From the IMG/VR virus record IMGVR_UViG_3300023049_000005, positions 1 through 64,000 of that record: 64,000 nucleotides of DNA. One strand, written 5' to 3'. Positions within the stretch are counted from its first letter, which is position 1, and every line of letters begins with the position of its first letter. Under the pieces are notes generated by a model. That model was given only the letters and a program-made list of their open reading frames with translations, had not been told where the DNA came from and ran no database searches. Positions 1-64,000 of the stretch are shown one piece after another. Source of the DNA: a virus. The position numbers and the translations under genes were made by a program.

Positions 1-175
1 TCATAATAATAACGCCACATAACAACGTGTCATAAAACATTGCCTTTCGTGGTCTTTTTAAGTTTATACTAAATTTATAATTCTGTTCATTTTATTAAAT
101 TCTGTATTGGCAACGTTTCATACACCAACGTTACCTGCAAGTGCTTAATTCAGTCCATTAAATAAAGTTGGTGCT
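1..175. other. Non-coding stretch downstream of the methyltransferase
   Basis: I see no open frame with a credible start here. The stretch is less AT-rich than most of the window and holds two AACGTT palindromes, at about 111 and 129, in the contexts GCAACGTTTC and CCAACGTTACC. No terminator-like hairpin is obvious. Confidence 0.4.
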
Positions 176-958
176 TCAATCTCTTTTTCTTTTCTTTTTT
201 CTTTTTTCTTCCCACGCTTTTTTTATTCTCGAATCGGCTATATTAAAATATTTATCTTCTAACTCAATCCCAATAAACCTTCTATTTGTATTCACACAAC
301 CAACGCCTGTCGTTCCGCTTCCCATTGTATTATCAAGAACTAACTCGCCTTCATTAGAGTATGTTTTTATTAAATACTCTATCAAGTCTAAAGGTTTTTG
401 TGTTGGGTGCAAACCTCTCTCTCTATTAAATTTCTGCACACTACTTGGGTATCTTAAATCAGGTCTGTTACTACTTACACCTTTATCGCCTATTAAGCCA
501 CCACTTCCGTAAACTTCGGCACTTGTATTATAATTCACTTTTGTTTTCACTCTCGCTTTACCGCTTTCAGCACGTTCTTCCATTATTGGGTTATAACACA
601 CCTTTCCGCCACCATTACTAAACACCACTATACTTTCGTGTTCTTTAAATGGTTGGTATTTAACAGTTCCAAAATTACTACCTGCATTTTTTTTCCAAAT
701 CCATTCGTGCTTAAAAAACTTAACGTGTTCATAGACCAAAGTAGATGTAAAAGGCTGTGAAGCAAACAAGACTATTGCACCATTCTTTTTTAATACCCTA
801 TAATATTCACTAAAAAGAAATGTTAAGTCTATTTGGCTATCCCATTTGCAGTCCGTAGTTCCGTATGGTAAATCGCAAAGAACCATATCTATACTTTTGT
901 CGTGTATTTGCGTGAAGTAATCTTCACAATAACCTTTGTGTAATTCTATATTATTCAT
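176..958 (-). CDS. DNA N6-adenine/N4-cytosine methyltransferase (N6_N4_Mtase family)
   Basis: This is probably a modification methyltransferase that transfers a methyl group from AdoMet to an exocyclic amino group in DNA. The catalytic motif is DLPYGTTDCKWD near residue 30. The AdoMet-binding motif comes late, as DNTMGSGTTGVGC after HPTQKPLDLIEYLI, which is the beta-class circular order of PF01555 enzymes. I chose the ATG at 958 because the next residues, MNNIELHKGYCEDYF, fit the family start; an upstream TTG would add 13 residues. The C-terminus is very Lys/Arg-rich. No restriction enzyme lies beside it, so it may be an orphan that protects phage DNA. The base composition here is richer in G+C than in the rest of the window. 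Confidence 0.88.
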   Translation of the reverse strand: MNNIELHKGYCEDYFTQIHDKSIDMVLCDLPYGTTDCKWDSQIDLTFLFSEYYRVLKKNGAIVLFASQPFTSTLVYEHVKFFKHEWIWKKNAGSNFGTVKYQPFKEHESIVVFSNGGGKVCYNPIMEERAESGKARVKTKVNYNTSAEVYGSGGLIGDKGVSSNRPDLRYPSSVQKFNRERGLHPTQKPLDLIEYLIKTYSNEGELVLDNTMGSGTTGVGCVNTNRRFIGIELEDKYFNIADSRIKKAWEEKRKKKRKRD

Positions 959-1127
959 AAGTTTTAATTTTATCAAATTAATTTTGCCAACGCTCAAAAA
1001 AGAAAAGAAAAAGGTTCAGTTCTGTTAATTAAGTTTTAGCGTTTAAAGTCGCACCAGTAGGTAACACGTAATATAATTAATTGGCAAAAAAGCCAACTAA
1101 CCATATTACCATCCGTTATCTTTAATA

Positions 1128-1277
1128 CTACTTCGGTGCTTCTAAATGAGCCTTATTTATCAAGTAGGTTATGTAACCGCTAATGTTTTCAGTTCCTAAC
1201 GTCAAAACAGAAAGGTTTAACGCTCTTTGTTTTGTTTCTTCGGTCATTGTAACCGTCACTTTTTTAGTCTTTGTCAT
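1128..1277 (-). CDS. Small ribbon-helix-helix-like protein (49 aa)
   Basis: The 49-residue product MTKTKKVTVTMTEETKQRA... has the layout of an Arc/CopG/MetJ-type ribbon-helix-helix DNA-binding protein. A short basic beta strand (KKVTVTMTEE) is followed by two helices (TKQRALNLSVLTLG and ISGYITYLINKAHLE). Such proteins usually bind DNA as dimers and repress their own operon. Its ATG overlaps the stop codon of the upstream small gene (TAATG), so translation is probably coupled. The fold assignment rests on pattern only, and the protein is too short for more certainty. Confidence 0.62.
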   Translation of the reverse strand: MTKTKKVTVTMTEETKQRALNLSVLTLGTENISGYITYLINKAHLEAPK

Positions 1278-1444
1278 TATTTTTTATTTTCCAACCATAT
1301 TAAAAAATTTAATTTCATCTCATCTAAGTTGAATTTCATAGAAAGTAGTTTACTTTCATAGTAAAAATAAAAAGTGTCAACACCCTTGCCACTTATAAGG
1401 TAATCTACAAAATCTAGCTTAGTCATTTTTTCAATATGTATCAT
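1277..1444 (-). CDS. Small hypothetical protein (55 aa) upstream of the RHH-like gene
   Basis: The product starts MIHIEKMTKLDFVDYLISGK and is rich in aromatic residues in its second half (FYFYYESK). I do not recognise the family. I chose the ATG at 1444 because the longer frame would start on a TTG inside a TAnnTTTG promoter box at 1472-1479. It forms a two-gene unit with the RHH-like gene, and the stop and start codons share a base. An antitoxin/toxin arrangement is possible, but nothing in the sequence proves it. Confidence 0.6.
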   Translation of the reverse strand: MIHIEKMTKLDFVDYLISGKGVDTFYFYYESKLLSMKFNLDEMKLNFLIWLENKK

Positions 1445-1471
1445 TTTATTTGTTTTAAGTTTAACATACGT

Positions 1472-1479
1472 CAAAGATA
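1472..1479 (-). promoter_or_regulatory. TAnnTTTG promoter (TATCTTTG)
   Basis: On the minus strand TATCTTTG matches the Bacteroidota -7 box. A TTTG lies 18 nt further upstream (1498-1501), close to the usual -33/-7 spacing. The start codon at 1444 is 27 nt downstream. Confidence 0.6.
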
Positions 1480-1684
1480 GTAAATACTTTGCAAATACAA
1501 AAGGAATGCTAATAAAGTTTAGTTTTTATTTTACCGTACTAAAGGTAACACTACCTATAATGCAGTTTTTAAGAAAAATAAAAACCGACATCATAGCCAA
1601 AACGTTATATGTAAATCTTTAACAAAATTTACTATAATAAGGGCTAAAAAACATCCATAACGATGTTTAGTTTGGTGTTACTGA
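1475..1684. other. Intergenic region, 210 nt
   Basis: No gene is supported here. It contains the promoter for the leftward small genes and an imperfect palindrome AGGTAacacTACCT near 1545. A longer A/T arm pair (TTTTTATTTT and AAAATAAAAA) is about 50 nt apart. I see no tRNA-like cloverleaf. Confidence 0.35.
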
Positions 1685-2278
1685 TTAGGCTGTGTTTCCC
1701 TGTCTGTCTAATATTTTTAAAAGTTCTTCCTTCCTAACGAATTTAGGAAAGTTTTCCGTTTCTTCTCTATTGACTAATTCCCACTCATTTTTATTAGAGG
1801 TCTGATATAGAAATGATTCACCTTCTTCCTCAATTTCTATTGTTCTATTAGTTAACTTATCATAGAAGTTAGAAAACTCACCATTTATTTGGTATAATTT
1901 AACACTATTCCAATCTTGTTGCGTAGAATTAAATGTTTGGATGAAAATATAATCAGGGTCTTGTAGGTCTGTTTTATTATTAGATCTTACTAACAAAAAT
2001 TTAAATGGGTTCAATAAGAAGGTTTCATAATCATCCGTTAATTCGACTACTCCTCTTTTAAGATTTTTTAATCTTAATATTTTTTGAAACTCACTATTAT
2101 TATCAAGATTTTCTAAATCTGTTATATCTATATCACCAATGAAGCTTTCTATATTAAGTAGCTCTGCTTGGACACTATCTAATATACTTTTCTCAACAAC
2201 CGATAACTTTTCTAATAGTTCATCCATTGTGCTAGGTTCTTCGATTTTAAATGATTCAAAGGTTCTAAGGTGCTTCAT
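1685..2278 (-). CDS. Leader-bearing protein of unknown function (197 aa)
   Basis: I do not recognise the body of this protein. Its N-terminus, MKHLRTFESFKIEEP, carries the short leader shared by about a dozen unrelated proteins in this window. In T4 a comparable N-terminal sequence targets internal proteins into the prohead and is cut after an (I/L)xE site; here KIEE would be such a site. After the leader the protein is helical (MDELLEKLSVVEKSILDSVQ) and then mixed, with an acidic patch EIEEEGES. A TAATATATA box lies a few nt upstream. Its likely role, inferred from the leader only, is that of a packaged internal protein. Confidence 0.75.
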   Translation of the reverse strand: MKHLRTFESFKIEEPSTMDELLEKLSVVEKSILDSVQAELLNIESFIGDIDITDLENLDNNSEFQKILRLKNLKRGVVELTDDYETFLLNPFKFLLVRSNNKTDLQDPDYIFIQTFNSTQQDWNSVKLYQINGEFSNFYDKLTNRTIEIEEEGESFLYQTSNKNEWELVNREETENFPKFVRKEELLKILDRQGNTA

Positions 2279-2281
2279 ATA

Positions 2282-2294
2282 CTATATATTATTA
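2282..2294 (-). promoter_or_regulatory. Late-type box TAATAATATATAG before the 197-aa gene
   Basis: Reading on the minus strand, the box ends 3 nt before the ATG at 2278. Confidence 0.5.
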
Positions 2295-2558
2295 CTTACT
2301 AATCATTTTTACTTCAATAGTAGAATCGTTATCCCATTCATAAGTATGATCATCAAAGGATATCATTTCTATATGAATATACTTAGTATTACTATCAGAT
2401 TCCAAACAAAAAGAACCATTGAAATCAGTATAAGTTGTGTCTATATTATTATAGACCTTAGCTCCAACGATATCATAGTTATTTTTATCGTGAACATTAC
2501 CCGTTATTATGACGGGGGTTAAAAATTGAATTATTACATTAAGGTATATTAAAATCAT
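2292..2558 (-). CDS. Small exported CarboxypepD_reg-like domain protein (88 aa)
   Basis: A hydrophobic N-terminus (MILIYLNVIIQFLTPV) looks like a signal peptide or anchor. It is followed by one beta-sandwich domain of the carboxypeptidase-regulatory-like type: ITGNVHDKNNYDIVGAKVY, then TDFNGSFCLES, then a terminal strand EVKMISK. In Bacteroidota this domain is the usual N-terminal extension of TonB-dependent receptors and other surface proteins, so the phage copy may act at the host envelope. It sits between two leader-bearing genes and has its own TAATATATAAG box. The domain call is a pattern judgement. Confidence 0.62.
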   Translation of the reverse strand: MILIYLNVIIQFLTPVIITGNVHDKNNYDIVGAKVYNNIDTTYTDFNGSFCLESDSNTKYIHIEMISFDDHTYEWDNDSTIEVKMISK

Positions 2559-2560
2559 GT

Positions 2561-2571
2561 CTTATATATTA
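2561..2571 (-). promoter_or_regulatory. Late-type box TAATATATAAG before the exported 88-aa gene
   Basis: The box ends 2 nt before the ATG at 2558 (TAATATATAAG-AC-ATG). Confidence 0.55.
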
Positions 2572-2588
2572 TTTATGAAGTATATATA

Positions 2589-2598
2589 TTAATATATA
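2589..2598 (+). promoter_or_regulatory. Late-type box TTAATATATA before the 446-aa gene
   Basis: The box ends 4 nt before the ATG at 2603 and diverges from the box serving the gene that starts at 2558. Confidence 0.5.
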
Positions 2599-2602
2599 CT
2601 TC

Positions 2603-3943
2603 ATGAGATACTTAAAAAATTTAGAACTTTTCTTAGAGTCAACTAAGAGTAATACAAACCTGATTACTGATATATGTATTGCTATGTTATTGATCAACCC
2701 TGACTTCCTTAATAGTATATTAGACAAGGGAATGCATACAAGATATAAGTATAATAACTTAGTGTTTATCAATGATCTGAAACAACTTTTAATGAAGGAA
2801 AATAGATTAATTTTAGGTAAAAAGAACGAAGAAACAGGTAGATATGAAGAAGAAGATAATATCGGTAAGATTAATTCTTATTTCAATGATCACTCTAAGG
2901 AGTTCAATATCGAAAAAGATTTCAAAAAGTTAGAGAAAGCAAGAAATATCGCAAGAAACATACAAGATAAATTATTAGTAGAAGATAAACTAAGAGCAGA
3001 AATGGTTCAGAAAGTTTATTGGATCAGTCCTAATAAAGAAAGAGGAATAAAAGAAGATATCGTTATAGAACTAGTGGGCAGTAAACAATATCCTATCGTA
3101 GTTAATAGTAATATAAATAGTTCTAAAACTAAGAGCTTTAATACATTATTAGACGTAATGTTAGATAGTGATGCTGATATACTATTCTCTGATAAGTACA
3201 TCGATCTTTGGGATAAACTTACAGTGAATTGGTTCAATGCAGTTTATAAAAACGCTAAAACAGATTATAAGATAATGATCGATCAATTCATAGATGCTTC
3301 TAGGGCAGATAGTTTAACTTTTTTCGATTACCAAAACATCGAAATATTAGACGAAAAATATAAGATATTGGGTCAATTCTTTGCGCCTTTAAATAAGAAT
3401 TATAAAGAACTACCTAAATTAATGAATGATATTTGGAAAGATAGAAAGAAAAGTATCAACAATTATCAAGAAGTAGAAAAAGAATGGGATGAAACTAAGA
3501 AAGTTTTATTAAATAATAGAATCATTGAAGATATTATCATCGGTAGTATAGAAGAATTAATAGAAGGTGAAATAAAAAAAGATGAAAATAAATTTATCAT
3601 TGCTAATAATAAAATAAAGTCTAGGTTATTAAGACTTATATTAGATATTATCTCTGTTGAAGATATCGATGTATATTATGCAGGTTCTTCAAGTTTTTAT
3701 CACTTACCATCTAAGAAATGGTTCAGGGATAACTATAATAGACTTACAGTGAAGTATGATTATCATCAAGAATTGAGTGATGATAATGATTCTCAATTTG
3801 ATATTAGAATCGAATTAGACGAGAAACCATTAATGGATCTTGAAATAAGAACAGGATTTACTAGTAATGAAATGGGGAACAAACTTAGTAGTAAAATTAA
3901 GATCAACTACACTTCTAATTTCAATCAGAAAGTTAAACAATAA
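2603..3943 (+). CDS. Leader-bearing protein of unknown function (446 aa)
   Basis: The product begins MRYLKNLELFLESTKS, a member of the shared leader family with a possible prohead-protease site at LFLE-S. The body is unfamiliar. It contains a helical, charged first third (EKDFKKLEKARNIARNIQDK) and a central part with repeated aromatic and acidic residues. The C-terminus is beta-rich and includes FDIRIELDEKPLMDLEIRTG. At this size it could be an enzyme delivered with the DNA, as T4 Alt is, but no catalytic motif is clear. It ends 2 nt before the convergent folD gene. Confidence 0.75.
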   Translation: MRYLKNLELFLESTKSNTNLITDICIAMLLINPDFLNSILDKGMHTRYKYNNLVFINDLKQLLMKENRLILGKKNEETGRYEEEDNIGKINSYFNDHSKEFNIEKDFKKLEKARNIARNIQDKLLVEDKLRAEMVQKVYWISPNKERGIKEDIVIELVGSKQYPIVVNSNINSSKTKSFNTLLDVMLDSDADILFSDKYIDLWDKLTVNWFNAVYKNAKTDYKIMIDQFIDASRADSLTFFDYQNIEILDEKYKILGQFFAPLNKNYKELPKLMNDIWKDRKKSINNYQEVEKEWDETKKVLLNNRIIEDIIIGSIEELIEGEIKKDENKFIIANNKIKSRLLRLILDIISVEDIDVYYAGSSSFYHLPSKKWFRDNYNRLTVKYDYHQELSDDNDSQFDIRIELDEKPLMDLEIRTGFTSNEMGNKLSSKIKINYTSNFNQKVKQ

Positions 3944-3945
3944 AA

Positions 3946-4794
3946 TTATAACTTTTGCTTAAAAGCATGAAGTACATTTAATAAGAGAGAAGCCACCGTC
4001 ATCGGTCCTACTCCATTAGGCACGGGGGTCATAGCAGATACTTTATGTTTCAAATTGTCGTAATCGACATCACCACAAAGTTTACCTTCACTGTTTCTAT
4101 TAATACCAACATCAACAATAACTGACCCTTCCTTAACCATATCTTCGGTGATCATATTTTGTTTACCCACAGCACAAATAATAATATCAGCACTAATAGT
4201 CTTCTCTTTAAGATCTGATGTATTAACATGACAAGAAGTTACTGTTGCTTTGTCTTCATTACCTAACATAATAGATATAGGTAAACCAACGTGTTGTCCT
4301 CTACCAACTACTGTTACGTTCTTTCCTTCCCAATTAATATCATAATGTTCTAGTAATTTAAGAACACCTAATGCTGTCGCAGGTTTAATGCCAGGTAAGT
4401 CTAAACACATTCTTCCCATATTATCACTATGGAAACCATCTACATCCTTTTTTGGGCTGATCGTACTAATAATATTTTTATAACTAATATGATCGGGTAG
4501 TGGTGTTTGTACTATTATACCATCTGTGTATTCGTCTTCGTTAAAGAATTTTATTGCTTTTAATATTTCTTCTTCATTAGAAGATTCCGAATATTTAGAA
4601 AGTGTTGTCTTAACACCCACCTCATTTGAGGATCTGATTTTATTTCGGATATAGATATCAGAAGCTTTATCTTCTCCTACTTGTATGATAGCAAGTTTGG
4701 GTTGCTTCCCAAATTGATCTTTACAATGATCAATCTCTTTTTTTAAATCATCTTTAATAGACTGTGCTGCGTCCTTCCCGTTTAAAACTACCAT
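3946..4794 (-). CDS. folD: FolD: methylenetetrahydrofolate dehydrogenase/cyclohydrolase
   Basis: This bifunctional cytosolic enzyme interconverts 5,10-methylene-THF, methenyl-THF and 10-formyl-THF using NADP(H), supplying one-carbon units for purine and thymidylate synthesis. At 282 aa it is full length. Visible family signatures are the catalytic lysine in YIRNKIRSS (about K52), VQTPLPDH, KDVDGF, the NADP-binding VVGRGQHVGLPISIML, and PVPNGVGPMTVASLL. One deviation is PGIKPATALGVL where the family usually has PCTPxG. A phage copy would support nucleotide supply during replication. It lies downstream of the pncB operon with a 59-nt gap. Confidence 0.93.
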   Translation of the reverse strand: MVVLNGKDAAQSIKDDLKKEIDHCKDQFGKQPKLAIIQVGEDKASDIYIRNKIRSSNEVGVKTTLSKYSESSNEEEILKAIKFFNEDEYTDGIIVQTPLPDHISYKNIISTISPKKDVDGFHSDNMGRMCLDLPGIKPATALGVLKLLEHYDINWEGKNVTVVGRGQHVGLPISIMLGNEDKATVTSCHVNTSDLKEKTISADIIICAVGKQNMITEDMVKEGSVIVDVGINRNSEGKLCGDVDYDNLKHKVSAMTPVPNGVGPMTVASLLLNVLHAFKQKL

Positions 4795-4853
4795 AAAATT
4801 AATGTACTTCTTTTGGTCATTATATCAAAATACGACCATTAGTTTACTAAATA

Positions 4854-5195
4854 TTAATCTAAATCTACTTGATCAATTCGGTAGTCTCTCATAAGTATAA
4901 CGAGATCATTTTTAAGGAGATCGTAAACCGTTCCTTTCTCTCTGTAACCATAGTACGCATCTAATCCATTGATTGACTTCTTGTTATTCTGTACTACCTT
5001 TTTTATCACAGATAAAGGTATGTTTATTTTTTCCCTTTTTAAATATTTCAATAAATAGGAATCCTTTCTGTTTCTTTTAGTAGCGATAACAATAAACTTT
5101 ACTAAATCATCAATAGGATCATCATCTCCCTCAGATACATCACCAATTATTAGTAAGAATTGGCGTTTATCATAATAATCTTTATTACTTTTCAT
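4854..5195 (-). CDS. Hypothetical protein (113 aa), end of the pncB operon
   Basis: I do not recognise this protein. It has an acidic stretch (GDVSEGDDDPIDDL) followed by a hydrophobic, then basic helical segment (LVKFIVIATKRNRKDS). It has no signal peptide or membrane segment. Its start overlaps the end of the preceding gene by 11 nt, so it is the last of five overlapping leftward genes that begin at 7400. Its job is probably linked to the others only through expression timing. Confidence 0.65.
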   Translation of the reverse strand: MKSNKDYYDKRQFLLIIGDVSEGDDDPIDDLVKFIVIATKRNRKDSYLLKYLKREKINIPLSVIKKVVQNNKKSINGLDAYYGYREKGTVYDLLKNDLVILMRDYRIDQVDLD

Positions 5196-5523
5196 CTATG
5201 ATATTATTTATATTCCAATCCCTTCTCAGGATTTTAATTTCTTTTTCTAACCCGTCTCTTTTTTTAGAAATTTCTCCAATGCTTTCAAAATCAAAAATAT
5301 TAATATCTTTAAATATTTTTTTTAATTTCGAAAAAGAAACATTTAATTTTATTCTTTTTATTTGTCCCATTAACTCAGTGGGTTTGTACCCAAAACCATA
5401 GATATTAGATAAAAAAGGTTGAGTATTGTCTCTCACATCTATCCCTTCTTGTCTTTTTCTTATTGTGTACGCAATTCTATTATTTCGCTTCTTTACTTGT
5501 TTACTATATCCTTTTCTATTCAT
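5185..5523 (-). CDS. Hypothetical basic protein (112 aa)
   Basis: The product starts MNRKGYSKQVKKRNNRIAYT, a strongly basic N-terminus that could bind nucleic acid. It continues with a predicted helical C-terminal half (KKRDGLEKEIKILRRDWN). No known domain is recognised. It overlaps both neighbours in the operon by 8-11 nt, which implies translational coupling. Confidence 0.65.
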   Translation of the reverse strand: MNRKGYSKQVKKRNNRIAYTIRKRQEGIDVRDNTQPFLSNIYGFGYKPTELMGQIKRIKLNVSFSKLKKIFKDINIFDFESIGEISKKRDGLEKEIKILRRDWNINNIIDEK

Positions 5524-5932
5524 TTGAATATATTTTTTGCCTATTTACTATATAATAATAATCCCACTTATTTTCCTCTGTTGTTATGTTATATATATTT
5601 CTTTCTTCTACTACATAAAAGGTAGTCGTATCTGTGATATTATCAAAATCTATTAGTTTATCAAAGATTAATAAATCATCACTGTTTTTAATAGACACGT
5701 ATATTTCATACTTTCCTTTTGTAATACTTAGAACCTCTGCTTCTAAATCTGTTTTAGTAACCGTTGAAACCGAACCAATTAATCCCCAACAAACTAATCC
5801 GATTGCTACTAAGGCTATATAACCCACCAATGTATGATCCTCTGATCCTCTATAATGACCATATAGGGCTATCAAAAGAGATGAAGTGGTTAATATACTA
5901 AAAACTAATATCATTATTTCTCTCGCTTCCAT
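5516..5932 (-). CDS. Small membrane protein (138 aa, two TM segments)
   Basis: Two hydrophobic segments are visible, at about residues 6-25 (IMILVFSILTTSSLLIALYG) and 36-56 (LVGYIALVAIGLVCWGLIG). A polar C-terminal domain of about 80 residues, rich in beta-type sequence and Asp/Asn, follows. The topology would put both ends on one side of the inner membrane. The family is unknown. Its start codon overlaps the pncB stop by one base, so it is co-translated with the NAD-salvage gene. Confidence 0.68.
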   Translation of the reverse strand: MEAREIMILVFSILTTSSLLIALYGHYRGSEDHTLVGYIALVAIGLVCWGLIGSVSTVTKTDLEAEVLSITKGKYEIYVSIKNSDDLLIFDKLIDFDNITDTTTFYVVEERNIYNITTEENKWDYYYIVNRQKIYSNE

Positions 5933-7140
5933 TATACTTCTAATTTTTCTCTATTAGTAACTGAATAGTTGAACACTTCTTGGTATCTATCAATGTCTTC
6001 TTTTCTGCCCGTGTGTTTATTTAAGTTATCAGAAAGTTTAACTAAGGATCTATCACCGTCTTCTCTAAATACTTTAACTGCTTTCATAACGATAGATAAG
6101 GTTTCATATCCCAAGTTGTTAGTAAGTTTAGTACCCCACCCAAATGATATCTTTATTCTACTAATAAACCTTTCGTATAATCCAATAATTTTATTCACAT
6201 CTAAACCATCAGAGAAAACAATAAGTTTTTCTTTAGGATCGATACCTAGATCTTCATAATACTTGATTACCTTTTCTCCAAATTCAAAAGGATCACCGCT
6301 ATCATGTCGGACTCCTTTCCACGAACTTGCTTTATCTTTAAAGTCTTCAAAAAAGAAATCTGTACCAAACGTATCAGTAAGACCAATACTCAATGGTTCG
6401 TCATACATTTCAAACCATTGGTTCATAATAATACTATGAGATTCTTTAAGACTAATATCATTATTATCATAGTAACCTGCAGCAATCATATAGATCTCAT
6501 GTGCATTTGTTCCAATAGGTGTGATTCCGTATTTCTTAGCAAAATAAACATTAGATGTCCCTGAGAAAGAAGGATCGGTAGAAATGTGTTCTATAACCTT
6601 ATCTTGCCAATCATGTGAGAATCTTCTTCTTGTGCCGAAATCAGTTATTACTTGTGGAATACTGTATTCATCCAATACATAAAGATGATCTCTTAAGTTA
6701 CATAAACCTTCGAGTTCGTCTTCAAGTCTATTTCTTTCAGGATACTTATATCTGTAATATAATTCGTTTACTGTAGAAAGTACAATAGTTTCCCATAACG
6801 TAGCAGCAAACCAATAGGTGTTTTCATCAGTATAAATATCTAAGTCCTCTGTTACATGGATCTCAGGTAGTTGATACCCAATTAGAGATGTTGTATAATC
6901 CATATTGAATATACCTAAGTTATTCAAATAGTCTATTTCATCTATTTGGAATCTAAGTTCTCTAATTTTAGCGAACTCTTCATCAAGTATTTCTTTGGTT
7001 AAATACTGCTTGAGGTCAACATTGGTTCTGTTTTTGAATTGGAATTGCGCTCTCAGTCTTGGGTAATATGTCCAAGCAAACTGCATCATTGTGAGTTTGT
7101 AGAGATCTAAATCTAATAGGCTTCTTACGGTTGTTTTCAT
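5932..7140 (-). CDS. pncB: Nicotinate phosphoribosyltransferase (PncB)
   Basis: PncB joins nicotinate to PRPP to make nicotinate mononucleotide, the first step of the Preiss-Handler NAD salvage route, with ATP hydrolysis. The 402 residues match the bacterial PncB length and order: SLLDLDLYKLTMMQ at the N-terminus, FGTRRRFSHDWQ, GTSNVYFAKKYGITPIGTNAHE (containing the phosphorylated histidine), GVRHDSGDPFEFGEK, VFSDGLDVNKI, and VKLSDNLNKHTG near the end. It lies in an operon with four small genes and overlaps its upstream partner by 4 nt (ATGA). A NadD homologue at 57 kb would catalyse the next step. Confidence 0.95.
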   Translation of the reverse strand: MKTTVRSLLDLDLYKLTMMQFAWTYYPRLRAQFQFKNRTNVDLKQYLTKEILDEEFAKIRELRFQIDEIDYLNNLGIFNMDYTTSLIGYQLPEIHVTEDLDIYTDENTYWFAATLWETIVLSTVNELYYRYKYPERNRLEDELEGLCNLRDHLYVLDEYSIPQVITDFGTRRRFSHDWQDKVIEHISTDPSFSGTSNVYFAKKYGITPIGTNAHEIYMIAAGYYDNNDISLKESHSIIMNQWFEMYDEPLSIGLTDTFGTDFFFEDFKDKASSWKGVRHDSGDPFEFGEKVIKYYEDLGIDPKEKLIVFSDGLDVNKIIGLYERFISRIKISFGWGTKLTNNLGYETLSIVMKAVKVFREDGDRSLVKLSDNLNKHTGRKEDIDRYQEVFNYSVTNREKLEV

Positions 7141-7400
7141 AATATTTCGTATCCTAGTTTTGGTGCGTTTTCTTTTAATTTCTTGTAATACATATTTATA
7201 TATTCACCACTATCCCCATTACAAGGATGTGACATACCTGTAATCTTCTCCGCTAGAAAATTAATAAGATCACCTCTCTCCAATGTATCAAAACATTCAA
7301 TAGGATTCTCATCAAGAAATTCTTGTATTTGTTCATCAGTTAAGTTAAAACCGAATAATTTCAACATTTCTTCTTTAATAGATGGAATAAGGTGTATCAT
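7137..7400 (-). CDS. Hypothetical protein (87 aa), first gene of the pncB operon
   Basis: This is an acidic, helical protein (MIHLIPSIKEEMLKLFGFN..., then LTDEQIQEFLDENP) with no recognised domain. It is the promoter-proximal gene of the pncB operon and is coupled to pncB by an ATGA overlap. A good TTTG-N20-TATTTTTG promoter stands just upstream. Confidence 0.65.
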   Translation of the reverse strand: MIHLIPSIKEEMLKLFGFNLTDEQIQEFLDENPIECFDTLERGDLINFLAEKITGMSHPCNGDSGEYINMYYKKLKENAPKLGYEIL

Positions 7401-7414
7401 GTTTTTATTTTACA

Positions 7415-7446
7415 CAAAAATAAAGATAAATAATCTATTAACCAAA
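7415..7446 (-). promoter_or_regulatory. TTTG-N20-TATTTTTG promoter of the pncB operon
   Basis: On the minus strand TTTG (7443-7446) is followed after 20 nt by TATTTTTG (7415-7422). This agrees with the Bacteroidota -33/-7 consensus in both elements and spacing. The ATG at 7400 lies 14 nt downstream. It is the best complete match of this type that I found. Confidence 0.7.
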
Positions 7447-8166
7447 TTTAAGTTCATTCATTCGATCTACACACATAGAAGTATAAATTTTATAATCCAT
7501 TCCATATGATCCAATAGCCCACATATCATTAACTTCTATTAACATAGTCTCACCTTTATCATTAACACCTACATCTAATGTATATGCGATTGGAGAACTA
7601 TCATAATCTCTAATCATCTTTTCAACAAGAGAAGCATCAATATACTTTCTGAAATCACCCGCATAATATTGGATTCCTTTAAGTTCCTTTTTATGAACAA
7701 AACACCTATATTCTGAAACTATATTAATAGGATCACTGATATAAAGTTCCATATCATTTGTAAGATCACAGTAATCTCTCATAAACTTCAATGATTCTTC
7801 TTTCTCGATTAATTCACCCGTAAAAAGTTTAACATCATCAGCAGGTTTTATAAAAAATGGATAATCTTTAGTGTTATTATTTAGATTACTTTTTGTAATA
7901 TCTCTCTTTAAATACTTTTTTAGTGTATCAGGATATCCTAAGTACTTAGGTACTTCTATATCTATCTTATTGAAGAAATCGGTTGTAGCCTGTACAGAAG
8001 CTATAATAATATCTGATTCTTTATATACAGGAACAGAAATCATATCCGTAAACGGAACTACTTTAAACCCCCTGTTATATAGCTCGTTATGGCATATATA
8101 CACGAAATCATCAAACCATTCGTCGTTGACAGGATCTTTCTCTAAAAAGGCTCTTTTTTCTTTCAT
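7438..8166 (-). CDS. ATP-grasp domain protein (R2K/DUF4343-like, 242 aa)
   Basis: The C-terminal two thirds look like an ATP-grasp fold. They contain PFFIKPADDVKLFTGELI (substrate and nucleotide lysine strand), EYRCFVHKKELKGIQYYAGD, and the metal-binding end YTLDVGVNDKGETMLIEVND followed by WAIGSYG. ATP-grasp proteins of this phage-associated group are thought to form amide or ester bonds with ATP, but their substrates are unknown. Its promoter (TATATTTG) is 4 nt from the ATG, so its mRNA may be leaderless. Confidence 0.72.
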   Translation of the reverse strand: MKEKRAFLEKDPVNDEWFDDFVYICHNELYNRGFKVVPFTDMISVPVYKESDIIIASVQATTDFFNKIDIEVPKYLGYPDTLKKYLKRDITKSNLNNNTKDYPFFIKPADDVKLFTGELIEKEESLKFMRDYCDLTNDMELYISDPINIVSEYRCFVHKKELKGIQYYAGDFRKYIDASLVEKMIRDYDSSPIAYTLDVGVNDKGETMLIEVNDMWAIGSYGMDYKIYTSMCVDRMNELKFG

Positions 8167-8170
8167 TCTA

Positions 8171-8178
8171 CAAATATA
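8171..8178 (-). promoter_or_regulatory. TAnnTTTG promoter (TATATTTG) abutting the ATP-grasp gene
   Basis: TATATTTG-TAGA-ATG on the minus strand. With only 4 nt between box and start codon, the transcript would begin at or next to the ATG. Confidence 0.6.
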
Positions 8179-8182
8179 ATAA

Positions 8183-8191
8183 AATATATAG
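8183..8191 (+). promoter_or_regulatory. Late-type box AATATATAG before the 229-aa leader gene
   Basis: The box ends 3 nt before the ATG at 8195, back to back with the TATATTTG promoter of the divergent gene. Confidence 0.45.
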
Positions 8192-8194
8192 TAT

Positions 8195-8884
8195 ATGAAC
8201 TATTTAAAACTATTTGAAAATTGGTATGATAATAGAACAATTAAAGGGAGGAAAGATTATTCTCAAATAAATTTAGATTGGTCTAAGTTCCTAAAAGATG
8301 TTGATTACACATTCGATATTATTAAACAAGTCAATCCTAGATTGGAAACTCAATGGATAGAGCCTTTTGGTAATTACCTGACATTAATAGAAGGCGGTGA
8401 ATTAGATGATTATCATGAGATAGAAACCATCGAAGAATACGAAAACAGTTATATAAAACAACCTATTAAAGATTATATAAAGTTATTTAAGAAAACCAAG
8501 GATCGAGGATATTTGGAGGTAACTAGGATATTGACTGTTGATGATTTAAGTGAAATTGATTTTAGTAAAATAGGTAAGTATTGGTCATTCTGCGATAACC
8601 CAAGTCAAAAATTTGATAATATCTACAAAAAACAATATATCAAATTAATAGCTAAAGCTAGATTAGATAGTATAGATTGGTTAAATAGTTTAGACAATTA
8701 TGTATATTATGGGGATGATGAATGTGAGATAACACTAAGAGAAGGCGCATCTATTTTCATTGAAAAGATGATAAACGATAAAAGAACTCCTAGTGATTAT
8801 AAGACTAAGAAGGATAATAAAACTTTTTATAATTTTACAGGAAATAAGGAAACTATCGATTTAAATAAGAAGGCTAAAATTTAA
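8195..8884 (+). CDS. Leader-bearing protein of unknown function (229 aa)
   Basis: The N-terminus MNYLKLFENWYDN belongs to the shared leader family, although the usual LxE/IxE cleavage site is not obvious. The rest is a soluble, acidic protein with many aromatic residues (WSKFLKDVDYTFDIIKQ; YWSFCDNPSQKFDNIYK) and no catalytic motif that I can name. Late in the protein EITLREGASIFIEKM could be part of a compact alpha/beta domain. Its end overlaps the convergent gene by 11 nt. Confidence 0.72.
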   Translation: MNYLKLFENWYDNRTIKGRKDYSQINLDWSKFLKDVDYTFDIIKQVNPRLETQWIEPFGNYLTLIEGGELDDYHEIETIEEYENSYIKQPIKDYIKLFKKTKDRGYLEVTRILTVDDLSEIDFSKIGKYWSFCDNPSQKFDNIYKKQYIKLIAKARLDSIDWLNSLDNYVYYGDDECEITLREGASIFIEKMINDKRTPSDYKTKKDNKTFYNFTGNKETIDLNKKAKI

Positions 8885-9581
8885 GATCTAATATAACCGA
8901 ATTATCTTGTTCTAATATATCTAAATAATATTCTATTATAAAAGTTTTACTATAGTAATCCATATCTGCTCTAACATAAATCCCCTTTATATCAAAATAA
9001 ACAGCAGGTGTTAATAATACTTGGTTAGGGTCTAATAAATTATTTTCATTAATAGTCAAATTAAAATCAGGTCTTTTCATATAATGATAAATATTCATAT
9101 CTACTTCAAGATAACTATATTTAATATAATTCAATTTCCCGTGTAATTCATTAATATTATTAATAGGTTCGACTTTAATATTCTGTAACATTTGTTGGAA
9201 TTGGGTATATAATTGTCTTTCAAAATCTCTTACAAGATATGGGATGTAGTCAATATTCATATCCATATTTAACTTTACGGTAAACTGATGACTATCTAAT
9301 CTATGTGTATGGATAATAGGAGCTATTACACCTATATAATCCTTATCTCGTGTAGCTATATTAAATACTTCCGCTTTCTTATTAGTATATTCACTCTCGT
9401 TTATATCATCTAATAACATATCTATTTCTATATCCCTTAATTTAGTAGTTCTTTCGGCTTGAGACTGTGTTTCTTCTTTTACTATCTTATGATAATGGAT
9501 AACATCTTTATTTCTAGGATAATCTACGAAATAATATTTCTCTCTTAAATATTTTTCTACTTCTTCTAATTCGTTATTCAT
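8874..9581 (-). CDS. Hypothetical protein (235 aa), end of the glycosyltransferase operon
   Basis: I do not recognise this protein. It starts with a charged helical part (MNNELEEVEKYLREKYYFVD), continues with a beta-rich middle (HRLDSHQFTVKLNMDMN), and ends in EYYLDILEQDNSVILDLKF. It overlaps the upstream glycosyltransferase-like gene by 4 nt (ATGA type), so all three genes from 11010 leftward are probably one transcript. A role in glycan modification is suggested only by position. Confidence 0.65.
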   Translation of the reverse strand: MNNELEEVEKYLREKYYFVDYPRNKDVIHYHKIVKEETQSQAERTTKLRDIEIDMLLDDINESEYTNKKAEVFNIATRDKDYIGVIAPIIHTHRLDSHQFTVKLNMDMNIDYIPYLVRDFERQLYTQFQQMLQNIKVEPINNINELHGKLNYIKYSYLEVDMNIYHYMKRPDFNLTINENNLLDPNQVLLTPAVYFDIKGIYVRADMDYYSKTFIIEYYLDILEQDNSVILDLKF

Positions 9582-10267
9582 TTAAATAGTAACTTTTTTA
9601 TCTCATCATTTTTAAGATACTTCTGTATCTGATGTACACCTAATGGGTCTTCGTAGAACATAGATTCTACTGCAAATCTCTTTTTAGTTTCTAATGGTAT
9701 GTCATCTTTGATAGCATTAGAGAAATACATATCTTCGAATTCGTAATCCTGTTCAATGTTCTCTATTATATCTACCATTTTACTTCTCTTCCTAAGAGAG
9801 AAACCGCCATTACCACCATTCTTAAAATCTTTTAGATCTTTATATCGTTTATCACGATAATCACCGTATGCCCAATACCAAGGTGCGCCTATATAATCAT
9901 AACTTAAAAATTCTTCTATACCACTTCTTAATACAAAGCTATCGTGTTGGAAAACTAAAATGTTTTCATATTCTATATCGTTCCAAAAGTGGATATCTTT
10001 AAATATTTTATTATAGTCTATGCTCTCAGGTATAATACTTTTTTCCACATCGTTTATACAATTCTTAGACACATGAGAACAGAAGTACCTTATAGGTAAA
10101 TTTAAATGATGTTTCACTGTGTCTGTAACCCAATCTAAATAATCGAGATTTCTCGTTTCTACGATGATAGCTAAACAGTTTAAATCAGAAGAATTAGGAT
10201 TATAATCCATTATAGGTTTATAGTCTGTTTCTTCTTTATATTTTTTTATCAAAGAATGATTAAACAT
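9578..10267 (-). CDS. DUF5672-type putative glycosyltransferase (229 aa)
   Basis: The sequence carries the DUF5672 signature: FQHDSFVLRSGIEEFLSYDYIGAPWYW (split here as FQHDSFVLRSGI and YDYIGAPWYW), then NGGNGGFSLRKRSKM, EDMYFS, and AVESMFYEDPLGVHQ. The family has a GT-A-like layout in which an acidic residue in the first block would bind the sugar-nucleotide metal ion. It probably transfers a sugar to a phage or host component. It is translationally coupled to the gene on each side. The acceptor cannot be read from the sequence. Confidence 0.78.
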   Translation of the reverse strand: MFNHSLIKKYKEETDYKPIMDYNPNSSDLNCLAIIVETRNLDYLDWVTDTVKHHLNLPIRYFCSHVSKNCINDVEKSIIPESIDYNKIFKDIHFWNDIEYENILVFQHDSFVLRSGIEEFLSYDYIGAPWYWAYGDYRDKRYKDLKDFKNGGNGGFSLRKRSKMVDIIENIEQDYEFEDMYFSNAIKDDIPLETKKRFAVESMFYEDPLGVHQIQKYLKNDEIKKLLFK

Positions 10268-11010
10268 TATGGTATCATTAATTCTCTTTCAGTGTATTTG
10301 TGTATATTAGAAGATTTCTTAGTATTAGAAATAGCATATTTATATAAACTCTGTGGTTCTGCTTCCATTACCTTTTCTAAATGTTTACTACTTCTAGCTG
10401 AATCTTCATCTGAAATCTTTGGTTTATCAGTATCAAATACATATGTTTTAATTCCATTTACCTTACCTGATGAAATCAAGTTAGTGTTTTTCTTATCTTG
10501 TAATACATAAAGGTCTTCACTGAATACACTTTCGTCCCATGTTCCTACCTTATATAAATCATCGTATTTATAATAAACAATACCATGTGATGCCTTTTCT
10601 TCGCCTTTTAAATCCGCAGGTAGTTCTTTTTTATCAGTTTGTTGTTGATTTAAATAAACAACTTCGTCTTGTAGATATAAACAACCGTGATCTGTATTCT
10701 TTTGAATAACTGCCATAATTGTTTTGATGGTCGGCACAAGAGACATCTCACCAAAAAATAATTTATCAGTACTTGTGTTTCTCGTTCCTATATTATATAA
10801 CCAACCTAAGTTCCACTTTTTACTTTCTACGAAAACGTGTTTACATTTCATATCCTGATTCTTTAAGAAAGAGTGTTTTCCTGTTTCCACAACGATAATT
10901 TCTATCATTGGATTCTGTAATAATATATTGATATTATATTTAAGAGCATTTAAGTTCCTTCTACTATGTGAATAAGGAATTATATAACTGCATATGTAAC
11001 TAGTTTTCAT
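10267..11010 (-). CDS. GT-A family glycosyltransferase-like protein (247 aa)
   Basis: The N-terminal half resembles a GT2/GT27-type nucleotide-sugar domain: YIIPYSHSRRNLNALKYNI, IEIIVVETGKHSF, WNLGWLYNIGTRNTSTDKLF, then a FGEMSLVP segment at the place where these enzymes carry a metal-binding acidic motif. A later VGTWDESVFSEDLYV matches the acceptor-site block (G-x-D-E-x-F-x-x-ED). It heads the three-gene operon and shares one base with the next gene. A strong terminator just upstream separates it from Hsp20. Confidence 0.72.
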   Translation of the reverse strand: MKTSYICSYIIPYSHSRRNLNALKYNINILLQNPMIEIIVVETGKHSFLKNQDMKCKHVFVESKKWNLGWLYNIGTRNTSTDKLFFGEMSLVPTIKTIMAVIQKNTDHGCLYLQDEVVYLNQQQTDKKELPADLKGEEKASHGIVYYKYDDLYKVGTWDESVFSEDLYVLQDKKNTNLISSGKVNGIKTYVFDTDKPKISDEDSARSSKHLEKVMEAEPQSLYKYAISNTKKSSNIHKYTERELMIP

Positions 11011-11060
11011 AGAGTAATTTCTTTTTCTTTTATATAGTTTTTATACACTTTTGTTTAAAT

Positions 11061-11092
11061 AAAAAAAGTGCAGCACCTGCTGCACTTTTTCA
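11061..11092 (-). terminator. Strong hairpin terminator, probably bidirectional
   Basis: An uninterrupted inverted repeat pairs AAAAAGTGCAGCA (11063-11075) with TGCTGCACTTTTT (11078-11090). The GC-rich core GTGCAGCA is flanked by A and T runs on both sides. It lies after the hsp20 stop (minus strand) and before the glycosyltransferase start, so its main role is to end hsp20 transcription. Confidence 0.88.
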
Positions 11093-11111
11093 GATGAAAT
11101 TAAAGGAAAAT

Positions 11112-11492
11112 TTAGCTGACTGTAATTAATTTTTTATTTGAGACTTTTTCCCTTTTTGGTAAATTGATAGAAAGGATACCGTCTTCCATTTTACAACTAA
11201 TTTCATCCTGATTAATATCACCACTTAGACGCATTTGTTTTCTGAAGTCTTCGTAATACCAACTATTTTCTTCTTTTTCTTCATTTTCTGATATTATCTT
11301 TAAATATCCATCCTCTATTTCTATTTTGATATCTTCTTTCGATACACCTGCTAGTATCATTTCATATAAGTAATGGTCTTCGTTTTCAATAAAGTTTGTT
11401 TCTTTCTTAGGTATTTGTCCACCAAAGAAATCTCTTGTGAATGGCTCAAAGTCCATTAATTCATTTAATAAATCTTTTCTAATCGTTAACAT
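11112..11492 (-). CDS. Small heat-shock protein (Hsp20/alpha-crystallin family)
   Basis: The 126-residue product is a holdase that would bind unfolding proteins without ATP. The alpha-crystallin domain runs from about residue 37 to the end, with EDHYLYEMILAGVSKEDIKIEI, DGYLKIISENEE, and the signature DEISCKMEDGILSINLPKRE. The N-terminal arm is short and the C-terminal I-x-V-type tail is LITVS. I preferred the ATG at 11492 to a TTG three codons earlier. With DnaK, ClpP and ClpS it forms the proteostasis set of this phage. Confidence 0.92.
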   Translation of the reverse strand: MLTIRKDLLNELMDFEPFTRDFFGGQIPKKETNFIENEDHYLYEMILAGVSKEDIKIEIEDGYLKIISENEEKEENSWYYEDFRKQMRLSGDINQDEISCKMEDGILSINLPKREKVSNKKLITVS

Positions 11493-11521
11493 AATTCTCA
11501 ATTATTTTTTTTTTCTGTTAA

Positions 11522-11590
11522 TCACTTAACTACTTAATAGTAAGCAAATTAGATACCAATAGATATTAAGTGACATTATGGCACTATGTC
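11522..11590. promoter_or_regulatory. Inverted repeats between hsp20 and dam
   Basis: The intergenic region holds TCACTTAA (11522-11529) and its complement TTAAGTGA (11566-11573). A second, overlapping pair GACAT...ATGTC spans about 11572-11590. These could be operators or mRNA structures controlling the divergent hsp20 and dam genes. No function can be proved from the sequence. Confidence 0.35.
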
Positions 11591-11682
11591 TGCAATATTT
11601 TCATGTAGATATAAATAATTAAATGAAATAACTCAAAACTTTATACTAATAAATCTATATAAAAGAAAATATAAACCAATTA

Positions 11683-12540
11683 ATGAAACCAATTTATAAA
11701 TGGACAGGTGGAAAAAGAAAAGAGATTGATATAATCAGAGAATACACACCACAATATATTAAAGAAGAAAAAGAATATACTTTCATAGAACCATTTTTTG
11801 GTGGCGGTGCTGTGTATTGGAATTTAGAAAACAATGATAATATCATAAATGATGTTGATACCGAAGTAATAAATTTTCTTAATACTATAAAATCTAATCC
11901 CAACGAAGTATCTAAAGTATTAGATCAGTTAAGTAAAGATATAGCAATCATAACAACAAGAGAAAAAAACGAAGAATTATCTATATCAGAAGCAAAAACC
12001 GAAAGAGGTAAATATTTCTATGAGTGGAGAAATAAAGATAGAGACGGTGGAATGACTAACTTATCTGAAATAGAACGTGCTATTCGATTTTATATAGTGA
12101 ATCAGTTATCATTTAATGGTATGAGAAGATTTAATAATAAGGGAGAATTCAATGTACCTTATGGTAATTATAAAACATTTAATAGACAATACACGGAAGA
12201 TCATATTTCTTTATTACATAATACTACAATAAACTGTGGTGATTATAGAGATATTATTAAAAAGACTGATAAAGATACTTTTGTGTTTATTGATCCTCCT
12301 TATACAAGAGAATTTAATGAATATAGCCACGGCAATTCTTTTGGCAATAAAGAACAAATGGAGCTTTGTGATTTATTCAAGAGTTCAGATTGTGATATAA
12401 TGATCGTAATCAATAAAGATGATTTCACGACTGAATTATATGACGGATATATTAAGGATGTATATGAATTAAAATACTCCACTAATATCAAGAATAGATT
12501 CTCGAATACAGTGGAGCATTTAATGATCACTAATTACTAA
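11683..12540 (+). CDS. dam: DNA adenine methyltransferase (Dam/D12 class)
   Basis: This enzyme methylates adenine N6 in a short DNA site with AdoMet. It has the D12-class order: KWTGGKRKEI near the N-terminus, the AdoMet motif FIEPFFGGGAVYWN, a central target-recognition region with NQLSFNGMRRFNNKGEFNVP, and the catalytic DPPYT late in the protein. At 285 aa it is full length. GATC specificity is typical of the family but is not proved here. It is flanked by convergent ParB-like genes and could protect phage DNA from restriction. Confidence 0.93.
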   Translation: MKPIYKWTGGKRKEIDIIREYTPQYIKEEKEYTFIEPFFGGGAVYWNLENNDNIINDVDTEVINFLNTIKSNPNEVSKVLDQLSKDIAIITTREKNEELSISEAKTERGKYFYEWRNKDRDGGMTNLSEIERAIRFYIVNQLSFNGMRRFNNKGEFNVPYGNYKTFNRQYTEDHISLLHNTTINCGDYRDIIKKTDKDTFVFIDPPYTREFNEYSHGNSFGNKEQMELCDLFKSSDCDIMIVINKDDFTTELYDGYIKDVYELKYSTNIKNRFSNTVEHLMITNY

Positions 12541-12549
12541 AAATTGGTA

Positions 12550-13533
12550 CTATTTCACTAGTTTGAATTTTTTGCCTTCCTTAGCAGCAACAGTATTATA
12601 AAATTCTAGTAGAGCTTTTACAATATGTTTTACTTTTTTACCATCAAGGAAATCTTTGCTTTCCAATTCGTTAATCACACTCTTTTTAGTAAGCATTTTT
12701 TCGAAAATTCTACGCTCATAATTTTCATATGAATAGAGGTTAACAACGGCTCTTTGGAAATATCTATTTCTAACTGTTTTTCCTGAGAGTTTTTTAGGTA
12801 AATCCATAAGCATCCAATCTAGAAAATCAATTACTTCCTTTTCAGATCTAACAAATCTTAGATCCCCGTTGTTAAAAGGTTTGTGTATAGTAGCTGCACT
12901 AAACGCCTTATGACCCGTGATGAGCATTCTGAGTTCATTGTGCTGAATACTCTTGTACTGTATAAGCTTTTTGTTATTATACCTGTCGTATATCTTTTTA
13001 TACTTAGTATAAGTATTACCTTTCTTAGTACCACTTTTCTCTTGTTGAACAAAGTGTTTTAAGTAGCCGTTCACATCCCAAGGTTTACCTTGTTGTATCG
13101 CAGCTAGATCAGCTTCTGTTACATTTTTACTAATGAAGAAATAAACAGGAAGTTCTAAGGCTGCTCTTGCTGCAAGTCTATGTTGTCCGTCCATCACACG
13201 CAAATCAGAATCCATCATAAAGGGAATATCTAAGTCTTTCCCATTATCGGAAATTTCTTTCTTCCACCATTCGATTTGTTTTCGATTCTTGTCACGGTTT
13301 GATTCGACTATACTAAACGAATCATAACTCTTTGTCTTGAAAATGATATTCTCAATTCCTACATCCATTCCCTTAGCTTTCATTTTAGCTAAAGTCTCTA
13401 GATATCCTGATTCTTCCATCTTAGTCAAGAACTGCGCAATAAGTTCATTCTTATACATTTCTACTGCAAGTGATTGGTTTCTACTCGTAGCCTTTTTTGC
13501 TACTTTTTTCTTTGGGGTTGCTATACTAGCCAT
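12550..13533 (-). CDS. ParB/DGQHR-motif protein, paralogue A (327 aa)
   Basis: A basic, low-complexity N-terminus (TPKKKVAKKATSRN) precedes a ParB-N-like domain containing ESNRDKNRKQIEWW, IPFMMDSDLRVMDGQHRLAA and ELPVYFFISKNV. D-G-Q-H-R is the signature of ParB/Srx-type and DndB-like proteins, which use nucleotides or act on DNA. The C-terminal half, with HNELRMLITGHKAFSAATI and RNRYFQRAVVNLYSY, is shared with the neighbouring paralogue. The two genes are 21 nt apart and co-oriented, so they arose by tandem duplication. The biochemical role is unknown. Confidence 0.75.
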   Translation of the reverse strand: MASIATPKKKVAKKATSRNQSLAVEMYKNELIAQFLTKMEESGYLETLAKMKAKGMDVGIENIIFKTKSYDSFSIVESNRDKNRKQIEWWKKEISDNGKDLDIPFMMDSDLRVMDGQHRLAARAALELPVYFFISKNVTEADLAAIQQGKPWDVNGYLKHFVQQEKSGTKKGNTYTKYKKIYDRYNNKKLIQYKSIQHNELRMLITGHKAFSAATIHKPFNNGDLRFVRSEKEVIDFLDWMLMDLPKKLSGKTVRNRYFQRAVVNLYSYENYERRIFEKMLTKKSVINELESKDFLDGKKVKHIVKALLEFYNTVAAKEGKKFKLVK

Positions 13534-13554
13534 AATATACTTATTTAGGTTAAA

Positions 13555-14442
13555 TTATTTATTTTTACTAAGGATGTATTTCTTTCCTTTCTTTTTCGCT
13601 ACTTCGTTATAGAAGTCCAATACTTTTGTTACTTTATCTTCTGCTTTTGCTTTCTTGATAAAATCAAATTCTTCTAAACTATTTGCGTATTTCTTTATCG
13701 AAATCATTTTCTCGAAGATATCTTTATCAAAATTATCATATGAGTATAAATTAACGACTGCTCTTTGGAAGTATCTATCCCTTACTAAATCACCTTTTAA
13801 TTTAGTTGGTATAAAATAGAACATCCACTCCAAAAACTGATTCACTTCCTCGTATGATCTGACGAATTTCATATCACCTCTCTCAAACGGAGCTTTGATA
13901 CTCTTGCTACTAAATGCAGCATGTCCCATCACAATCATTCTAAGTTCGTTGTGGTTGATCCACCTCTTTGCCTTTTGATTAAACTTATCATAGATTACCT
14001 TATATTTTTTATATGCGGTATTTCCTTTTTTGGTGAAATACTTCAGGTAATCTTTAATTGTCCATTTGTTCCCTTTCTGTAGATCAGCAATATGCTCTTT
14101 TTTGATATTTCTGCTGATATAAAACAAAATAGGTAAACCTAATTTTTTTCTACCACCAAATCTATGTTGTCCCTCAAGTATATTCATGTTTTCGTCAACA
14201 ATAATTGGGATGTCTAAATCCTTTTTCTTTTCCCCTATTTCTACGACCCACCTTTCTACTGCTTTCGTATCGATATCTCTGTTTTCGGGAAGAAAACTAA
14301 AAGCATCATAATTGAAAGTCTGAAAATGAAAGTTATTAATTTTCATATCAGGTGTTTTACTGAGTACGTCAATTAAAAATTCGTCATTGATATTTATTGA
14401 AAATGACTTTTGTTCTTTTGTTGCTATTTTTTGTTTACACAT
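13555..14442 (-). CDS. ParB/DGQHR-motif protein, paralogue B (295 aa)
   Basis: This is clearly homologous to the gene that follows it, with the same blocks: PENRDIDTKAVERWV, VDENMNILEGQHRFGGRK, HNELRMIVMGHAAFSS and RDRYFQRAVVNLYSYDN. The signature here is EGQHR instead of DGQHR, so the first catalytic or nucleotide-binding acid is conservatively changed. It lacks the long basic N-terminal tail of its partner. A TATATTTG box 35 nt upstream of the ATG probably drives both genes. Confidence 0.75.
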   Translation of the reverse strand: MCKQKIATKEQKSFSININDEFLIDVLSKTPDMKINNFHFQTFNYDAFSFLPENRDIDTKAVERWVVEIGEKKKDLDIPIIVDENMNILEGQHRFGGRKKLGLPILFYISRNIKKEHIADLQKGNKWTIKDYLKYFTKKGNTAYKKYKVIYDKFNQKAKRWINHNELRMIVMGHAAFSSKSIKAPFERGDMKFVRSYEEVNQFLEWMFYFIPTKLKGDLVRDRYFQRAVVNLYSYDNFDKDIFEKMISIKKYANSLEEFDFIKKAKAEDKVTKVLDFYNEVAKKKGKKYILSKNK

Positions 14443-14477
14443 GGTGTTATATTTATGTTTAAAATTAGATTAGATTA

Positions 14478-14485
14478 CAAATATA
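14478..14485 (-). promoter_or_regulatory. TAnnTTTG promoter (TATATTTG) of the ParB-like pair
   Basis: An exact -7 box match on the minus strand, 35 nt upstream of the ATG at 14442. Confidence 0.55.
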
Positions 14486-14492
14486 TTAAAAA

Positions 14493-15140
14493 TTATTTGA
14501 TGTTGTATTTTTTGAAAATTTTATTTAAAATAATTTCCAATTCGATATTAGTGTTTACCCAAGACATGATGCTACTATAATTTAGACCAATTCTTTTTGA
14601 GAAATCAAGACCGCCCACTATCTCTAGGTTAGTGTTTCTTTTTTGGTTCAGGTTTAATTTACAAGAACCCTTTGCTTTACCACTAGTAGTTTCTAATGAA
14701 ACTATCATGGCTTTGGATTTAAAAGGTAAGTTAGTTTGTATTTTTAACATTTCCGTTAATTTATGATAAATACCATAAATATTTGTAGTATCTATGTTAC
14801 TAATATCCTTTCTCAGTTCAACGAAATATACTATATCCCTTTCTATAAAAATAGCATTACATATCTTCCTACTACCGTCATTTAAAAACACATCTACTTT
14901 ACTTTGGAAAAGGTTTTTACCATCACGATCAATATAAGGAAAGGAATTTTTAATTTGAGTTAACGAAGTAGAATTATCCTGTATAATAAGTTTAGTATTT
15001 TTACTTTGATTATCTTCGATTTGATTATATAAATAATGTTCAAATCGATATCCCTTATTTATGTTATTTTTATGACACTCGGTATGTATTTCTTCCGTTA
15101 ATTCAAGTATGTCTTCTTTGATAATAGTATATTTATCCAT
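14493..15140 (-). CDS. Hypothetical protein, possible PD-(D/E)xK-type nuclease (215 aa)
   Basis: The central part reads GYRFEHYLYNQIED, then a strand with KVDVFLNDGSRKICNAIF, then DIVYFVELRKDIS. This is reminiscent of the helix-strand-strand core of PD-(D/E)xK nucleases, with an acidic residue before ExK-like ELR. A basic, glycine-containing stretch (TSGKAKGSCKLNLNQKRN) follows. The assignment is weak, because ELR in place of E-x-K is atypical. It sits next to the ParB-like pair and Dam, a neighbourhood concerned with DNA. Confidence 0.4.
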   Translation of the reverse strand: MDKYTIIKEDILELTEEIHTECHKNNINKGYRFEHYLYNQIEDNQSKNTKLIIQDNSTSLTQIKNSFPYIDRDGKNLFQSKVDVFLNDGSRKICNAIFIERDIVYFVELRKDISNIDTTNIYGIYHKLTEMLKIQTNLPFKSKAMIVSLETTSGKAKGSCKLNLNQKRNTNLEIVGGLDFSKRIGLNYSSIMSWVNTNIELEIILNKIFKKYNIK

Positions 15141-15162
15141 ATTTTTATAAATTCAATTTCGA

Positions 15163-15170
15163 CAAATGTA
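15163..15170 (-). promoter_or_regulatory. TAnnTTTG promoter (TACATTTG) of the 215-aa gene
   Basis: TACATTTG on the minus strand, 22 nt upstream of the ATG at 15140. It is divergent from the TATATTTG box at 15213. Confidence 0.55.
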
Positions 15171-15212
15171 ATAATAATTTTTACAATATTCCATAAAAAT
15201 AAAAAAAAGTTG

Positions 15213-15220
15213 TATATTTG
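15213..15220 (+). promoter_or_regulatory. TAnnTTTG promoter (TATATTTG) abutting the 195-aa gene
   Basis: TATATTTG-TCAT-ATG: 4 nt separate the box from the start codon at 15225, so a leaderless transcript is expected. Confidence 0.6.
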
Positions 15221-15224
15221 TCAT

Positions 15225-15812
15225 ATGAAATTAGACATAGGTAAGACATACGTAGCTTTTCGGATAAAAAAAGATAAACCATTGGCGTTCGGTTTTTATA
15301 TTAAACCTGCTTATTATAGTGAATGGGAGAAGGGAGAAGAATGGATAAGTTTTATAGAAACTAATATATTAGATAATATCAAAGATATTAAAGTGGATGT
15401 TCAAGAAGATTATCTAATTAAACAAATCCGAAGTAGGACTACGGGTGAATATGTAATGGATTATAAAGATCTTGATAAAAAATTAGAAAATAAAATAGGT
15501 GACCTATTTTATTCATTTAGAGAACAACTTGATCTTGATTTTAATGGTGATGAGACTTTGTTTTTTAGATATAAAGGTTGGAATGTAGAATATCATACAC
15601 CTAAAGAATATATATCTAATTTCTATAAAGGTGATTATTTTGATAATAATTTTTTCTGTATTCCGTTAGATGTTGCTAAAAAAGACTATCCTTTTATGTT
15701 TATTTCTGATTATAATTCATCGGAAGAAGGGGCGTTACCATTTTTAAATGAAAACAATAGGAAGTTTATAGTAAGAGATTATAAGATTAAACAAGTATTA
15801 GACCTCTGTTAA
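15225..15812 (+). CDS. Hypothetical protein (195 aa)
   Basis: The product starts MKLDIGKTYVAFRIKKDKP. It is a soluble protein with many aromatic and acidic residues (DYLIKQIRSRTTGEYVMDYK; FFRYKGWNVEYHTPKEY) and no domain that I recognise. I took the ATG at 15225 because a longer frame would begin on a TTG that is part of the promoter box. It stands alone between two leftward transcription units. Confidence 0.68.
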   Translation: MKLDIGKTYVAFRIKKDKPLAFGFYIKPAYYSEWEKGEEWISFIETNILDNIKDIKVDVQEDYLIKQIRSRTTGEYVMDYKDLDKKLENKIGDLFYSFREQLDLDFNGDETLFFRYKGWNVEYHTPKEYISNFYKGDYFDNNFFCIPLDVAKKDYPFMFISDYNSSEEGALPFLNENNRKFIVRDYKIKQVLDLC

Positions 15813-15814
15813 TA

Positions 15815-16276
15815 TTAAATGACCCTTAACCGAGTAGTATCTACCCATATAGAGTAATATAACTTACCTGTTTCTATGTTATGTGATACGTTAGTCACCA
15901 AGAAAACCTCATAAGAAACTTCATCGAACGTAAAATTTACTTTTATATTCTCTTTATCTACCTTTTCTACATGTGTTATAACTTCATCATTTAAGTTAGT
16001 AATGAATAGTTCTAAATCATCAGTAATTTTATTCACATTACTCATAGGGTAGTAATATATATCTGATAAACCATCTGATAATGATAAAGCTGAACTCATG
16101 GTTGAACTCATGGTTGAACTCATGGTTGAACTCATGGTTGAACTCAACGTAATGCCTATAGATTCCGTACTTAATGTTAAACTACTATTTGTAGTTTGTA
16201 TTATATTTAGGAACTCAGTACGTATAATGAAGAATCTTTCTTCGACACCTGCTATTACATCTACATTAACACTCAT
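15815..16276 (-). CDS. Hypothetical protein with a Ser-Thr-Met-Ser tandem repeat (153 aa)
   Basis: The protein has a helical start (MSVNVDVIAGVEERFFIIR), then a low-complexity block near residues 45-65 in which S-S-T-M is repeated four times. A beta-rich C-terminal half follows, with VSYEVFLVTNVSHNIETGKL. The repeat is encoded by a 12-bp tandem DNA repeat and could change in copy number without shifting the frame. Function is unknown. It overlaps the upstream 88-aa gene by one base. Confidence 0.65.
   Translation of the reverse strand: MSVNVDVIAGVEERFFIIRTEFLNIIQTTNSSLTLSTESIGITLSSTMSSTMSSTMSSTMSSALSLSDGLSDIYYYPMSNVNKITDDLELFITNLNDEVITHVEKVDKENIKVNFTFDEVSYEVFLVTNVSHNIETGKLYYSIWVDTTRLRVI
16091..16146. 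repeat. 12-bp tandem repeat, 4.7 copies
   Basis: The unit TGAACTCATGGT occurs four times without change (16091-16102, 16103-16114, 16115-16126, 16127-16138), then as a partial TGAACTCA. It lies inside the 153-aa gene and encodes S-S-T-M units. The perfect identity implies a recent expansion by slippage. Confidence 0.95.
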
Positions 16277-16542
16277 TATTTAACTTTTATATTTATATTT
16301 ATATTAGCTTCCACTTCTACTTCCATATTATTATCTAATTCACTTATAGTAGATCTGAAATTTTTTAATTCTTCTCTTAATTCTTCTATTCTTTTATCAC
16401 ACCCTTTATCGTCACCAAAACGTTCTTGGTTTGAAAATGATTTTGATGATAGTGATTTAATTTTACTTCGGAAAAGATCTGAAATTATTTCTAAAGCGTC
16501 TTCTTTATTATAAGTGTTTTTAACTATACTGAAATCTTTCAT
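16276..16542 (-). CDS. Hypothetical protein with coiled-coil-like region (88 aa)
   Basis: The middle of the product (CDKRIEELREELKNFRSTIS) has the heptad-like pattern of a short coiled coil. The C-terminus alternates hydrophobic and charged residues (VEVEANININIKVK), as a beta strand would. No family is recognised. It lies between two co-directional small genes with 1-2 nt spacing. Confidence 0.6.
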   Translation of the reverse strand: MKDFSIVKNTYNKEDALEIISDLFRSKIKSLSSKSFSNQERFGDDKGCDKRIEELREELKNFRSTISELDNNMEVEVEANININIKVK

Positions 16543-16543
16543 A

Positions 16544-16747
16544 TTATTTATCTAATCTTCTTTCTATTTCTGTCTCTAATTCACTTAATGAATAGTTACT
16601 AGTATTTAATTTTTCTCCATATGGTGAATAATGATCATCTCTTACTGCATTCTCATAGAAATCTAAAAGTGATTGAGTTGACATATCTTCTAATTTACTT
16701 TCCTGATCAGGATTATATCTTTCGTTAAACTTGTCTATCTTCTTCAT
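16544..16747 (-). CDS. Leader-bearing small protein (67 aa)
   Basis: The ATG at 16747 gives MKKIDKFNERYNPDQESKLE, which fits the shared leader (M-K-x-h-x-K-F-N-E). It comes one base after the upstream stop (TAA-G-ATG). A GTG four codons earlier is an alternative start. The remaining 50 residues are acidic and helical and end in a basic tail (ELETEIERRLDK). It forms a tandem pair with another leader protein, so the two may be packaged together. Confidence 0.65.
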   Translation of the reverse strand: MKKIDKFNERYNPDQESKLEDMSTQSLLDFYENAVRDDHYSPYGEKLNTSNYSLSELETEIERRLDK

Positions 16748-16748
16748 C

Positions 16749-17174
16749 TTATTTTTCACATAGTTTTTTTAAATCTTCATACCAATTGTTGTATTCGATT
16801 TTAACATCTTTATCACCATCAAAGTATTCAACACCTTCGATTAAAACACCTTGTACAGTATTCTCTAAGTCGTGTTCCCATAGATCTGCTTGACAACTAT
16901 CCATTTTATCAACTATCTTTTGTAATTCTTCATTATCTTTAGTTAATTCAGTTAAGTCTTCTGACCAACCGTTGTATATTACACTACCTTCTTGACCGCT
17001 ATTTGCGTCTTCTACTGCGATAAATTCATGGGATTCATTTAAATCATCATCTGATCCTAACCAACCTGATGTAAGGTTATCATCTATCTTATCACATAAT
17101 TCTTTTACGTTAGTAGCTGCTTTGAACTCTGTTTTAGTACTTTCGTTAAATTGCTCAAATCTTTTAATCTTCAT
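16749..17174 (-). CDS. Leader-bearing acidic protein (141 aa)
   Basis: MKIKRFEQFNESTKTEF is one of the clearest examples of the leader, with FNE-S as a possible cleavage point. The body is very acidic (DDNLTSGWLGSDDDLNESHE and EYFDGDKDVKIEYNNWYEDL) and carries several Trp residues. No catalytic motif is visible. Acidic internal proteins or scaffold-associated proteins would both fit. It has an AT box upstream (17191-17204) and lies just after the topoisomerase gene, in the same direction. Confidence 0.7.
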   Translation of the reverse strand: MKIKRFEQFNESTKTEFKAATNVKELCDKIDDNLTSGWLGSDDDLNESHEFIAVEDANSGQEGSVIYNGWSEDLTELTKDNEELQKIVDKMDSCQADLWEHDLENTVQGVLIEGVEYFDGDKDVKIEYNNWYEDLKKLCEK

Positions 17175-17190
17175 GACATTATTTTATTTT

Positions 17191-17204
17191 CTTTATATAT
17201 TAAA
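17191..17204 (-). promoter_or_regulatory. Late-type box TTTAATATATAAAG before the 141-aa leader gene
   Basis: The box lies 16 nt upstream of the ATG at 17174, further than in most cases. It falls just after the topoisomerase stop codon, which begins at 17209. Confidence 0.45.
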
Positions 17205-17208
17205 AATA

Positions 17209-20200
17209 TTATAGGAAACTTTTAAGGTCTTTCAAATCATCTGACCAAAGATCTTTTGGTGATTTCTTTTTCAATGCATTATATTCAGCTTTCTTATTCT
17301 TTAATTTCTCTGAAAGTTCATCTACTTTCTCTTTAGTTAAACTATAAATAGGCATACCTAATAGGTAGTCATATGAATCATTATATAGATCAAATTTATT
17401 CTTCTTTAAATCTTTAATAATGATATCTTTCTTTCTATTATTCACTTTAAGCTCATCTTTGATAACCATCTTAATAAATCTAACCTGATTATCTAATTTA
17501 GTTTTCTCGACGTTTAATACATCTAATAGACTTTTCTTTCTCTTAGTATAATCATCTAATCTCTTATCATAAAATACATCAATGATTTCTTCTACTTGGT
17601 CAAATTTTCTGATATTACCATCTACAAATAAGTGCATATTAGAAGTATATAATCTAGAAGATAATTTGAATTTATCAATTAGTTTCTCCTTTTTAGAAAC
17701 CTTCATCATATTCTCTCTACTTATTGTAATAGTAATATCTACTTCTTGCTCGGTACTATTATCTAAAAATTCTTTGATGAATTTAGCTTCAATTAACTTA
17801 TGTAAATGCTCAGTGAAGTTATGTGTCCAATATCCAATAGGTAACTCTGTTATTCTAACAGTAGTAGTGTTAACTATATCTACATTACCGTAAGTAATAT
17901 ATCCATTGTCAGTTTCTTCAATAGATCCTTTAAACCCGTTATAATGTGGATGGATTCTATGTGATTTCTTACCACTCATTTTATTCTCTATTACTCTAAT
18001 CAAATCATTAGGATTATATTTAGGAATATATGTTGACCAACCTGTGCCAATACCTTCTGCGCCATTCACTAACACCATTGGTATAATAGGCTTGAAATGC
18101 TTAGGTTCGATGACTACACCATCTTCTTGTAAATATTCTAAGATATCTTCATCTCTTTTATCAAATATAGTTTTAGTAGCATCACTTAAAAATGTATTAA
18201 TATATCTTGAACTCGCAGCATCTTTACCACCTTGTAAACGTGTACCAAAGTTTCCATTAGGTACAAGTAAAGGAATGTTATTCGATCCCACAAAATCTTG
18301 TGCTAGGTTTACAATACCCATTTCAAGAGACTGTTCACCATGATGGTATTTTTGTGTCTCTTTAACTGATCCACCAAGAGATGATACAGGAGTATCTTTA
18401 ATAATATTCCTCTTTATTACTGTATTCATAATCTTTCTATGAGATGGTTTTAATCCATCATATAGATCAGGAATAGATCTGATGTTATCTTCTAATGAGA
18501 AACCAATCATTTCATTATTAATAAAACTAGATATAGGTGTTGGAGTTTTATATTTAACCACATCTTTAACATTATTCTTAATCATCCAATCTTTTCTTTC
18601 ATCACTTCTAGATTTATTAAATACTAAATCAATATAATCATGATTCTTGTCTGTATCCCAATTAAACGGAAGAAGGTGATTATTAAGGTCAGAAAAATAC
18701 TCTTTAGCTTCCTTAGCCGTAGAAGTACCCAATCCTTTATAATACTTAACACTCCATCCCTTAACATCAGTGGCTAACCATTTCTGATATTCTTTTATAG
18801 TATAGAAACTTTTCACTTGTTTTGCTTTTCTTACTTTAAGAATAGGAGTAATGAATTCATATAAGATGTCCAATTTTAACAGTTCGGGCCAATTATCCTC
18901 AAAAAAGTTAATCAACAGCCCTTTAATATGGATACCATCCAAATCTGAATCTGTTAGAATGATTATCTTCCCATATCTCAAATCTGATGTATCTTCATAT
19001 TTCTTACCGAACTGAAGTCCAACGATATCTAATAAACTTTGGATCTCTTTATTTCTTTTAATCTTCTGTGCAGACGTATCTCTCGTATTAAGTATCTTTC
19101 CTTTAAGTGGGAAAGCACCATAATAATCTCTACCTACAATTGACATACCTGCTACAGCAAAACCTAATGCTGAATCTCCTTCTGTTAATAATAAAGAACA
19201 TTTATCACTTTCTCTTGTACCCGCTTTATTAGCATCAACGAGCTTAGGCATATTCACATTAGATTTTTTACCACCGCCCATTTTCTTCAATTGAAGCTTT
19301 TCTCTCATCTCCATTTCTTCTATGATAGCCTGATATATATCAGACTTCATTACCTTACGGATAGTGTTATCTTTAACCTCAACATTCTGATGAATATCAA
19401 CAGTCATTTTATTTGTTAAATTCTCTTTAGTCTGTGTATCAAAAGTTGGATTAGGTATTTTACATACTAAAAATATATGTAGTTTATTCTTTACGTCTTG
19501 CCAACTAACTTTCTTCTTAATCTTACCTGCAATTTGTTTAGCTAAATTAAGTGACACATGATTAATATGTGTACCACCTCTATGTGTAGTAATACCATTA
19601 CAAATAGAATTAAATACAAAACCGTGTTCATTAGATTTAGCAATTCCTATTTCCCAACCATTATCCATTTGTTCATAGAAAAAGTCTTGTCCTTCCTCTA
19701 AGTGTAATTTCATATAATCACTTAATCTCTTAATAGGTAATGTTTTACCATCTAAGCTGATTCTAACATCAGGTATATAAGCAGCTACATCTAAACATCT
19801 TTTATACATAATCGATTTTAAATCCTCTGTTAAAGAATCAAAATCAAATTGTGAATAATCAGGATAATATGTAATACGTGTGAAACTTTTGGTGTCCTTA
19901 ACATTGGTGATCTCAGGTTCTTCGATATCTTTCATGTTGTTCTTACTCCATTGACGGTACATCTTTTTACCATCACAACACTCTACTTTGAATTTCTTTG
20001 AGAATACGTTACAAAGTTTAGCACCAAGACCATTACGCCCACCCGTTAATCTTTTTTCAGTATCATCATAATTCTCTCCTGTTAATAAATGACTAAATAT
20101 TAATTCAGGATTATATACTTTTTCTTTACTGTGTTTTTCTATCGGAATGGTCGGTCCGTCATTCTCTATTACAATCTTCTTATCATCAATAATAACTTTG

Positions 20201-20445
20201 ATCATTTTAACCTTACCTGTGCGAATAGCGTGATCCGATGCGTTGGTTAATATTTCATCATATAACTTAATAAAGGCAGGGTTATGATTAACCTTCTTCT
20301 TTTCTATTACTATATTATTTAGATCATTATCTTTAATAACGAACATCTCTTGTTCTTCTGTTACCTTAGATCCAACATAGGTTTCTGATCTTTTTAGGAT
20401 GTGTTCTCTTTGACTTAACTTTACATACTTATTCTCTTTAGCCAT
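17209..20445 (-). CDS. Type IIA DNA topoisomerase, single chain (1078 aa)
   Basis: This enzyme passes one DNA duplex through a double-strand break with ATP and would relieve replication stress. One polypeptide carries everything that T4 splits into gp39, gp60 and gp52. It has the GHKL ATPase (EILTNASDHAIR; TGGRNGLGAKLCNVF), and the TOPRIM domain with LTEGDSALG near residue 419 and TDSDLDGIHI near 497. The breakage-reunion domain follows, with PLLVPNGNFGTRLQGG and the catalytic tyrosine in AASSRYINTF near 748. A coiled C-terminal part comes last. The order is that of eukaryotic-type topoisomerase II. It lacks a gyrase-type C-terminal propeller, so it is probably not a gyrase. Confidence 0.95.
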   Translation of the reverse strand: MAKENKYVKLSQREHILKRSETYVGSKVTEEQEMFVIKDNDLNNIVIEKKKVNHNPAFIKLYDEILTNASDHAIRTGKVKMIKVIIDDKKIVIENDGPTIPIEKHSKEKVYNPELIFSHLLTGENYDDTEKRLTGGRNGLGAKLCNVFSKKFKVECCDGKKMYRQWSKNNMKDIEEPEITNVKDTKSFTRITYYPDYSQFDFDSLTEDLKSIMYKRCLDVAAYIPDVRISLDGKTLPIKRLSDYMKLHLEEGQDFFYEQMDNGWEIGIAKSNEHGFVFNSICNGITTHRGGTHINHVSLNLAKQIAGKIKKKVSWQDVKNKLHIFLVCKIPNPTFDTQTKENLTNKMTVDIHQNVEVKDNTIRKVMKSDIYQAIIEEMEMREKLQLKKMGGGKKSNVNMPKLVDANKAGTRESDKCSLLLTEGDSALGFAVAGMSIVGRDYYGAFPLKGKILNTRDTSAQKIKRNKEIQSLLDIVGLQFGKKYEDTSDLRYGKIIILTDSDLDGIHIKGLLINFFEDNWPELLKLDILYEFITPILKVRKAKQVKSFYTIKEYQKWLATDVKGWSVKYYKGLGTSTAKEAKEYFSDLNNHLLPFNWDTDKNHDYIDLVFNKSRSDERKDWMIKNNVKDVVKYKTPTPISSFINNEMIGFSLEDNIRSIPDLYDGLKPSHRKIMNTVIKRNIIKDTPVSSLGGSVKETQKYHHGEQSLEMGIVNLAQDFVGSNNIPLLVPNGNFGTRLQGGKDAASSRYINTFLSDATKTIFDKRDEDILEYLQEDGVVIEPKHFKPIIPMVLVNGAEGIGTGWSTYIPKYNPNDLIRVIENKMSGKKSHRIHPHYNGFKGSIEETDNGYITYGNVDIVNTTTVRITELPIGYWTHNFTEHLHKLIEAKFIKEFLDNSTEQEVDITITISRENMMKVSKKEKLIDKFKLSSRLYTSNMHLFVDGNIRKFDQVEEIIDVFYDKRLDDYTKRKKSLLDVLNVEKTKLDNQVRFIKMVIKDELKVNNRKKDIIIKDLKKNKFDLYNDSYDYLLGMPIYSLTKEKVDELSEKLKNKKAEYNALKKKSPKDLWSDDLKDLKSFL

Positions 20446-20467
20446 CTTATAACTTTTAATTTTTAGA

Positions 20468-20480
20468 CTTATATATAGAA
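20468..20480 (-). promoter_or_regulatory. AT box TTCTATATATAAG before topoisomerase
   Basis: A variant of the late-type box, 22 nt upstream of the ATG at 20445. Similar CTATATAAG forms precede the polymerase and dam genes, so this may be a separate, replication-class variant. Confidence 0.35.
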
Positions 20481-20546
20481 TAAAATTTATTTCCCTATAT
20501 ATAGTCAGTTATATGATTTATTAAAAAGTTTATAAAAAGTTTATTT

Positions 20547-21275
20547 TTAAATTAATTCAACAAAAGAAGTTGTATTAAAATCGAATACCATTTCGTTCTT
20601 AGAAGTGTTTATATAAACATCATCAATACTTGGTAATTTCATTAGACACTCTTCTAATTTCATCCATGTATTAGGAGTTAATTTTTCATTAGTAACATTC
20701 ATAATCACCTCTAATCTATCTCCCATTTTAGGAGTTTCGTTAAATGTATTTCCTACTCTTTCTCTGTTTTCTTTAAAGTAATCACTCTTTTTGAATTCAA
20801 GAATAACACCTAAGCTTTCTTCTATATGCTGAAAATATTTACTAAGATTTATTTTAGTATTATCTCCATCTACTTCATATGTATCTTCAAGATTAATAAC
20901 TTCTGTTTCTTCTGTTTCAACATCCTCATTGATCATTTCAACCTTTAATGAACTAAGGTATTCTTTATCCATCTTACCTTCTTTAATAATATCAGCTATC
21001 GTAGGTGCAATTTGATTGATCCCTGTTCTATATCCAATATAGTTCTTTTCATTAATAGGGTTATCACTATAACTCCATTCTATAACAGGATTCATATTAG
21101 TCAAATTATTAGTCTTAACTACTACTTTCATTTGAAGAGCTTCACTAACATTTTCCATAATAGGTTTACTTAATGTAAATTTAACGAATCTGTGATTAGA
21201 TGTATCTACTTCTGATATATTGAAGTTTTTCTTCAATTCGTAGTTAATGTGGTTTATATTTTTCTGAAATGACAT
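20547..21275 (-). CDS. Hypothetical protein (242 aa)
   Basis: The protein is soluble and alternates strands and helices: SNHRFVKFTLSKPIMENV, MKVVVKTNNL, then an acidic linker EDVETEETEVINLED, and a C-terminal part ending FDFNTTSFVELI. I do not recognise a family. Repeated beta-type segments and an asparagine-rich style resemble phage structural or regulatory proteins, but this is not specific. It has its own AT box and lies upstream of the topoisomerase gene in the same direction. Confidence 0.6.
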   Translation of the reverse strand: MSFQKNINHINYELKKNFNISEVDTSNHRFVKFTLSKPIMENVSEALQMKVVVKTNNLTNMNPVIEWSYSDNPINEKNYIGYRTGINQIAPTIADIIKEGKMDKEYLSSLKVEMINEDVETEETEVINLEDTYEVDGDNTKINLSKYFQHIEESLGVILEFKKSDYFKENRERVGNTFNETPKMGDRLEVIMNVTNEKLTPNTWMKLEECLMKLPSIDDVYINTSKNEMVFDFNTTSFVELI

Positions 21276-21297
21276 AATATTATAATATTTATTTACA

Positions 21298-21309
21298 CTA
21301 TATATTATT
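21298..21309 (-). promoter_or_regulatory. Late-type box AATAATATATAG before the 242-aa gene
   Basis: The box lies 22 nt upstream of the ATG at 21275, on the minus strand, and is divergent from the box at 21325. Confidence 0.4.
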
Positions 21310-21324
21310 TATTCTATATCCAAT

Positions 21325-21337
21325 TTTAATATATAAG
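21325..21337 (+). promoter_or_regulatory. Late-type box TTTAATATATAAG before the 98-aa leader gene
   Basis: The box ends 2 nt before the ATG at 21340. The 16-base context TTTAATATATAAGATA is identical to those before the genes at 31470 and 34873. Confidence 0.6.
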
Positions 21338-21339
21338 AT

Positions 21340-21636
21340 ATGATTACTAGTTTTAAAGTGTTTGAAGGATTAAATATTCAACCATTAGTTGATAAAGTTG
21401 TAAAATATGGTAATATGGAAGCATTTCAATATTTAAAAAATATGAAATTTGATCTGAGTGTTAATAATAATATAATCATTGAAGTGGCTTCATCAAATAT
21501 ATATAATGAAATAGTTAAGGATATATATCATGCCATAGAAGAAGCCGCTAAATTTGGATTAGATATAGATCCGATAGATGATAATATTATATTCGATGAA
21601 AAGGAAAATAGATATAAAATAATAGATTACCTTTAA
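21340..21636 (+). CDS. Leader-bearing small protein, possibly degenerate ankyrin-like (98 aa)
   Basis: MITSFKVFEGLNIQPL is a leader variant that shares MIT-F with the 402-aa protein at 33.7 kb. The next segment, VDKVVKYGNMEAFQYLKNMK followed by an FDLS/NNNIIIE pattern, has the spacing of one worn ankyrin repeat (G-N-x-E-A-x-x-x-L, then D, then a new helix). That reading is tentative. The protein ends acidic (DENENRYKIIDYL-like tail). Confidence 0.62.
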   Translation: MITSFKVFEGLNIQPLVDKVVKYGNMEAFQYLKNMKFDLSVNNNIIIEVASSNIYNEIVKDIYHAIEEAAKFGLDIDPIDDNIIFDEKENRYKIIDYL

Positions 21637-21692
21637 TAGACTCTCAATGTTTTATATATATTATGAATTAATAAAAAAACAAGAATTAATTT

Positions 21693-22979
21693 ATGGGATT
21701 AACTAAGCTTAATAATCAAGGAGATACTATCTTAAAAGATATCTTCGAAGACGTAATTACTGTGTATGAAGATATACAAGGATCAAAAATGATCGTTAAT
21801 TTTAACGGTAAAGATTTTGAATTCAGAACTAAAAGTATAAACAATGATCCGATCTCTCTGATCGATGTATCGTTACAAAAATATTATAATAAAGCATTTA
21901 ACTTCTTCTATTCATTAGATGAACGTGTACTTAGTTTAATACCTAAAAATTGGTATTTCTGTTTTGAGTACTTTCCCGATAACCAACCTGCTCATATAGA
22001 GTATAAAAAAAGCCCTAAGAATAGCTTAATATTAACGGGTATAATTAAAGGAAGTAAAAAGAAGTTTAAATATAACATTGAAGAAATTATAGAGTTTTCT
22101 AATCTATTTAATTGTGATCCTTTACCTGTTGTATTTCATGGTAAATTGAATCAGAAACAAAAGGAAGGTATTAAGTATTTCTTACATACCTCAAAAGAAG
22201 ATTTAGAATATGTATTTGGTGATAAGAACTTTTCCTTTTTCTTTTATAAACTATTAGACCCTACCCATAAACATTCATTTTTAATGGAAGAAGGAGAGTT
22301 TCAGCCTAATACACAAAGACTTATTATCAAAACAAATAGCAACGATCATAAGTATGAAGTATTGAATCCTTTATATGAAAGAACAGTAGAGAATATAGAT
22401 ACGGAATTCACAGAAGTATACTCATTAATAATATTAAACTTCTTAAATTATATACAGAACGTAGATCTAAGTGATCTTAAATTAAGTGGTAAAAAGTATG
22501 ATGAAGTCTATATGAATCTTATATGTAAGTTATATAATATGTATATGAACGATAATAGTGAAGAATTAGTGGAGTTTGAATTCAGTATACCTAAGTTCTT
22601 TAATAAAGATAAGTTTAAGATCAATACTAAGTTCATCTCAAATAACCTGACAAAAAAGTATGTAAATAAGAATGATAAATTCGAATACATCTTTAAATCT
22701 ATATTAGGATCATTTAGACAGAAGAAGACAAAAGAGATTGGTCTTTTCAATAAAAACTCTTTAGTGTTATTTAATAAGTTTATCGATAGCTTAAATGATA
22801 TCATACATGATTACTTAAATAAGATGAAAGAGGATAAACTTAGAAATACTAATCTAATGGACTTCGGAAGATATTACGATTTCCAATATGATACTGATGC
22901 TGATGGTAAAGTTTATCCTGATGTATATACTGAATTTGAAGCAGATAGCATTGATAAGAAAAAAAAATTAAAAAAATAA
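21693..22979 (+). CDS. Unknown protein, possibly nucleotidyltransferase/ligase-related (428 aa)
   Basis: The N-terminal third has VYEDIQGSKMIVNFNGKDFE, KNWYFCFEYFPDN and IEYKKSPKNSLILTGIIKG. This pattern of strand-F-E-Y and P-K-N-x-L-I-L is reminiscent of the adenylation core of phage RNA/DNA-ligase-like proteins. The expected K-x-(D/H)-G lysine motif is not clear, so I do not call it a ligase. The middle is helical and the C-terminus ends in a lysine run. It stands alone, with a TTTTATATATATTATG box about 30 nt before the start. Confidence 0.6.
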   Translation: MGLTKLNNQGDTILKDIFEDVITVYEDIQGSKMIVNFNGKDFEFRTKSINNDPISLIDVSLQKYYNKAFNFFYSLDERVLSLIPKNWYFCFEYFPDNQPAHIEYKKSPKNSLILTGIIKGSKKKFKYNIEEIIEFSNLFNCDPLPVVFHGKLNQKQKEGIKYFLHTSKEDLEYVFGDKNFSFFFYKLLDPTHKHSFLMEEGEFQPNTQRLIIKTNSNDHKYEVLNPLYERTVENIDTEFTEVYSLIILNFLNYIQNVDLSDLKLSGKKYDEVYMNLICKLYNMYMNDNSEELVEFEFSIPKFFNKDKFKINTKFISNNLTKKYVNKNDKFEYIFKSILGSFRQKKTKEIGLFNKNSLVLFNKFIDSLNDIIHDYLNKMKEDKLRNTNLMDFGRYYDFQYDTDADGKVYPDVYTEFEADSIDKKKKLKK

Positions 22980-23012
22980 TTTAATTCTCCTTTTTCATTT
23001 AATATTTATTCC

Positions 23013-23020
23013 TATATTTG
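23013..23020 (+). promoter_or_regulatory. TAnnTTTG promoter (TATATTTG) of the MoxR-VWA-TelA run
   Basis: An exact -7 box, 35 nt upstream of the ATG at 23056. No comparable box appears before the following five genes, which supports a single operon. Confidence 0.6.
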
Positions 23021-23055
23021 TAGTCTAAAATGTAATAAAAATTAAACTTATCATT

Positions 23056-24411
23056 ATGGATAACAAACAAAACGTCAAAAAGGTAACACCTGTTTACCAA
23101 ACAGCAAAATTTAACAGGGATATTAAAACATTAACTAAGAGAGAGTTTAAGTACTTTGCTCTTATGAGGTCACAATACGGAGTTCCTTTTATTAAGGCAA
23201 AACCAGGTGTGGCTAAATCGGCTATTGTAAGAACTATTGCCGAAAAGCTCGATATGCAATATATCGATCTTCGTCTTTCTATGGCAGATGAAACTGATAT
23301 GCAGTTTCCTAATCTTACTTTCAGTGAAAAGCATGGTGTACATGTAATTGAGAGTGCGATTCCTGAGTGGGCTGCATTATCAAATGAAAGACCAACTATC
23401 ATTCACTTTGAAGAATTAAACCGTGCGAGGTTGGAAGTTAGAAATGCCGCACTTCAAATTCTTCTTGAAAGAACTATTGGACACAAGTTCAAGTTCAATG
23501 AAAATGTATTTATGATATCAAGTGGTAACTTAGGTGACGAAGATGACACCGATGTTGAAGAATTTGATACTGCTTTAAATAACCGTTTGATTCACGTTAA
23601 GCACACACTTACTGTTGATGAATGGTTAGCATGGGCGAGAGATTTCGGACACATTCACCCTGATATTATTCAGTTCATCGAACTTGATGGAACTAAGCTT
23701 GTAACCAAGCCTGCGGATAATGAAGGTTCTAGTGGGGGCGCACATGCTACACCAAGATCTTGGGAGATGTTAAGTAAGTTTATTGTTGCCAACTTCGGTG
23801 GTGGAAGTAAATTAGATGAAGAAGGGAATATCATCTGTGATGAAGAAGGTAATCCTATTCGTTTCTATGATGGTTGGAAAACTGACAAGAAAGGTAATCC
23901 TATTTTCAACAAAGTTGTAGATGGATCAGAAGAAATGGAAACCGTATCTTCTAGTGATGCTAGAATTAATGGTATCAGAAACTACGGAGATACCACAGAA
24001 TACTTACCTGTGGTAAGTGAATTCGGTTCGGGTTTCATCGGTGCAAGTGCTTGGAATAGATTTGCTAGATTCTTGAAAGACCGTATCAACCTTAATCTTA
24101 GAGATATTCTTGAAGATTTTAAGAAAAGAGAAGCAGATCTTGCTAATTTCAAGAGAGATAAATACTCTGAACTTATTTCGGAAGCTAAGGGTGCTGATAT
24201 CTCTAAGTGGAGTTCTAAGAACGTTGATAACTTCTCATTATTCTTGATGAAGTGTAGTGCTGACGAAAGAACAGGTTTCCTACTTCACGTAGTGGATAAA
24301 GCAAACAACAACTTCGGTAAAGCTGTTGCTGACAGTTCAGTGAAATCACTTCTTAGAAAGTTCCCTAATGAATTGAAGAAAATTAAATCACTTAATCAGA
24401 ACAACAGATAA
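23056..24411 (+). CDS. MoxR-type AAA+ ATPase (451 aa)
   Basis: This is an AAA+ ATPase with a MoxR-like layout: Walker A IKAKPGVAKSA (residues 46-56), Walker B PTIIHFEELNRA (113-124), sensor 1 MISSGNLGDE, and a conserved NNRLIHV after it. MoxR ATPases remodel or mature partner complexes and are usually paired with a VWA-domain protein, which is exactly what follows 34 nt downstream. The long C-terminal half (KGNPIFNKVVDG, RDILEDFKKREADL) is probably the lid plus a partner-binding region. The pair is a known chaperone-type arrangement, but its substrate in this phage is not known. Confidence 0.88.
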   Translation: MDNKQNVKKVTPVYQTAKFNRDIKTLTKREFKYFALMRSQYGVPFIKAKPGVAKSAIVRTIAEKLDMQYIDLRLSMADETDMQFPNLTFSEKHGVHVIESAIPEWAALSNERPTIIHFEELNRARLEVRNAALQILLERTIGHKFKFNENVFMISSGNLGDEDDTDVEEFDTALNNRLIHVKHTLTVDEWLAWARDFGHIHPDIIQFIELDGTKLVTKPADNEGSSGGAHATPRSWEMLSKFIVANFGGGSKLDEEGNIICDEEGNPIRFYDGWKTDKKGNPIFNKVVDGSEEMETVSSSDARINGIRNYGDTTEYLPVVSEFGSGFIGASAWNRFARFLKDRINLNLRDILEDFKKREADLANFKRDKYSELISEAKGADISKWSSKNVDNFSLFLMKCSADERTGFLLHVVDKANNNFGKAVADSSVKSLLRKFPNELKKIKSLNQNNR

Positions 24412-24445
24412 TAGTATTTAAATAATAAAAATAAACAGATAGATT

Positions 24446-25858
24446 ATGAGCGATGTAGTAGATATGGGGTCTAACCACCCTACCTTAGTAGAAGCTGTGG
24501 AAAGAATGTTAATTGACGTAAAGTTTGAATTACCTTTCTATGGAGAGTTTAACCTAAACATTAATTTCAGAGATTCCACTAAGAAAATGCGTACTTGTGC
24601 GACCAATGTTAAATCCACGGGTATGTATTTCTACTACAACGCTAATTTTCTATCTAGTTTAAATACTATTGATGGAGAAATCAGTGGAGTTGGGGAAGAA
24701 GAAATTAAATTCAATGAGTGGGAAAGACAGAAGCAAGTAAACTTTTTACTTCTTCATAATAATTACCACTTACTTTTCAATCACCCACAAAGGATGATTG
24801 CGGGTAACTTTAAGCCTAGTTTCTCTAATATTGCCCAAGATATGATTATCAACTCAACTTTATGGGCTGATATCACACAAGAGTTTATTTCAGTTCCTAA
24901 GTATCCTATTAATGATGAAAACCGTAGTAAGGATATTGATAATAAACATATGGCACTCTTTATCCCTAGAAAGTTCGCAGAACAAGGTGGTGAGCCTATC
25001 TTCGAAGAACTATATAGTTGGTTGAGAGAAGAGCATATGCTTTGGGATAATAACAGAAAACAAAATCCTGATCAACCTAATACTGATCCTATGTATGGTG
25101 ATTATGGTGTATATGGCGAAAATAATAACTCAGTTAATATGTTCTCTTTAGATTACATTTTCAATCAACTTGATGAAAACGAAGGATCTTTTATGGACGA
25201 GCATATGGATGACACCGTACCTGAGGAAGTAAGAGAAAACTTTGTAAACGATGTAATCGAAGGTTTAAGAGGTAGAGGTCTTGTTAAAGGTGATATCGAA
25301 ACTACTTTAGATAAACTAAGAAAGAAAAGAAAGGATTATTTAAGGGAAATTAAAAGATGTATTTCTAATGATATTCTTGGTAATATCAAACAAAGAAGTC
25401 TTGCTAAACCTAACCGTAGAGGTATTAAGGGGTTGAAAGGTAATAGAAAAATTAAAGCTGAGATTAATGTTATCTTAGATACATCAGGATCTATGGGAGG
25501 TCTTTTTGAAAAAGTGCTTTCTTTTGTATTTCAAAGAGATATTACTATTAATATGTTACAAGTAGATACCGAGGTACATGGTGTTAAGAAAATCACATCT
25601 CTGAGAGAGATGCAACAAATTGACATCAAAGGTCTTGGTGGTACTATGTTACAACCAGGTATTGATATGTTGACAGAGAAAGGATCTGAGTACCAAAATT
25701 ATAATACAGTTATCTTAACTGATGGATATTGTGATACTTTAGATTTATCTAAAGTTAATGGTAGAGTACTTGGTATCACAACAGGATGTGCTATCCCAAT
25801 GTCTAAAAAACCAAAGAATGGTTTTTATAAAGAAATTTTCGTAGACGAATCATTATAA
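24446..25858 (+). CDS. Metallopeptidase-like plus VWA domain protein (470 aa)
   Basis: Two domains are visible. The N-terminal one resembles the putative metallopeptidase of DUF2201-type proteins, with HNNYHLLFNHPQR at residues 104-116. The usual HExxH is changed to HNNYH, losing the catalytic glutamate, so zinc chemistry is doubtful. The C-terminal VWA domain has an intact MIDAS: INVILDTSGSMGG near 346, a GLGGTML threonine, and VILTDGYCD. It should bind Mg-dependent ligands and act as substrate adaptor for the MoxR ATPase encoded directly upstream. Confidence 0.85.
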   Translation: MSDVVDMGSNHPTLVEAVERMLIDVKFELPFYGEFNLNINFRDSTKKMRTCATNVKSTGMYFYYNANFLSSLNTIDGEISGVGEEEIKFNEWERQKQVNFLLLHNNYHLLFNHPQRMIAGNFKPSFSNIAQDMIINSTLWADITQEFISVPKYPINDENRSKDIDNKHMALFIPRKFAEQGGEPIFEELYSWLREEHMLWDNNRKQNPDQPNTDPMYGDYGVYGENNNSVNMFSLDYIFNQLDENEGSFMDEHMDDTVPEEVRENFVNDVIEGLRGRGLVKGDIETTLDKLRKKRKDYLREIKRCISNDILGNIKQRSLAKPNRRGIKGLKGNRKIKAEINVILDTSGSMGGLFEKVLSFVFQRDITINMLQVDTEVHGVKKITSLREMQQIDIKGLGGTMLQPGIDMLTEKGSEYQNYNTVILTDGYCDTLDLSKVNGRVLGITTGCAIPMSKKPKNGFYKEIFVDESL

Positions 25859-25861
25859 AAA

Positions 25862-26230
25862 ATGAAACTAGTAAACACAAAACTAAGAGTTGTATATATC
25901 CCACAAGTTCCTATGAAGGGATTTAAAGTGGTAGTCAATAATGAGCGTGAGGCATATATTGTTTATAATGCTCTTATTAACCAACACAACTTTCTACTTG
26001 ATGAGAAAGTAATTCCTGATCACTTAAATGTTATTTTTGTAGAAATGGTTGATGAAAGTGGAGAATGGGTTGAGTACTACAATGAAGAAGAAATGGTTGA
26101 ATGGGAAGAATTTTGTGAAGAATATGATGCCTATATAAAAGGGGATTATATCATTGGACAAAATGATGATATAGATCATCTATCCGATGGTAATTATATC
26201 GGTGGATTAACAATGCCTAAAAAAGATTAA
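25862..26230 (+). CDS. Small conserved phage-type protein (122 aa)
   Basis: The pattern VYIPQVPMKGFKVVVNNERE followed by GEWVEYYNEEEMVEWEEF recalls a family of small acidic proteins seen in large phages. They share PQVPxKxFxVxV at the start and a tryptophan-rich acidic end. I know no function for them. It starts 3 nt after the VWA gene stop, inside the operon. Confidence 0.62.
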   Translation: MKLVNTKLRVVYIPQVPMKGFKVVVNNEREAYIVYNALINQHNFLLDEKVIPDHLNVIFVEMVDESGEWVEYYNEEEMVEWEEFCEEYDAYIKGDYIIGQNDDIDHLSDGNYIGGLTMPKKD

Positions 26231-26269
26231 ACAACAATAAACAACTTGAACGATTAAATATTGGAAAAT

Positions 26270-27319
26270 ATGGAAAATAAAAAACTTTCTCAGGAAATTG
26301 AATTGTCTAAAGCAGACAAAAAGGTAGCTTTAGAAACAGCTAAAAAAATTGATACAAGTGATCCGAATTCTATCTTAGAATATGGTAATGATGTACAAAA
26401 GAAATTAGGTGATTTCTCTACTGATATTTTAAAGAATATAAAGAAGAATGATAATAATGAGATCAATGATCTTATTAACGACCTTCTACATGATATACAA
26501 CATATCGAAAGTAGTACTAATCCTTCTATTATGGATAGAGTTGTTAGTGTACTTCCATATGGAAAGAAACTCCAAAAAGGTGCTAGAAAGATGATCGCTA
26601 AATATGAAGGTGTTGAGTCTAATATTGATAATATCGTTGTTAAAATCGATAAAAAGAGATTACACCTTTATCAAGATAACGAGCTTTTAAATCAATTATT
26701 TGCTCAAAATCTTGACAACCTTAAAGAACTTAAGGTTTATATCGAAGGTGCTGAGATCAGATTAAAAGAATTAAAAGAAGAAGTAGTAACTATCGATGGT
26801 AGTACTATTGAAAATCAATACTTGATTAACGATAAGAAAAACTTCATTAATCGATTAGAGAAAAAAATTACTGACCTTAAAACATCAGGGGCAGTAACTT
26901 TACAAACACTTCCTCAAATAAGAATTATTCAAGATAATAATTCAACTCTTATTGAGAAGATCCAAAGTTCTATCAATAGTACTATTCCTCTTTGGAAGAA
27001 TCAGTTTGTTATTGCGGTATCACTCCAAAGACAACAAAATGCTATTGAAATCAAAAATAAGATTGATGATACTACTAATGATATTCTAAAAAAGAACTCA
27101 TTAGCGTTGAAACAAAATGCTATCGAAACTGCTAAGGCTAATGAGAGAAGTACTATCGATATCTCAACTCTTAAATCAGTAAATGATAATCTTATTTCTA
27201 CATTACAGGAAATTAAGAAAATCAAGAAAGGTGGAGAACAAAAGAGAAAAGAAGTTGATAAAGAACTTCAGAATATCAAAGACACACTTAAAAAAGGACT
27301 ATTAGAAGATCAAGACTAA
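26270..27319 (+). CDS. telA: TelA-family (toxic anion resistance, PF05816-like) protein (349 aa)
   Basis: The domain order matches TelA: EYGNDVQKKLGDFSTDIL, then LPYGKKLQKGARKMIAKYEG, then a long helical part with YIEGAEIRLKELKEE. After it come the hallmark LPQIRIIQDNNSTLIEKIQS and TIPLWKNQFVIAVSLQRQ, then an AxETAKANERSTIDI stretch and a terminal coiled coil. TelA proteins are linked to tellurite, colicin and phage resistance and to cell-envelope stress, but no reaction is known. Its presence after a MoxR-VWA pair suggests one complex. I chose the ATG at 26270 over a TTG three codons earlier. Confidence 0.85.
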   Translation: MENKKLSQEIELSKADKKVALETAKKIDTSDPNSILEYGNDVQKKLGDFSTDILKNIKKNDNNEINDLINDLLHDIQHIESSTNPSIMDRVVSVLPYGKKLQKGARKMIAKYEGVESNIDNIVVKIDKKRLHLYQDNELLNQLFAQNLDNLKELKVYIEGAEIRLKELKEEVVTIDGSTIENQYLINDKKNFINRLEKKITDLKTSGAVTLQTLPQIRIIQDNNSTLIEKIQSSINSTIPLWKNQFVIAVSLQRQQNAIEIKNKIDDTTNDILKKNSLALKQNAIETAKANERSTIDISTLKSVNDNLISTLQEIKKIKKGGEQKRKEVDKELQNIKDTLKKGLLEDQD

Positions 27320-27320
27320 T

Positions 27321-28664
27321 ATGTTTTCCCAAGCCGAATGTGTCCAAGTACTTAAAGGTAAATTAGATCCTAAAGACTTTCCTTCTTTAGATAAGATGAG
27401 ATTGTACAAATTAGAACATGTACTTAGAGAGCTTATTGGGGGACAACTTAGTGATAGTATTAAGAAACAATATGTAGTAAATTTTCTACATATTGTTAAT
27501 CTTAATTTAGAGAAGATCAATTACTTTGATATCAACCTTTTCAAATATCTTAAATTCAATATCTTAGATACCTCATTATTTTATGATAAACTAATATTTA
27601 ATCAGAGTCTTATTTCTAAGATATTCAATCTAAAAAAGAAGATTTTAATCAGAGAAGGTAAATGGGAAGAATGGAGTAAGTATAGAAAATATTTTACTTC
27701 AAATAATGATAATTGGATCAAAGAATCTTCTGATAGAATTGATCATCTAAAGTCTATTAATAAGAAATTCAAAGATAGTAGATTAGAGCAGATCGTTAGT
27801 ATATCCGAAAATATACATAGTTATATTAAAGATAATAAAAAAGTTAAACTAACTAAATTAGAGCAATTCCATATTTACTATTCTGATAATCTTATTCAAC
27901 TACTAGATGATTATGTTTATCAAATAGAAAAAGAGGCAGAATCTATTATCTCTTATAATAAGAAGTATAATCAAGAAATTGATGTTTATAAACAGAACTA
28001 TGTAGATAAACTTACTGATATCAAGAAGTATTTTTCTAATCTATCTTATATATCCGAAAATAAAATTGATCATACTATAAGTAGATATAATAGAGTATTA
28101 AGTGAATCACAGATGTATAATAATTATATCAAAAAGGGTGATAGTATTAAATTAAATCTTTATAAAAAAGAACAAAAAAGTATCTGTTTCTATGATACTA
28201 ATAATATAGCCTCTTGTGATAAAATTTATAACACTAGTACTTTCGTAAGAAAATATACGTTTATAACAAAAGGTAAATATGGTGTAGATATGAAACTATT
28301 ATCTATTTTACACAATATATCATTTAATCTTATTGATGAATTTAATTCAGATAGTAATGTTACATATTTTGAAACTAATGATGACACAGGTGTTTCACAT
28401 TGTCTGTGTATTAGATATGAGAATGATATTACATTATTATATTTAGTAGATAGAAGATTTATACATTCAGATAAAACAGGAAATAGATATAAAAAAATTG
28501 AAGTCAAAATCAATTATAATCTTAATGATGAATTAAATGAATTATTAGATCAATATAAAACTAAAATAGAATCGTATATTGATGATAATGTTAAACCAAA
28601 GGCTGATGAAATACTAAAAAGTAAACTTATCTCAGCTATGAAAGATGAAGTAACCGATATATGA
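27321..28664 (+). CDS. Unknown protein of the MoxR-VWA-TelA operon (447 aa)
   Basis: The family is not recognised. The protein begins with a helical region (MFSQAECVQVLKGKLDPKDF), has a long helical middle with coiled-coil character (YQIEKEAESIISYNKKYNQE), and ends in a beta-rich domain with VTYFETNDDTGVSHCLCIRY and NDITLLYLVDRRF. It begins 1 nt after the telA stop and overlaps the next gene by 4 nt, so it is tightly bound to the operon and may be a further component or a client. Confidence 0.68.
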   Translation: MFSQAECVQVLKGKLDPKDFPSLDKMRLYKLEHVLRELIGGQLSDSIKKQYVVNFLHIVNLNLEKINYFDINLFKYLKFNILDTSLFYDKLIFNQSLISKIFNLKKKILIREGKWEEWSKYRKYFTSNNDNWIKESSDRIDHLKSINKKFKDSRLEQIVSISENIHSYIKDNKKVKLTKLEQFHIYYSDNLIQLLDDYVYQIEKEAESIISYNKKYNQEIDVYKQNYVDKLTDIKKYFSNLSYISENKIDHTISRYNRVLSESQMYNNYIKKGDSIKLNLYKKEQKSICFYDTNNIASCDKIYNTSTFVRKYTFITKGKYGVDMKLLSILHNISFNLIDEFNSDSNVTYFETNDDTGVSHCLCIRYENDITLLYLVDRRFIHSDKTGNRYKKIEVKINYNLNDELNELLDQYKTKIESYIDDNVKPKADEILKSKLISAMKDEVTDI

Positions 28665-29131
28665 ATATTAAAGATATAATAAAAGAAGAAGGCGATTCCT
28701 TCCATGGTATACATAAAAGTATACTCTATTATGGTATAAGACATGATCATTTAGGAATGTGGTGCGGTTATATAGTAATCAAACCTAATCATCCATTTTA
28801 TAAAACCACAGAAAAACAATCAGGATATTTCCATGTACATGGTGGTGTTACTTTTGTTAAATATGTAAATGAGAGTTATCAGAAAATTTTAATAGACAAA
28901 AATATTGATAATATCTTAATAAAAGATTACGTAATAGGATTTGATTGTGGTCATAGTGGTGATTTAGTTCCGAGCATGTTTGAGTTATATGATGGTATCA
29001 CAAGAAATGATGTTTATAGGGATAAAAAATACGTCATTGAAGAATGTAAAAATATGATAAATCAATTAGATAAAAAATATCCTAAATTTTTCGGTGAATA
29101 TAAGGAAATGTTTAAAAAACTAAATTCCTAA
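28661..29131 (+). CDS. Conserved phage-type protein with GFDCGHxGD motif (156 aa)
   Basis: The conserved blocks are GYFHVHGGVTFVKY, VIGFDCGHSGDLVPSM and YRDKKYVIEECKNMINQL. I recall this pattern (H-G-G-(V/L)-T, then W/x-x-G-F-D-C-x-H-x-G-D, then Y-V-x-x-E-C-x-x-L) from a widespread small protein family of phages and mobile elements without known function. The invariant His and Asp residues look catalytic or metal-binding. It is last in the operon and overlaps the convergent uvsW gene by 12 nt. Confidence 0.68.
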   Translation: MNIKDIIKEEGDSFHGIHKSILYYGIRHDHLGMWCGYIVIKPNHPFYKTTEKQSGYFHVHGGVTFVKYVNESYQKILIDKNIDNILIKDYVIGFDCGHSGDLVPSMFELYDGITRNDVYRDKKYVIEECKNMINQLDKKYPKFFGEYKEMFKKLNS

Positions 29132-30703
29132 TAGACGCTTAGTTATTTTATAAGGATATTCGTGTTTATTATACATCTTTTCTCTTTCTACTCCATGTTT
29201 CTTTAATATATTATTACTATCCTCAGTAAACATATCAACTAAATCATAAATAGAAGCAACATCCTTAGTATCATGAAGTCTTAAACTTCTACCGATACTC
29301 TGAATAGTCCTTTGTTCTACTTTGAAACCTTCAGCGAATATTATATTATGGATATTCTTTATACTAACCCCTGTACTTAATGTACCATATGTAGCTAAAA
29401 GTATTCTTAATTTACCATCCTCTTTTTCTAGTTCCTTTTTAATCTCTTCTCTTTTATCTTTCTTTACGCCACCGTTAATCATATAGATTACTAAGTTATC
29501 ATTATGATAATGTTCTTCTAAATATTCCTTTAATTTATCACCGAATTCAATTATGTTATATAATACTAACGTGTTCTTATTAATATTATTTAATAGTTTT
29601 ACAATGAAATCTTTTCTTGGTTCACTATTTCTAATATACTCCCCTTCTAATCTGTATATTTCAGATCCTGATCCACCGTTCTTTCTAGCACCTTTTAAAT
29701 TATCATAAAACTCAGGATCATCATGATTTAATAATATTTGTGATATCCTTACATATGATATAATACCTTTATCTTGTAACTCCTTGGCTTTGATCTTCGC
29801 CACCTTCGGTCCTGTCAGACTTTGAATAGTAATATAATCAGCAAAACCATCGTCTTGGAAAGTACCCGATACACCAAATTGATATGAACTATTCTTAATC
29901 GTTCTACCCATAATATCAATAAAACTTTTACTCTTAGCAAGGTGAGCTTCATCACAAGCTATACAATCAAACTGAGTGTAAAATTCTTCACCTGTTTTAT
30001 CGGGTTTTGATAAACTCTGAAAAGTAGATATAAATATATTAGGTTCTTTCTCCCCTCTCCATTTTCTAGGTTTACTACTCATTATTTCATTCACTCTAAG
30101 ATCTAACTTTCTACTATTCTCACCATTGAATCCTTCATTATAGTCTACGATATCATCATAAAATTGCGTTACAAGGTCAATAGAAGGCACTATAAGCAAC
30201 ATCTTTAAGTCGTTGTCCTCTTGTAATAGATAGAAGAATACAATCGATATAATCAAAGATTTACCACCACCTGTGGCAACTTCTGCAGTGCAATACATAT
30301 TTCTTAATATATGATAGGCTGTTTCGATCTGATGATCATATGGATAGAAATCTACTTCCTTACCATCTTTCATAACTTTATGATCTTTGAAAAAAGTTTC
30401 ACAAAATTTCTGAACCTTCTCTAAAGTAACATCTCTATTAAGTGGGAAATCTTTTTTATTACTAACTTCCATTTTACTCTGAACTTTATTCATAGCAACA
30501 ACAGTCTCTTTCCAAAGACCTAATGGAATTTTATCTGATTTGAAATGTTTTATTTCTCCATCCCATATACCTCGTTTAAAACTAGGCATAAATTGGAAAC
30601 CCTTCACTTTTCTATTCAGTGAGAGTTTTAATTGGTTGTATTCTAATGTAGTTGCTTTTTCTACTTTAAACCATTTATTTTCAGCATCATATGATAATAA
30701 CAT
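29120..30703 (-). CDS. uvsW: UvsW-like superfamily 2 DNA/RNA helicase (527 aa)
   Basis: UvsW unwinds branched DNA and R-loops in T4 and shifts replication from origin-dependent to recombination-dependent mode. The protein has the small N-terminal UvsW domain (KVKGFQFMPSFKRGIWDGEI), Walker A VATGGGKSLI, motif II ACDEAHLAKS, motif III GVSGTFQDDG, and motif VI QSIGRSLRLH. At 527 residues it is close to the T4 protein. It is monocistronic with convergent genes downstream. Close relatives such as Rad25-type helicases are less likely, because the N-terminal domain fits UvsW. Confidence 0.93.
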   Translation of the reverse strand: MLLSYDAENKWFKVEKATTLEYNQLKLSLNRKVKGFQFMPSFKRGIWDGEIKHFKSDKIPLGLWKETVVAMNKVQSKMEVSNKKDFPLNRDVTLEKVQKFCETFFKDHKVMKDGKEVDFYPYDHQIETAYHILRNMYCTAEVATGGGKSLIISIVFFYLLQEDNDLKMLLIVPSIDLVTQFYDDIVDYNEGFNGENSRKLDLRVNEIMSSKPRKWRGEKEPNIFISTFQSLSKPDKTGEEFYTQFDCIACDEAHLAKSKSFIDIMGRTIKNSSYQFGVSGTFQDDGFADYITIQSLTGPKVAKIKAKELQDKGIISYVRISQILLNHDDPEFYDNLKGARKNGGSGSEIYRLEGEYIRNSEPRKDFIVKLLNNINKNTLVLYNIIEFGDKLKEYLEEHYHNDNLVIYMINGGVKKDKREEIKKELEKEDGKLRILLATYGTLSTGVSIKNIHNIIFAEGFKVEQRTIQSIGRSLRLHDTKDVASIYDLVDMFTEDSNNILKKHGVEREKMYNKHEYPYKITKRLLGI

Positions 30704-30726
30704 TAATGATTATATGAAAAAATAGA

Positions 30727-31470
30727 TTATTGTTTAAATCTTTTGTAACTTTTAATGTAACTTTCGTTTATTTCGACTTCTTCTAAGGCTTCATTATAAG
30801 AATTCTTTACAAAATCTAAGATATATGTATTTTCTATAAACGCATATACAAAATCTGTCTTATATTTTTCAGGATCTTCTAAATTAGATAAAATATAATT
30901 TAACATTACTGCAACTACATATTCTTCATCTTCTATCTTATTTTCTAATATCTTTTCTATATCTTGTATAGAATTTGGCATAAATGAAATAAAACCTGAT
31001 CTAGAACGATATGTCTCATGTAAGTATTCATTGAAATCATCCTCTTTTATTTTAGATTTGAATTTATTCCAAAACGTTTTAACATCTTCATTTAAATAAA
31101 TATCAAAATATAAGTTATCCGTAGTATAATTATATGATTTAGGACTCACTATTTTTATAACTTTTCCTGAATCAATAAAAGAAACTTTCTTTTTCATATC
31201 AGGTAAGTAACTTTCATTGAATATTTTTTTAGCACATTCTAATACATGTTCTTCAAAAACATCGTTATCAAAATGATCGTAATAAAAATCTCTATATGCA
31301 TCAGCGTCTTCAAAACGATCTTGTAATTCTATACTTCCTTCGTATTCACTACTAAAATCATCAATAGTAAAAAGATTATCAGGACTGTAAGATTGGTACA
31401 TATCAACTGATATGAAAGGAACTAATTCTGTAGTAAGTTCAACTTTATATAACTCATTATTAATAAACAT
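30727..31470 (-). CDS. Hypothetical protein (247 aa) with late-type box
   Basis: The body is acidic with paired aromatic residues (DAYRDFYYDHFDNDVFEEHV; DNLYFDIYLNEDVKTFWNKF), and I do not recognise it. It lacks the leader family N-terminus, although it has the same TTTAATATATAAG box as the leader genes. It is probably a late-expressed protein. It ends with a basic tail (YIKSYKRFKQ). Confidence 0.65.
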   Translation of the reverse strand: MFINNELYKVELTTELVPFISVDMYQSYSPDNLFTIDDFSSEYEGSIELQDRFEDADAYRDFYYDHFDNDVFEEHVLECAKKIFNESYLPDMKKKVSFIDSGKVIKIVSPKSYNYTTDNLYFDIYLNEDVKTFWNKFKSKIKEDDFNEYLHETYRSRSGFISFMPNSIQDIEKILENKIEDEEYVVAVMLNYILSNLEDPEKYKTDFVYAFIENTYILDFVKNSYNEALEEVEINESYIKSYKRFKQ

Positions 31471-31472
31471 AT

Positions 31473-31485
31473 CTTATATATTAAA
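31473..31485 (-). promoter_or_regulatory. Late-type box TTTAATATATAAG before the 247-aa gene
   Basis: The box ends 2 nt before the ATG at 31470. It also spans the region between the ankyrin stop codon and this start. Confidence 0.6.
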
Positions 31486-31959
31486 TTACTTATTTAGTTT
31501 TAGTATTAAATCAGTAATAAGTAATTTACCATATTCGGCTATTTCTTCATCTGTTAGCTTATCCCTTACTCTTTTATCACGTAATAAAAGTATTACTATA
31601 TCATCATGACCTCTCTTTGCTGCCCATCGTATAGCCATATTATTTATTGTACTAGGATCAACTCTTGGATCTTTAAGTAATAGTTTAACAATTTCTAGAT
31701 GATTCGATTCTGCTGCTAATCGTATAGCATAGTTTTTTTCATCACTAGGATCAACTCTATCATCTTTTAATAACTCTCGGACTACTTCTATATGACCATT
31801 ACAAGATGCCCATACTATACCATTATTTCCATTATTACTAGGATCAACTCTTGGGTCTTTTAAAAACAATTTAACTAAATTTAGATCACCTATTTTACAA
31901 GCCTCAATAAATTCTTGTTGTTTATTATCTGATTCGAATAGTTTATAACTTTTAATTAT
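31486..31959 (-). CDS. Leader-bearing ankyrin-repeat protein with a non-standard start (about 157 aa)
   Basis: The frame reads (I)IKSYKLFESDNKQQEF and then four ankyrin-type repeats, each with a D-P-R/D-R-V-D-P-S loop (LFLKDPRVDPS, LLKDDRVDPSDE, LLKDPRVDPSTI, LLRDKRVRDKL). It ends in a conserved tail EYGKLLITDLILKLNK. The leader and tail are almost identical to those of the ankyrin protein at 44.7 kb, which starts on GTG. At the equivalent place here the codon is ATA (31957-31959), and no ATG, GTG or TTG is in frame before an upstream TAA. Either ATA is used or the gene has lost its start; the nearest conventional start (TTG) would delete the leader. Ankyrin repeats bind other proteins. Confidence 0.68.
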   Translation of the reverse strand: MIKSYKLFESDNKQQEFIEACKIGDLNLVKLFLKDPRVDPSNNGNNGIVWASCNGHIEVVRELLKDDRVDPSDEKNYAIRLAAESNHLEIVKLLLKDPRVDPSTINNMAIRWAAKRGHDDIVILLLRDKRVRDKLTDEEIAEYGKLLITDLILKLNK

Positions 31960-32022
31960 AAACTGATCTAATTTATCACGTATTTATATAACTATTCTAT
32001 TTTAGTTATATATTAAATATAA

Positions 32023-32337
32023 TTAGATAATAATTAAAGAGTCGATGAACTCATCTCTTTTCTGAGCTAAGAGATTTTGACGCATTTTATCATCAAATTT
32101 ATAATAATGAATAGAGTCGATATTATTAACCACATAGAAAAAAATATTAACTCTATCATATTTAGTCTTGAATAATTCATCCCCTATTTTTATGAGATAT
32201 TTATTGAGATGAATGATAATGCCATCGTGATCGAATACAGTTATATTAGATAAACGAATATATGTAGGTGTTATATCTACAGATGAATCATTTTTATGTT
32301 CATCAATATAATCGTATATCCGTTCTTCAATAGTCAT
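32023..32337 (-). CDS. Hypothetical protein (104 aa)
   Basis: The protein is soluble, with a helical start (MTIEERIYDYIDEHKNDSS), a central strand-rich region (IRLSNITVFDHDGIIIHLNK) and a helical end. No family is recognised. Its TACCTTTG promoter is 5 nt from the ATG, so the mRNA is probably leaderless and belongs to the class with host-type promoters. Confidence 0.6.
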   Translation of the reverse strand: MTIEERIYDYIDEHKNDSSVDITPTYIRLSNITVFDHDGIIIHLNKYLIKIGDELFKTKYDRVNIFFYVVNNIDSIHYYKFDDKMRQNLLAQKRDEFIDSLIII

Positions 32338-32342
32338 AGATA

Positions 32343-32350
32343 CAAAGGTA
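32343..32350 (-). promoter_or_regulatory. TAnnTTTG promoter (TACCTTTG) abutting the 104-aa gene
   Basis: TACCTTTG-TATCT-ATG on the minus strand; the spacer to the start codon is 5 nt. Confidence 0.55.
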
Positions 32351-32416
32351 ATGAATTATAACTGAAACACCCATAATTAATTATATTTTATTATTATATT
32401 ATAATGTTGCACCTTT

Positions 32417-33193
32417 TTAGTTTCTGTACCTCTTCATGATCTCAATTAAGAATGGATCTCTTACAATATCATCGTCTTCGAATTTAAAGTATCCGACACC
32501 ATCGAGACTTTCTAATCGTTCTGCAGCATCAACTGCCCCACACTTTTCATTATTTCTCGTTTTAATATCGATTTGATCAGGATCATATAGTACTACTATT
32601 TTACTATCTTCTCCTAAACGAGATAAATAAGTTTTCATTTCATTAATAGAAGTATTCTGCCCTTCATCTAAAATACAGAAGACACCTGTTGGTTCGCCTT
32701 CTTCATTAACATTACCAAAGGTTTCTCCTCTCATATAATTAATGATTCTTTCTTCTATTAGATTATTTCTAAGAAATTTAGCAACTTCCTTATCTACTAT
32801 TTTATCTAAGTTAGCATAAATAGAATTGAAATAGATATAAGTTTTATCATTGATGTCGCCTGGTAAAGCCCCTATATCATAGCTAACACTTACTATTGGT
32901 TTAGTTATCATAATATTAGAGATATTATATTCTTCGGGATGTTTTAATATTTCTAAGCCCGTTTTAAGTGAGATTAAGGATTTACCTGTACCTGCGGGTC
33001 CTTCCACGAAGGTGATTCTATTCTCTTTAATCATCTGAGCCATTTCTTTCTGTTTCTTATTCTTGAATTTTGTTCTAATATTAAATTGTAAATTAGAAAG
33101 TTCTTTTCTTTTACGAGCGTTAAGTTCGTCCATTTCGTTTGCTGCATCTCTTAGCAATTGGCTTTTAGGTGATTTCTTAGTTTTCCTTGGCAT
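32417..33193 (-). CDS. phoH: PhoH-like ATPase (258 aa)
   Basis: PhoH-family proteins are P-loop ATPases related to the helicase half of superfamily 1 and are common in large phages; RNA-related roles are proposed. Visible motifs are FVEGPAGTGKSLISLK near residue 65, the family TKPIVSVSYDIGALPGD, and the Walker B-type FCILDEGQNTSINEMK. RLGEDSKIVVLYDPDQID follows. A basic N-terminal tail (MPRKTKKSPKSQ) precedes the domain. It is a single-gene unit, divergent from a small membrane protein. Confidence 0.9.
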   Translation of the reverse strand: MPRKTKKSPKSQLLRDAANEMDELNARKRKELSNLQFNIRTKFKNKKQKEMAQMIKENRITFVEGPAGTGKSLISLKTGLEILKHPEEYNISNIMITKPIVSVSYDIGALPGDINDKTYIYFNSIYANLDKIVDKEVAKFLRNNLIEERIINYMRGETFGNVNEEGEPTGVFCILDEGQNTSINEMKTYLSRLGEDSKIVVLYDPDQIDIKTRNNEKCGAVDAAERLESLDGVGYFKFEDDDIVRDPFLIEIMKRYRN

Positions 33194-33229
33194 ATAAAAT
33201 TTATTTTTTTATTATTCTATATATTTTAT

Positions 33230-33237
33230 TACCTTTG
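33230..33237 (+). promoter_or_regulatory. TAnnTTTG promoter (TACCTTTG) of the 139-aa membrane protein
   Basis: An exact -7 box match, 24 nt upstream of the ATG at 33262. Confidence 0.5.
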
Positions 33238-33261
33238 TCATCTATTATTAAAAAAGAAATT

Positions 33262-33681
33262 ATGGTAATTTTTAATCTACTTACACTTGTTTATATCATT
33301 TCTCATCTAAAGATAGCGTTGAATCCTGATTTGTTGATTAGTGGTTATAATGAAGTAAACGAAAGAAGTGAAGCTATAAAAGAAGGACGTGAGTTAAAAA
33401 AACTAACTAAGGAAACTATAACAATAACAAGAATTAGTATACTTACTTTGATATGGAGAATTAGTGGATTATTAACATCCGATTGGATTATATTTTTAAT
33501 TTATAACATATATATCCAAGTCTATTCTCTTTTTATGAAGAAAAAAAGAGGCACACCTTCTTATAGAACAGCCATTGTTATTACTTCATATATAGCTTTT
33601 TCTTTTTCTACTATATTATTTTTGAAGAATATCTTCTTTGAAAATATGAATGTTTCGGAAAAAATTATCGCTTTATTTTGA
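33262..33681 (+). CDS. Small membrane protein (139 aa)
   Basis: Hydrophobic segments lie at the N-terminus (MVIFNLLTLVYIISHLKIAL), in the middle (GLLTSDWIIFLIYNIYIQVY) and near the end (AIVITSYIAFSFSTILFLKN). A charged loop with EVNERSEAIKEGRELKKLTK lies between the first two. I chose the ATG at 33262; a longer frame would begin on a TTG before the promoter box. The family is unknown. A holin is conceivable, but the size and the charged loop are not typical. Confidence 0.62.
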   Translation: MVIFNLLTLVYIISHLKIALNPDLLISGYNEVNERSEAIKEGRELKKLTKETITITRISILTLIWRISGLLTSDWIIFLIYNIYIQVYSLFMKKKRGTPSYRTAIVITSYIAFSFSTILFLKNIFFENMNVSEKIIALF

Positions 33682-34873
33682 TCTTAATTGTGATCCAAAA
33701 TTTAGAAGCGTCTATATTGAAAAGTACTTTCTTATCTATTTTCTTTTTCTTACAATAAGAGATAAATTCGTTTCTTACTTTATCTAAACTTTCTTTCTCT
33801 ATAATACCGTCTTTCCATTCTCCCATACCGTAGTACCTTTGTATGATAGATTTATCTTTGATATAAGGATTAGTCTTTTTCTCAAAATAACCAGGTGAGA
33901 AATCAGACATCAGCTTCTTAATTTTCATATGAGAAATAACATCTTCCTTTGATAAACTATCAATATCATCTCTTAACTGTTGTAATACTTTACCTTTACT
34001 ATCCTTAAGTTCTTTGAAGTTTCTTTTAGAAAGTTTATATTCACCTACTTTTATTTTCTGATCACTATCATCTATATTAATACCATACTCTAAGAATAGA
34101 GAAGTAGTATAAGTTATTCCGAAATATAATTTAATGCTGCCTTGTGACTGAGTTATATAATCTGAAATTTGTTCCATTGATTTAAATCGCTCTAAGATAG
34201 AAAGTAACCTTTCTTTATTAACTGATTCAGTGATATAAAAAGAAAAGAAACTATTAGGGCATCTATCTTCTTCTTTTGTTAATTCAGGAAGTGATAATGC
34301 TGTTAATATTTTTAAGAAACTATTGAATCCTGTTTTATTAAGTACTATTAAGTTTTTAATATTAAGATCTTCGAATTTATTACTTTCTTCTATTTTAAAG
34401 TTATCATTGATCGATTTAACTAATGCCATTTGATCATAAGGATTAAGTATATTTACTGCCTTAGAAATACGAATTGAAGTATCAACTGATTTATCATTAA
34501 ATCTTTTTCTGTAATGATCAATAATATCTTCCTTTTTTAATGTTTCATTAGGTGCATTTTGTATATCACTTTCGTTGATATTATGACTAACTATATAACT
34601 TCTTCCTTTCTTCTCAACTATTTTAACAGGTGTTAACATGTTGTTATACCAATACTCAGTAAGGACTATATCATTTTCATCAAATTTCTTTGAATCGTTT
34701 TTACCCACAGGTAGTTTAAGATATTCCCCAAGGATTCTTGAAAAGTCTTCTTTTTCTTCATTCTTAATATTATCATATACGTGTTCAACATATTCACCAA
34801 GTGAACCGTATTCATTTTTAATATCAGCGTATATTCCTTCGTTTATTTTAAAGTTATTGAATTTGGTAATCAT
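33665..34873 (-). CDS. Leader-bearing protein of unknown function (402 aa)
   Basis: MITKFNNFKINEGIYADI is a clear leader with INE-G as a candidate cleavage site. The body shows a helical, charged style (RFKSMEQISDYITQSQGSIK; QQLRDDIDSLSKEDVISHM) without a recognised catalytic motif. The C-terminus is basic and beta-like (FWITIKIKIKR). It has the canonical TTTAATATATAAG box two bases before the ATG. By leader and size it is a candidate for a delivered protein. Confidence 0.75.
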   Translation of the reverse strand: MITKFNNFKINEGIYADIKNEYGSLGEYVEHVYDNIKNEEKEDFSRILGEYLKLPVGKNDSKKFDENDIVLTEYWYNNMLTPVKIVEKKGRSYIVSHNINESDIQNAPNETLKKEDIIDHYRKRFNDKSVDTSIRISKAVNILNPYDQMALVKSINDNFKIEESNKFEDLNIKNLIVLNKTGFNSFLKILTALSLPELTKEEDRCPNSFFSFYITESVNKERLLSILERFKSMEQISDYITQSQGSIKLYFGITYTTSLFLEYGINIDDSDQKIKVGEYKLSKRNFKELKDSKGKVLQQLRDDIDSLSKEDVISHMKIKKLMSDFSPGYFEKKTNPYIKDKSIIQRYYGMGEWKDGIIEKESLDKVRNEFISYCKKKKIDKKVLFNIDASKFWITIKIKIKR

Positions 34874-34875
34874 AT

Positions 34876-34888
34876 CTTATATATTAAA
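34876..34888 (-). promoter_or_regulatory. Late-type box TTTAATATATAAG before the 402-aa leader gene
   Basis: The box ends 2 nt before the ATG at 34873 and abuts the stop codon of the ankyrin gene. Confidence 0.6.
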
Positions 34889-36320
34889 CTATTGATTTAA
34901 CTTTGTTAACATATCACCCACATATGGTTTAGTTATTTTGAGAAGTTCCTTTTCTGTTAACTTTTCTCTCACTCTTTCGTCTCTCAATAATTGTAATATT
35001 AATTCTTTTTCGTCCTTAAAGTCTCTTAGTGTTCTATTTAAAACATAATTAGAATTAGCACTTGGATCAACTCTATCGTCTTTTAATAACACCTTCACTA
35101 AATCTATTTCACCTACAAAAATTGCATTTCCTATAATAATATTATCATTAACACTTGGATCAACTCTATCATCTTTTAATAATAATCTTACGATATTAAA
35201 ATAGCCTTTTTTAGATGCTTCTATTATGTTTATATTATCACCATCACTAGGATCAACTCTATCATCTTTCATCAATAGGCTTACTAATGCCATATCTCCC
35301 CTCTCCACTGCTGCCCTTATAGTCCAATTATTCACATCAGTTGGATCTACTTTAGGGTGTTTTAATAACATATGCACTATCGAAATTTCTCCATATAATG
35401 ATGCCATTCGTATAGCGTAGTTAGCCTCTATACTAGGATCAACTCTTTTATCATTTAGTAAAAGTTTAACTACTTTGATATGTCCGTTTTCTGCTGCACT
35501 TTTTATAGCTTTACCACCTTTAGCATTAGGATTAACTTCCTCAAATCCTAATAAATATTCTACTACTTCGGGGTTATTGTTATTCGCAGCTATTCTTATA
35601 GCTTGGTCTTCAAATGCTGTTGGGTCTAAATCATATTCTTCTATAAATAATTTAACTAAATTTAGATGACCCCAAGCTGCTGCTGATATTAAATTATTTT
35701 CAGTAGGAAGATTCCCTGTTTCGATTATTTTTTTAATCATTTCCATATCAACATTAGGCTTCTCTATTTCTAACATTAAAGCCATCTCATGTTTGAGGTC
35801 TTCAATGAAATTATCTTCATTTAATTTTTGGATCATACTACTAACAAGTGGTCTACCTTTAGCATATCTCTTAATTTCTTTTTTAGATAAATGTTTATAT
35901 ACCTCAGGTTGATTGAGTAGTAGATATACCACATCATCATGACCATTTTCATATGCGTATTCTATGGGAGTATTACTATCTAAATATCCACTTGCGTTAA
36001 ACCTGCCGTCTTTTAAAAGTAATTTAATAATTTCTAAATAACCTTCTTGTGCAGCCGTTTCTATTAAATCGTGTTCTCTTCTTTTATCTACCCCTTTATA
36101 TCTTAATAGAAACTTCAGAAGTTCAGGTTGATTCATACGAACTGCATAATATATAGGTGAATTTTTATTAGTAGTTGGTTTAATTTTTTCTTTACGAATC
36201 ATTTTTTTTAACATGTTCGATATCCCCCTCCATTGAAGCATATACTATTTGTTCCTTAGGGTCTAAAATATACCCCCCGTTTTTAGTAGTATATCCTTCA
36301 TATAATTTAATATATTTCAT
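34889..36320 (-). pseudogene. Leader-bearing ankyrin-repeat protein with apparent frameshift (about 477 aa if joined)
   Basis: From the ATG at 36320 the frame reads MKYIKLYEGYTTKNGG... then SMEGDIEHVKK, which is a leader plus the start of an ankyrin helix. It meets a stop shortly after a run of eight A residues (mRNA GTTAAAAAAAATG). One base over, the long frame continues as MIRKEKIKPTTNKNSPIYYA through about ten ankyrin repeats, many ending DDRVDPS, to VGDMLTKLNQ. Removing one A joins them into a continuous repeat, so this is a +1 frameshift at a homopolymer. It may be a read error, a true mutation, or transcriptional slippage. A start on the internal ATG near 36241 would lose the leader. 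Confidence 0.75.
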
Positions 36321-36322
36321 AT

Positions 36323-36334
36323 CATATATATTAT
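36323..36334 (-). promoter_or_regulatory. Late-type box ATAATATATATG before the large ankyrin gene
   Basis: The box ends 2 nt before the ATG at 36320. Its presence supports the upstream leader start over the internal ATG. Confidence 0.5.
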
Positions 36335-36352
36335 ATTGAAGAAATGCTTTGC

Positions 36353-36362
36353 TTAATATATA
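36353..36362 (+). promoter_or_regulatory. Late-type box TTAATATATA of the giant-gene unit
   Basis: The box ends 4 nt before the GTG at 36367 and is probably the promoter for the 72-aa gene and the 2688-aa gene behind it. Confidence 0.5.
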
Positions 36363-36366
36363 CTAA

Positions 36367-36585
36367 GTGAATGATAAAGATAGGATAATATATGATCTAC
36401 TATTTAGTGAAAAAACTGAGTTCAGTTTTGAAATATCATCTCTTTTTGAGTTCATAGAAGATTACAGAGATGTGATCGAAAGTATAGTAAAGAGTGCTAA
36501 TAAAGGTAGAGTTAGTATAGTGAAAGATATTATTGAAGTAAAAGGCGATGATATTTTTTGGAATATAAAAATAAAAAGAAAGTAA
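36367..36585 (+). CDS. Hypothetical protein (72 aa) preceding the giant gene
   Basis: It starts on GTG and reads MNDKDRIIYDLLFSEKTEF, is helical, and ends basic (IFWNIKIKRK). The stop is 1 nt before the ATG of the 2688-aa gene, so the two are co-transcribed. It could be a small chaperone or structural partner for the giant protein, but only position suggests this. Confidence 0.6.
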   Translation: MNDKDRIIYDLLFSEKTEFSFEISSLFEFIEDYRDVIESIVKSANKGRVSIVKDIIEVKGDDIFWNIKIKRK

Positions 36586-36586
36586 T

Positions 36587-39500
36587 ATGTGGGATTATTC
36601 CTCAATAGAAGACAATTTTAAAAAGAGAACAGGAAAGCTTGATAAAAAGACATTTAACTTTCTTAGACAAGAAATAGATTCAGTTCGCTTTTATTCTAAG
36701 TGTTTAGATGGAAGTAGCTATGTTTATTCTGATGACTTAAATAATATTTATGACCTTCAGTTTAGAGACTATAATACTTATAAAATAAGCAGCGAATATT
36801 CTACATATTATAACGGTGGTGATGCTGATGGTATTGCTATTGATAGACAAGGAAACAGTGATCTTGGATTTTATAACAGATATAAAAACGATTATGGTTA
36901 TACAGTTAAAAACTTATTTAGTCCTAAGCGTTTATTTAATTATACAAATTATTATAACGTAGACCTTGCTACTACTCAACCAATAGACTTCGATCTAGTT
37001 GATGATAAACTTACTATTGATGGAGAAATTGTGATAATCGGACAAAGAATACTAGTAAAAGATAATATATCTACTGTAACATTAGACAGTAGTATTGATG
37101 CTGAAACATTTTTAAACACTGACGTAACAGTTGTTCAAACTATTGGTGGACAAATAACTTATCAATATTCTAATAACGAGAATGGTGTTTATAGATACGA
37201 TGGTTTACAACTTATAAGAGAAAACGATTTAGATACAGTAGATAATGTCAGAAATTATTCTGTGTATGTAAAATTAGGAAGCAGTAATATAACAAAAAGT
37301 TTCCATTTAAATAGATTAACAAACGGGGCATTTCCTTTAATAACCAATAATGAAAATATATCATTTACAGAAAAAAATGATTATGTGATCAGAAATTCTG
37401 TTGATTATAGAAACGTACTTGATAATAATTTTGCTACATCGTTGGCTCAACTTGAAACAGTATTTAGTTTCAGGGGTAATACATATGATATACCAAATAG
37501 AAATATTACAGTTGGTGATTTTGGCTTGATATTAAATTACCAAAATAACTATATGAATATTGTTAAAAACAGATTCAAAGAAGATCTCAAAGATATCATA
37601 GAATTAAATAATAAGTATCTAATCGTTGGTAACAACGGCACTCTTTTATCTATGGATAAAGTTTACTTTGATCTAAGTATTATCGAAATTGATTCTATTG
37701 AGGATCTACTTTCAATTGATATTAGAAACGGTAAAGGAATTATAGTAGGATCGAACGGTAGTATATTAACATCTATTAATAATAATAATTGGAATGAATT
37801 AGATAACCCAATAGAAAATAACATTAATGCAGTACAATATTTTAATTTAGCTAAGGCTAATTATATAGGAAATAATGGGGTTTTTGGTGAGGTTAATGTA
37901 AGCGGAGATCAGTTTAAAATAACAGAAAAAGAATTAACTATTCGTCCTAATTTATTCGACGAAAGGATAATAAGAGATGATTTACATAACATAAATAACG
38001 TAGAAATAGAGAACCAATTTTTCAAATACACAGGTGCAGATTGGGTAGACATACCTAAAGATATAAACAGTAGCTTTAGTTTTGATTTTAGTTTCAAACC
38101 AACAGACTTAGAAGCTAATGATACACAAGTATTATTCTCTATTACACCTACACCTTCGGCTACACAAAGCGCAGTTAATATTAAAGGGTTTAAAGTGTTT
38201 ATTGAAAAAGAAAATAATGATTATAGACTTAGATTATCGATTACTGATCCAAATGGAAATGAAGTTAAATTAGATGGTGATATATCTCTTTCTAATGATA
38301 AATGGTATAAAGTATTCATAACTCGTTTCAAAAACGAATATGAATTTTTTGTGAATAATAGATTAGGCGCAGAAACAGCATTGGGCTTTGATAGTAACTT
38401 TGATAACTTCAATGATACTATCAGATTAGGTGCGGAATTAACATATGATTTTAATAATTCACAATATTTAACTGCAAGTTATAATAACTTTATTGGTACA
38501 ATTGATAATGTGAGATTATGGGATAAGCGTTTAGATAACCAAGAAGTATTTAGTTATGGTAATTACTATTCAGATGATTTACCAAATCTAGTTACTTGGT
38601 ATAAATTTAAAGTAACTAAGAACGCTAGTGGTGATAAAATAATATTAACAAATGATGTAGTAGATAATAGATCTCTTTCGTTACCAAGTAATTCTAATAT
38701 AACTTTTTATAATGCAAATACTTCGGCTACTGCGATGTTAGAAATTGAATTATTTAAGGGAACGTCCATCATAGGAGATAATATAATTGTATTTGATTTA
38801 GAAGATCAATCTAATTATTCAGATATAACAACTAATACACAGTTTTATATTACATTTGATAATGAAAGCCCTAAGAACTTACGATATTATAGTACAGATG
38901 GTTATTATTATGGGGTATCTGATCAGAGAAGTTTTAGAATAGATTCATTTAAATTAGACTTCAACTTACTGAATTATATCAATGATATAGAAGTAGAATT
39001 AGAACCTATTTCAAATAAAGGATATGACAATTTAAGTATAAACTTTAACCTTCAAGAATTATTATTAATCGGAAGTGTAGAAAATAATGAGATTGATAAA
39101 ATCGATCTCAATAATGTGTGTGTTATACAACCTGTTGATAGATTAGAAGGTTGTACTATATCTTCTACTGTTTCGATAATAGACACTACAAATAGTATTG
39201 ATATTGAAAATGATTATAAAGATAATGTAACAGACGAAGTTAATGTTTGTAGCATTAACTATATTAAAGCATTAGGTTTCCCTTCGTCAACACAATCAGT
39301 ATGTACGTTCTATGTACCTAATGGTGATGGACAACCATTTGATCTTTATCAAGAAGTGTATTTAGTGGGAGAAGTAGAAGATCAATTAAATGGATATTTT
39401 GAGGTTAGTTTTAACGGAGTAGACTTTGAAGAAATAAGAGGTAATGGTGAATTTATCGTACCATTAGGAGTAGGGGCAGATTCATCTCTAACATTTAGAA

Positions 39501-42500
39501 CACGATTAGCAGAAGGTGCTGATGGTAATAAAGTAAAAGGATTAATTAAGAATTTAAAAGTATATGATAATTGTGTTAGAGATTTGTTCCCTGAACAGTA
39601 TACAGGTAATGCAGTAGAAGTTAAGAAATTATACTTTTCTCAGTTTGATAAAACGACTGAGGTTGATAAGATAACAGCTAGTAACTATTTATATTCATAT
39701 ATAGATCTTAAGAGCTTACAGATAAATAATATTGAAGAAATAAATTTAGCTACATATCAATCAGAGGGGTTTCCTGTGAGATTATTTGAATCACAAGTAG
39801 TTAATAATGCACTTGTGAACTGTCAAAATACAGGATTATGTTCAAGATCTACTTTCTTAACTAATAATACTATAGACAGAATTCAATACGGACTTGGATT
39901 ATCGCTTAGTTTAACAGGTGATGATTATGTATATAATAATACATCATATAATTTATTAGAACCACTTACATTAACTAATGTTCAATTATTTGGAATCGAT
40001 GATCATGAAGTGGGTGGATTAAATAGTCCATACCACATAGGTTTTGATATTTCTAAAAATTTCTATTTTGAAGTGGATTCAGTAATAATAACAGAAGAAG
40101 ATCTATTAAATAGTGATATCACAAATGGTGCATATATTACCCAATCTGTTGAAATGTCAGCGACATCATCATTAGGTTCAGGATTAGCAGCAGATGTGTT
40201 TAATCAAATAGTGTTCACAGGTAGTTTAGCCACATATAGTGTACTTACTGATGTAACATTAAATGAGAATTCTAAATATTTATTGGAATTGGAAATAGAC
40301 GGTGATCTTGATTTCACATTCGGTACAAACTCATATTCAGTAACGGGATCTAATACATTTGTTAGTCAGATAGTAGAGGTAAACCAAGATAGTGATTTTA
40401 TTGTAATGAAAGCAAACTCTAACACTACTATTACTAACTTAGTTGTATCAGATCGAGTTCCAACTAAGTCATTCATTAAATGGGATACAGAAACATGTGA
40501 TCTAACATATAAATTAAGTGGTGTTAGTGTAGAAGAAGGATTCATTCAAAGTGATGGTGAAAGATTTTTACCACAGTGTGTGTTACAACAAGATTGTGAT
40601 ATAACAGTGGAGAGTATAGTGAATACTCAATATTGGGAAGACTATGATCCGAAATTACTTTTCTTAAACTATGATGTAGCCAATAAATTATATTTCTTTG
40701 ATTTAGAAACAGGAGAATACCAACTTCCACAAAACGCTCAGTTATTCGATGTAAGAGAATTAACAATAGAAAGCCTTAGTGGGGAAAAGTCTTGGTTAGA
40801 TTACGTAAGAGATACGACAAAAGAATTTTTATATGCTGCTGTGAAATCAACAGGCAATACAGTCCCTTGGTCAAATTCATTTATATTATGTGGTAATATT
40901 ACTTCATATACTTTAACATTAAATACTAATACTACAAACGATCTTTCGGAGATCAACGGTGTAGCATCAGGATTATTACCTAACTATGCAACGGGTAGTA
41001 CAATATCAATTGGTGTGCCACCTGTTTCAAAGGATGTTTATTTATATAAAAATGCTATGGTAATAAAAATACCAACAACGTTTGATATAGAAATAGGAGA
41101 TGTTATTAAGTTTACGAACAGTTTAATAGATATAAATTTAATTACAATCGATCTTTTAGATGATGGTGGGAATACATACGCATATTTCAAAACAGGATTC
41201 GATGATTACTTAATTAGTAGATTAGTAAGTTGGACAAAGACAACTACTATAACTAACTTAAACAGATTTAAAGACATAGATGAACTATTATTAAATTTTA
41301 ATCTCCATCCAATTAGTATAGGATATACTTTATCAGAAATAAATGGCGGTGTTGAACTATCACCTAAGTATAATTACCAAACAGCATACTATAATTTACA
41401 GTGTAATATCTCTGTTAGAAACAATGATTTAATTGTTACGGATACTCAAATGAGATATAGAGATAAAGTGACATTATTTGATTATTCTCCTAATTATAGC
41501 ATATTATCATATTTAACTAAAGATAGTCGATTTGATGCAAGTTTTAAATTAAGATCGTTGCCTGAATATAATTTCCCTAATAATAACAGTGGAGTATTAT
41601 ATACACTTTCAACAGGTGAGATATCATTCAATTCTAGCTTAAAAGCAGAGTGGGAATCTATTCCAATATACACTTTCATAGATCTAGTATATGATACTGC
41701 TTCAATAAGAAGTGTATTAATAATGAGTAAAAATTATGATGAAGTAACAGAAAGATATATTATTAAGACATATGATTATTATGATGATGTAATTCAACAA
41801 TCTGATTTAACAGGAGCTAATTTTAATTTAAGAGTAAGAAATACACTTGGTGAAATATCAGAAGATCTTAAAAAACTTGATAATATCCAAAGGGTTGAAT
41901 CTGATGAATATGATATTACGAATTTAAATGCTACTATTTTCAGTAGTTATAAAAACTTAAAATCAGATCTTAACTTCAAACCATATACAGATAGTTATGC
42001 GAAGGCATTCTTATCACAAAAAGAAATAAAAGAATATTTAAGTGGTATAGTTTATACCGACTTTAATAATAACTTAGCGATGAATATCATAAATCTAACT
42101 AAGGATGATTATTTCCCAATCACAGGTATTAGTAAGTATTATATAGATTGTGAAGATTGTGTTCACGATAATTTTATATCATTTGATGGATTTAATCAGT
42201 TCTCTTATTTTGGAGCAGCTACAAGTTCAACGAATCGTGTACCATTCGAAACATATGGGTTTAATAATCAAATTCAAGTTTTTGGGGCAACAGGTGCTAC
42301 ATTTGTAGATATACCATTAAACTATGCAACACAAAGTGGTACGTCATCAAGAATGATAGAATTCGATATACAAGAATTAGAAAACGCAACAATAGAATTA
42401 AGAAAAGGTGGAACAAGTTTAACAACAATTAGCCGTGTCCCAAATGAAATAACTAAAGTTCAATTTATATCAGATGATACAAGTGATCTATTATTTAGAA

Positions 42501-44653
42501 TAAATTATGATCCTGAAAATAGAACAGTTATAAATGATATAAGAGCAGGTGATATAGAATGTTTAGATAATTGTTATTTAACAACATTAAGAATACCTGA
42601 TCATGGATTACAAATCGGTGATGAATTTACAGTTAAGATAGAAGATGATATTTTTGAATTAGTTAATTTATATGAATCTGATTTTGCTTTCGCAACACAA
42701 AGTGGTTGGGTACAAAATGTGAATGGCGTAGAAACTGCTATCCCATTACTTAATGGACAGATAGATGACTATTCTGTAGTAAATAGTGTTGATAGTATCT
42801 ATTATGATCAACCAATTGGTGTTACTGTTGGAAGAACATATAGAATAAGTTTTGATTACAGTATGTTCGCATTTGGTGGCGGCACACCTAGTTTAGATGT
42901 AGCTTTCGGGGCAACACCTTCTCCTACATTTAATACAGTAATTAATGAATTAAGTGTAGCGAATAATCAAAGAGTAGAAACTAATTTTATTGCAACTACT
43001 TCTAGTATATACGTAGGATTCAATACAGAAAATCCTCAAATATTGACACTTCGTAATATAACAGTAGATGATATAACAAATAGGAGTAAGTATTATGATG
43101 GTAGACAAATAGCCTTTGATGTATTAAATGAAGATGTGATTGTAATTGATACAGATTATATTGGTGATGTAGTAGAAACATCAGCTACTTATACTGCGAT
43201 AAACCCCTGTGGTAAAAAAGTAATTAGAGAAAGAATAACTTCTCTTGTTGGTACAATAAGCGTATCAGAGTTCGATCCTTATTTGAATTATGAGCCAATA
43301 GATCTATATGATTTAGGTAATGATAATAAGATTAAGTACCCTACGGAGATAAACGATATTAATTGGAATATTAATGATGAAGTAGTTAATATAACAGGAA
43401 TTGATAATAACCCATATAGGTTTAGGTTAATTGATAATTTAACTTTTGATGAAATATTAGATAAATATCCTTGGTTATTAGAAGCTGAAATAAGAAATGC
43501 TGTTATTGGTAAAGATCAGAACGGATTAGTATGGTACAAAGGTACATGGGATTGTGGAAGATGGTTAGGTGGTACTTGGTATTCAGGTACATGGAAAACA
43601 GGAGTATGGTATAACGGTACTTGGTTTAATAGTAGAGTAACAACAGATAATAATAGTGCTACTATCGATGTGATAGATGCTTTCGGTGATTATAGTGTAT
43701 GGAAAGGTGGAACATGGTTCAACGGTACTAAGAAAGGTGGTCGTTGGGAATCAGGTGATTGGTTTGATGGTACTTGGGAAAAAGGCGATTGGTTAGGTGG
43801 CACTTGGAGAGGTGGTACATGGATAGACGGTAATTTCAAAAGAGGTAATTGGTTTGATGGTACATGGACAAAGGGTACATTCAATTCTGATTTTGGATTG
43901 AGTAGATGGTTTGATGGTAATTGGCTAAGAGGTGATTTTGAAAACGGTATATGGTTCAAAGGAAGATTCGAAAGTATCGGAGCGCAATCTACATTTGGTA
44001 ACAGAGCTACATTATCTAGAAAAGCTATTTGGGAAAATGGTTTTATGGTAGCAGGAACAGTTAATAGTGGAGATAATAGTAGACATGATCTTACGGTTTG
44101 GAAAACAGGTAGAGCTAATTTCCTATTATGGAATGGTGGTACAATGTTCCAAAACAATATAAACAATTGTGTATGGCAAGACGGTGTTGTTAAAGACATT
44201 GATATATTAGCTTTCTATGGGGATAATACAGGTGATTACTATTTTATAGTAGACGGAGAATATCGTTTCGAAGATGGTAATAACTTTTGGGTAATCAATA
44301 ATGACACATATAATCCTATATATGGCGCAGATACTACACCGAATAGATATACAGTTGATTTAGATTATCTAAGTTTAGATAACGGAAGGTTGACTAAGGT
44401 ATATGTTTCTAATCTACCTAGTGCTTTACTTGCTGTGATAAATAATAACGGAAGTTACGTAGAAGGGTTTTCTGATAATAATAATCCTGTTGATACAGAA
44501 GTAGATGGTACAATATTAACTAAATTAGTATCTGAGTTCTCTAAGACGAGTTGGTTTAATGGTAGAATCGAGAACTGTATATTTGATGATAGATTTATCA
44601 GAAGTGTGTATTGGGAAAACGGTTACTTCAAATCAGGTGATTTTGGATTTTAA
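36587..44653 (+). CDS. Giant virion fibre/adhesin-type protein with LamG-like domain and Trp pentapeptide repeats (2688 aa)
   Basis: This is probably a tail-fibre or baseplate-attached surface protein. Three YCF48/BNR-like turns with VGNNGTLLS and VGSNGSILT lie near residues 345-430. A concanavalin/LamG-like domain follows at about 465-680, ending in FIGTIDNVRLWDKRLDNQEV. A long beta-rich, Thr/Ser/Asn-rich middle has scattered cysteine pairs (CQNTGLCSRS). From about 2316 to 2470, and sporadically to the end, it has a 5-residue repeat G-T-W-x-x (GTWYSGTWKTGVWYNGTW). The five-residue period with G at -2 and W at the centre imitates pentapeptide-repeat solenoids. The protein ends SVYWENGYFKSGDFGF. 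The exact virion location is inferred. Confidence 0.8.
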   Translation: MWDYSSIEDNFKKRTGKLDKKTFNFLRQEIDSVRFYSKCLDGSSYVYSDDLNNIYDLQFRDYNTYKISSEYSTYYNGGDADGIAIDRQGNSDLGFYNRYKNDYGYTVKNLFSPKRLFNYTNYYNVDLATTQPIDFDLVDDKLTIDGEIVIIGQRILVKDNISTVTLDSSIDAETFLNTDVTVVQTIGGQITYQYSNNENGVYRYDGLQLIRENDLDTVDNVRNYSVYVKLGSSNITKSFHLNRLTNGAFPLITNNENISFTEKNDYVIRNSVDYRNVLDNNFATSLAQLETVFSFRGNTYDIPNRNITVGDFGLILNYQNNYMNIVKNRFKEDLKDIIELNNKYLIVGNNGTLLSMDKVYFDLSIIEIDSIEDLLSIDIRNGKGIIVGSNGSILTSINNNNWNELDNPIENNINAVQYFNLAKANYIGNNGVFGEVNVSGDQFKITEKELTIRPNLFDERIIRDDLHNINNVEIENQFFKYTGADWVDIPKDINSSFSFDFSFKPTDLEANDTQVLFSITPTPSATQSAVNIKGFKVFIEKENNDYRLRLSITDPNGNEVKLDGDISLSNDKWYKVFITRFKNEYEFFVNNRLGAETALGFDSNFDNFNDTIRLGAELTYDFNNSQYLTASYNNFIGTIDNVRLWDKRLDNQEVFSYGNYYSDDLPNLVTWYKFKVTKNASGDKIILTNDVVDNRSLSLPSNSNITFYNANTSATAMLEIELFKGTSIIGDNIIVFDLEDQSNYSDITTNTQFYITFDNESPKNLRYYSTDGYYYGVSDQRSFRIDSFKLDFNLLNYINDIEVELEPISNKGYDNLSINFNLQELLLIGSVENNEIDKIDLNNVCVIQPVDRLEGCTISSTVSIIDTTNSIDIENDYKDNVTDEVNVCSINYIKALGFPSSTQSVCTFYVPNGDGQPFDLYQEVYLVGEVEDQLNGYFEVSFNGVDFEEIRGNGEFIVPLGVGADSSLTFRTRLAEGADGNKVKGLIKNLKVYDNCVRDLFPEQYTGNAVEVKKLYFSQFDKTTEVDKITASNYLYSYIDLKSLQINNIEEINLATYQSEGFPVRLFESQVVNNALVNCQNTGLCSRSTFLTNNTIDRIQYGLGLSLSLTGDDYVYNNTSYNLLEPLTLTNVQLFGIDDHEVGGLNSPYHIGFDISKNFYFEVDSVIITEEDLLNSDITNGAYITQSVEMSATSSLGSGLAADVFNQIVFTGSLATYSVLTDVTLNENSKYLLELEIDGDLDFTFGTNSYSVTGSNTFVSQIVEVNQDSDFIVMKANSNTTITNLVVSDRVPTKSFIKWDTETCDLTYKLSGVSVEEGFIQSDGERFLPQCVLQQDCDITVESIVNTQYWEDYDPKLLFLNYDVANKLYFFDLETGEYQLPQNAQLFDVRELTIESLSGEKSWLDYVRDTTKEFLYAAVKSTGNTVPWSNSFILCGNITSYTLTLNTNTTNDLSEINGVASGLLPNYATGSTISIGVPPVSKDVYLYKNAMVIKIPTTFDIEIGDVIKFTNSLIDINLITIDLLDDGGNTYAYFKTGFDDYLISRLVSWTKTTTITNLNRFKDIDELLLNFNLHPISIGYTLSEINGGVELSPKYNYQTAYYNLQCNISVRNNDLIVTDTQMRYRDKVTLFDYSPNYSILSYLTKDSRFDASFKLRSLPEYNFPNNNSGVLYTLSTGEISFNSSLKAEWESIPIYTFIDLVYDTASIRSVLIMSKNYDEVTERYIIKTYDYYDDVIQQSDLTGANFNLRVRNTLGEISEDLKKLDNIQRVESDEYDITNLNATIFSSYKNLKSDLNFKPYTDSYAKAFLSQKEIKEYLSGIVYTDFNNNLAMNIINLTKDDYFPITGISKYYIDCEDCVHDNFISFDGFNQFSYFGAATSSTNRVPFETYGFNNQIQVFGATGATFVDIPLNYATQSGTSSRMIEFDIQELENATIELRKGGTSLTTISRVPNEITKVQFISDDTSDLLFRINYDPENRTVINDIRAGDIECLDNCYLTTLRIPDHGLQIGDEFTVKIEDDIFELVNLYESDFAFATQSGWVQNVNGVETAIPLLNGQIDDYSVVNSVDSIYYDQPIGVTVGRTYRISFDYSMFAFGGGTPSLDVAFGATPSPTFNTVINELSVANNQRVETNFIATTSSIYVGFNTENPQILTLRNITVDDITNRSKYYDGRQIAFDVLNEDVIVIDTDYIGDVVETSATYTAINPCGKKVIRERITSLVGTISVSEFDPYLNYEPIDLYDLGNDNKIKYPTEINDINWNINDEVVNITGIDNNPYRFRLIDNLTFDEILDKYPWLLEAEIRNAVIGKDQNGLVWYKGTWDCGRWLGGTWYSGTWKTGVWYNGTWFNSRVTTDNNSATIDVIDAFGDYSVWKGGTWFNGTKKGGRWESGDWFDGTWEKGDWLGGTWRGGTWIDGNFKRGNWFDGTWTKGTFNSDFGLSRWFDGNWLRGDFENGIWFKGRFESIGAQSTFGNRATLSRKAIWENGFMVAGTVNSGDNSRHDLTVWKTGRANFLLWNGGTMFQNNINNCVWQDGVVKDIDILAFYGDNTGDYYFIVDGEYRFEDGNNFWVINNDTYNPIYGADTTPNRYTVDLDYLSLDNGRLTKVYVSNLPSALLAVINNNGSYVEGFSDNNNPVDTEVDGTILTKLVSEFSKTSWFNGRIENCIFDDRFIRSVYWENGYFKSGDFGF
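43528..43990. repeat. Degenerate 15-bp coding repeat (Trp pentapeptide units)
   Basis: GGTACATGG and GGTACTTGG type units recur about every 15 bp and encode G-T-W-x-x. The copies vary at synonymous positions, so the array is old and kept by selection, not freshly amplified. An antisense open frame here (43690-44199) is a by-product of the repeat. Confidence 0.8.
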
Positions 44654-44660
44654 TATATAT
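44649..44660 (+). promoter_or_regulatory. Late-type box TTTAATATATAT before the third ankyrin gene
   Basis: The box overlaps the stop of the giant gene and ends 3 nt before the GTG at 44664. It supports that GTG as the start. Confidence 0.5.
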
Positions 44661-44663
44661 ACT

Positions 44664-45044
44664 GTGATCAAAAGTTATAAAATATTCGAATCAGATAATA
44701 AGGAACGAAGACTTAATCAAGCTGCTATAAAAGGAGATTTAAAAGAAGTAAAGAAATTACTTAACGACTCTGATGTAGATATAGAGCATTATGATAATTC
44801 CGCACTTTGGTATGCAGTAGCATATAATCGTTTAGATGTAATAAAAGAATTATTAAAAGACCCTAGAATTGATCCTACTTATGATAAGAACCGTGCTATT
44901 AAATTAGCATCATCAAATGGTGATGATGAGATAGTATTATTGTTGTTACATGACAAAAGAGTACAAAAAAGTCTATCTAAAAAAAAATTAGCAGAGTTTG
45001 GTAAACTACTTACTGCTGATTTGATAGTAAATCTAAATAAGTAA
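44664..45044 (+). CDS. Leader-bearing ankyrin-repeat protein (126 aa)
   Basis: I place the start at GTG 44664, giving (M)IKSYKIFESDNKERRLNQ, because it restores the shared leader and follows a TAATATATA box. A longer frame would run back into the giant gene. About three ankyrin repeats follow (AAIKGDLKEVKKLLNDSDVD, ALWYAVAYNRLDVIKELLKD, RAIKLASSNGDDEIVLLLLH) and the conserved tail FGKLLTADLIVNLNK. It is the shortest and cleanest member of the three-gene ankyrin family of this window. Role inferred: a protein-binding effector packaged with the genome. Confidence 0.82.
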   Translation: MIKSYKIFESDNKERRLNQAAIKGDLKEVKKLLNDSDVDIEHYDNSALWYAVAYNRLDVIKELLKDPRIDPTYDKNRAIKLASSNGDDEIVLLLLHDKRVQKSLSKKKLAEFGKLLTADLIVNLNK

Positions 45045-45056
45045 TTTAATATATAA
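45045..45056 (+). promoter_or_regulatory. Late-type box TTTAATATATAA before the Nudix gene
   Basis: The box ends 4 nt before the ATG at 45061. Confidence 0.5.
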
Positions 45057-45060
45057 TATA

Positions 45061-45624
45061 ATGGATAAGTTTAGTAAATTAAAGAAGAAGAAAAAGAAAA
45101 AGGGTGATAAACTTTTATATGAAGGAGATTACCTGAAGGTTTATAAAAGAGATGATTGGGCATATATCAAAGAACCTGATAATGCTTGTGTAGTTCCTAT
45201 TTTATTAGATAGTGATGAATTCTTAGTAAGGATGGAAGTAATACCAAGTTTCCAATCGAGAGATGATCAAGATTATCACTTAACATGTATTAGCGGAACA
45301 ATCGAAGATGAAGAATCTCCTAAGATGTGTTTAGTTAGAGAACTAGAAGAAGAAGCGGGTATCCGTTTAAAAGATAATGTTAATATCGAATTCTTTGATG
45401 TTTTATATAAATCTAAAAGTCAGAGTTCTCAATTCCATTTATGTATATTACCATTATTATCTTATCAATTTGATGAAGTAGTAGCTAAAGGAGATGGATC
45501 TAATATAGAGAAGATGTCTAAAACAGTAGCAGTTTCTTATGATAATATAGATAGACTATTCCCATCTGATATAGTAACCTCATTACTTTTAGAGAAGGTT
45601 AAAGAACATTTTAAGAAGAAATAA
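45061..45624 (+). CDS. Nudix hydrolase (187 aa)
   Basis: A perfect Nudix box GX5EX7REUXEEXGU is present at about residues 79-101 (GTIEDEESPKMCLVRELEEE, then AGI), which binds Mg and cleaves nucleoside diphosphates linked to another group. The N-terminus is a lysine-rich tail (KLKKKKKKKGDK), and the domain starts around KVYKRDDWAYIKEPDN. The substrate cannot be read from the sequence; ADP-ribose-type, NAD-related or nucleotide sugar substrates would all fit. Overlap with NAD metabolism (PncB, NadD) is possible. Confidence 0.9.
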   Translation: MDKFSKLKKKKKKKGDKLLYEGDYLKVYKRDDWAYIKEPDNACVVPILLDSDEFLVRMEVIPSFQSRDDQDYHLTCISGTIEDEESPKMCLVRELEEEAGIRLKDNVNIEFFDVLYKSKSQSSQFHLCILPLLSYQFDEVVAKGDGSNIEKMSKTVAVSYDNIDRLFPSDIVTSLLLEKVKEHFKKK

Positions 45625-45709
45625 ATAAACTTTCCTTTTAATATTTTATATACTTAAAACAAATTAGTACTTTTACATCAAGTTAAATTTTAATCTAAAA
45701 ACAATTTTT

Positions 45710-46423
45710 ATGAATAATGAAAAAAAATCAGGAAGTATCGTAGACCTTCCTTCTAATTCTATGACTCCTTATATATTAGAGGAAAGACAAATGAATGTTA
45801 CGCAGATGGATGTGTTCAGTCGTTTGTTACAAGACAGAATCATCTTTGTATCGGGTGTAGTTAATGAATATATGTGTAATGTAATCCAAGCACAGCTTCT
45901 TTTCTTAGAGTCTGCGGATGCATCGAGAGACATTACATTGTATATCAACAGCCCAGGCGGGAGTGTAATCCACGGTCTTGGTATCGTAGACGTAATGAAC
46001 TACATTAAGCCTGATGTAGCAACAATCAATGTTGGTATGTGTGCATCTATGGGATCTGTTCTATTATCAGCAGGAGCAGAAGGAAAAAGATCAACATTAG
46101 TTTCGGCTAAAGTGATGATCCACCAAGCAAGTAGTGGAACACAAGGTAATGTACAAGATCAGGCTATTTCTTTAAGAGAAACACACATGTATAATTACAT
46201 CTTACTTAAAACTTTAGCCAAGAACACAGGACAGACATTAGAGAACATGATTAAATTTTCTGAAAGGGATCTTTGGTTGGATTCTGATGAGTCCAAAGAA
46301 TTTGGTATAGTGGACGAAGTTATTATTCCTGATGGGTCAGAATCTATCTCTGAGCTTAAACAAGGTTTCAATGAGTATATGGAATCAGTTAACAGTAAGC
46401 ACGTATATAAAAATAATAAGTAA
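45710..46423 (+). CDS. clpP: ClpP serine protease subunit (237 aa)
   Basis: ClpP forms a 14-subunit proteolytic chamber and degrades substrates fed by Clp ATPases. The complete triad is visible: Ser113 in GMCASMGSVLLS, His138 in VMIHQASSG and Asp187 in SERDLWLDSDESKEFGIVDE. The oligomer strand motif TLYINSPGGSVIHGLGIVD also fits. The N-terminal 30 residues look like a short propeptide or extension. No Clp ATPase lies in the window, but a ClpS adaptor does (62.9 kb), so the phage enzyme may join the host ClpA/ClpX. The next gene overlaps its stop by one base. Confidence 0.95.
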   Translation: MNNEKKSGSIVDLPSNSMTPYILEERQMNVTQMDVFSRLLQDRIIFVSGVVNEYMCNVIQAQLLFLESADASRDITLYINSPGGSVIHGLGIVDVMNYIKPDVATINVGMCASMGSVLLSAGAEGKRSTLVSAKVMIHQASSGTQGNVQDQAISLRETHMYNYILLKTLAKNTGQTLENMIKFSERDLWLDSDESKEFGIVDEVIIPDGSESISELKQGFNEYMESVNSKHVYKNNK

Positions 46424-46674
46424 TGAGTTCAAAACTATTAACCAAACAGTACTCGGTTATTAATACACCTATCACTAATGTGAATTTTGACGAACAAGAG
46501 ATCATTGATAACACTATGGTGTTAGAAACTGTGTTCGTTTGTGGAACAGTAGTAAAAACATTGAATGGTGGTAGGATAAAAGACAAGGAGATTGAGCATC
46601 TAAATGAAGATGATATTATCTCTGTTAATAATAGTCTATATAAAGTAGTGAATATTATAGAAGATTATAAGTAA
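46423..46674 (+). CDS. Small hypothetical protein (83 aa) coupled to clpP
   Basis: The product is rich in Ile, Val and Asn, with a predicted beta-type core: VLETVFVCGTVVKTLNGGRI, then NEDDIISVNNSLYKVVNII. The style suggests a small beta-barrel such as an SH3-like fold. Its ATG overlaps the clpP stop (TAATG), so equal amounts of both proteins could be made; an adaptor role is speculative. The end overlaps a convergent leader gene by 10 nt. Confidence 0.62.
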   Translation: MSSKLLTKQYSVINTPITNVNFDEQEIIDNTMVLETVFVCGTVVKTLNGGRIKDKEIEHLNEDDIISVNNSLYKVVNIIEDYK

Positions 46675-47021
46675 TTTTCTATTTCAAATGGGAGGTTAGT
46701 TTTATCGAAAGTAACAGGTTTACTTAACATAAAGTTAGCTTCCCATAATTCACTTAAGCCTAATGTTTTCTTTTCTATTTTCTTCTCGTTTTGAGAAGTA
46801 ACTAAAGGTCTGATTGCAGTAACTACGTAATTACCATTAGTCGTTTCTTTATCGAAGTATAATTTTAAGACATCCCCTTTCTTAATATCAACATCTATTT
46901 CAATATCAGATCCTGCGAAAATATCTAATTTATAATTCTCTGTGAATTTAACTATCTCATATTTTCTAAACACAGTAGTATTAGATTCTAAGAATAATTT
47001 ATAATTTTTAATGTTCTTCAT
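46665..47021 (-). CDS. Leader-bearing small beta protein (118 aa)
   Basis: MKNIKNYKLFLESNTTVF is one of the best leaders and is nearly superimposable on the 446-aa protein's LELFLES. After it comes a compact beta-rich domain (YEIVKFTENYKLDIFAGSDI; DVDIKKGDVLKLYFDKETTN; GNYVVTAIRPLV). No enzyme motif is visible. It has a TATATATAGG box 3 nt before the start. Confidence 0.72.
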   Translation of the reverse strand: MKNIKNYKLFLESNTTVFRKYEIVKFTENYKLDIFAGSDIEIDVDIKKGDVLKLYFDKETTNGNYVVTAIRPLVTSQNEKKIEKKTLGLSELWEANFMLSKPVTFDKTNLPFEIENYL

Positions 47022-47024
47022 ATC

Positions 47025-47035
47025 CTATATATAAA
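47025..47035 (-). promoter_or_regulatory. Late-type box TTTATATATAG before the 118-aa leader gene
   Basis: The box ends 3 nt before the ATG at 47021 on the minus strand. Confidence 0.45.
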
Positions 47036-47047
47036 AAAAAAGAATAG

Positions 47048-47055
47048 TATATTTG
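47048..47055 (+). promoter_or_regulatory. TAnnTTTG promoter (TATATTTG) upstream of a leader peptide
   Basis: The box is 5 nt before the ATG of a 12-codon open frame at 47061, the same geometry as the leaderless genes. Confidence 0.55.
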
Positions 47056-47060
47056 TATCT

Positions 47061-47099
47061 ATGGGATATGATTATCACAAAGAAAATATTAGCAGATGA
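47061..47099 (+). CDS. Possible 12-residue leader peptide (uORF)
   Basis: The frame ATG-GGA-TAT...-AGA-TGA encodes MGYDYHKENISR and ends by overlapping the ATG of the next gene (ATGA). It starts 5 nt after a TATATTTG box, so ribosomes would meet it first. It probably couples or regulates translation of the 114-aa gene. The small size makes this uncertain. Confidence 0.4.
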   Translation: MGYDYHKENISR

Positions 47100-47440
47100 A
47101 AAGATATAGTTTAGATTTACAGGTATGTGAGTTAATTGAAAAGAATATAGAGTTTATTCAATATGAAGAATTCATTTCTTGTTACTCTATTGAAAATAAT
47201 GGAGTTTCTGTTAAAATATATAAAAGAAACCTATCGGACTTATTAATATCTGTATATGTTATAGACAGCATTTATTATAAAGAGTATAAACTTAGTGAGC
47301 AGATTTCTTCTAAAATAAGAAGAATAATAACGAGTTACGAAGATAATAATGATTCTAAATTAGAAAATGATCTAGAGTCTATTAAAAATTTACTTAATAC
47401 GTTTAATGAAGATACAAAGCTACAAAAATCGGAAGATTAA
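47096..47440 (+). CDS. Hypothetical protein (114 aa)
   Basis: MKRYSLDLQVCELIEKNIEF begins a soluble protein with alternating strand and helix and a long helical, acidic C-terminus (NDSKLENDLESIKNLLNTFN). No known family is recognised. It overlaps a 12-codon upstream frame at its start and the next gene by 35 nt at its end. Confidence 0.6.
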   Translation: MKRYSLDLQVCELIEKNIEFIQYEEFISCYSIENNGVSVKIYKRNLSDLLISVYVIDSIYYKEYKLSEQISSKIRRIITSYEDNNDSKLENDLESIKNLLNTFNEDTKLQKSED

Positions 47441-47780
47441 TCATAATAAACCTGTACAAGTATATAGGTGTTTGAATCGAAAGGGGTTTGTTTTTTCTAT
47501 AAAACAAGGATCTCATGTTGTTGCACACACTTCAGAATTAACACTAAATAATGTGTCTTTTCATGTGGGTCAAGCAGGCAGAGAACGCTGTTTAAAAGAA
47601 AAACAAAGAAATGTACATGCTTGGGTAATTGGAACTATTAATGGTTCTATTATCGAATGTGATAATACTATTTATTATAACCCATATAAAACAAATAGTT
47701 TCATATCAACTAAAGATGGATCTAAGATAGATCACACCGATTTCCTGACTATAAAGGATAATACTATTTCTATCAAATAA
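47406..47780 (+). CDS. Conserved phage-type protein with NVHAW motif (124 aa)
   Basis: The segments NKPVQVYRCLNRKGFVFSIK, QAGRERCLKEKQRNVHAWVI and GTINGSIIECDNTIYYNPYK follow a pattern I associate with small phage proteins of unknown function (V-x-V-Y-R-N/C-L, then G-R-x-R-x-x-x-x-x-x-K/R-N-V-H-A). The basic middle could touch nucleic acid. It overlaps the preceding frame by 35 nt, and its stop is followed at once by a hairpin terminator. Confidence 0.62.
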   Translation: MKIQSYKNRKINHNKPVQVYRCLNRKGFVFSIKQGSHVVAHTSELTLNNVSFHVGQAGRERCLKEKQRNVHAWVIGTINGSIIECDNTIYYNPYKTNSFISTKDGSKIDHTDFLTIKDNTISIK

Positions 47781-47781
47781 A

Positions 47782-47814
47782 AAAGAGAGTATTTCTACTC
47801 CCTTTCTTTTTAAT
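47782..47814. terminator. Hairpin terminator between convergent genes
   Basis: AAAGAGAGTA pairs with TACTCCCTTT around a TTTC loop with one mismatch, followed by a T-rich tail on the plus strand and an A-rich start that gives T on the minus strand. It lies between the stops at 47780 and 47810 and can serve both genes. Confidence 0.65.
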
Positions 47815-48166
47815 TTAAAGCTTCGTTTATATTTGCTTCTCTGTGATCGATGATTAAATTATTTGTCCTCATTATATTTACCATAGTATGTGGAGATAAT
47901 ATCTCACTGTTTTGAATAAAGTACTCTTTGATTTCTTTATTTTCAATACCAAAAACATTATTATCATATTTTGATAAATATTCTGATATCATTTCACGCA
48001 TATCATATGAATTTGCTTCTCTCTTAATAACACTTAAATAAAAATCTCTTTCTTCTTCTGTTAACTTAAAGATAGCATCAAAATCAATTTGATATCTTAA
48101 CGATTGTTTAGGCATTGTATCTATCTCTTCGATATCGTGACCTTTTGTAGTTTCTACTTTTTCCAT
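47810..48166 (-). CDS. Hypothetical protein (118 aa)
   Basis: This is a soluble, mainly helical protein: SLRYQIDFDAIFKLTEEERD, FYLSVIKREANSYDMREMIS, and a C-terminus ending DHREANINEALN. No family is recognised. It lies between two terminators next to dnaK, but is read separately. Confidence 0.6.
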   Translation of the reverse strand: MEKVETTKGHDIEEIDTMPKQSLRYQIDFDAIFKLTEEERDFYLSVIKREANSYDMREMISEYLSKYDNNVFGIENKEIKEYFIQNSEILSPHTMVNIMRTNNLIIDHREANINEALN

Positions 48167-48216
48167 AATAATCTTTTTGTTTATTATATCAAAAAATAAA
48201 CAAAAAGTTTAAGCAT

Positions 48217-48248
48217 AAAAAAAGAGGAACATTACATTCCTCTTTTTA
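48217..48248 (-). terminator. Strong hairpin terminator after dnaK
   Basis: AAAAAGAGGAA and TTCCTCTTTTT form a perfect 11-bp stem around CATTACA. It stands about 20 nt beyond the dnaK stop on the minus strand, with a T run on the exit side. Confidence 0.85.
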
Positions 48249-48266
48249 AAAATAAATATTAAATGA

Positions 48267-50156
48267 TTATTCATCATCTTTCACTTCCTCAAAATCTACA
48301 TCATTGACTTCTTGTTCAGTGTTATCTGTTGAACCTTCCTCTGTATTAGATTCTTGTTCTTGTTGATATAACTTAGTAGAAATAGTAGACCAAGACTGTT
48401 GAAGATCTTCCATCAATGAATCAATAGAATCTAGATCTTTATTCTCATGTGCTTCTTTTAAAGCTTTAGACTTTTCTTCTAACTCAGTTCGATCAGAATC
48501 TTCTAACTTATCTTCGCTTTCTTTGATGAATTTCTCAGTTGAAAAAATTAACTGATCCGCAGAGTTTAGTTTATCAACTTCCTCTTTCTTTTTCTTATCA
48601 GCTTCTGCGTTTTCTTCCGCATCTTTCTTCATTTTCTCGATTTCTTCGTCTGACAGTTGACCGCCATTTTCGATTCTAATATCGTTTTCTTTACCCGTAG
48701 CTTTATCAACAGCTTTAACTGTTAATACACCATTAGCATCGATATTAAAACTAACTTCGATTTGTGGTACTCCTCTTGGAGATGGTGGAATTCCATCTAA
48801 GTGAAACGTACCTAGTGTCTTATTGTCGGTAAAGAACTCACGTTCTCCTACACCAACATTAATCTGAACACTTGGTTGATTATCACTAGCCGTACTATAC
48901 ACTTCCTTCTTTTCAGCAGGGATAGTAGTATTGGCTTCGATCATCTTAGTGAATACACCACCCATTGTTTCAATACCCATACTCATTGGAGTAACATCCA
49001 ATAGAAGAATATCTTCTACTTCATTGTTTAATACACCACCTTGTATAGCAGCACCTAGAGATACGACCTCATCAGGGTTAACACTCTTATTGGGTGCTTT
49101 ACCAAAGAATTTTTCAACAGCTTCTTGTACAGCAGGAATTCTAGTAGATCCACCCACTAAGATTATCTCATCGATATCACTATTCTTAATACCTGCGTTT
49201 TTCATTGCGTTCTTACACGGCTTCAAAGTTCTAGCAATAAATGAATCGATCAATTTATTGAACTCACTTCTAGAAAGAGTTTTCACGTAATGTTTAGGAT
49301 TGTTATCTACTACCGTAATATAAGGCAAGTTAATTTCAGTTGAAGTAGTAGATGATAATTCTATCTTAGCTTTTTCAGCAGCTTCTTTCAATCTCTGTAA
49401 TGCCATAGAATCTTCTTTTAGATCCATACCATTTTCTTCTTTGAACCCATCATTTAACCAATCGATTAATATTTCATCTACATTATCACCACCTAAATGA
49501 ACATCACCATCAGTAGACTTAACCTCAAATACACCATCACCTAGATCTAAGATAGAGATATCAAATGTACCACCACCTAAATCATATACTGCGATAGTTT
49601 TATCTTCTTCGGTTTTATCTAAACCATATGCTAATGCTGCAGCAGTAGGCTCATTGATAATTCTTTTTACCTCAAGACCTGCAATTTTACCTGCCTCAAT
49701 AGTAGCGTTTCTTTCTTGGTCATTAAAGAAAGCAGGAACTGTAATCACACATTCCTTAACATCTTGTCCTAGATAAGACTCAGCAGATTTCTTTAACTTT
49801 TGTAATATCATTGAAGATATTTCTTGTGGTGTGTATTCTCTGTCTCCGATCTTTACCACAGGGATATTTGCTTTATTTTTCACTACTTTAAAAGAAACGT
49901 TTTTTATTTCGTTTTTTACTTCATTGTAGTTCTTCCCAATAAATCTTTTAATTGAGAATACTGTGCTTTCAGGATTGGTTACCATTTGTCTCTTAGCACT
50001 ATCTCCTACTTTTCTTTCACCATCTTCTCCAAATGCTACAATAGAAGGCGTAGTTCTTTTTCCTTCTTCGTTATTAATAACAGTAGCTTTACCGCTTTCG
50101 ATTACTGATACACAACTATTTGATGTACCTAAATCAATTCCTATAATTTTACCCAT
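48267..50156 (-). CDS. dnaK: DnaK (Hsp70) chaperone, full length (629 aa)
   Basis: DnaK folds client proteins through ATP-driven cycles with DnaJ and GrpE partners, which must come from the host because none are seen here. The ATPase domain begins [19 protein letters not shown] and includes the [16 protein letters not shown] and [16 protein letters not shown] signatures. The linker region [15 protein letters not shown] leads to the substrate domain ([20 protein letters not shown]), and the protein ends in an acidic tail EEVKDDE. Length and motif order are those of a standard bacterial DnaK, so the gene looks functional. Phage copies are uncommon. Confidence 0.96.
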
Positions 50157-50233
50157 AATTTTTATTTCTTTTTTTATTTAGTTATTACTAATATAATTAC
50201 TATTAATCAATATGAATGCCATTGTATATAACA

Positions 50234-50248
50234 TGACATACTGACATA
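50234..50248. repeat. Direct repeat TGACATA upstream of dnaK
   Basis: TGACATA occurs twice, separated by one base (50234-50240 and 50242-50248), in the 125-nt region between dnaK and the next gene. It could be an operator. No heat-shock CIRCE element is present. The rest of the gap shows nothing that I can name. Confidence 0.35.
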
Positions 50249-50281
50249 GTATTATATTTATTTATTGGAATTTGTTGTTAA

Positions 50282-50845
50282 TTATTTTACATTTCTATAT
50301 GTTAAAAGATAAAAATCTTTTCTTGGTATAATACACTTATTAAACCTTTCTTTAACCCTTCTATTTATCTTTCTTTCCCATTTGCTAGATCCTTCTGATA
50401 TCAACAATAAACTTCTTGGTTCTACTAGAAAGTCTAATATCAGATCATCATTTTTCTTAAGGTTATAAACGAAAGAAGATCCTAATACAATTATTATAAC
50501 ATTGTCTTGGAAGACATCACCTTCCTTCATGTAATTATGACCGTCTTCTTTTCTGAAATGTTGTATAACTAATTGGTCATAATTCAGACCCATTGGTTTT
50601 AGTAAATTAAGATAATCAGGAAGTGGCTCTTTTTCTTTATTATGATGTTTCCTATTAAATTTATAATCTAATCCGAAAAACTTAGTTGGTCTACCATTCG
50701 ATAAGTTATAATCTAACTTTTGAAGAAAACTGAACAATTCATCGTGTTTTTCTTTTGTTAAGAAATTTGGATGATATTGTAGACCGTCTATTTTATCCAC
50801 GATCTTTTTAGTTAATTCCGAGTTTTTTCTATAAGCAACTTCCAT
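50282..50845 (-). CDS. AlkB-like 2OG-oxygenase fold protein, iron ligands doubtful (187 aa)
   Basis: The order of blocks recalls AlkB-type dioxygenases: HPNFLTKEKHDELFSFLQKL at the N-terminus, PDYLNLLKPMGLNYDQLVIQ, DNVIIIVLGSSFVYNLK (the I-x-x-x-x-L-G-S strand), EPRSLLLISEGSSKWERKI, and LLTYRN at the end. AlkB enzymes remove alkyl groups from bases with iron and 2-oxoglutarate. The HxD pair expected before the VLGSS strand is not clear (GHNYMKEGD instead), and the distal histidine after W is replaced (WERK). It may be inactive or changed in function. Confidence 0.5.
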   Translation of the reverse strand: MEVAYRKNSELTKKIVDKIDGLQYHPNFLTKEKHDELFSFLQKLDYNLSNGRPTKFFGLDYKFNRKHHNKEKEPLPDYLNLLKPMGLNYDQLVIQHFRKEDGHNYMKEGDVFQDNVIIIVLGSSFVYNLKKNDDLILDFLVEPRSLLLISEGSSKWERKINRRVKERFNKCIIPRKDFYLLTYRNVK

Positions 50846-50848
50846 AAC

Positions 50849-50860
50849 CTATATATTAAT
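50849..50860 (-). promoter_or_regulatory. Late-type box ATTAATATATAG before the AlkB-like gene
   Basis: The box ends 3 nt before the ATG at 50845 on the minus strand. Confidence 0.5.
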
Positions 50861-50865
50861 GTAGG

Positions 50866-51990
50866 TTATCTGTTCCAAGGATATTTTGGATCATAGTCTT
50901 GGAAAGCATTATGTATAACAAACATACTTAATCCAAAGTTTAATATGATAGATATAACAATATTCCAAATATATTGAGAAGTAGTTAATTTAACTTCTAA
51001 ATAATCGAAGTCAGTAAACTCTTTTCTCTTGTAGTTTTTCTTAATTTGTTTATATGAATAATCCACTATCTTAGACAAATCTAATTTTTCTTGATCCATC
51101 ACATAATCTCTGATATTAACCTTAGCTAATTCTTTCTCACTCCATGAGAATGGCAGACACCAAATAGGCTTACTGTTATCATCAATACTGATTGGGATAA
51201 TAAACTCATTCTTATTACCGCCTTTCCATAAGGCTTCTTGTAAATTAGCAGCCTTCATCGGTTGGTTATTATATACTAATATAAAAACCTTTACTTGTTT
51301 CTTGTTTCCTAAATCACCATTTAAGATCTGTAACAGTTTAGTTGCTTTTTTATCATTGTACCCTAATAATGACCTTTGGGTATGTCTGTATATTTGAGGA
51401 TATGTAAATAATCTATATTTACTAATATCCAAAGAATCTACATCAGGGTATTCGAATATATTAGGAACAGCTTGTGTTTTATTCTCGTAAATATGTGCAG
51501 TAGTAATACATTCATATGTGATTGTATCTTTGTTCCACATAGTATAATACATATCACCATCTACTGAATGGTAATCTCTACGCATATCTTTGAATTGACT
51601 ATTGCCGTTTTTCTTTTTAAGTCTTAAATATTCACTTTTAGAAGTATAATGTCCATTGTTTAGATGATCTACTTTGATCCATTTAGCAGGATGGTTTTGT
51701 ACGTAAGAACAATCATACGTTTCAGTAGAACAGTTATTCCCTTTAGAATCACAACAACAAGTTCTTGTACAAGTCTGATGGATATATTCATCCCATCTTT
51801 CGTGATACTCCACTCTTTCGAAGCGAGTACCCCAATATTCAACATCTTTAGTAAGGCTATCAACAGCAAAGTATCTAAATATGATCGCTACTAAAACAGA
51901 CATTACTAATAGTAGGATAATTTCCCACCAAACGATCTTTGACTTAAAAAAAGTAAGCAGCAGGATAACAGTTAATATTGTTATTCCCAC
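50866..51990 (-). CDS. Membrane protein with N- and C-terminal TM segments and a Cys-rich cluster (374 aa)
   Basis: Two N-terminal hydrophobic segments (ITILTVILLLTFF; WEIILLLVMSVLVAIIFRYF) and one near the C-terminus (YIWNIVISIILNFGLSMFVI) frame a large polar domain. It has a cysteine cluster (HQTCTRTCCCDSKGNNCSTE) near residue 75 and the block WGTRFERVEYHERWDEYIHQ before it. I recall similar membrane proteins from other large phages, without known function. The start is GTG. The open frame continues upstream without an ATG, so the exact N-terminus is uncertain. Confidence 0.68.
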   Translation of the reverse strand: MGITILTVILLLTFFKSKIVWWEIILLLVMSVLVAIIFRYFAVDSLTKDVEYWGTRFERVEYHERWDEYIHQTCTRTCCCDSKGNNCSTETYDCSYVQNHPAKWIKVDHLNNGHYTSKSEYLRLKKKNGNSQFKDMRRDYHSVDGDMYYTMWNKDTITYECITTAHIYENKTQAVPNIFEYPDVDSLDISKYRLFTYPQIYRHTQRSLLGYNDKKATKLLQILNGDLGNKKQVKVFILVYNNQPMKAANLQEALWKGGNKNEFIIPISIDDNSKPIWCLPFSWSEKELAKVNIRDYVMDQEKLDLSKIVDYSYKQIKKNYKRKEFTDFDYLEVKLTTSQYIWNIVISIILNFGLSMFVIHNAFQDYDPKYPWNR

Positions 51991-52047
51991 TGCTGATATA
52001 ATTACCTCTAACCTTACTCTTCCGATATAAGAATTACTATATGTTCG

Positions 52048-53012
52048 TTATTTAATTTGTAAAGTATCTAAATTTTTATTGAATAGTGTCTTATATATGT
52101 TATTGACTGAGAATTCAGGTCTGTTTTGTGTACCAAATAATGATCTCGGTGAAAAAACAACCTCGATTTTATCATTACCTACTTCTTTGATATCATGTAT
52201 AGTTATCCGATATCCCGCAATACTATTTGATGAGGTAAAAGTTAATGATCCTGTCCCACCAAAATCAAATTCAAAGTACACTAAGTCATATGTATTAACA
52301 AATGACTTATTATATGTACTAAATAATGCTTTTAATTTTTCTGTTTCATAATCAAATATGAAATTTTCTATATTACCTTCTACATAAGAATCGAAAAATT
52401 CCACGTCATACGTATCAGTAGATAAATCATATTTAGATATACGCAATTCACTTGTGGTTGTTACACCTGCTTGCCCCCTTTGGTAATATATCTTACTATT
52501 ATTTCTATCATAGTAGATAGGCGTAACGGATCTTAAATCATTGGATACGTCCAATGAATCACCCGAAGTCCTAGAATATGTTCCAATAATATTTATTGTA
52601 CTATTGGTCAAATCGTTTTGGTCAAATCGTTTTGGTCGATTTGCCACTCTGTCCACTTAGCTCTATATCCATTAGTGGATGTAGCACCACCGACTATTTC
52701 ATCATCTGCTGTCATGGGAAATATAAAATTACCCGTATCATAATCATATAAAACAAAATTTTGTCTATATAATTGACCATAAGAAGCACCATATGTATCA
52801 TTAGGTGTCCAAGATTCTTCGCTACTTAAATCGAAATTTAAATTGTACCTAGACACAGAAACAGTGCCTGTAGTCTGACCATTGACCCCATGTTCAAATC
52901 TATATACCCATCCCCTTATTTCGTCTGTTATAATCAACCCGTCTGTGTCTATATACCCATTAGTTGATAGGTCAAAATCTTCTACTATTCCCAATTCTAT
53001 ATTACTAGTCAT
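52048..53012 (-). pseudogene. Beta-propeller-like protein gene split by a 14-bp tandem duplication
   Basis: Two frames meet here. The first (from the ATG at 53012, 134 aa) begins MTSNIELGIVEDFDLSTNGY and ends ...WQIDQNDLTKTI. The second (to 52048) resumes ...DQNDLTNSTINIIGTYSRT. At the junction a 14-bp unit is present twice in tandem (52606-52633). Deleting one copy joins the frames into one protein of 316 residues with the repeat style SVSRYNLNFDL...YDYDTGNFIFP and RISKYDLSTDTY...FDYETEKLKAL, like propeller blades. So the gene is broken by, or switched through, a short duplication. Function is unknown; a surface or structural protein is plausible. Confidence 0.78.
52606..52633. repeat. 14-bp tandem duplication
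   Basis: GGTCAAATCGTTTT occurs twice without change at 52606-52619 and 52620-52633, followed by GGTCGATTTG. Because 14 is not a multiple of three, the second copy shifts the reading frame of the gene around it. Confidence 0.95.
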
Positions 53013-53015
53013 ACG

Positions 53016-53028
53016 ATTATATATTAAA
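53016..53028 (-). promoter_or_regulatory. Late-type box TTTAATATATAAT before the split gene
   Basis: The box ends 3 nt before the ATG at 53012. The promoter therefore appears intact although the gene is split. Confidence 0.5.
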
Positions 53029-53091
53029 TATAATTAAGACGCTAATTAAACTTTATTAATCTGTTCTATATAAGAGTAAACGTTTTATAAT

Positions 53092-54600
53092 ATGCTAATA
53101 GAAACACAATACTTAACTAGGACAAAGAAATTACTAGTATCCTTCATCAACGCAGAAGGAAAAACAGAACTAAAATACTTTGATTGGGAGCATCCCTTCA
53201 AGTATCAAATATGTAATCCAAGCGATCCTGATATTGATCCTAAATATAAAAGTTGGGATGGTAAACATATTAAAAAAATCTATAATGTATACCCTGATAG
53301 GTATGCTACTTATGAATTTTTAGATGCGTTACCCAAAGAAGAAACTGAAGAAATATTTAAATTCTATTTACCTAATATATATTTTATTGATATCGAAACA
53401 GAAATTGTCGATGGGTTTCCTGATCCTGCAGAAGCAGCTACTATGATACAGTCTATATCTATTGTGTATGATGATCAAATCGTACTTCTTGGGTTGAAAG
53501 ATATGTCAGAGGAAGTAAGGGCTAGGATAGAAGAAAACACTAATAAGTATTTTGAAAAATTTGAAGCAAATTATAAATTGAAATATGTTAAGTATGATTG
53601 TGAATTTGATATGCTTCAAGATTTCTTTGATAAGGCAAAGAAAATGCCTTGTATAACAGGATGGAACTTCTTAGATTTTGACTTTAGATTCTTAGTCAAT
53701 AGAGCAAGAAAATTATCTAAGGACTATAAAGGTAAAACGTATCATATAGATCCTGCATCTTGTTCTTACACTAGGAGATTAAATAAGATATTTAGAACTG
53801 ATTATGAAATACCTGCTCATAAATTGGTATATGATTACATGCTATTATATGATAGTTTAGATACTTCTGTTAAAGTTAAGGAGAGTAAATCACTTGATTT
53901 CGTATCAAATGCTTTATTAGGAGTAAAGAAAATCGATTTCAAAGGTAGTTTGACTAAGTTATATGAAGAAGATTTCGAAACCTTTATGTATTATAACGCA
54001 GTGGATAGTGTACTTGTACAAAAAATACACGATAAGGGTAAATATATTGATATTATCTTTGCGATTGCTTCATTGTCTAAGATTAGAGCAGTGGATGTGT
54101 ATTCGTATGCGAACGGTGCATTAGGCTCTCTTGCTGTAACAGAGGGGGTATTAAGAGAAATGTTTAGGGAAGATGAAAATATACTATTAGTACCTAGGAC
54201 ACAAGAAGAAAAAGAGAGAACGTATCCTCGTATCGCAGGTGGGTGGGTAAAAGACCCTGCTGTTGGTATGAATAGTTGGGTAGCTTGTTATGACTTTGCT
54301 TCTCTTTATCCTACTACACAAAGACAATTTTATATTGCGCCTGAGAACTATAAAGGGATACGTGTAATAGATGATCCTGAATATTACCTCTGTAATAAGA
54401 CACAACAAAGATTAAAAATCGATAAAACAGATGTGATATGTAGTAACGGTTGTGTATTTAGGAAAAAGAAATCACCTACACTTAAAATGCTTGAGAATGT
54501 ATATAAGGAAAGGAAAGAAAAAAAGAAGATCATGCAGACTAAAAAATTAGAGCGTGATGAATTAAAGAAAGAGTTAGAAGAACTTAAAAATAGTATGTGA
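53092..54600 (+). CDS. Family B DNA polymerase, N-terminal fragment (gp43A-like, 502 aa)
   Basis: This looks like the first half of a T4 gp43-type replicative polymerase. It contains the N-terminal domain and the 3'-5' exonuclease with ExoI YFIDIETEI (D100, E102), ExoII GWNFLDFDFRF (N192, D197) and ExoIII MYYNAVDSVL. Pol motif A is CYDFASLYPTTQ near residues 398-409. The frame then ends in a charged helix (KKKIMQTKKLERDELKKELE) that corresponds to the fingers. Motif B (KxxxNSxYG) and motif C (DTDS) do not occur in this frame or elsewhere in the window. The natural reading is a split polymerase whose C-terminal part is encoded elsewhere. Confidence 0.88.
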   Translation: MLIETQYLTRTKKLLVSFINAEGKTELKYFDWEHPFKYQICNPSDPDIDPKYKSWDGKHIKKIYNVYPDRYATYEFLDALPKEETEEIFKFYLPNIYFIDIETEIVDGFPDPAEAATMIQSISIVYDDQIVLLGLKDMSEEVRARIEENTNKYFEKFEANYKLKYVKYDCEFDMLQDFFDKAKKMPCITGWNFLDFDFRFLVNRARKLSKDYKGKTYHIDPASCSYTRRLNKIFRTDYEIPAHKLVYDYMLLYDSLDTSVKVKESKSLDFVSNALLGVKKIDFKGSLTKLYEEDFETFMYYNAVDSVLVQKIHDKGKYIDIIFAIASLSKIRAVDVYSYANGALGSLAVTEGVLREMFREDENILLVPRTQEEKERTYPRIAGGWVKDPAVGMNSWVACYDFASLYPTTQRQFYIAPENYKGIRVIDDPEYYLCNKTQQRLKIDKTDVICSNGCVFRKKKSPTLKMLENVYKERKEKKKIMQTKKLERDELKKELEELKNSM

Positions 54601-55157
54601 TGAAAGATAGGTTTTTAATTCATATTAAATATCTTGATATTAAGAAAAAAGAGATCGTTGTAAATTATATAGACGATAGCGAAATAGAATTGTTTTACCA
54701 AATAAGAGATAGACAAAATGAGAGTGGAAACTTATTATCGGTTCTTAGTTTGGGTCAAAACATCACGAGTTTTTTTGAAGGTTGTACAGAGACTTATTAT
54801 TACATAAATCGTGAAATAGTAAATAACACAGCAACATATAATATTGACAAGGAAAAACCTACTTCTGAAGAAGTAATAGAGTTAATAGGTTCGGTAGTGA
54901 AGCTACCCGAATATGCTCCCATGGATGTATTTGATGAAGAGGATCTATATTACTATAATATAACTAAAGAATATAATTTCTTTTTCAATTATTATCAATA
55001 TAAAAGAATTAAATATTTTATTGGTGATGTATGTAATGATAAGATTCTCAACGATAAAGATGAAGAATATTTTTGTAGACGTATAATAGGAAGAAAATTT
55101 GTTCCTCATAAAATAGCTAATAGGGATAATATAATTGATGGAGTATTAAACAAATAA
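54597..55157 (+). CDS. Hypothetical protein after the polymerase fragment (186 aa)
   Basis: The ATG overlaps the polymerase stop (ATGTGATGA region, 4 nt). The product is acidic and rich in aromatic residues (EGCTETYYYINREI; EDLYYYNITKEYNFFFNYYQ) and ends in RRIIGRKFVPHKIANRDN. It shows no polymerase motif, so it is not the missing half, and no homing endonuclease signature such as GIY-YIG or LAGLIDADG. Its place in the operon suggests a replication-time role. Confidence 0.62.
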   Translation: MMKDRFLIHIKYLDIKKKEIVVNYIDDSEIELFYQIRDRQNESGNLLSVLSLGQNITSFFEGCTETYYYINREIVNNTATYNIDKEKPTSEEVIELIGSVVKLPEYAPMDVFDEEDLYYYNITKEYNFFFNYYQYKRIKYFIGDVCNDKILNDKDEEYFCRRIIGRKFVPHKIANRDNIIDGVLNK

Positions 55158-55178
55158 TTTTTAAATAGTATAAAATTT

Positions 55179-56147
55179 ATGGACATTAAAAATAACTTAC
55201 TTTGGTTTAAATATAAACCACAAACATTAGATGATATCATTCTTTTACCACGGGTAAGAAAAATGGTAGAAAATGGAATCGATAATCACTTTTTGTTACA
55301 TGGTGATTTCGGTATAGGTAAATCCGCATTAATCGACATATTGACTACGGGCAAGCCAACACTTATGAAAAACACCTCTGTTGATACTTCTATTGATGTA
55401 TTAAGAGATGAAATTGATTCATATGTTACCTCGATGTCAGATATATTTGATTCAACAGATGATTTTAAATACGTATATCTAGATGAATTTGAGAAAGCTT
55501 CCCCTGCGTTTCAGAACGCACTAAAGAAGTATATAGATGATAAATCTGATACGGTTCGATTTGTATTTATTACAAACCATTTGAATAAAGTAGACGAAGG
55601 TATCAAAACAAGGTGTTCAACTATTAACTTTAACCCTAGTACTACCGAGGAAAGGAATTGGTGGAAGACTAAGTGTAAAGAAAAGTTAATGACTATTTCT
55701 TCTAAAGAAGAAATTGAGATCGAAGAAAAGGATATTAAAAAGATAGTTGTTAATAATTATCCTTCTTTACGTAAGATGATAATTGTTCTCTCAGAGATCA
55801 AGAAGACGGGTGTGGTCAAAAGCGATCAGACTTTATTTAAAAGTGAAATTGTTGGCGAATTATACAATTGTCTTACCACAGGTAGTACCGCAGATATGCA
55901 GACGTTTATTATGGAAAACTATGGTAATGATAATGTACAAGATTTAATGAACGCCTGTGGTAGACCATTATTAGAACATCTGATAGTAAATAGGAAAGAT
56001 CTTATACACACAGATAAATTAGGTGATATATATTCGTTAGTAGCCGAACACTCTATGTGGCTGAATACTATTAAAGGAGGTGATCCTATTGTAGTCGGTA
56101 CAAGTCTTTTACATAATATTAAAAAAATGATCAGAAGTGAAAGTTAA
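55179..56147 (+). CDS. AAA+ sliding-clamp loader subunit (T4 gp44-like, 322 aa)
   Basis: It loads the sliding clamp onto primer-template DNA with ATP. Motifs: the N-terminal NNLLWFKYKPQTLDDIILLP, Walker A LLHGDFGIGKSALID, a DExx-like Walker B YVYLDEFEKAS, sensor 1 FVFITNHLNKV, and the arginine finger GIKTRCSTINFNP (SRC-like TRC). After the ATPase comes the helical collar domain. The length fits gp44 (319 aa in T4). It follows the polymerase gene and is followed by a small coupled gene. The small subunit gp62 is not seen here. Confidence 0.92.
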   Translation: MDIKNNLLWFKYKPQTLDDIILLPRVRKMVENGIDNHFLLHGDFGIGKSALIDILTTGKPTLMKNTSVDTSIDVLRDEIDSYVTSMSDIFDSTDDFKYVYLDEFEKASPAFQNALKKYIDDKSDTVRFVFITNHLNKVDEGIKTRCSTINFNPSTTEERNWWKTKCKEKLMTISSKEEIEIEEKDIKKIVVNNYPSLRKMIIVLSEIKKTGVVKSDQTLFKSEIVGELYNCLTTGSTADMQTFIMENYGNDNVQDLMNACGRPLLEHLIVNRKDLIHTDKLGDIYSLVAEHSMWLNTIKGGDPIVVGTSLLHNIKKMIRSES

Positions 56148-56448
56148 TCTAATTAACATTAGGGGTTATACTAATGATGATTATATCTATGTGGGGCGAC
56201 CTAGTAGATACGGAAACCCATATAGTTCTAAAGAAGATTCATTAGGAGAATATGTTGGAACTAAGGATGAAGCTATTAATAGATACGAGAAATACATTGA
56301 TGAAAATGATCATCTAATCGATGAACTGATATCAGAATTAAAGGAAAAGAATACTAATAAAATAGGATGTTGGTGTAGTCCGAGTAGATGCCATGGTGAT
56401 GTTTTAAAACAGAGGATAGAATTAAGGGGTTACGAATCAATCATCTAA
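56137..56448 (+). CDS. DUF4326 protein (103 aa)
   Basis: It starts on GTG within the clamp-loader end (11-nt overlap). The pattern IYVGRPSRYGNPYSSKED and IGCWCSPSRCHGDVLKQRI is the DUF4326 signature: a VGRPSxxGNP entry and a C-W-C-x-P-x-x-C-H-G-D exit. The three cysteines and histidine probably bind a metal. Such proteins are common in phages and their role is unknown. The neighbouring replication gene hints at a nucleic-acid or nucleotide function. Confidence 0.85.
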   Translation: MKVNLINIRGYTNDDYIYVGRPSRYGNPYSSKEDSLGEYVGTKDEAINRYEKYIDENDHLIDELISELKEKNTNKIGCWCSPSRCHGDVLKQRIELRGYESII

Positions 56449-56814
56449 TAGGTTATCGATAATATAATCTCTTTTTGCTCTTTTATCACCACGGCAGTAT
56501 TTTATCCAATCATAAAATTTCTCAGATTCTTTTTCTTTTATCTTTACTATATTTCTTTTATTATTTACATCAATTAAGAATTCCCTATTGAAATGGCAAT
56601 ATGTCTGATAATCTTTTCCCATATCTCCAAATACAGAAGGTCTTTTTTTAAGATCAATACTCCTAAAACTATTTATGATAACTTGCTTATTTAGTTTTGT
56701 TATATGTATTATAAGGTTCTCAGTATAGTTTTCGGGTCTATCACTCATATACTTTTTTTTGTATAAAACAAAATTTTCACCTAATTCGTATTCTTCTTTC
56801 TCTTCTACAAACAT
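56437..56814 (-). CDS. Hypothetical protein (125 aa), paralogue-like to its neighbour
   Basis: The product has a beta-type first half (YELGENFVLYKKKYMSDRPE; NLIIHITKLNKQVIINSFRS), then SEKFYDWIKYCRG and an end RDYIIDNLLDD. The C-terminal pattern (W-I/x ... R-D-x-I-I-D-N-L-L) recurs in the upstream neighbour, so the two may be diverged copies. Function is unknown. The starts and stops are 1 nt apart. Confidence 0.6.
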   Translation of the reverse strand: MFVEEKEEYELGENFVLYKKKYMSDRPENYTENLIIHITKLNKQVIINSFRSIDLKKRPSVFGDMGKDYQTYCHFNREFLIDVNNKRNIVKIKEKESEKFYDWIKYCRGDKRAKRDYIIDNLLDD

Positions 56815-56815
56815 A

Positions 56816-57196
56816 TTAATTTAATAAATTATCAATAAAATCATCTCTCATTTCTTCAATCGGTTTAGAAACTTCTACTATCCAATCAGCAATCTCCCTA
56901 GTTTCTTTTCTACTTATATGTACCTCAGGTTTCTTGTGTGTACCCGCACCTATTATTTTTATTCTAGGGAAAAATTTTATATATCCTAATTCGTTTTTTT
57001 GGAATATTTGATCCTTAATATCAGAAGAGTAGTAAGAAGATTGTAGACAAACCTTATCTGTTACCGTGTTTACAAGAGATACAACAACTGTATATTTTTT
57101 AGACCAATGGCTATATGTTTTAATTACATAAACTTGATGTATATCGTCCTCTAATTTGAATTCATATACATATGAATCTATATCAAAATCTCCCAT
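56816..57196 (-). CDS. Hypothetical protein (126 aa) coupled to nadD
   Basis: The protein starts MGDFDIDSYVYEFKLEDDIH, is beta-rich in the centre (YTVVVSLVNTVTDKVCLQSS), and ends EIADWIVEVSKPIEEMRDDF...DNLLN. The end resembles the next gene's. The start overlaps the nadD stop by 14 nt, which links expression to NAD synthesis. No family is recognised. Confidence 0.62.
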   Translation of the reverse strand: MGDFDIDSYVYEFKLEDDIHQVYVIKTYSHWSKKYTVVVSLVNTVTDKVCLQSSYYSSDIKDQIFQKNELGYIKFFPRIKIIGAGTHKKPEVHISRKETREIADWIVEVSKPIEEMRDDFIDNLLN

Positions 57197-57734
57197 CTAA
57201 ATATGTTTTAAATACTTTGATAGGCATACACTTCTTTACCTTATCGTATTGTTTACTTTTCATATACTCTCTTATATCAGTAGATGACATCGGTATCATC
57301 CCATCTATTTGATCTATGATATCAATAGCAGAATCTTCTTTAACATATCCTTCCCTTAATGATTCAATGAACTTATATTGTTTTATCTCATCATAGTTCT
57401 TCCAATTATGTATATTATTAACAACATCAGTTCCTACTAATATAGCAATATCACCATACTTTTCCTTTAGTTTTCTAAGGGTTTTATATGTATAATTGGG
57501 TTTTGGTAGATCGTTTTCTATCAAGTTGACCTTTGTTTTAAGACCGAGTTCTTCTATTGATTGTTCTAACATCCTAACCCTCAGTTCAAATGGTAATATA
57601 TTATTAAGATCTTTATCAGGATTATGCGGAGAAACAACTATTTCCACATCATATCCTTTCTGTTCACAGCTAGTAATTTGTTGTAAATGTCCGTAATGAA
57701 CAGGAGAAAAAGAACCAAAATAGAATACTTTCAT
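57183..57734 (-). CDS. nadD: Nicotinate-nucleotide adenylyltransferase (NadD-like, 183 aa)
   Basis: NadD transfers AMP from ATP to nicotinate mononucleotide to give deamido-NAD. Signatures are VFYFGSFSPVHYGHLQQI (the HxGH nucleotide motif), VVSPHNPDKD, LPKPNYTYKTLRKLKEKYGD, LVGTDVVNNIHNWKNYDEI, and the C-terminal MSSTDIREYM (ISSTxIR). I start at the ATG at 57734 because the longer frame begins inside the TACATTTG promoter. With PncB it gives two consecutive steps from nicotinate; NadE, for the last amidation, is not in this window. Confidence 0.9.
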   Translation of the reverse strand: MKVFYFGSFSPVHYGHLQQITSCEQKGYDVEIVVSPHNPDKDLNNILPFELRVRMLEQSIEELGLKTKVNLIENDLPKPNYTYKTLRKLKEKYGDIAILVGTDVVNNIHNWKNYDEIKQYKFIESLREGYVKEDSAIDIIDQIDGMIPMSSTDIREYMKSKQYDKVKKCMPIKVFKTYLDGRF

Positions 57735-57738
57735 AATA

Positions 57739-57746
57739 CAAATGTA
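57739..57746 (-). promoter_or_regulatory. TAnnTTTG promoter (TACATTTG) abutting nadD
   Basis: TACATTTG-TATT-ATG on the minus strand, 4 nt from the start codon, which implies a leaderless mRNA. Confidence 0.6.
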
Positions 57747-57751
57747 CAAAA

Positions 57752-57762
57752 TTTAATATATA
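57752..57762 (+). promoter_or_regulatory. Late-type box TTTAATATATA before the gp25-like gene
   Basis: The box ends 4 nt before the ATG at 57767, immediately next to the divergent host-type promoter of nadD. It is a compact pair of the two promoter classes. Confidence 0.55.
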
Positions 57763-57766
57763 CAGT

Positions 57767-58144
57767 ATGGCAAATTTTGATTTTACTGACCTTTATATTA
57801 AATATCCTAGCCATCCGAACTACGACTCAACGAAAGTAGATGAAGATGATATAGTTAGAGTTATATTACAAAAGTATGAAATGATACTTTTTACAAACAA
57901 GGGGGAAGTATTAGGTGATCCTAACTTCGGTGCTGATATAAACAGACTTCTTTTTCAGACTAAAGTATCTAGTAGATATGTAGAAAGAATAATAAGAGAA
58001 CAGATAGCTAATTATATACCTGAACTAAACGGAATCGGATATGATTTAAATATTACTTTTCAACAAAATCCTAATAATTATTCTGATGTTATGTTAATAG
58101 ATTTTAAAGTAAGGGGTCAGGAAGTCAATGCATTTTTTGCCTAA
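57767..58144 (+). CDS. gp25-like baseplate wedge protein (125 aa)
   Basis: The sequence fits the gp25/W lysozyme-like family of contractile-tail baseplates: VRVILQKYEMILFTNKGEVL, GDPNFGADINRLLFQTKVSS, then IREQIANYIPEL and a terminal strand VMLIDFKVRGQEVNAF. The protein joins wedge and sheath in myoviruses, phage-like toxins and T6SS. It is the clearest structural proof of a contractile tail. It is a single gene with a late-type box, convergent with the next unit. Confidence 0.9.
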   Translation: MANFDFTDLYIKYPSHPNYDSTKVDEDDIVRVILQKYEMILFTNKGEVLGDPNFGADINRLLFQTKVSSRYVERIIREQIANYIPELNGIGYDLNITFQQNPNNYSDVMLIDFKVRGQEVNAFFA

Positions 58145-58646
58145 TTAGTTCTATAACATCTTCAGAATATTTATATCTTAATTTTTTATATAAATCTTGA
58201 AACTCTTCGATAAGATTTTTATCTACGTTTTTATCTAACTCACTATCATTAAAATATATCTCATATATTACATGACCATGACCATTTACTTTATATGAAA
58301 TGAAAAATGATTCTTCTGAAAAAGAACATACAATCCCACCTTGTCTTAGGTGATAACTATCACCCTCTTTTCCGAATTCTAAATTACTAGGATTATTTAT
58401 AAATAAACTGATTAAACGATTAGTTTGTTTTATTATTTCATCAGCGATAGGTTTCTCTCTCATCTCAGTGGTTGAAATATATTGAGTTCTAAAATCAGTG
58501 TAGAATCCACCCGAAGATACTGCCATAGTGACATCATCAGATTGGAATCCCCACATCATCAGCTTTCTGAGTTCGGAAAGAAGTTTATTATTCTTTTTAA
58601 TATATTTATTAATCCTTTTGGTGTACTTTTCTTTAAGTTCATTCAT
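58125..58646 (-). CDS. Hypothetical protein (173 aa)
   Basis: The N-terminus is a basic helix (MNELKEKYTKRINKYIKKNN), followed by MWGFQSDDVTMAVSSGGFYT and a beta region with GGIVCSFSEESFFISYKVNG. The tail is helical. No known domain is recognised. It overlaps the upstream gene by 8 nt and the convergent gp25-like gene by 20 nt. Confidence 0.6.
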   Translation of the reverse strand: MNELKEKYTKRINKYIKKNNKLLSELRKLMMWGFQSDDVTMAVSSGGFYTDFRTQYISTTEMREKPIADEIIKQTNRLISLFINNPSNLEFGKEGDSYHLRQGGIVCSFSEESFFISYKVNGHGHVIYEIYFNDSELDKNVDKNLIEEFQDLYKKLRYKYSEDVIELIRQKMH

Positions 58647-59199
58647 CTTCCAAGAAATCTAAGTTATTTAAAAATTCGGATCTAGATAATTTAGTCTTTT
58701 TTATAATAAAATCGAAACTCTTTATAACATCTTGTTTCTTTAATTTAGTATATTCCTCCTTTAATTTATCTATATAATTATTGATCTTATCTACGTCTAT
58801 TCCATCTAGTATTATTTCTTCATCTTTGATTACTAAGTTTATGACACCATTTCCTTTTTCCATTGTTATATGAATCCCCCACTCTGCTTTGGTAATAGAA
58901 TTAGGATCTTTTTCGAGATCCAAGAATATATTGGTTTTATGTATATCTTCGTGGTGATAGAAATTTATATCCATAACATCCTCTAATTCATTATTGAGTT
59001 GCCTTTCTATTAAGTTGAATACAGTTTCTACAAAAAAGGTATTTTCATCTTCTGTTAAATCTTCATAGAAATTATAATCATTAAAAACTAAGTCAGTCTT
59101 TCTTTCTGTTATGAGATTCTTATACATATCTTCTAACATATTAGACATCTTCTTTTGTTTCTTGGATATCTTTTTGAGTTCTTTTATTTCTTTTAGCAT
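58639..59199 (-). CDS. Hypothetical helical protein (186 aa)
   Basis: This protein begins with a coiled-coil-like region (KEIKELKKISKKQKKMSNML), continues with an acidic middle (NELEDVMDINFYHHEDIHKT) and ends with helices (NNYIDKLKEEYTKLKKQDVI). No family is recognised. It is followed by, and overlaps, the 173-aa gene, so both come from one transcript. A terminator lies just upstream of its start. Confidence 0.6.
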   Translation of the reverse strand: MLKEIKELKKISKKQKKMSNMLEDMYKNLITERKTDLVFNDYNFYEDLTEDENTFFVETVFNLIERQLNNELEDVMDINFYHHEDIHKTNIFLDLEKDPNSITKAEWGIHITMEKGNGVINLVIKDEEIILDGIDVDKINNYIDKLKEEYTKLKKQDVIKSFDFIIKKTKLSRSEFLNNLDFLEDE

Positions 59200-59217
59200 A
59201 ACTTTTATTGAATTAAA

Positions 59218-59243
59218 AAGGGAGAACTAATTTAGCTCTCCCT
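59218..59243 (-). terminator. Hairpin terminator after the acidic-protein gene
   Basis: On the minus strand AGGGAGAGCTA pairs with TAGTTCTCCCT (one G-T pair) and is followed by TTTTT. It lies about 30 nt past the stop of the gene at 59273-59815. Confidence 0.82.
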
Positions 59244-59272
59244 CTTATATAATATATTTAGAATTTGTTTAA

Positions 59273-59815
59273 TTAAAGTGGTAAATCTTCATCACTTTCT
59301 TCTGATTCTTCTTCATCAGCTTCGTCAGCAACTTCTTCTTCTTCCTCAGGAATTTCTTCAAACATTCCGTCTTCTGTGTCGTCTTGTGGTAATTCAACGT
59401 CTTCTTCTTCCTCAGTTTCTTCTTCCTCAGCGTCTTCTTCCTCAGTTTCTTCCATCTCAATACCTTCTTCTGAAACCTCAGCGTCTTCTTCTTCTACCGA
59501 TACTTCCTCAGCATCATCTTCCATTTCTTCGTCAACGTTAATTAAGATATCCATTGGTAAAGTATCACCGTCAGCGTTTTCACCTACGATGTAATTTATG
59601 ATCATTGAAGCGATTGTTTCTTCGCTAAATTGTTTTCTAACGTCTTTCTTAGCTTCTTTCTTGATCTTAGATATTAATTTGTTTACCACACTTCTTTTAA
59701 GTTCGATACCGTTCACGATGAACTTATCTCCCATAGGTACAACCGACTCATTTAAGTTAGCTTCCCCTGTTCTTTTTTCTCTAAAGTCAGTAAATTTTTT
59801 TATAAAATTTGGCAT
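59273..59815 (-). CDS. Highly acidic protein, possible prohead core/scaffold component (180 aa)
   Basis: The first 85 residues are a normal domain (MPNFIKKFTDFREKRTGEAN, SVVPMGDKFIVNGIELKRSV, KKDVRKQFSEETIASMIINY). The rest is almost only Glu and Asp (EEEDAEVSEEGIEMEETEEE and onwards, ending SDEDLPL). T4 gp67 and other prohead core proteins have such acidic tails. The start MPNFIKKFTDF with a later LNES recalls a leader, but imperfectly. Other acidic phage proteins, such as DNA mimics, are possible. Confidence 0.6.
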   Translation of the reverse strand: MPNFIKKFTDFREKRTGEANLNESVVPMGDKFIVNGIELKRSVVNKLISKIKKEAKKDVRKQFSEETIASMIINYIVGENADGDTLPMDILINVDEEMEDDAEEVSVEEEDAEVSEEGIEMEETEEEDAEEEETEEEEDVELPQDDTEDGMFEEIPEEEEEVADEADEEESEESDEDLPL

Positions 59816-59837
59816 AATATTGTAATATTTTTCTATT

Positions 59838-59850
59838 ATTATATATTAAC
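59838..59850 (-). promoter_or_regulatory. Late-type box GTTAATATATAAT upstream of the acidic gene
   Basis: The box lies about 22 nt before the ATG at 59815, at a longer distance than usual. Confidence 0.4.
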
Positions 59851-59876
59851 TATAAAAACTAGTTTTTTCTCTTTTT

Positions 59877-60518
59877 TTATAGGAATATTATAATCATAAC
59901 CACAAATCCGATAGTACCTAATGCACCACCTTTGCTAAATAGTTTTAATTTCTTGTTCTCTTTTTCTAAATTAGAAATCTGCTTATCTTTATTAGCATCT
60001 ATTTCGCCTTGTTTAGCTTCTGATTCTTTGTATTTCTCAATGATCTTATATAATTGAGATATTTCTTGGTCTTTATCACCACTCTTACCTTCTAACACTT
60101 CTATCTTATTCTCATACTCTACTAACTTATTCTCTAAGTTATCTATGATCTGTATATAAGACGAATTCTCTAAGCCATACTTCTCGATCACCTTTTCCAT
60201 TAATTCTACTATTCTATATGTATTATTAATATTTTGCATATCAGACTTAGTGAAAGTAAAATATAATTCCCCATCTTCTGTGATCATAGCATCTCCTACC
60301 TTATCCCCATCGATATCTAATATCAATGTTTCTTTGATATACATCACTTCTGCTTCTTTGACTAATCTTTCAGTGTCGTCATTTAAAACAAGGTTAATAG
60401 AATCACTACCAACTATAATAGTATTACTATCGTTTCTAGTAGTATCACTAACTTGTGTGATAGCTAAAGAACTAAAGGATATCATTAATAGACTTATTAT
60501 TGTTAATATTCTTTTCAT
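59877..60518 (-). CDS. Exported coiled-coil protein with C-terminal TM, spanin-like (213 aa)
   Basis: A signal peptide (MKRILTIISLLMISFSSLA) is followed by a periplasmic part, a long coiled coil (IDNLENKLVEYENKIEVLEG; DANKDKQISNLEKENKKLKL) and a C-terminal membrane segment (LGTIGFVVMIIIFL). This topology, an N-terminal export signal plus a C-terminal TM, matches unimolecular spanins. However, no lipobox cysteine is present at the cleavage site. It overlaps the upstream TM/coiled-coil gene by 4 nt. A role in lysis or envelope bridging is likely but not proved. Confidence 0.55.
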   Translation of the reverse strand: MKRILTIISLLMISFSSLAITQVSDTTRNDSNTIIVGSDSINLVLNDDTERLVKEAEVMYIKETLILDIDGDKVGDAMITEDGELYFTFTKSDMQNINNTYRIVELMEKVIEKYGLENSSYIQIIDNLENKLVEYENKIEVLEGKSGDKDQEISQLYKIIEKYKESEAKQGEIDANKDKQISNLEKENKKLKLFSKGGALGTIGFVVMIIIFL

Positions 60519-60916
60519 TTCCCCATTCTTTTTTGTGTATCTTTAATAAGATCATATGAATCATCCATTATAGTAGGGTTCTTCTTAAACTCTTCTAATT
60601 CGTTCTCAGCTTTTATTCTATCTCTCTTATTAGTTTCGAGTCTATTTTGTAACGCTTTATTTTTCTTATCTAAATTGGATATCGCTTCATTTAGCTCGTT
60701 TTCTCTTTCGATCCAATACTTCGCCCTCTTATCAAATATTGATAAACTATCTACTAATTGATCTATTTCGTTCTGTATCATTTCTTTTTCTTTAACTAAT
60801 ACAGCGTTTTCTTGTTTCAGTTCTTGATTAGGATCGGGATCTTTATCAAATATGATAAAGTATGCCAATGCAGCACCAAGTATTATTATAATTATCTGAT
60901 TTAAATTTAATTTCAT
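60515..60916 (-). CDS. Rz-like inner-membrane coiled-coil protein (133 aa)
   Basis: One N-terminal membrane helix (IIIIILGAALAYFIIFDK) is followed by a long coiled coil (ENAVLVKEKEMIQNEIDQLV; NELNEAISNLDKKNKALQNR) and a short basic end. This is the layout of an i-spanin (Rz) in the inner membrane. It forms an overlapping pair with the exported 213-aa protein, as Rz/Rz1 genes often do. Any similar coiled-coil anchor would look alike, so confidence is moderate. Confidence 0.55.
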   Translation of the reverse strand: MKLNLNQIIIIILGAALAYFIIFDKDPDPNQELKQENAVLVKEKEMIQNEIDQLVDSLSIFDKRAKYWIERENELNEAISNLDKKNKALQNRLETNKRDRIKAENELEEFKKNPTIMDDSYDLIKDTQKRMGK

Positions 60917-60918
60917 GA

Positions 60919-60930
60919 CTTATATATAAA
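60919..60930 (-). promoter_or_regulatory. Late-type box TTTATATATAAG before the spanin-like pair
   Basis: The box ends 2 nt before the ATG at 60916. Confidence 0.5.
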
Positions 60931-60960
60931 CTTTTTCGTTTCTAATACTATTATATTAAT

Positions 60961-61356
60961 ATGAAAGATAAAGTTTATTGTACCACAAGAGAACAAAAAA
61001 ATAGACAAATAATGGAAAACTCATTAAATGCCAAATATTTAAATATCATTAAGAAGTGTAGGTTTGTACCTAAGCCCGATGAGTGGTTTGTAGAAGGTGA
61101 GACATGTAACTTTATTGGTGTACCCTTCGGTAATTATGAAAAAGAATATAAATTCCACGACAAAGCAGGATATTTTGAAGGTTTGACCAATGAGACATTC
61201 ACAGGATATACAGGCGACTTATCAAGAATGGATGGAGAAACTTGTGTTTTTGAAGAATTTTATATCTACGATGAATATGATAATGAAATATCAGAACTAA
61301 CTTTAGAAGAATATATTGTATTACTTAGGGATCAGATAATTGATTACTTAGTCTGA
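60961..61356 (+). CDS. Hypothetical protein (131 aa)
   Basis: The product starts MKDKVYCTTREQKNRQIMEN. It has a beta-rich centre with CRFVPKPDEWFVEGETCNFI, KEYKFHDKAGYFEGLTNETF and ETCVFEEFYIYDEYDNEI, and ends in a helix (LEEYIVLLRDQIIDYLV). The central part could be a small SH3-like barrel. No family is known. It overlaps the convergent gene by 13 nt. Confidence 0.6.
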   Translation: MKDKVYCTTREQKNRQIMENSLNAKYLNIIKKCRFVPKPDEWFVEGETCNFIGVPFGNYEKEYKFHDKAGYFEGLTNETFTGYTGDLSRMDGETCVFEEFYIYDEYDNEISELTLEEYIVLLRDQIIDYLV

Positions 61357-62042
61357 GCTTGTTTTAATTGGTTAATCCATTTACTTTTCTTGGGTCTACC
61401 AAAGATCTGACGATCTCCGTAAGCAGGATAATAGGTTTGTACTTCGAAATCGAAACTCATTTTAACTAAGTCTTCTTCACCCATAGAGAAATCTCTTATA
61501 ATTTCAATATTATTTTCCTCAGGGAATGTAGCTACTGCATCAATATACATAAAATTATATTCAAAGAACATATGATCATAAAACATTAATGCGTTCATAA
61601 TAGACTCAGATGCTTTAAACGTATCCAATTCACTTCCTAATAAAAGAGTCCCACTAAACTTCGCAGATATAGGCATTGCTCTAACTTTAGTTAATACTTT
61701 TCTAATTTCTTCTGAATCTTCAATCACTTGTTGTAACCATATATTAGGGTTAGCGAACTCTGACCCTTTGATGTTCCAACTATCTAATGTGATATGCATT
61801 CTTGGTATTACATCAGTGTTCATATCTAATTTTCTAGCATCCCCTAATATATCATCTGAGAAACTATCTAATAAATAATCATCGTTTTTACCACTTAATG
61901 AATAGTAAACGGGGATATCAACTTGTACTTCCCCATCTGAGAAGTTATTGACCCATCCTATTCTTTCTTCCATCATTGCTAATGTGCATATAGTGAGATC
62001 CCTAAAGAAAACATCATCATAATTAAATTTCTTTCCTATCAT
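61344..62042 (-). CDS. Putative virion structural protein (232 aa)
   Basis: It contains VFFRDLTICTLAMMEERIGW, VDIPVYYSLSGKNDDYLLDS, DVIPRMHITLDSW and MPISAKFSGTLLLGSELDTF, then SIMNALMFYDHMFFEYNFMY. This beta-rich pattern resembles tail-completion or neck-type proteins of T4-like phages, where a similar VP-x-Y/x-x-P-R segment occurs, but I cannot name the homologue. It has a late-type box, consistent with a structural role. Confidence 0.5.
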   Translation of the reverse strand: MIGKKFNYDDVFFRDLTICTLAMMEERIGWVNNFSDGEVQVDIPVYYSLSGKNDDYLLDSFSDDILGDARKLDMNTDVIPRMHITLDSWNIKGSEFANPNIWLQQVIEDSEEIRKVLTKVRAMPISAKFSGTLLLGSELDTFKASESIMNALMFYDHMFFEYNFMYIDAVATFPEENNIEIIRDFSMGEEDLVKMSFDFEVQTYYPAYGDRQIFGRPKKSKWINQLKQAQTK

Positions 62043-62045
62043 GTA

Positions 62046-62057
62046 CTATATATAATT
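62046..62057 (-). promoter_or_regulatory. Late-type box AATTATATATAG before the 232-aa gene
   Basis: The box ends 3 nt before the ATG at 62042. A second box, TTTAATATATA at 62090-62100, faces the other way, toward the gene at 62123. Confidence 0.45.
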
Positions 62058-62122
62058 TTTTTGATCTTATCTAAACAATATTAGATCTCTTTAATATATA
62101 TTGTTAAAACCTTTATAAACAA

Positions 62123-62590
62123 TTGGAAAGAAAATGGGATAATATAGAATATGTTTTTCTTAAAAAGAAAAAAGCTAATGGTTTTCCTAATGGTCGAGAG
62201 ATCGGGGAAAAGCTAAAGGTTCTTGGTGTGTCCTATAGTAAGAACTATACATGTTTAATAATTAAAGGCAATAAAAATAATAACGATAGTTTCAAAATTC
62301 ATGAATCTTATGTAGATAATATAGCTGAGAAAAGAAATGATACTATTGTTTCCATCTTAACAGAAGGTCTAATATATTATTCTGATCATAAAAGACATCT
62401 AATTTGTTATCCGTATAGTATAGAGAATCTACATCTAATGGCAGAAGATTTACAGATAAACAATTGTTGGTTTCACAAAGATCATTATGATATACCCAAA
62501 AGAAGGATATCAGAGATAGCAAAAAAGACGGTGAATATTAGTAGTAAAGATATCGTAAGAATAATAAATGGAGAAAAATTATTTGTTTGA
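62123..62590 (+). CDS. DUF4031-containing protein (155 aa)
   Basis: The C-terminal 70 residues match DUF4031: HKRHLICYPYSIENLHLMAE, then INNCWFHKDHYDIPKRRISE and VNISSKDIVRIINGE. The typical H-L and W-F-x-x-x-H-Y-D motifs are complete, so an enzymatic or metal-binding role is plausible. The N-terminal half (FPNGREIGEKLKVLGVSYSK) is an extra, unrecognised part. The start is a TTG at 62123; a TAA precedes it in frame, and the next in-frame ATG would cut off the motif's front part. Confidence 0.75.
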   Translation: MERKWDNIEYVFLKKKKANGFPNGREIGEKLKVLGVSYSKNYTCLIIKGNKNNNDSFKIHESYVDNIAEKRNDTIVSILTEGLIYYSDHKRHLICYPYSIENLHLMAEDLQINNCWFHKDHYDIPKRRISEIAKKTVNISSKDIVRIINGEKLFV

Positions 62591-62731
62591 TTTCTTGATA
62601 AGATCAATGAGTGAATAAACACAATCCCCCTCATATCTTTTCTTGTCCATCCTAGATATAGCCACGGCTATTTTATCTTCATAATATACATCAAAGACTT
62701 CGCCTTCTACATTTATTCTAATATTTCCCAT
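62579..62731 (-). CDS. Small hypothetical protein (50 aa)
   Basis: MGNIRINVEGEVFDVYYEDK starts a compact product with two strands and a helix (IAVAISRMDKKRYEGDCVYS, then LIDLIKKSNK). Its TGTAATATATAGACC box and the TAA-terminated frame support it as a real gene. It overlaps the convergent DUF4031 gene by 12 nt. Function is unknown. Confidence 0.6.
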   Translation of the reverse strand: MGNIRINVEGEVFDVYYEDKIAVAISRMDKKRYEGDCVYSLIDLIKKSNK

Positions 62732-62734
62732 GGT

Positions 62735-62745
62735 CTATATATTAC
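62735..62745 (-). promoter_or_regulatory. Late-type box GTAATATATAG before the 50-aa gene
   Basis: The box ends 3 nt before the ATG at 62731. Confidence 0.45.
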
Positions 62746-62748
62746 AGA

Positions 62749-62901
62749 TTAACAACCACAAAGTCTAATTTTTTGTATAAGATTCCAAGTACAGTTAGCT
62801 GTATATTCCTCACTTGTTTCGGGATCTTTTGCTGTGATACTATCAGAAGTTTCTTCTGATATTTCGTATATCTTATTATCTATGGTTATGCTAATTGTCA
62901 T
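62749..62901 (-). CDS. Small hypothetical protein downstream of clpS (50 aa)
   Basis: MTISITIDNKIYEISEETSD begins a beta-type start, and the product ends with helix-like YTANCTWNLIQKIRLCGC containing three cysteines. The C-terminal cysteines could bind a metal or form disulfides. It begins 13 nt after the clpS stop, so it belongs to the clpS transcript. It has the same length as its downstream neighbour but no clear similarity. Confidence 0.58.
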   Translation of the reverse strand: MTISITIDNKIYEISEETSDSITAKDPETSEEYTANCTWNLIQKIRLCGC

Positions 62902-62914
62902 ATCTTTATTGTTT

Positions 62915-63196
62915 TTAATCGGCATCTTCTATAGTAACAGAAAGACCCTGAGCTTGTAATTTTAATTTGATTTTCTTTAAATGGTCATCACTACCCTCAC
63001 ATACTCTAGTCTTTCCTTTATAGTGGACTTGTAACGTATGCTGCCATGCTGTTTCTTTATCCATCTTACAGATTTTGATAAGACAGCTATGTACGTGATC
63101 GAACGTATTGTAGTCATCGTTGTGTAGAATCACAACCTTTGGTCTACCCGTACTATCTTTAGTCTTTGACTTCTTTTTGGTAATTGTCTTTTCCAT
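62915..63196 (-). CDS. clpS: ClpS adaptor protein (93 aa)
   Basis: ClpS binds N-degron substrates and hands them to ClpA/ClpC-type ATPases. The signature is clear: KVVILHNDDYNTFDHVHSCL (the N-D-D-Y specificity pocket), ICKMDKETAWQHTLQVHYKG, and KTRVCEGSDDHLKKIKLKLQ. A basic N-terminal tail (MEKTITKKKSKTKDS) probably reaches the ATPase. With the phage ClpP it suggests that the phage redirects host proteolysis. It is followed by a coupled 50-aa gene and is divergent from the GNAT gene. Confidence 0.93.
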   Translation of the reverse strand: MEKTITKKKSKTKDSTGRPKVVILHNDDYNTFDHVHSCLIKICKMDKETAWQHTLQVHYKGKTRVCEGSDDHLKKIKLKLQAQGLSVTIEDAD

Positions 63197-63200
63197 AACT

Positions 63201-63220
63201 TAATATATATTACAAAAGTA
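63201..63220. promoter_or_regulatory. Bidirectional promoter region: palindromic TAATATATATTA plus TACTTTTG
   Basis: TAATATATATTA (63201-63212) reads the same on both strands and lies between clpS (start 63196, minus) and the GNAT gene (start 63231, plus). On the minus strand it is preceded by TACTTTTG (63213-63220), a host-type -7 box. Both classes may thus act on clpS. Confidence 0.5.
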
Positions 63221-63230
63221 ATTAAAAAAA

Positions 63231-63647
63231 ATGAAATTCATAAAAAAGATCAACGAATATTATAATAGTAGTGAACATTACTCACATAGTGATGAATATG
63301 GCTCAATAGAAGGCATAGTACATTATGATGAAGAAAAGGTGAGAAATAGATTTAGTAAAATGAGAGTTGATCCAAATGATTATATAGATGAGTTATTTTA
63401 CCCTGTTGCTTTTTTAAATAATATCAATATTAATGAAGAACATAGAAACAAAGGAGTTGGTGGTGCTATGTACTTTGATTTCGAATCTTTTTGTGAATTC
63501 AATGGGATAGAAAATATTGTATTAGAAGCCGATTTATTAGAAGCACAACAGGAAGGATTCGACCTGACTAAATGGTATAAGAAATTAGGTTTCGAAACAA
63601 TAGGGGAAACTAGCGACAATCCTATTATGGTCAAGTATTTAAGTTAA
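63231..63647 (+). CDS. Leader-bearing GNAT-family acetyltransferase (138 aa)
   Basis: MKFIKKINEYYNSSEHYSHS is a leader variant (I-N-E-Y). The rest is a GNAT fold: VAFLNNININEEHRNKGVGG holds the acetyl-CoA loop R-N-K-G-V-G-G, then YFDFESFCEFNGIENIVLEA, and the end LTKWYKKLGFETIGET. GNAT enzymes move an acetyl group from acetyl-CoA to an amine. A leader on an enzyme suggests a virion-delivered modifier, by analogy with T4 Alt. The substrate is unknown. Confidence 0.82.
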   Translation: MKFIKKINEYYNSSEHYSHSDEYGSIEGIVHYDEEKVRNRFSKMRVDPNDYIDELFYPVAFLNNININEEHRNKGVGGAMYFDFESFCEFNGIENIVLEADLLEAQQEGFDLTKWYKKLGFETIGETSDNPIMVKYLS

Positions 63648-64000
63648 GGAACATCTTATTCAATTCTTTTTTATAATCAGAATATCGAATTACTATTGAA
63701 AACTTGAATGTCGCAGGATTTACATAATATATATCTCTTATAGAATATTTTGATAAATCTCTACGAAATATCATAAAATTCTCATAAGTTATCTTCTCTA
63801 AGCAGATAGAATTATATTTATACTGAAAATAATCAGTATGATCAAACTCAATATTATATATCTCTGAATAATTTTCTATACGGACAGTATACTTAAACTC
63901 AAATGTTATATCCTCAATATCCTCAAGATATTTCTCATCTAAATCGCTACTTTTTCTTGAGATAGTGCCATCTTTTTTATGTATAACTATGGTTTTCTTA
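63631..64000 (-). CDS. Hypothetical protein, 3' part only (about 122 aa in window)
   Basis: The minus-strand frame is open from the window edge to a TGA at 63631-63633. The visible part reads KKTIVIHKKDGTISRKSSDL..., then YTVRIENYSEIYNIEFDHTD, and ends YKKELNKMFLNLNT. It is soluble and aromatic-rich, with no recognised domain. Its end overlaps the convergent GNAT gene by 17 nt. The start lies outside the window. Confidence 0.65.
   Translation of the reverse strand, partial: KKTIVIHKKDGTISRKSSDLDEKYLEDIEDITFEFKYTVRIENYSEIYNIEFDHTDYFQYKYNSICLEKITYENFMIFRRDLSKYSIRDIYYVNPATFKFSIVIRYSDYKKELNKMFLNLNT

Follow-up and report, generated by a model that had tools for sequence, protein, structure and literature searches.

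MoxR-VWA pairs have a published role as chaperones, exemplified by RavA-ViaA of E. coli and p618-p892 of ATV. Iyer et al. 2021 described the pair from jumbo phages, with virion assembly involving peptidolysis as its proposed task (PMC7824862), and in N4-like phages it is represented by gp24/gp25, which are core genes expressed as middle transcripts (PMC4193335). For TelA, nisin sensitivity of Listeria upon its loss is cited in PMC12791056. Here we describe a phage locus in which a MoxR-VWA pair is directly followed by a TelA gene. The parts of this locus are known and their combination is new; also new here, in an otherwise known pair, is the loss of the catalytic glutamate from the peptidase domain of the VWA protein.

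Organization of the locus

The window analysed, 64 kb in length, is the first part of a 270,756-bp IMG/VR virus record from a large uncultured phage. Six tightly spaced genes had been reported at 23056–29131 by a first-pass annotation made from the sequence, and all six ORFs were recovered on the + strand at those positions. The features of the locus are as follows:

23013–23028, + strand: promoter-like box TATATTTGTAGTCTAA, an exact 16-mer match 43 nt upstream of gene 1
23056–24411, + strand: MoxR-type AAA+ ATPase, 451 aa (PHROG_1297, 4e-44)
24446–25858, + strand: DUF2201-type metallopeptidase domain (HNNYH) fused to a VWA domain, 470 aa (DUF2201_N, 2.6e-11)
25862–26230, + strand: P22 gp17-like protein, 122 aa (PF17420, 8.8e-9, 35.9 bits against a cut-off of 25; PHROG_1510)
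26261–27319, + strand: TelA family protein (PF05816, 6.3e-87), 352 aa from TTG 26261 or 349 aa from ATG 26270
27321–28664, + strand: 447-aa protein with a diverged XpaC-like core at about residues 145–201 (window 27753–27923; PF10112, 4.3e-4)
28661–29131, + strand: GFDCGH protein, 156 aa (PHROG_2164, 3.6e-23)

The intergenic gaps measure, in order, 34, 3, 30 or 39 (depending on the TelA start) and 1 nt, followed by a 4-nt overlap. The gene that comes next (29120–30703) lies on the opposite strand, and two more + strand genes, at 21340 and 21693, end 76 nt before the operon and might be part of the same unit. The surroundings are mostly devoted to DNA metabolism, with genes for topoisomerase II, a UvsW-like helicase, PhoH and two ParB-like proteins. 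All six operon products appear soluble.

Further along the window we observed a full-length DnaK/HSP70 (48267–50156, − strand; PF00012, 2.4e-247) and a ClpS adaptor gene (62915–63196, − strand); the phage thus carries proteostasis genes beyond MoxR-VWA. A 450-aa ankyrin-repeat protein is encoded at 34889–36241 (− strand), and the ORF at 31486–31869 looks likewise ankyrin-like, judged from sequence only. An ORF of 2688 aa (36587–44653, + strand) gave no PHROG match for its first 671 residues.

In the promoter box previously called ahead of the operon, the 8-mer TATATTTG, located at 23013, is no more frequent than chance predicts (12 occurrences against 11.6 expected) and was ruled out as promoter evidence by itself. 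The 16-mer TATATTTGTARTCTAA occurs exactly at two places only in the 270,756-bp record, 23013 and 14470 (− strand), and both copies lie 43 nt ahead of a gene start, at 23056 and at the ParB-like gene 13555–14442, although the pattern was derived from its own two sites and is therefore post hoc. The MoxR operon and the upstream member of a tandem ParB-like gene pair (12550–14442, − strand, both matching PHROG_12305) thus have this 16-nt candidate promoter in common. The TATATTTGTARTCTAA box resembles the TAnnTTTG box of Bacteroidota; host and timing of the putative promoter are inferred.

The MoxR ATPase and a VWA protein lacking the catalytic glutamate

The assignment of the first product as a MoxR-type AAA ATPase was borne out by its PHROG_1297 match, with the general AAA/MoxR models of Pfam giving weak matches. 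The P-loop and Walker B are present, the motifs KPGVAKS and FEELNR are conserved in the homologue alignment, and about 37 extra residues near positions 270–306 are specific to the window protein. Sequence searches of the PDB with the MoxR, VWA, TelA and gp17-like proteins returned nothing useful.

The second product matches both DUF2201_N, described as a "putative metallopeptidase", and DUF2201. An AlphaFold model of this protein (pLDDT 80) matches solved VWA domains, and the MIDAS is intact, with its residues conserved in the alignment, so the earlier description of a degenerate HNNYH metallopeptidase-like domain joined to an intact VWA MIDAS was accurate. The HNNYH motif at residues 104–108 is real: in a 75-row alignment, HExxH is kept in 70 of the 70 other rows covering the site, and HNNYH is found in the window only. 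The protein therefore lacks the active HExxH site of the jumbo-phage pair; H104, H108, H113, N128 and D132 are retained. The motif is encoded by CAT AAT AAT TAC CAC, and since the key AAT codon is two changes away from any Glu codon, a single sequencing error is an unlikely cause. Directly before HNNYH the protein carries 21 extra residues, with 10 more at 152–161, all specific to the window. No second, intact copy of the MoxR-VWA pair was found within the 270,756-bp record.

We presume from these residues that the window protein is a variant with a dead peptidase. It sits on a long end branch (1.59, against a median of 0.18), and the glutamate loss could therefore reflect drift or decay in a divergent lineage, not adaptation or function.

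In the databases, PHROG_1314 and RefSeq name this phage VWA/metallopeptidase family "HNH endonuclease" (for example at L008, 9441–10652), a label that looks wrong because the sequence has HExxH and a VWA domain. The VWA protein of the huge phage LR756504 is much longer, 719 aa (L003, 7944–10100), its peptidase domain being separated from the VWA domain by a large insertion.

TelA, its XpaC-like neighbour and the two small proteins

The fourth product had been proposed to be TelA, and a homology search settled the point: PF05816 covers residues 25–348 with 292 bits against a cut-off of 30. In a phylogenetic tree the window TelA groups with LR756504-type and Lak-type phage TelA (support 89/96, long branches), and a recent capture from a host is therefore not indicated.

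The 447-aa protein, whose gene starts 1 nt downstream of TelA, had been listed as unknown. A first search indeed yields no family match; what had been missed is the diverged XpaC-like core. We noticed the likeness by eye, the core KLEQFHIYYSDNLIQLLDDY resembling the XpaC core FLYTHLPNLVDLTNKY, and tested it afterwards. Alignment of the core with XpaC by hhalign gave P values of 7e-4 and 3.5e-4. With an XpaC profile, the protein scored above all 2000 shuffles and led the 41 window proteins about 65-fold; against 1632 control ORFs it came first once four true XpaC genes were set aside. It is also the one match of PF10112 over the whole record (4.3e-4), at 17.5 bits against a curated cut-off of 29.8 that it does not reach, and the likeness spans about 57 residues. 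The N-terminal membrane helices of XpaC are absent from it (maximum hydropathy 0.88, compared with 2.2–2.7 in four XpaC proteins). Because it falls below the cut-off and has no such helices, we call the protein XpaC-like and not a member of the family. Its AlphaFold model has a pLDDT of 43, and a search for relatives in phages and bacterial genomes found none.

Gene position agrees with this likeness. At 66 of the 75 bacterial TelA loci among the matches listed, XpaC is encoded on the same strand no more than 1.5 kb away, and in LR756504 the gene directly after TelA resembles the 447-aa protein (50% over 38 aa). Taken together, the comparisons suggest that the 447-aa protein is probably the partner of TelA.

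The small third product had been recorded without a family; its presence stands, and its score above the curated cut-off places it in PF17420 (P22 gp17), an identity overlooked at first. Any link of this gene to superinfection would come by family name only. The gp17-like and MoxR-VWA genes lie within about 1.5 kb of each other in the N4-like phage St11Ph5, whose VWA protein has HELWH; gp17-like as a standing partner of MoxR-VWA was rejected, as it is unmatched in every huge-phage locus. The last product, the PHROG_2164 protein, has relatives in phage G and in Staphylococcus jumbo phages.

Distribution of the pair and its linkage to TelA

Homologue scans worked through conserved peptide patterns, and the relatives recovered are metagenomic. 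Scanning IMG/VR with the VWA or the TelA sequence by itself gave no match, and alignments were needed; with these, at least 80 VWA loci and 54 MoxR loci were found. MoxR is present in the same stretch at 31 of the 68 distinct VWA loci among the matches listed, always on the same strand (31/31) and 0.3–8 kb away, with VWA first in 29. Among named phage records, VWA relatives occur in five (635–735 kb), two of them of equal length and match. The distance between MoxR and VWA in four huge-phage records is about 10, 24, 354 and 0.4 kb, and in all the pair is spread over dozens of huge phages.

TelA directly downstream of the pair was seen in the window and at none of the 68 distinct VWA loci, nor in any of the 31 loci having both MoxR and VWA (among the matches listed in each case). 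Only LR756504, of four huge-phage records tested, carries TelA; the gene shares the strand of MoxR and follows it at a distance of about 4.4 kb. Around 75 bacterial TelA loci, again among the matches listed, no phage-type MoxR or VWA homologues were found within about 6 kb. In the sets searched, direct joining of MoxR, VWA and TelA is thus confined to the window, and the full six-gene arrangement to one genome; since MoxR-VWA is widespread in huge phages without adjoining TelA, the set of six does not make up a conserved machine. By this sequence survey, the joining of the pair to TelA in one operon appears particular to this lineage.

Some bacterial loci show a same-strand run of an SBP-VWA lipoprotein, XpaC, an SBP-like membrane protein and TelA (L189, 2602–7032; L197, 2482–7014; L152, 5012–9702). 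These runs have a different VWA without MoxR, and a cellular MoxR-VWA-TelA operon was not found.

Proposed function and alternative explanations

The reading we favour, with confidence evenly balanced between acceptance and doubt, is that a non-proteolytic MoxR chaperone and VWA cochaperone would be expressed together with the gp17-like protein and an envelope module made of TelA and its XpaC-like neighbour. The operon would then comprise two functional halves under one promoter. In the first, a MoxR AAA+ ring would use ATP to remodel protein complexes of the phage or the host, assisted by the VWA protein as cochaperone, on whose MIDAS site clients may dock. Because the conserved histidines are kept and the catalytic glutamate is lost, the VWA protein is expected to hold metal or clients but not to cleave. 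In the second, TelA and its 447-aa XpaC-like partner would act on the inside of the host membrane, keeping the envelope stable while infection proceeds, and the gp17-like protein may be an additional host-interaction factor. The ancestral task of the MoxR-VWA pair would be independent of TelA. The nisin sensitivity of Listeria lacking TelA speaks for this reading; the short, sub-threshold XpaC likeness and missing membrane helices of the 447-aa protein, the long branch of the VWA protein, the apparent solubility of all six products and the occurrence of the full arrangement in a single genome speak against it. The chaperone role suggested in the first-pass annotation agrees, by analogy, with RavA-ViaA, ATV p618-p892 and the proposal of Iyer et al. 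2021.

The two halves could instead form one coupled machine, in which MoxR, together with the pseudo-peptidase VWA protein, would work on assemblies of the TelA/XpaC-like kind and build or remodel a sub-membrane structure that alters the host envelope, for example excluding other phages. The genes directly adjoin (gaps of 3–39 nt), both partners are altered in the very genome that places them beside TelA, and the MoxR-TelA proximity in LR756504 points the same way. However, the great majority of relatives carry the pair without TelA, LR756504 itself has an intact HELFH and its VWA gene about 354 kb from MoxR and TelA, and the 75 bacterial TelA genes have no phage-type MoxR or VWA nearby; with one genome to rest on, we consider such coupling doubtful. 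A fuller version, a new device for envelope stabilisation or superinfection exclusion in which MoxR and a pseudo-metallopeptidase VWA adaptor, with the gp17-like factor, would remodel the host membrane through the TelA/XpaC-like pair, we regard as unlikely. The pair might also mature tail or other virion parts, TelA and the rest being merely co-transcribed. A part in virion assembly is what Iyer et al. 2021 (PMC7824862) proposed; it has been shown for ATV p618/p892, and a second structural module adjoins gp24/25 in N4-like roseophages (PMC4193335). Yet the version of Iyer et al. needs peptidolysis, against which the lost glutamate argues here; the neighbouring genes serve DNA metabolism, and N4 gp24/25 are middle transcripts, which leaves this explanation quite improbable.

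A superinfection-exclusion or defence island borne by the phage, raised in the first-pass annotation together with a likeness to Ter-type systems, is the reading we find very improbable. In its favour, PF17420 is named for superinfection exclusion, and jumbo-phage TelA/Ter genes have been suggested to act against superinfecting phages; but a family name is not a mechanism, and names alone speak for it. PADLOC defence models gave no match above noise with the operon; a partial viperin match (0.005) of its last product was taken as chance. TelA is indeed a Ter component; TerB, TerC and TerD were absent from the 270-kb record, which may be incomplete, while controls were detected, and the Ter likeness holds for TelA alone. 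Moreover, MoxR-VWA is core and not accessory in N4-like phages, and is widespread in huge phages.

The glutamate-less pair suggests that proteolysis is not always a needed part of MoxR-VWA function. Its direct linkage to TelA and to an XpaC-like gene yields a concrete hypothesis on clients for two orphan systems.

Comparison with described systems

The MoxR-VWA half is not new, as it is widespread in huge phages, core in N4-like phages and already reported by Iyer et al. 2021. Their group 2.2 jumbo-phage pair (PMC7824862) likewise joins a MoxR AAA+ protein with an N-terminal metallopeptidase-VWA protein in large phages; the window differs in lacking the HExxH glutamate, in the insertions in both proteins, and in having MoxR first, a 34-nt gap and TelA next. 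N4 gp24/gp25 are the same two protein types, adjoining and with MoxR first, and are middle genes, whereas their HExxH is intact (HELWH, HEIMH), they are distant in sequence, and no TelA was seen among their neighbours. ATV p618/p892 and E. coli RavA/ViaA, likened here by description, provide the model of a MoxR ATPase chaperone with a VWA cofactor, but no DUF2201 peptidase domain or TelA is described there. Bacterial and jumbo-phage Ter systems share TelA as a recognised component and differ from the present record in their TerB, TerC and TerD. Finally, the TelA-XpaC pairs of Bacillota and others have the same TelA Pfam family and an XpaC-like core in the adjoining gene, whereas the XpaC-like gene of the window lies downstream, is longer, lacks membrane helices and scores below the family cut-off; if the XpaC-like reading is true, the TelA-XpaC pairing reaches huge phages.
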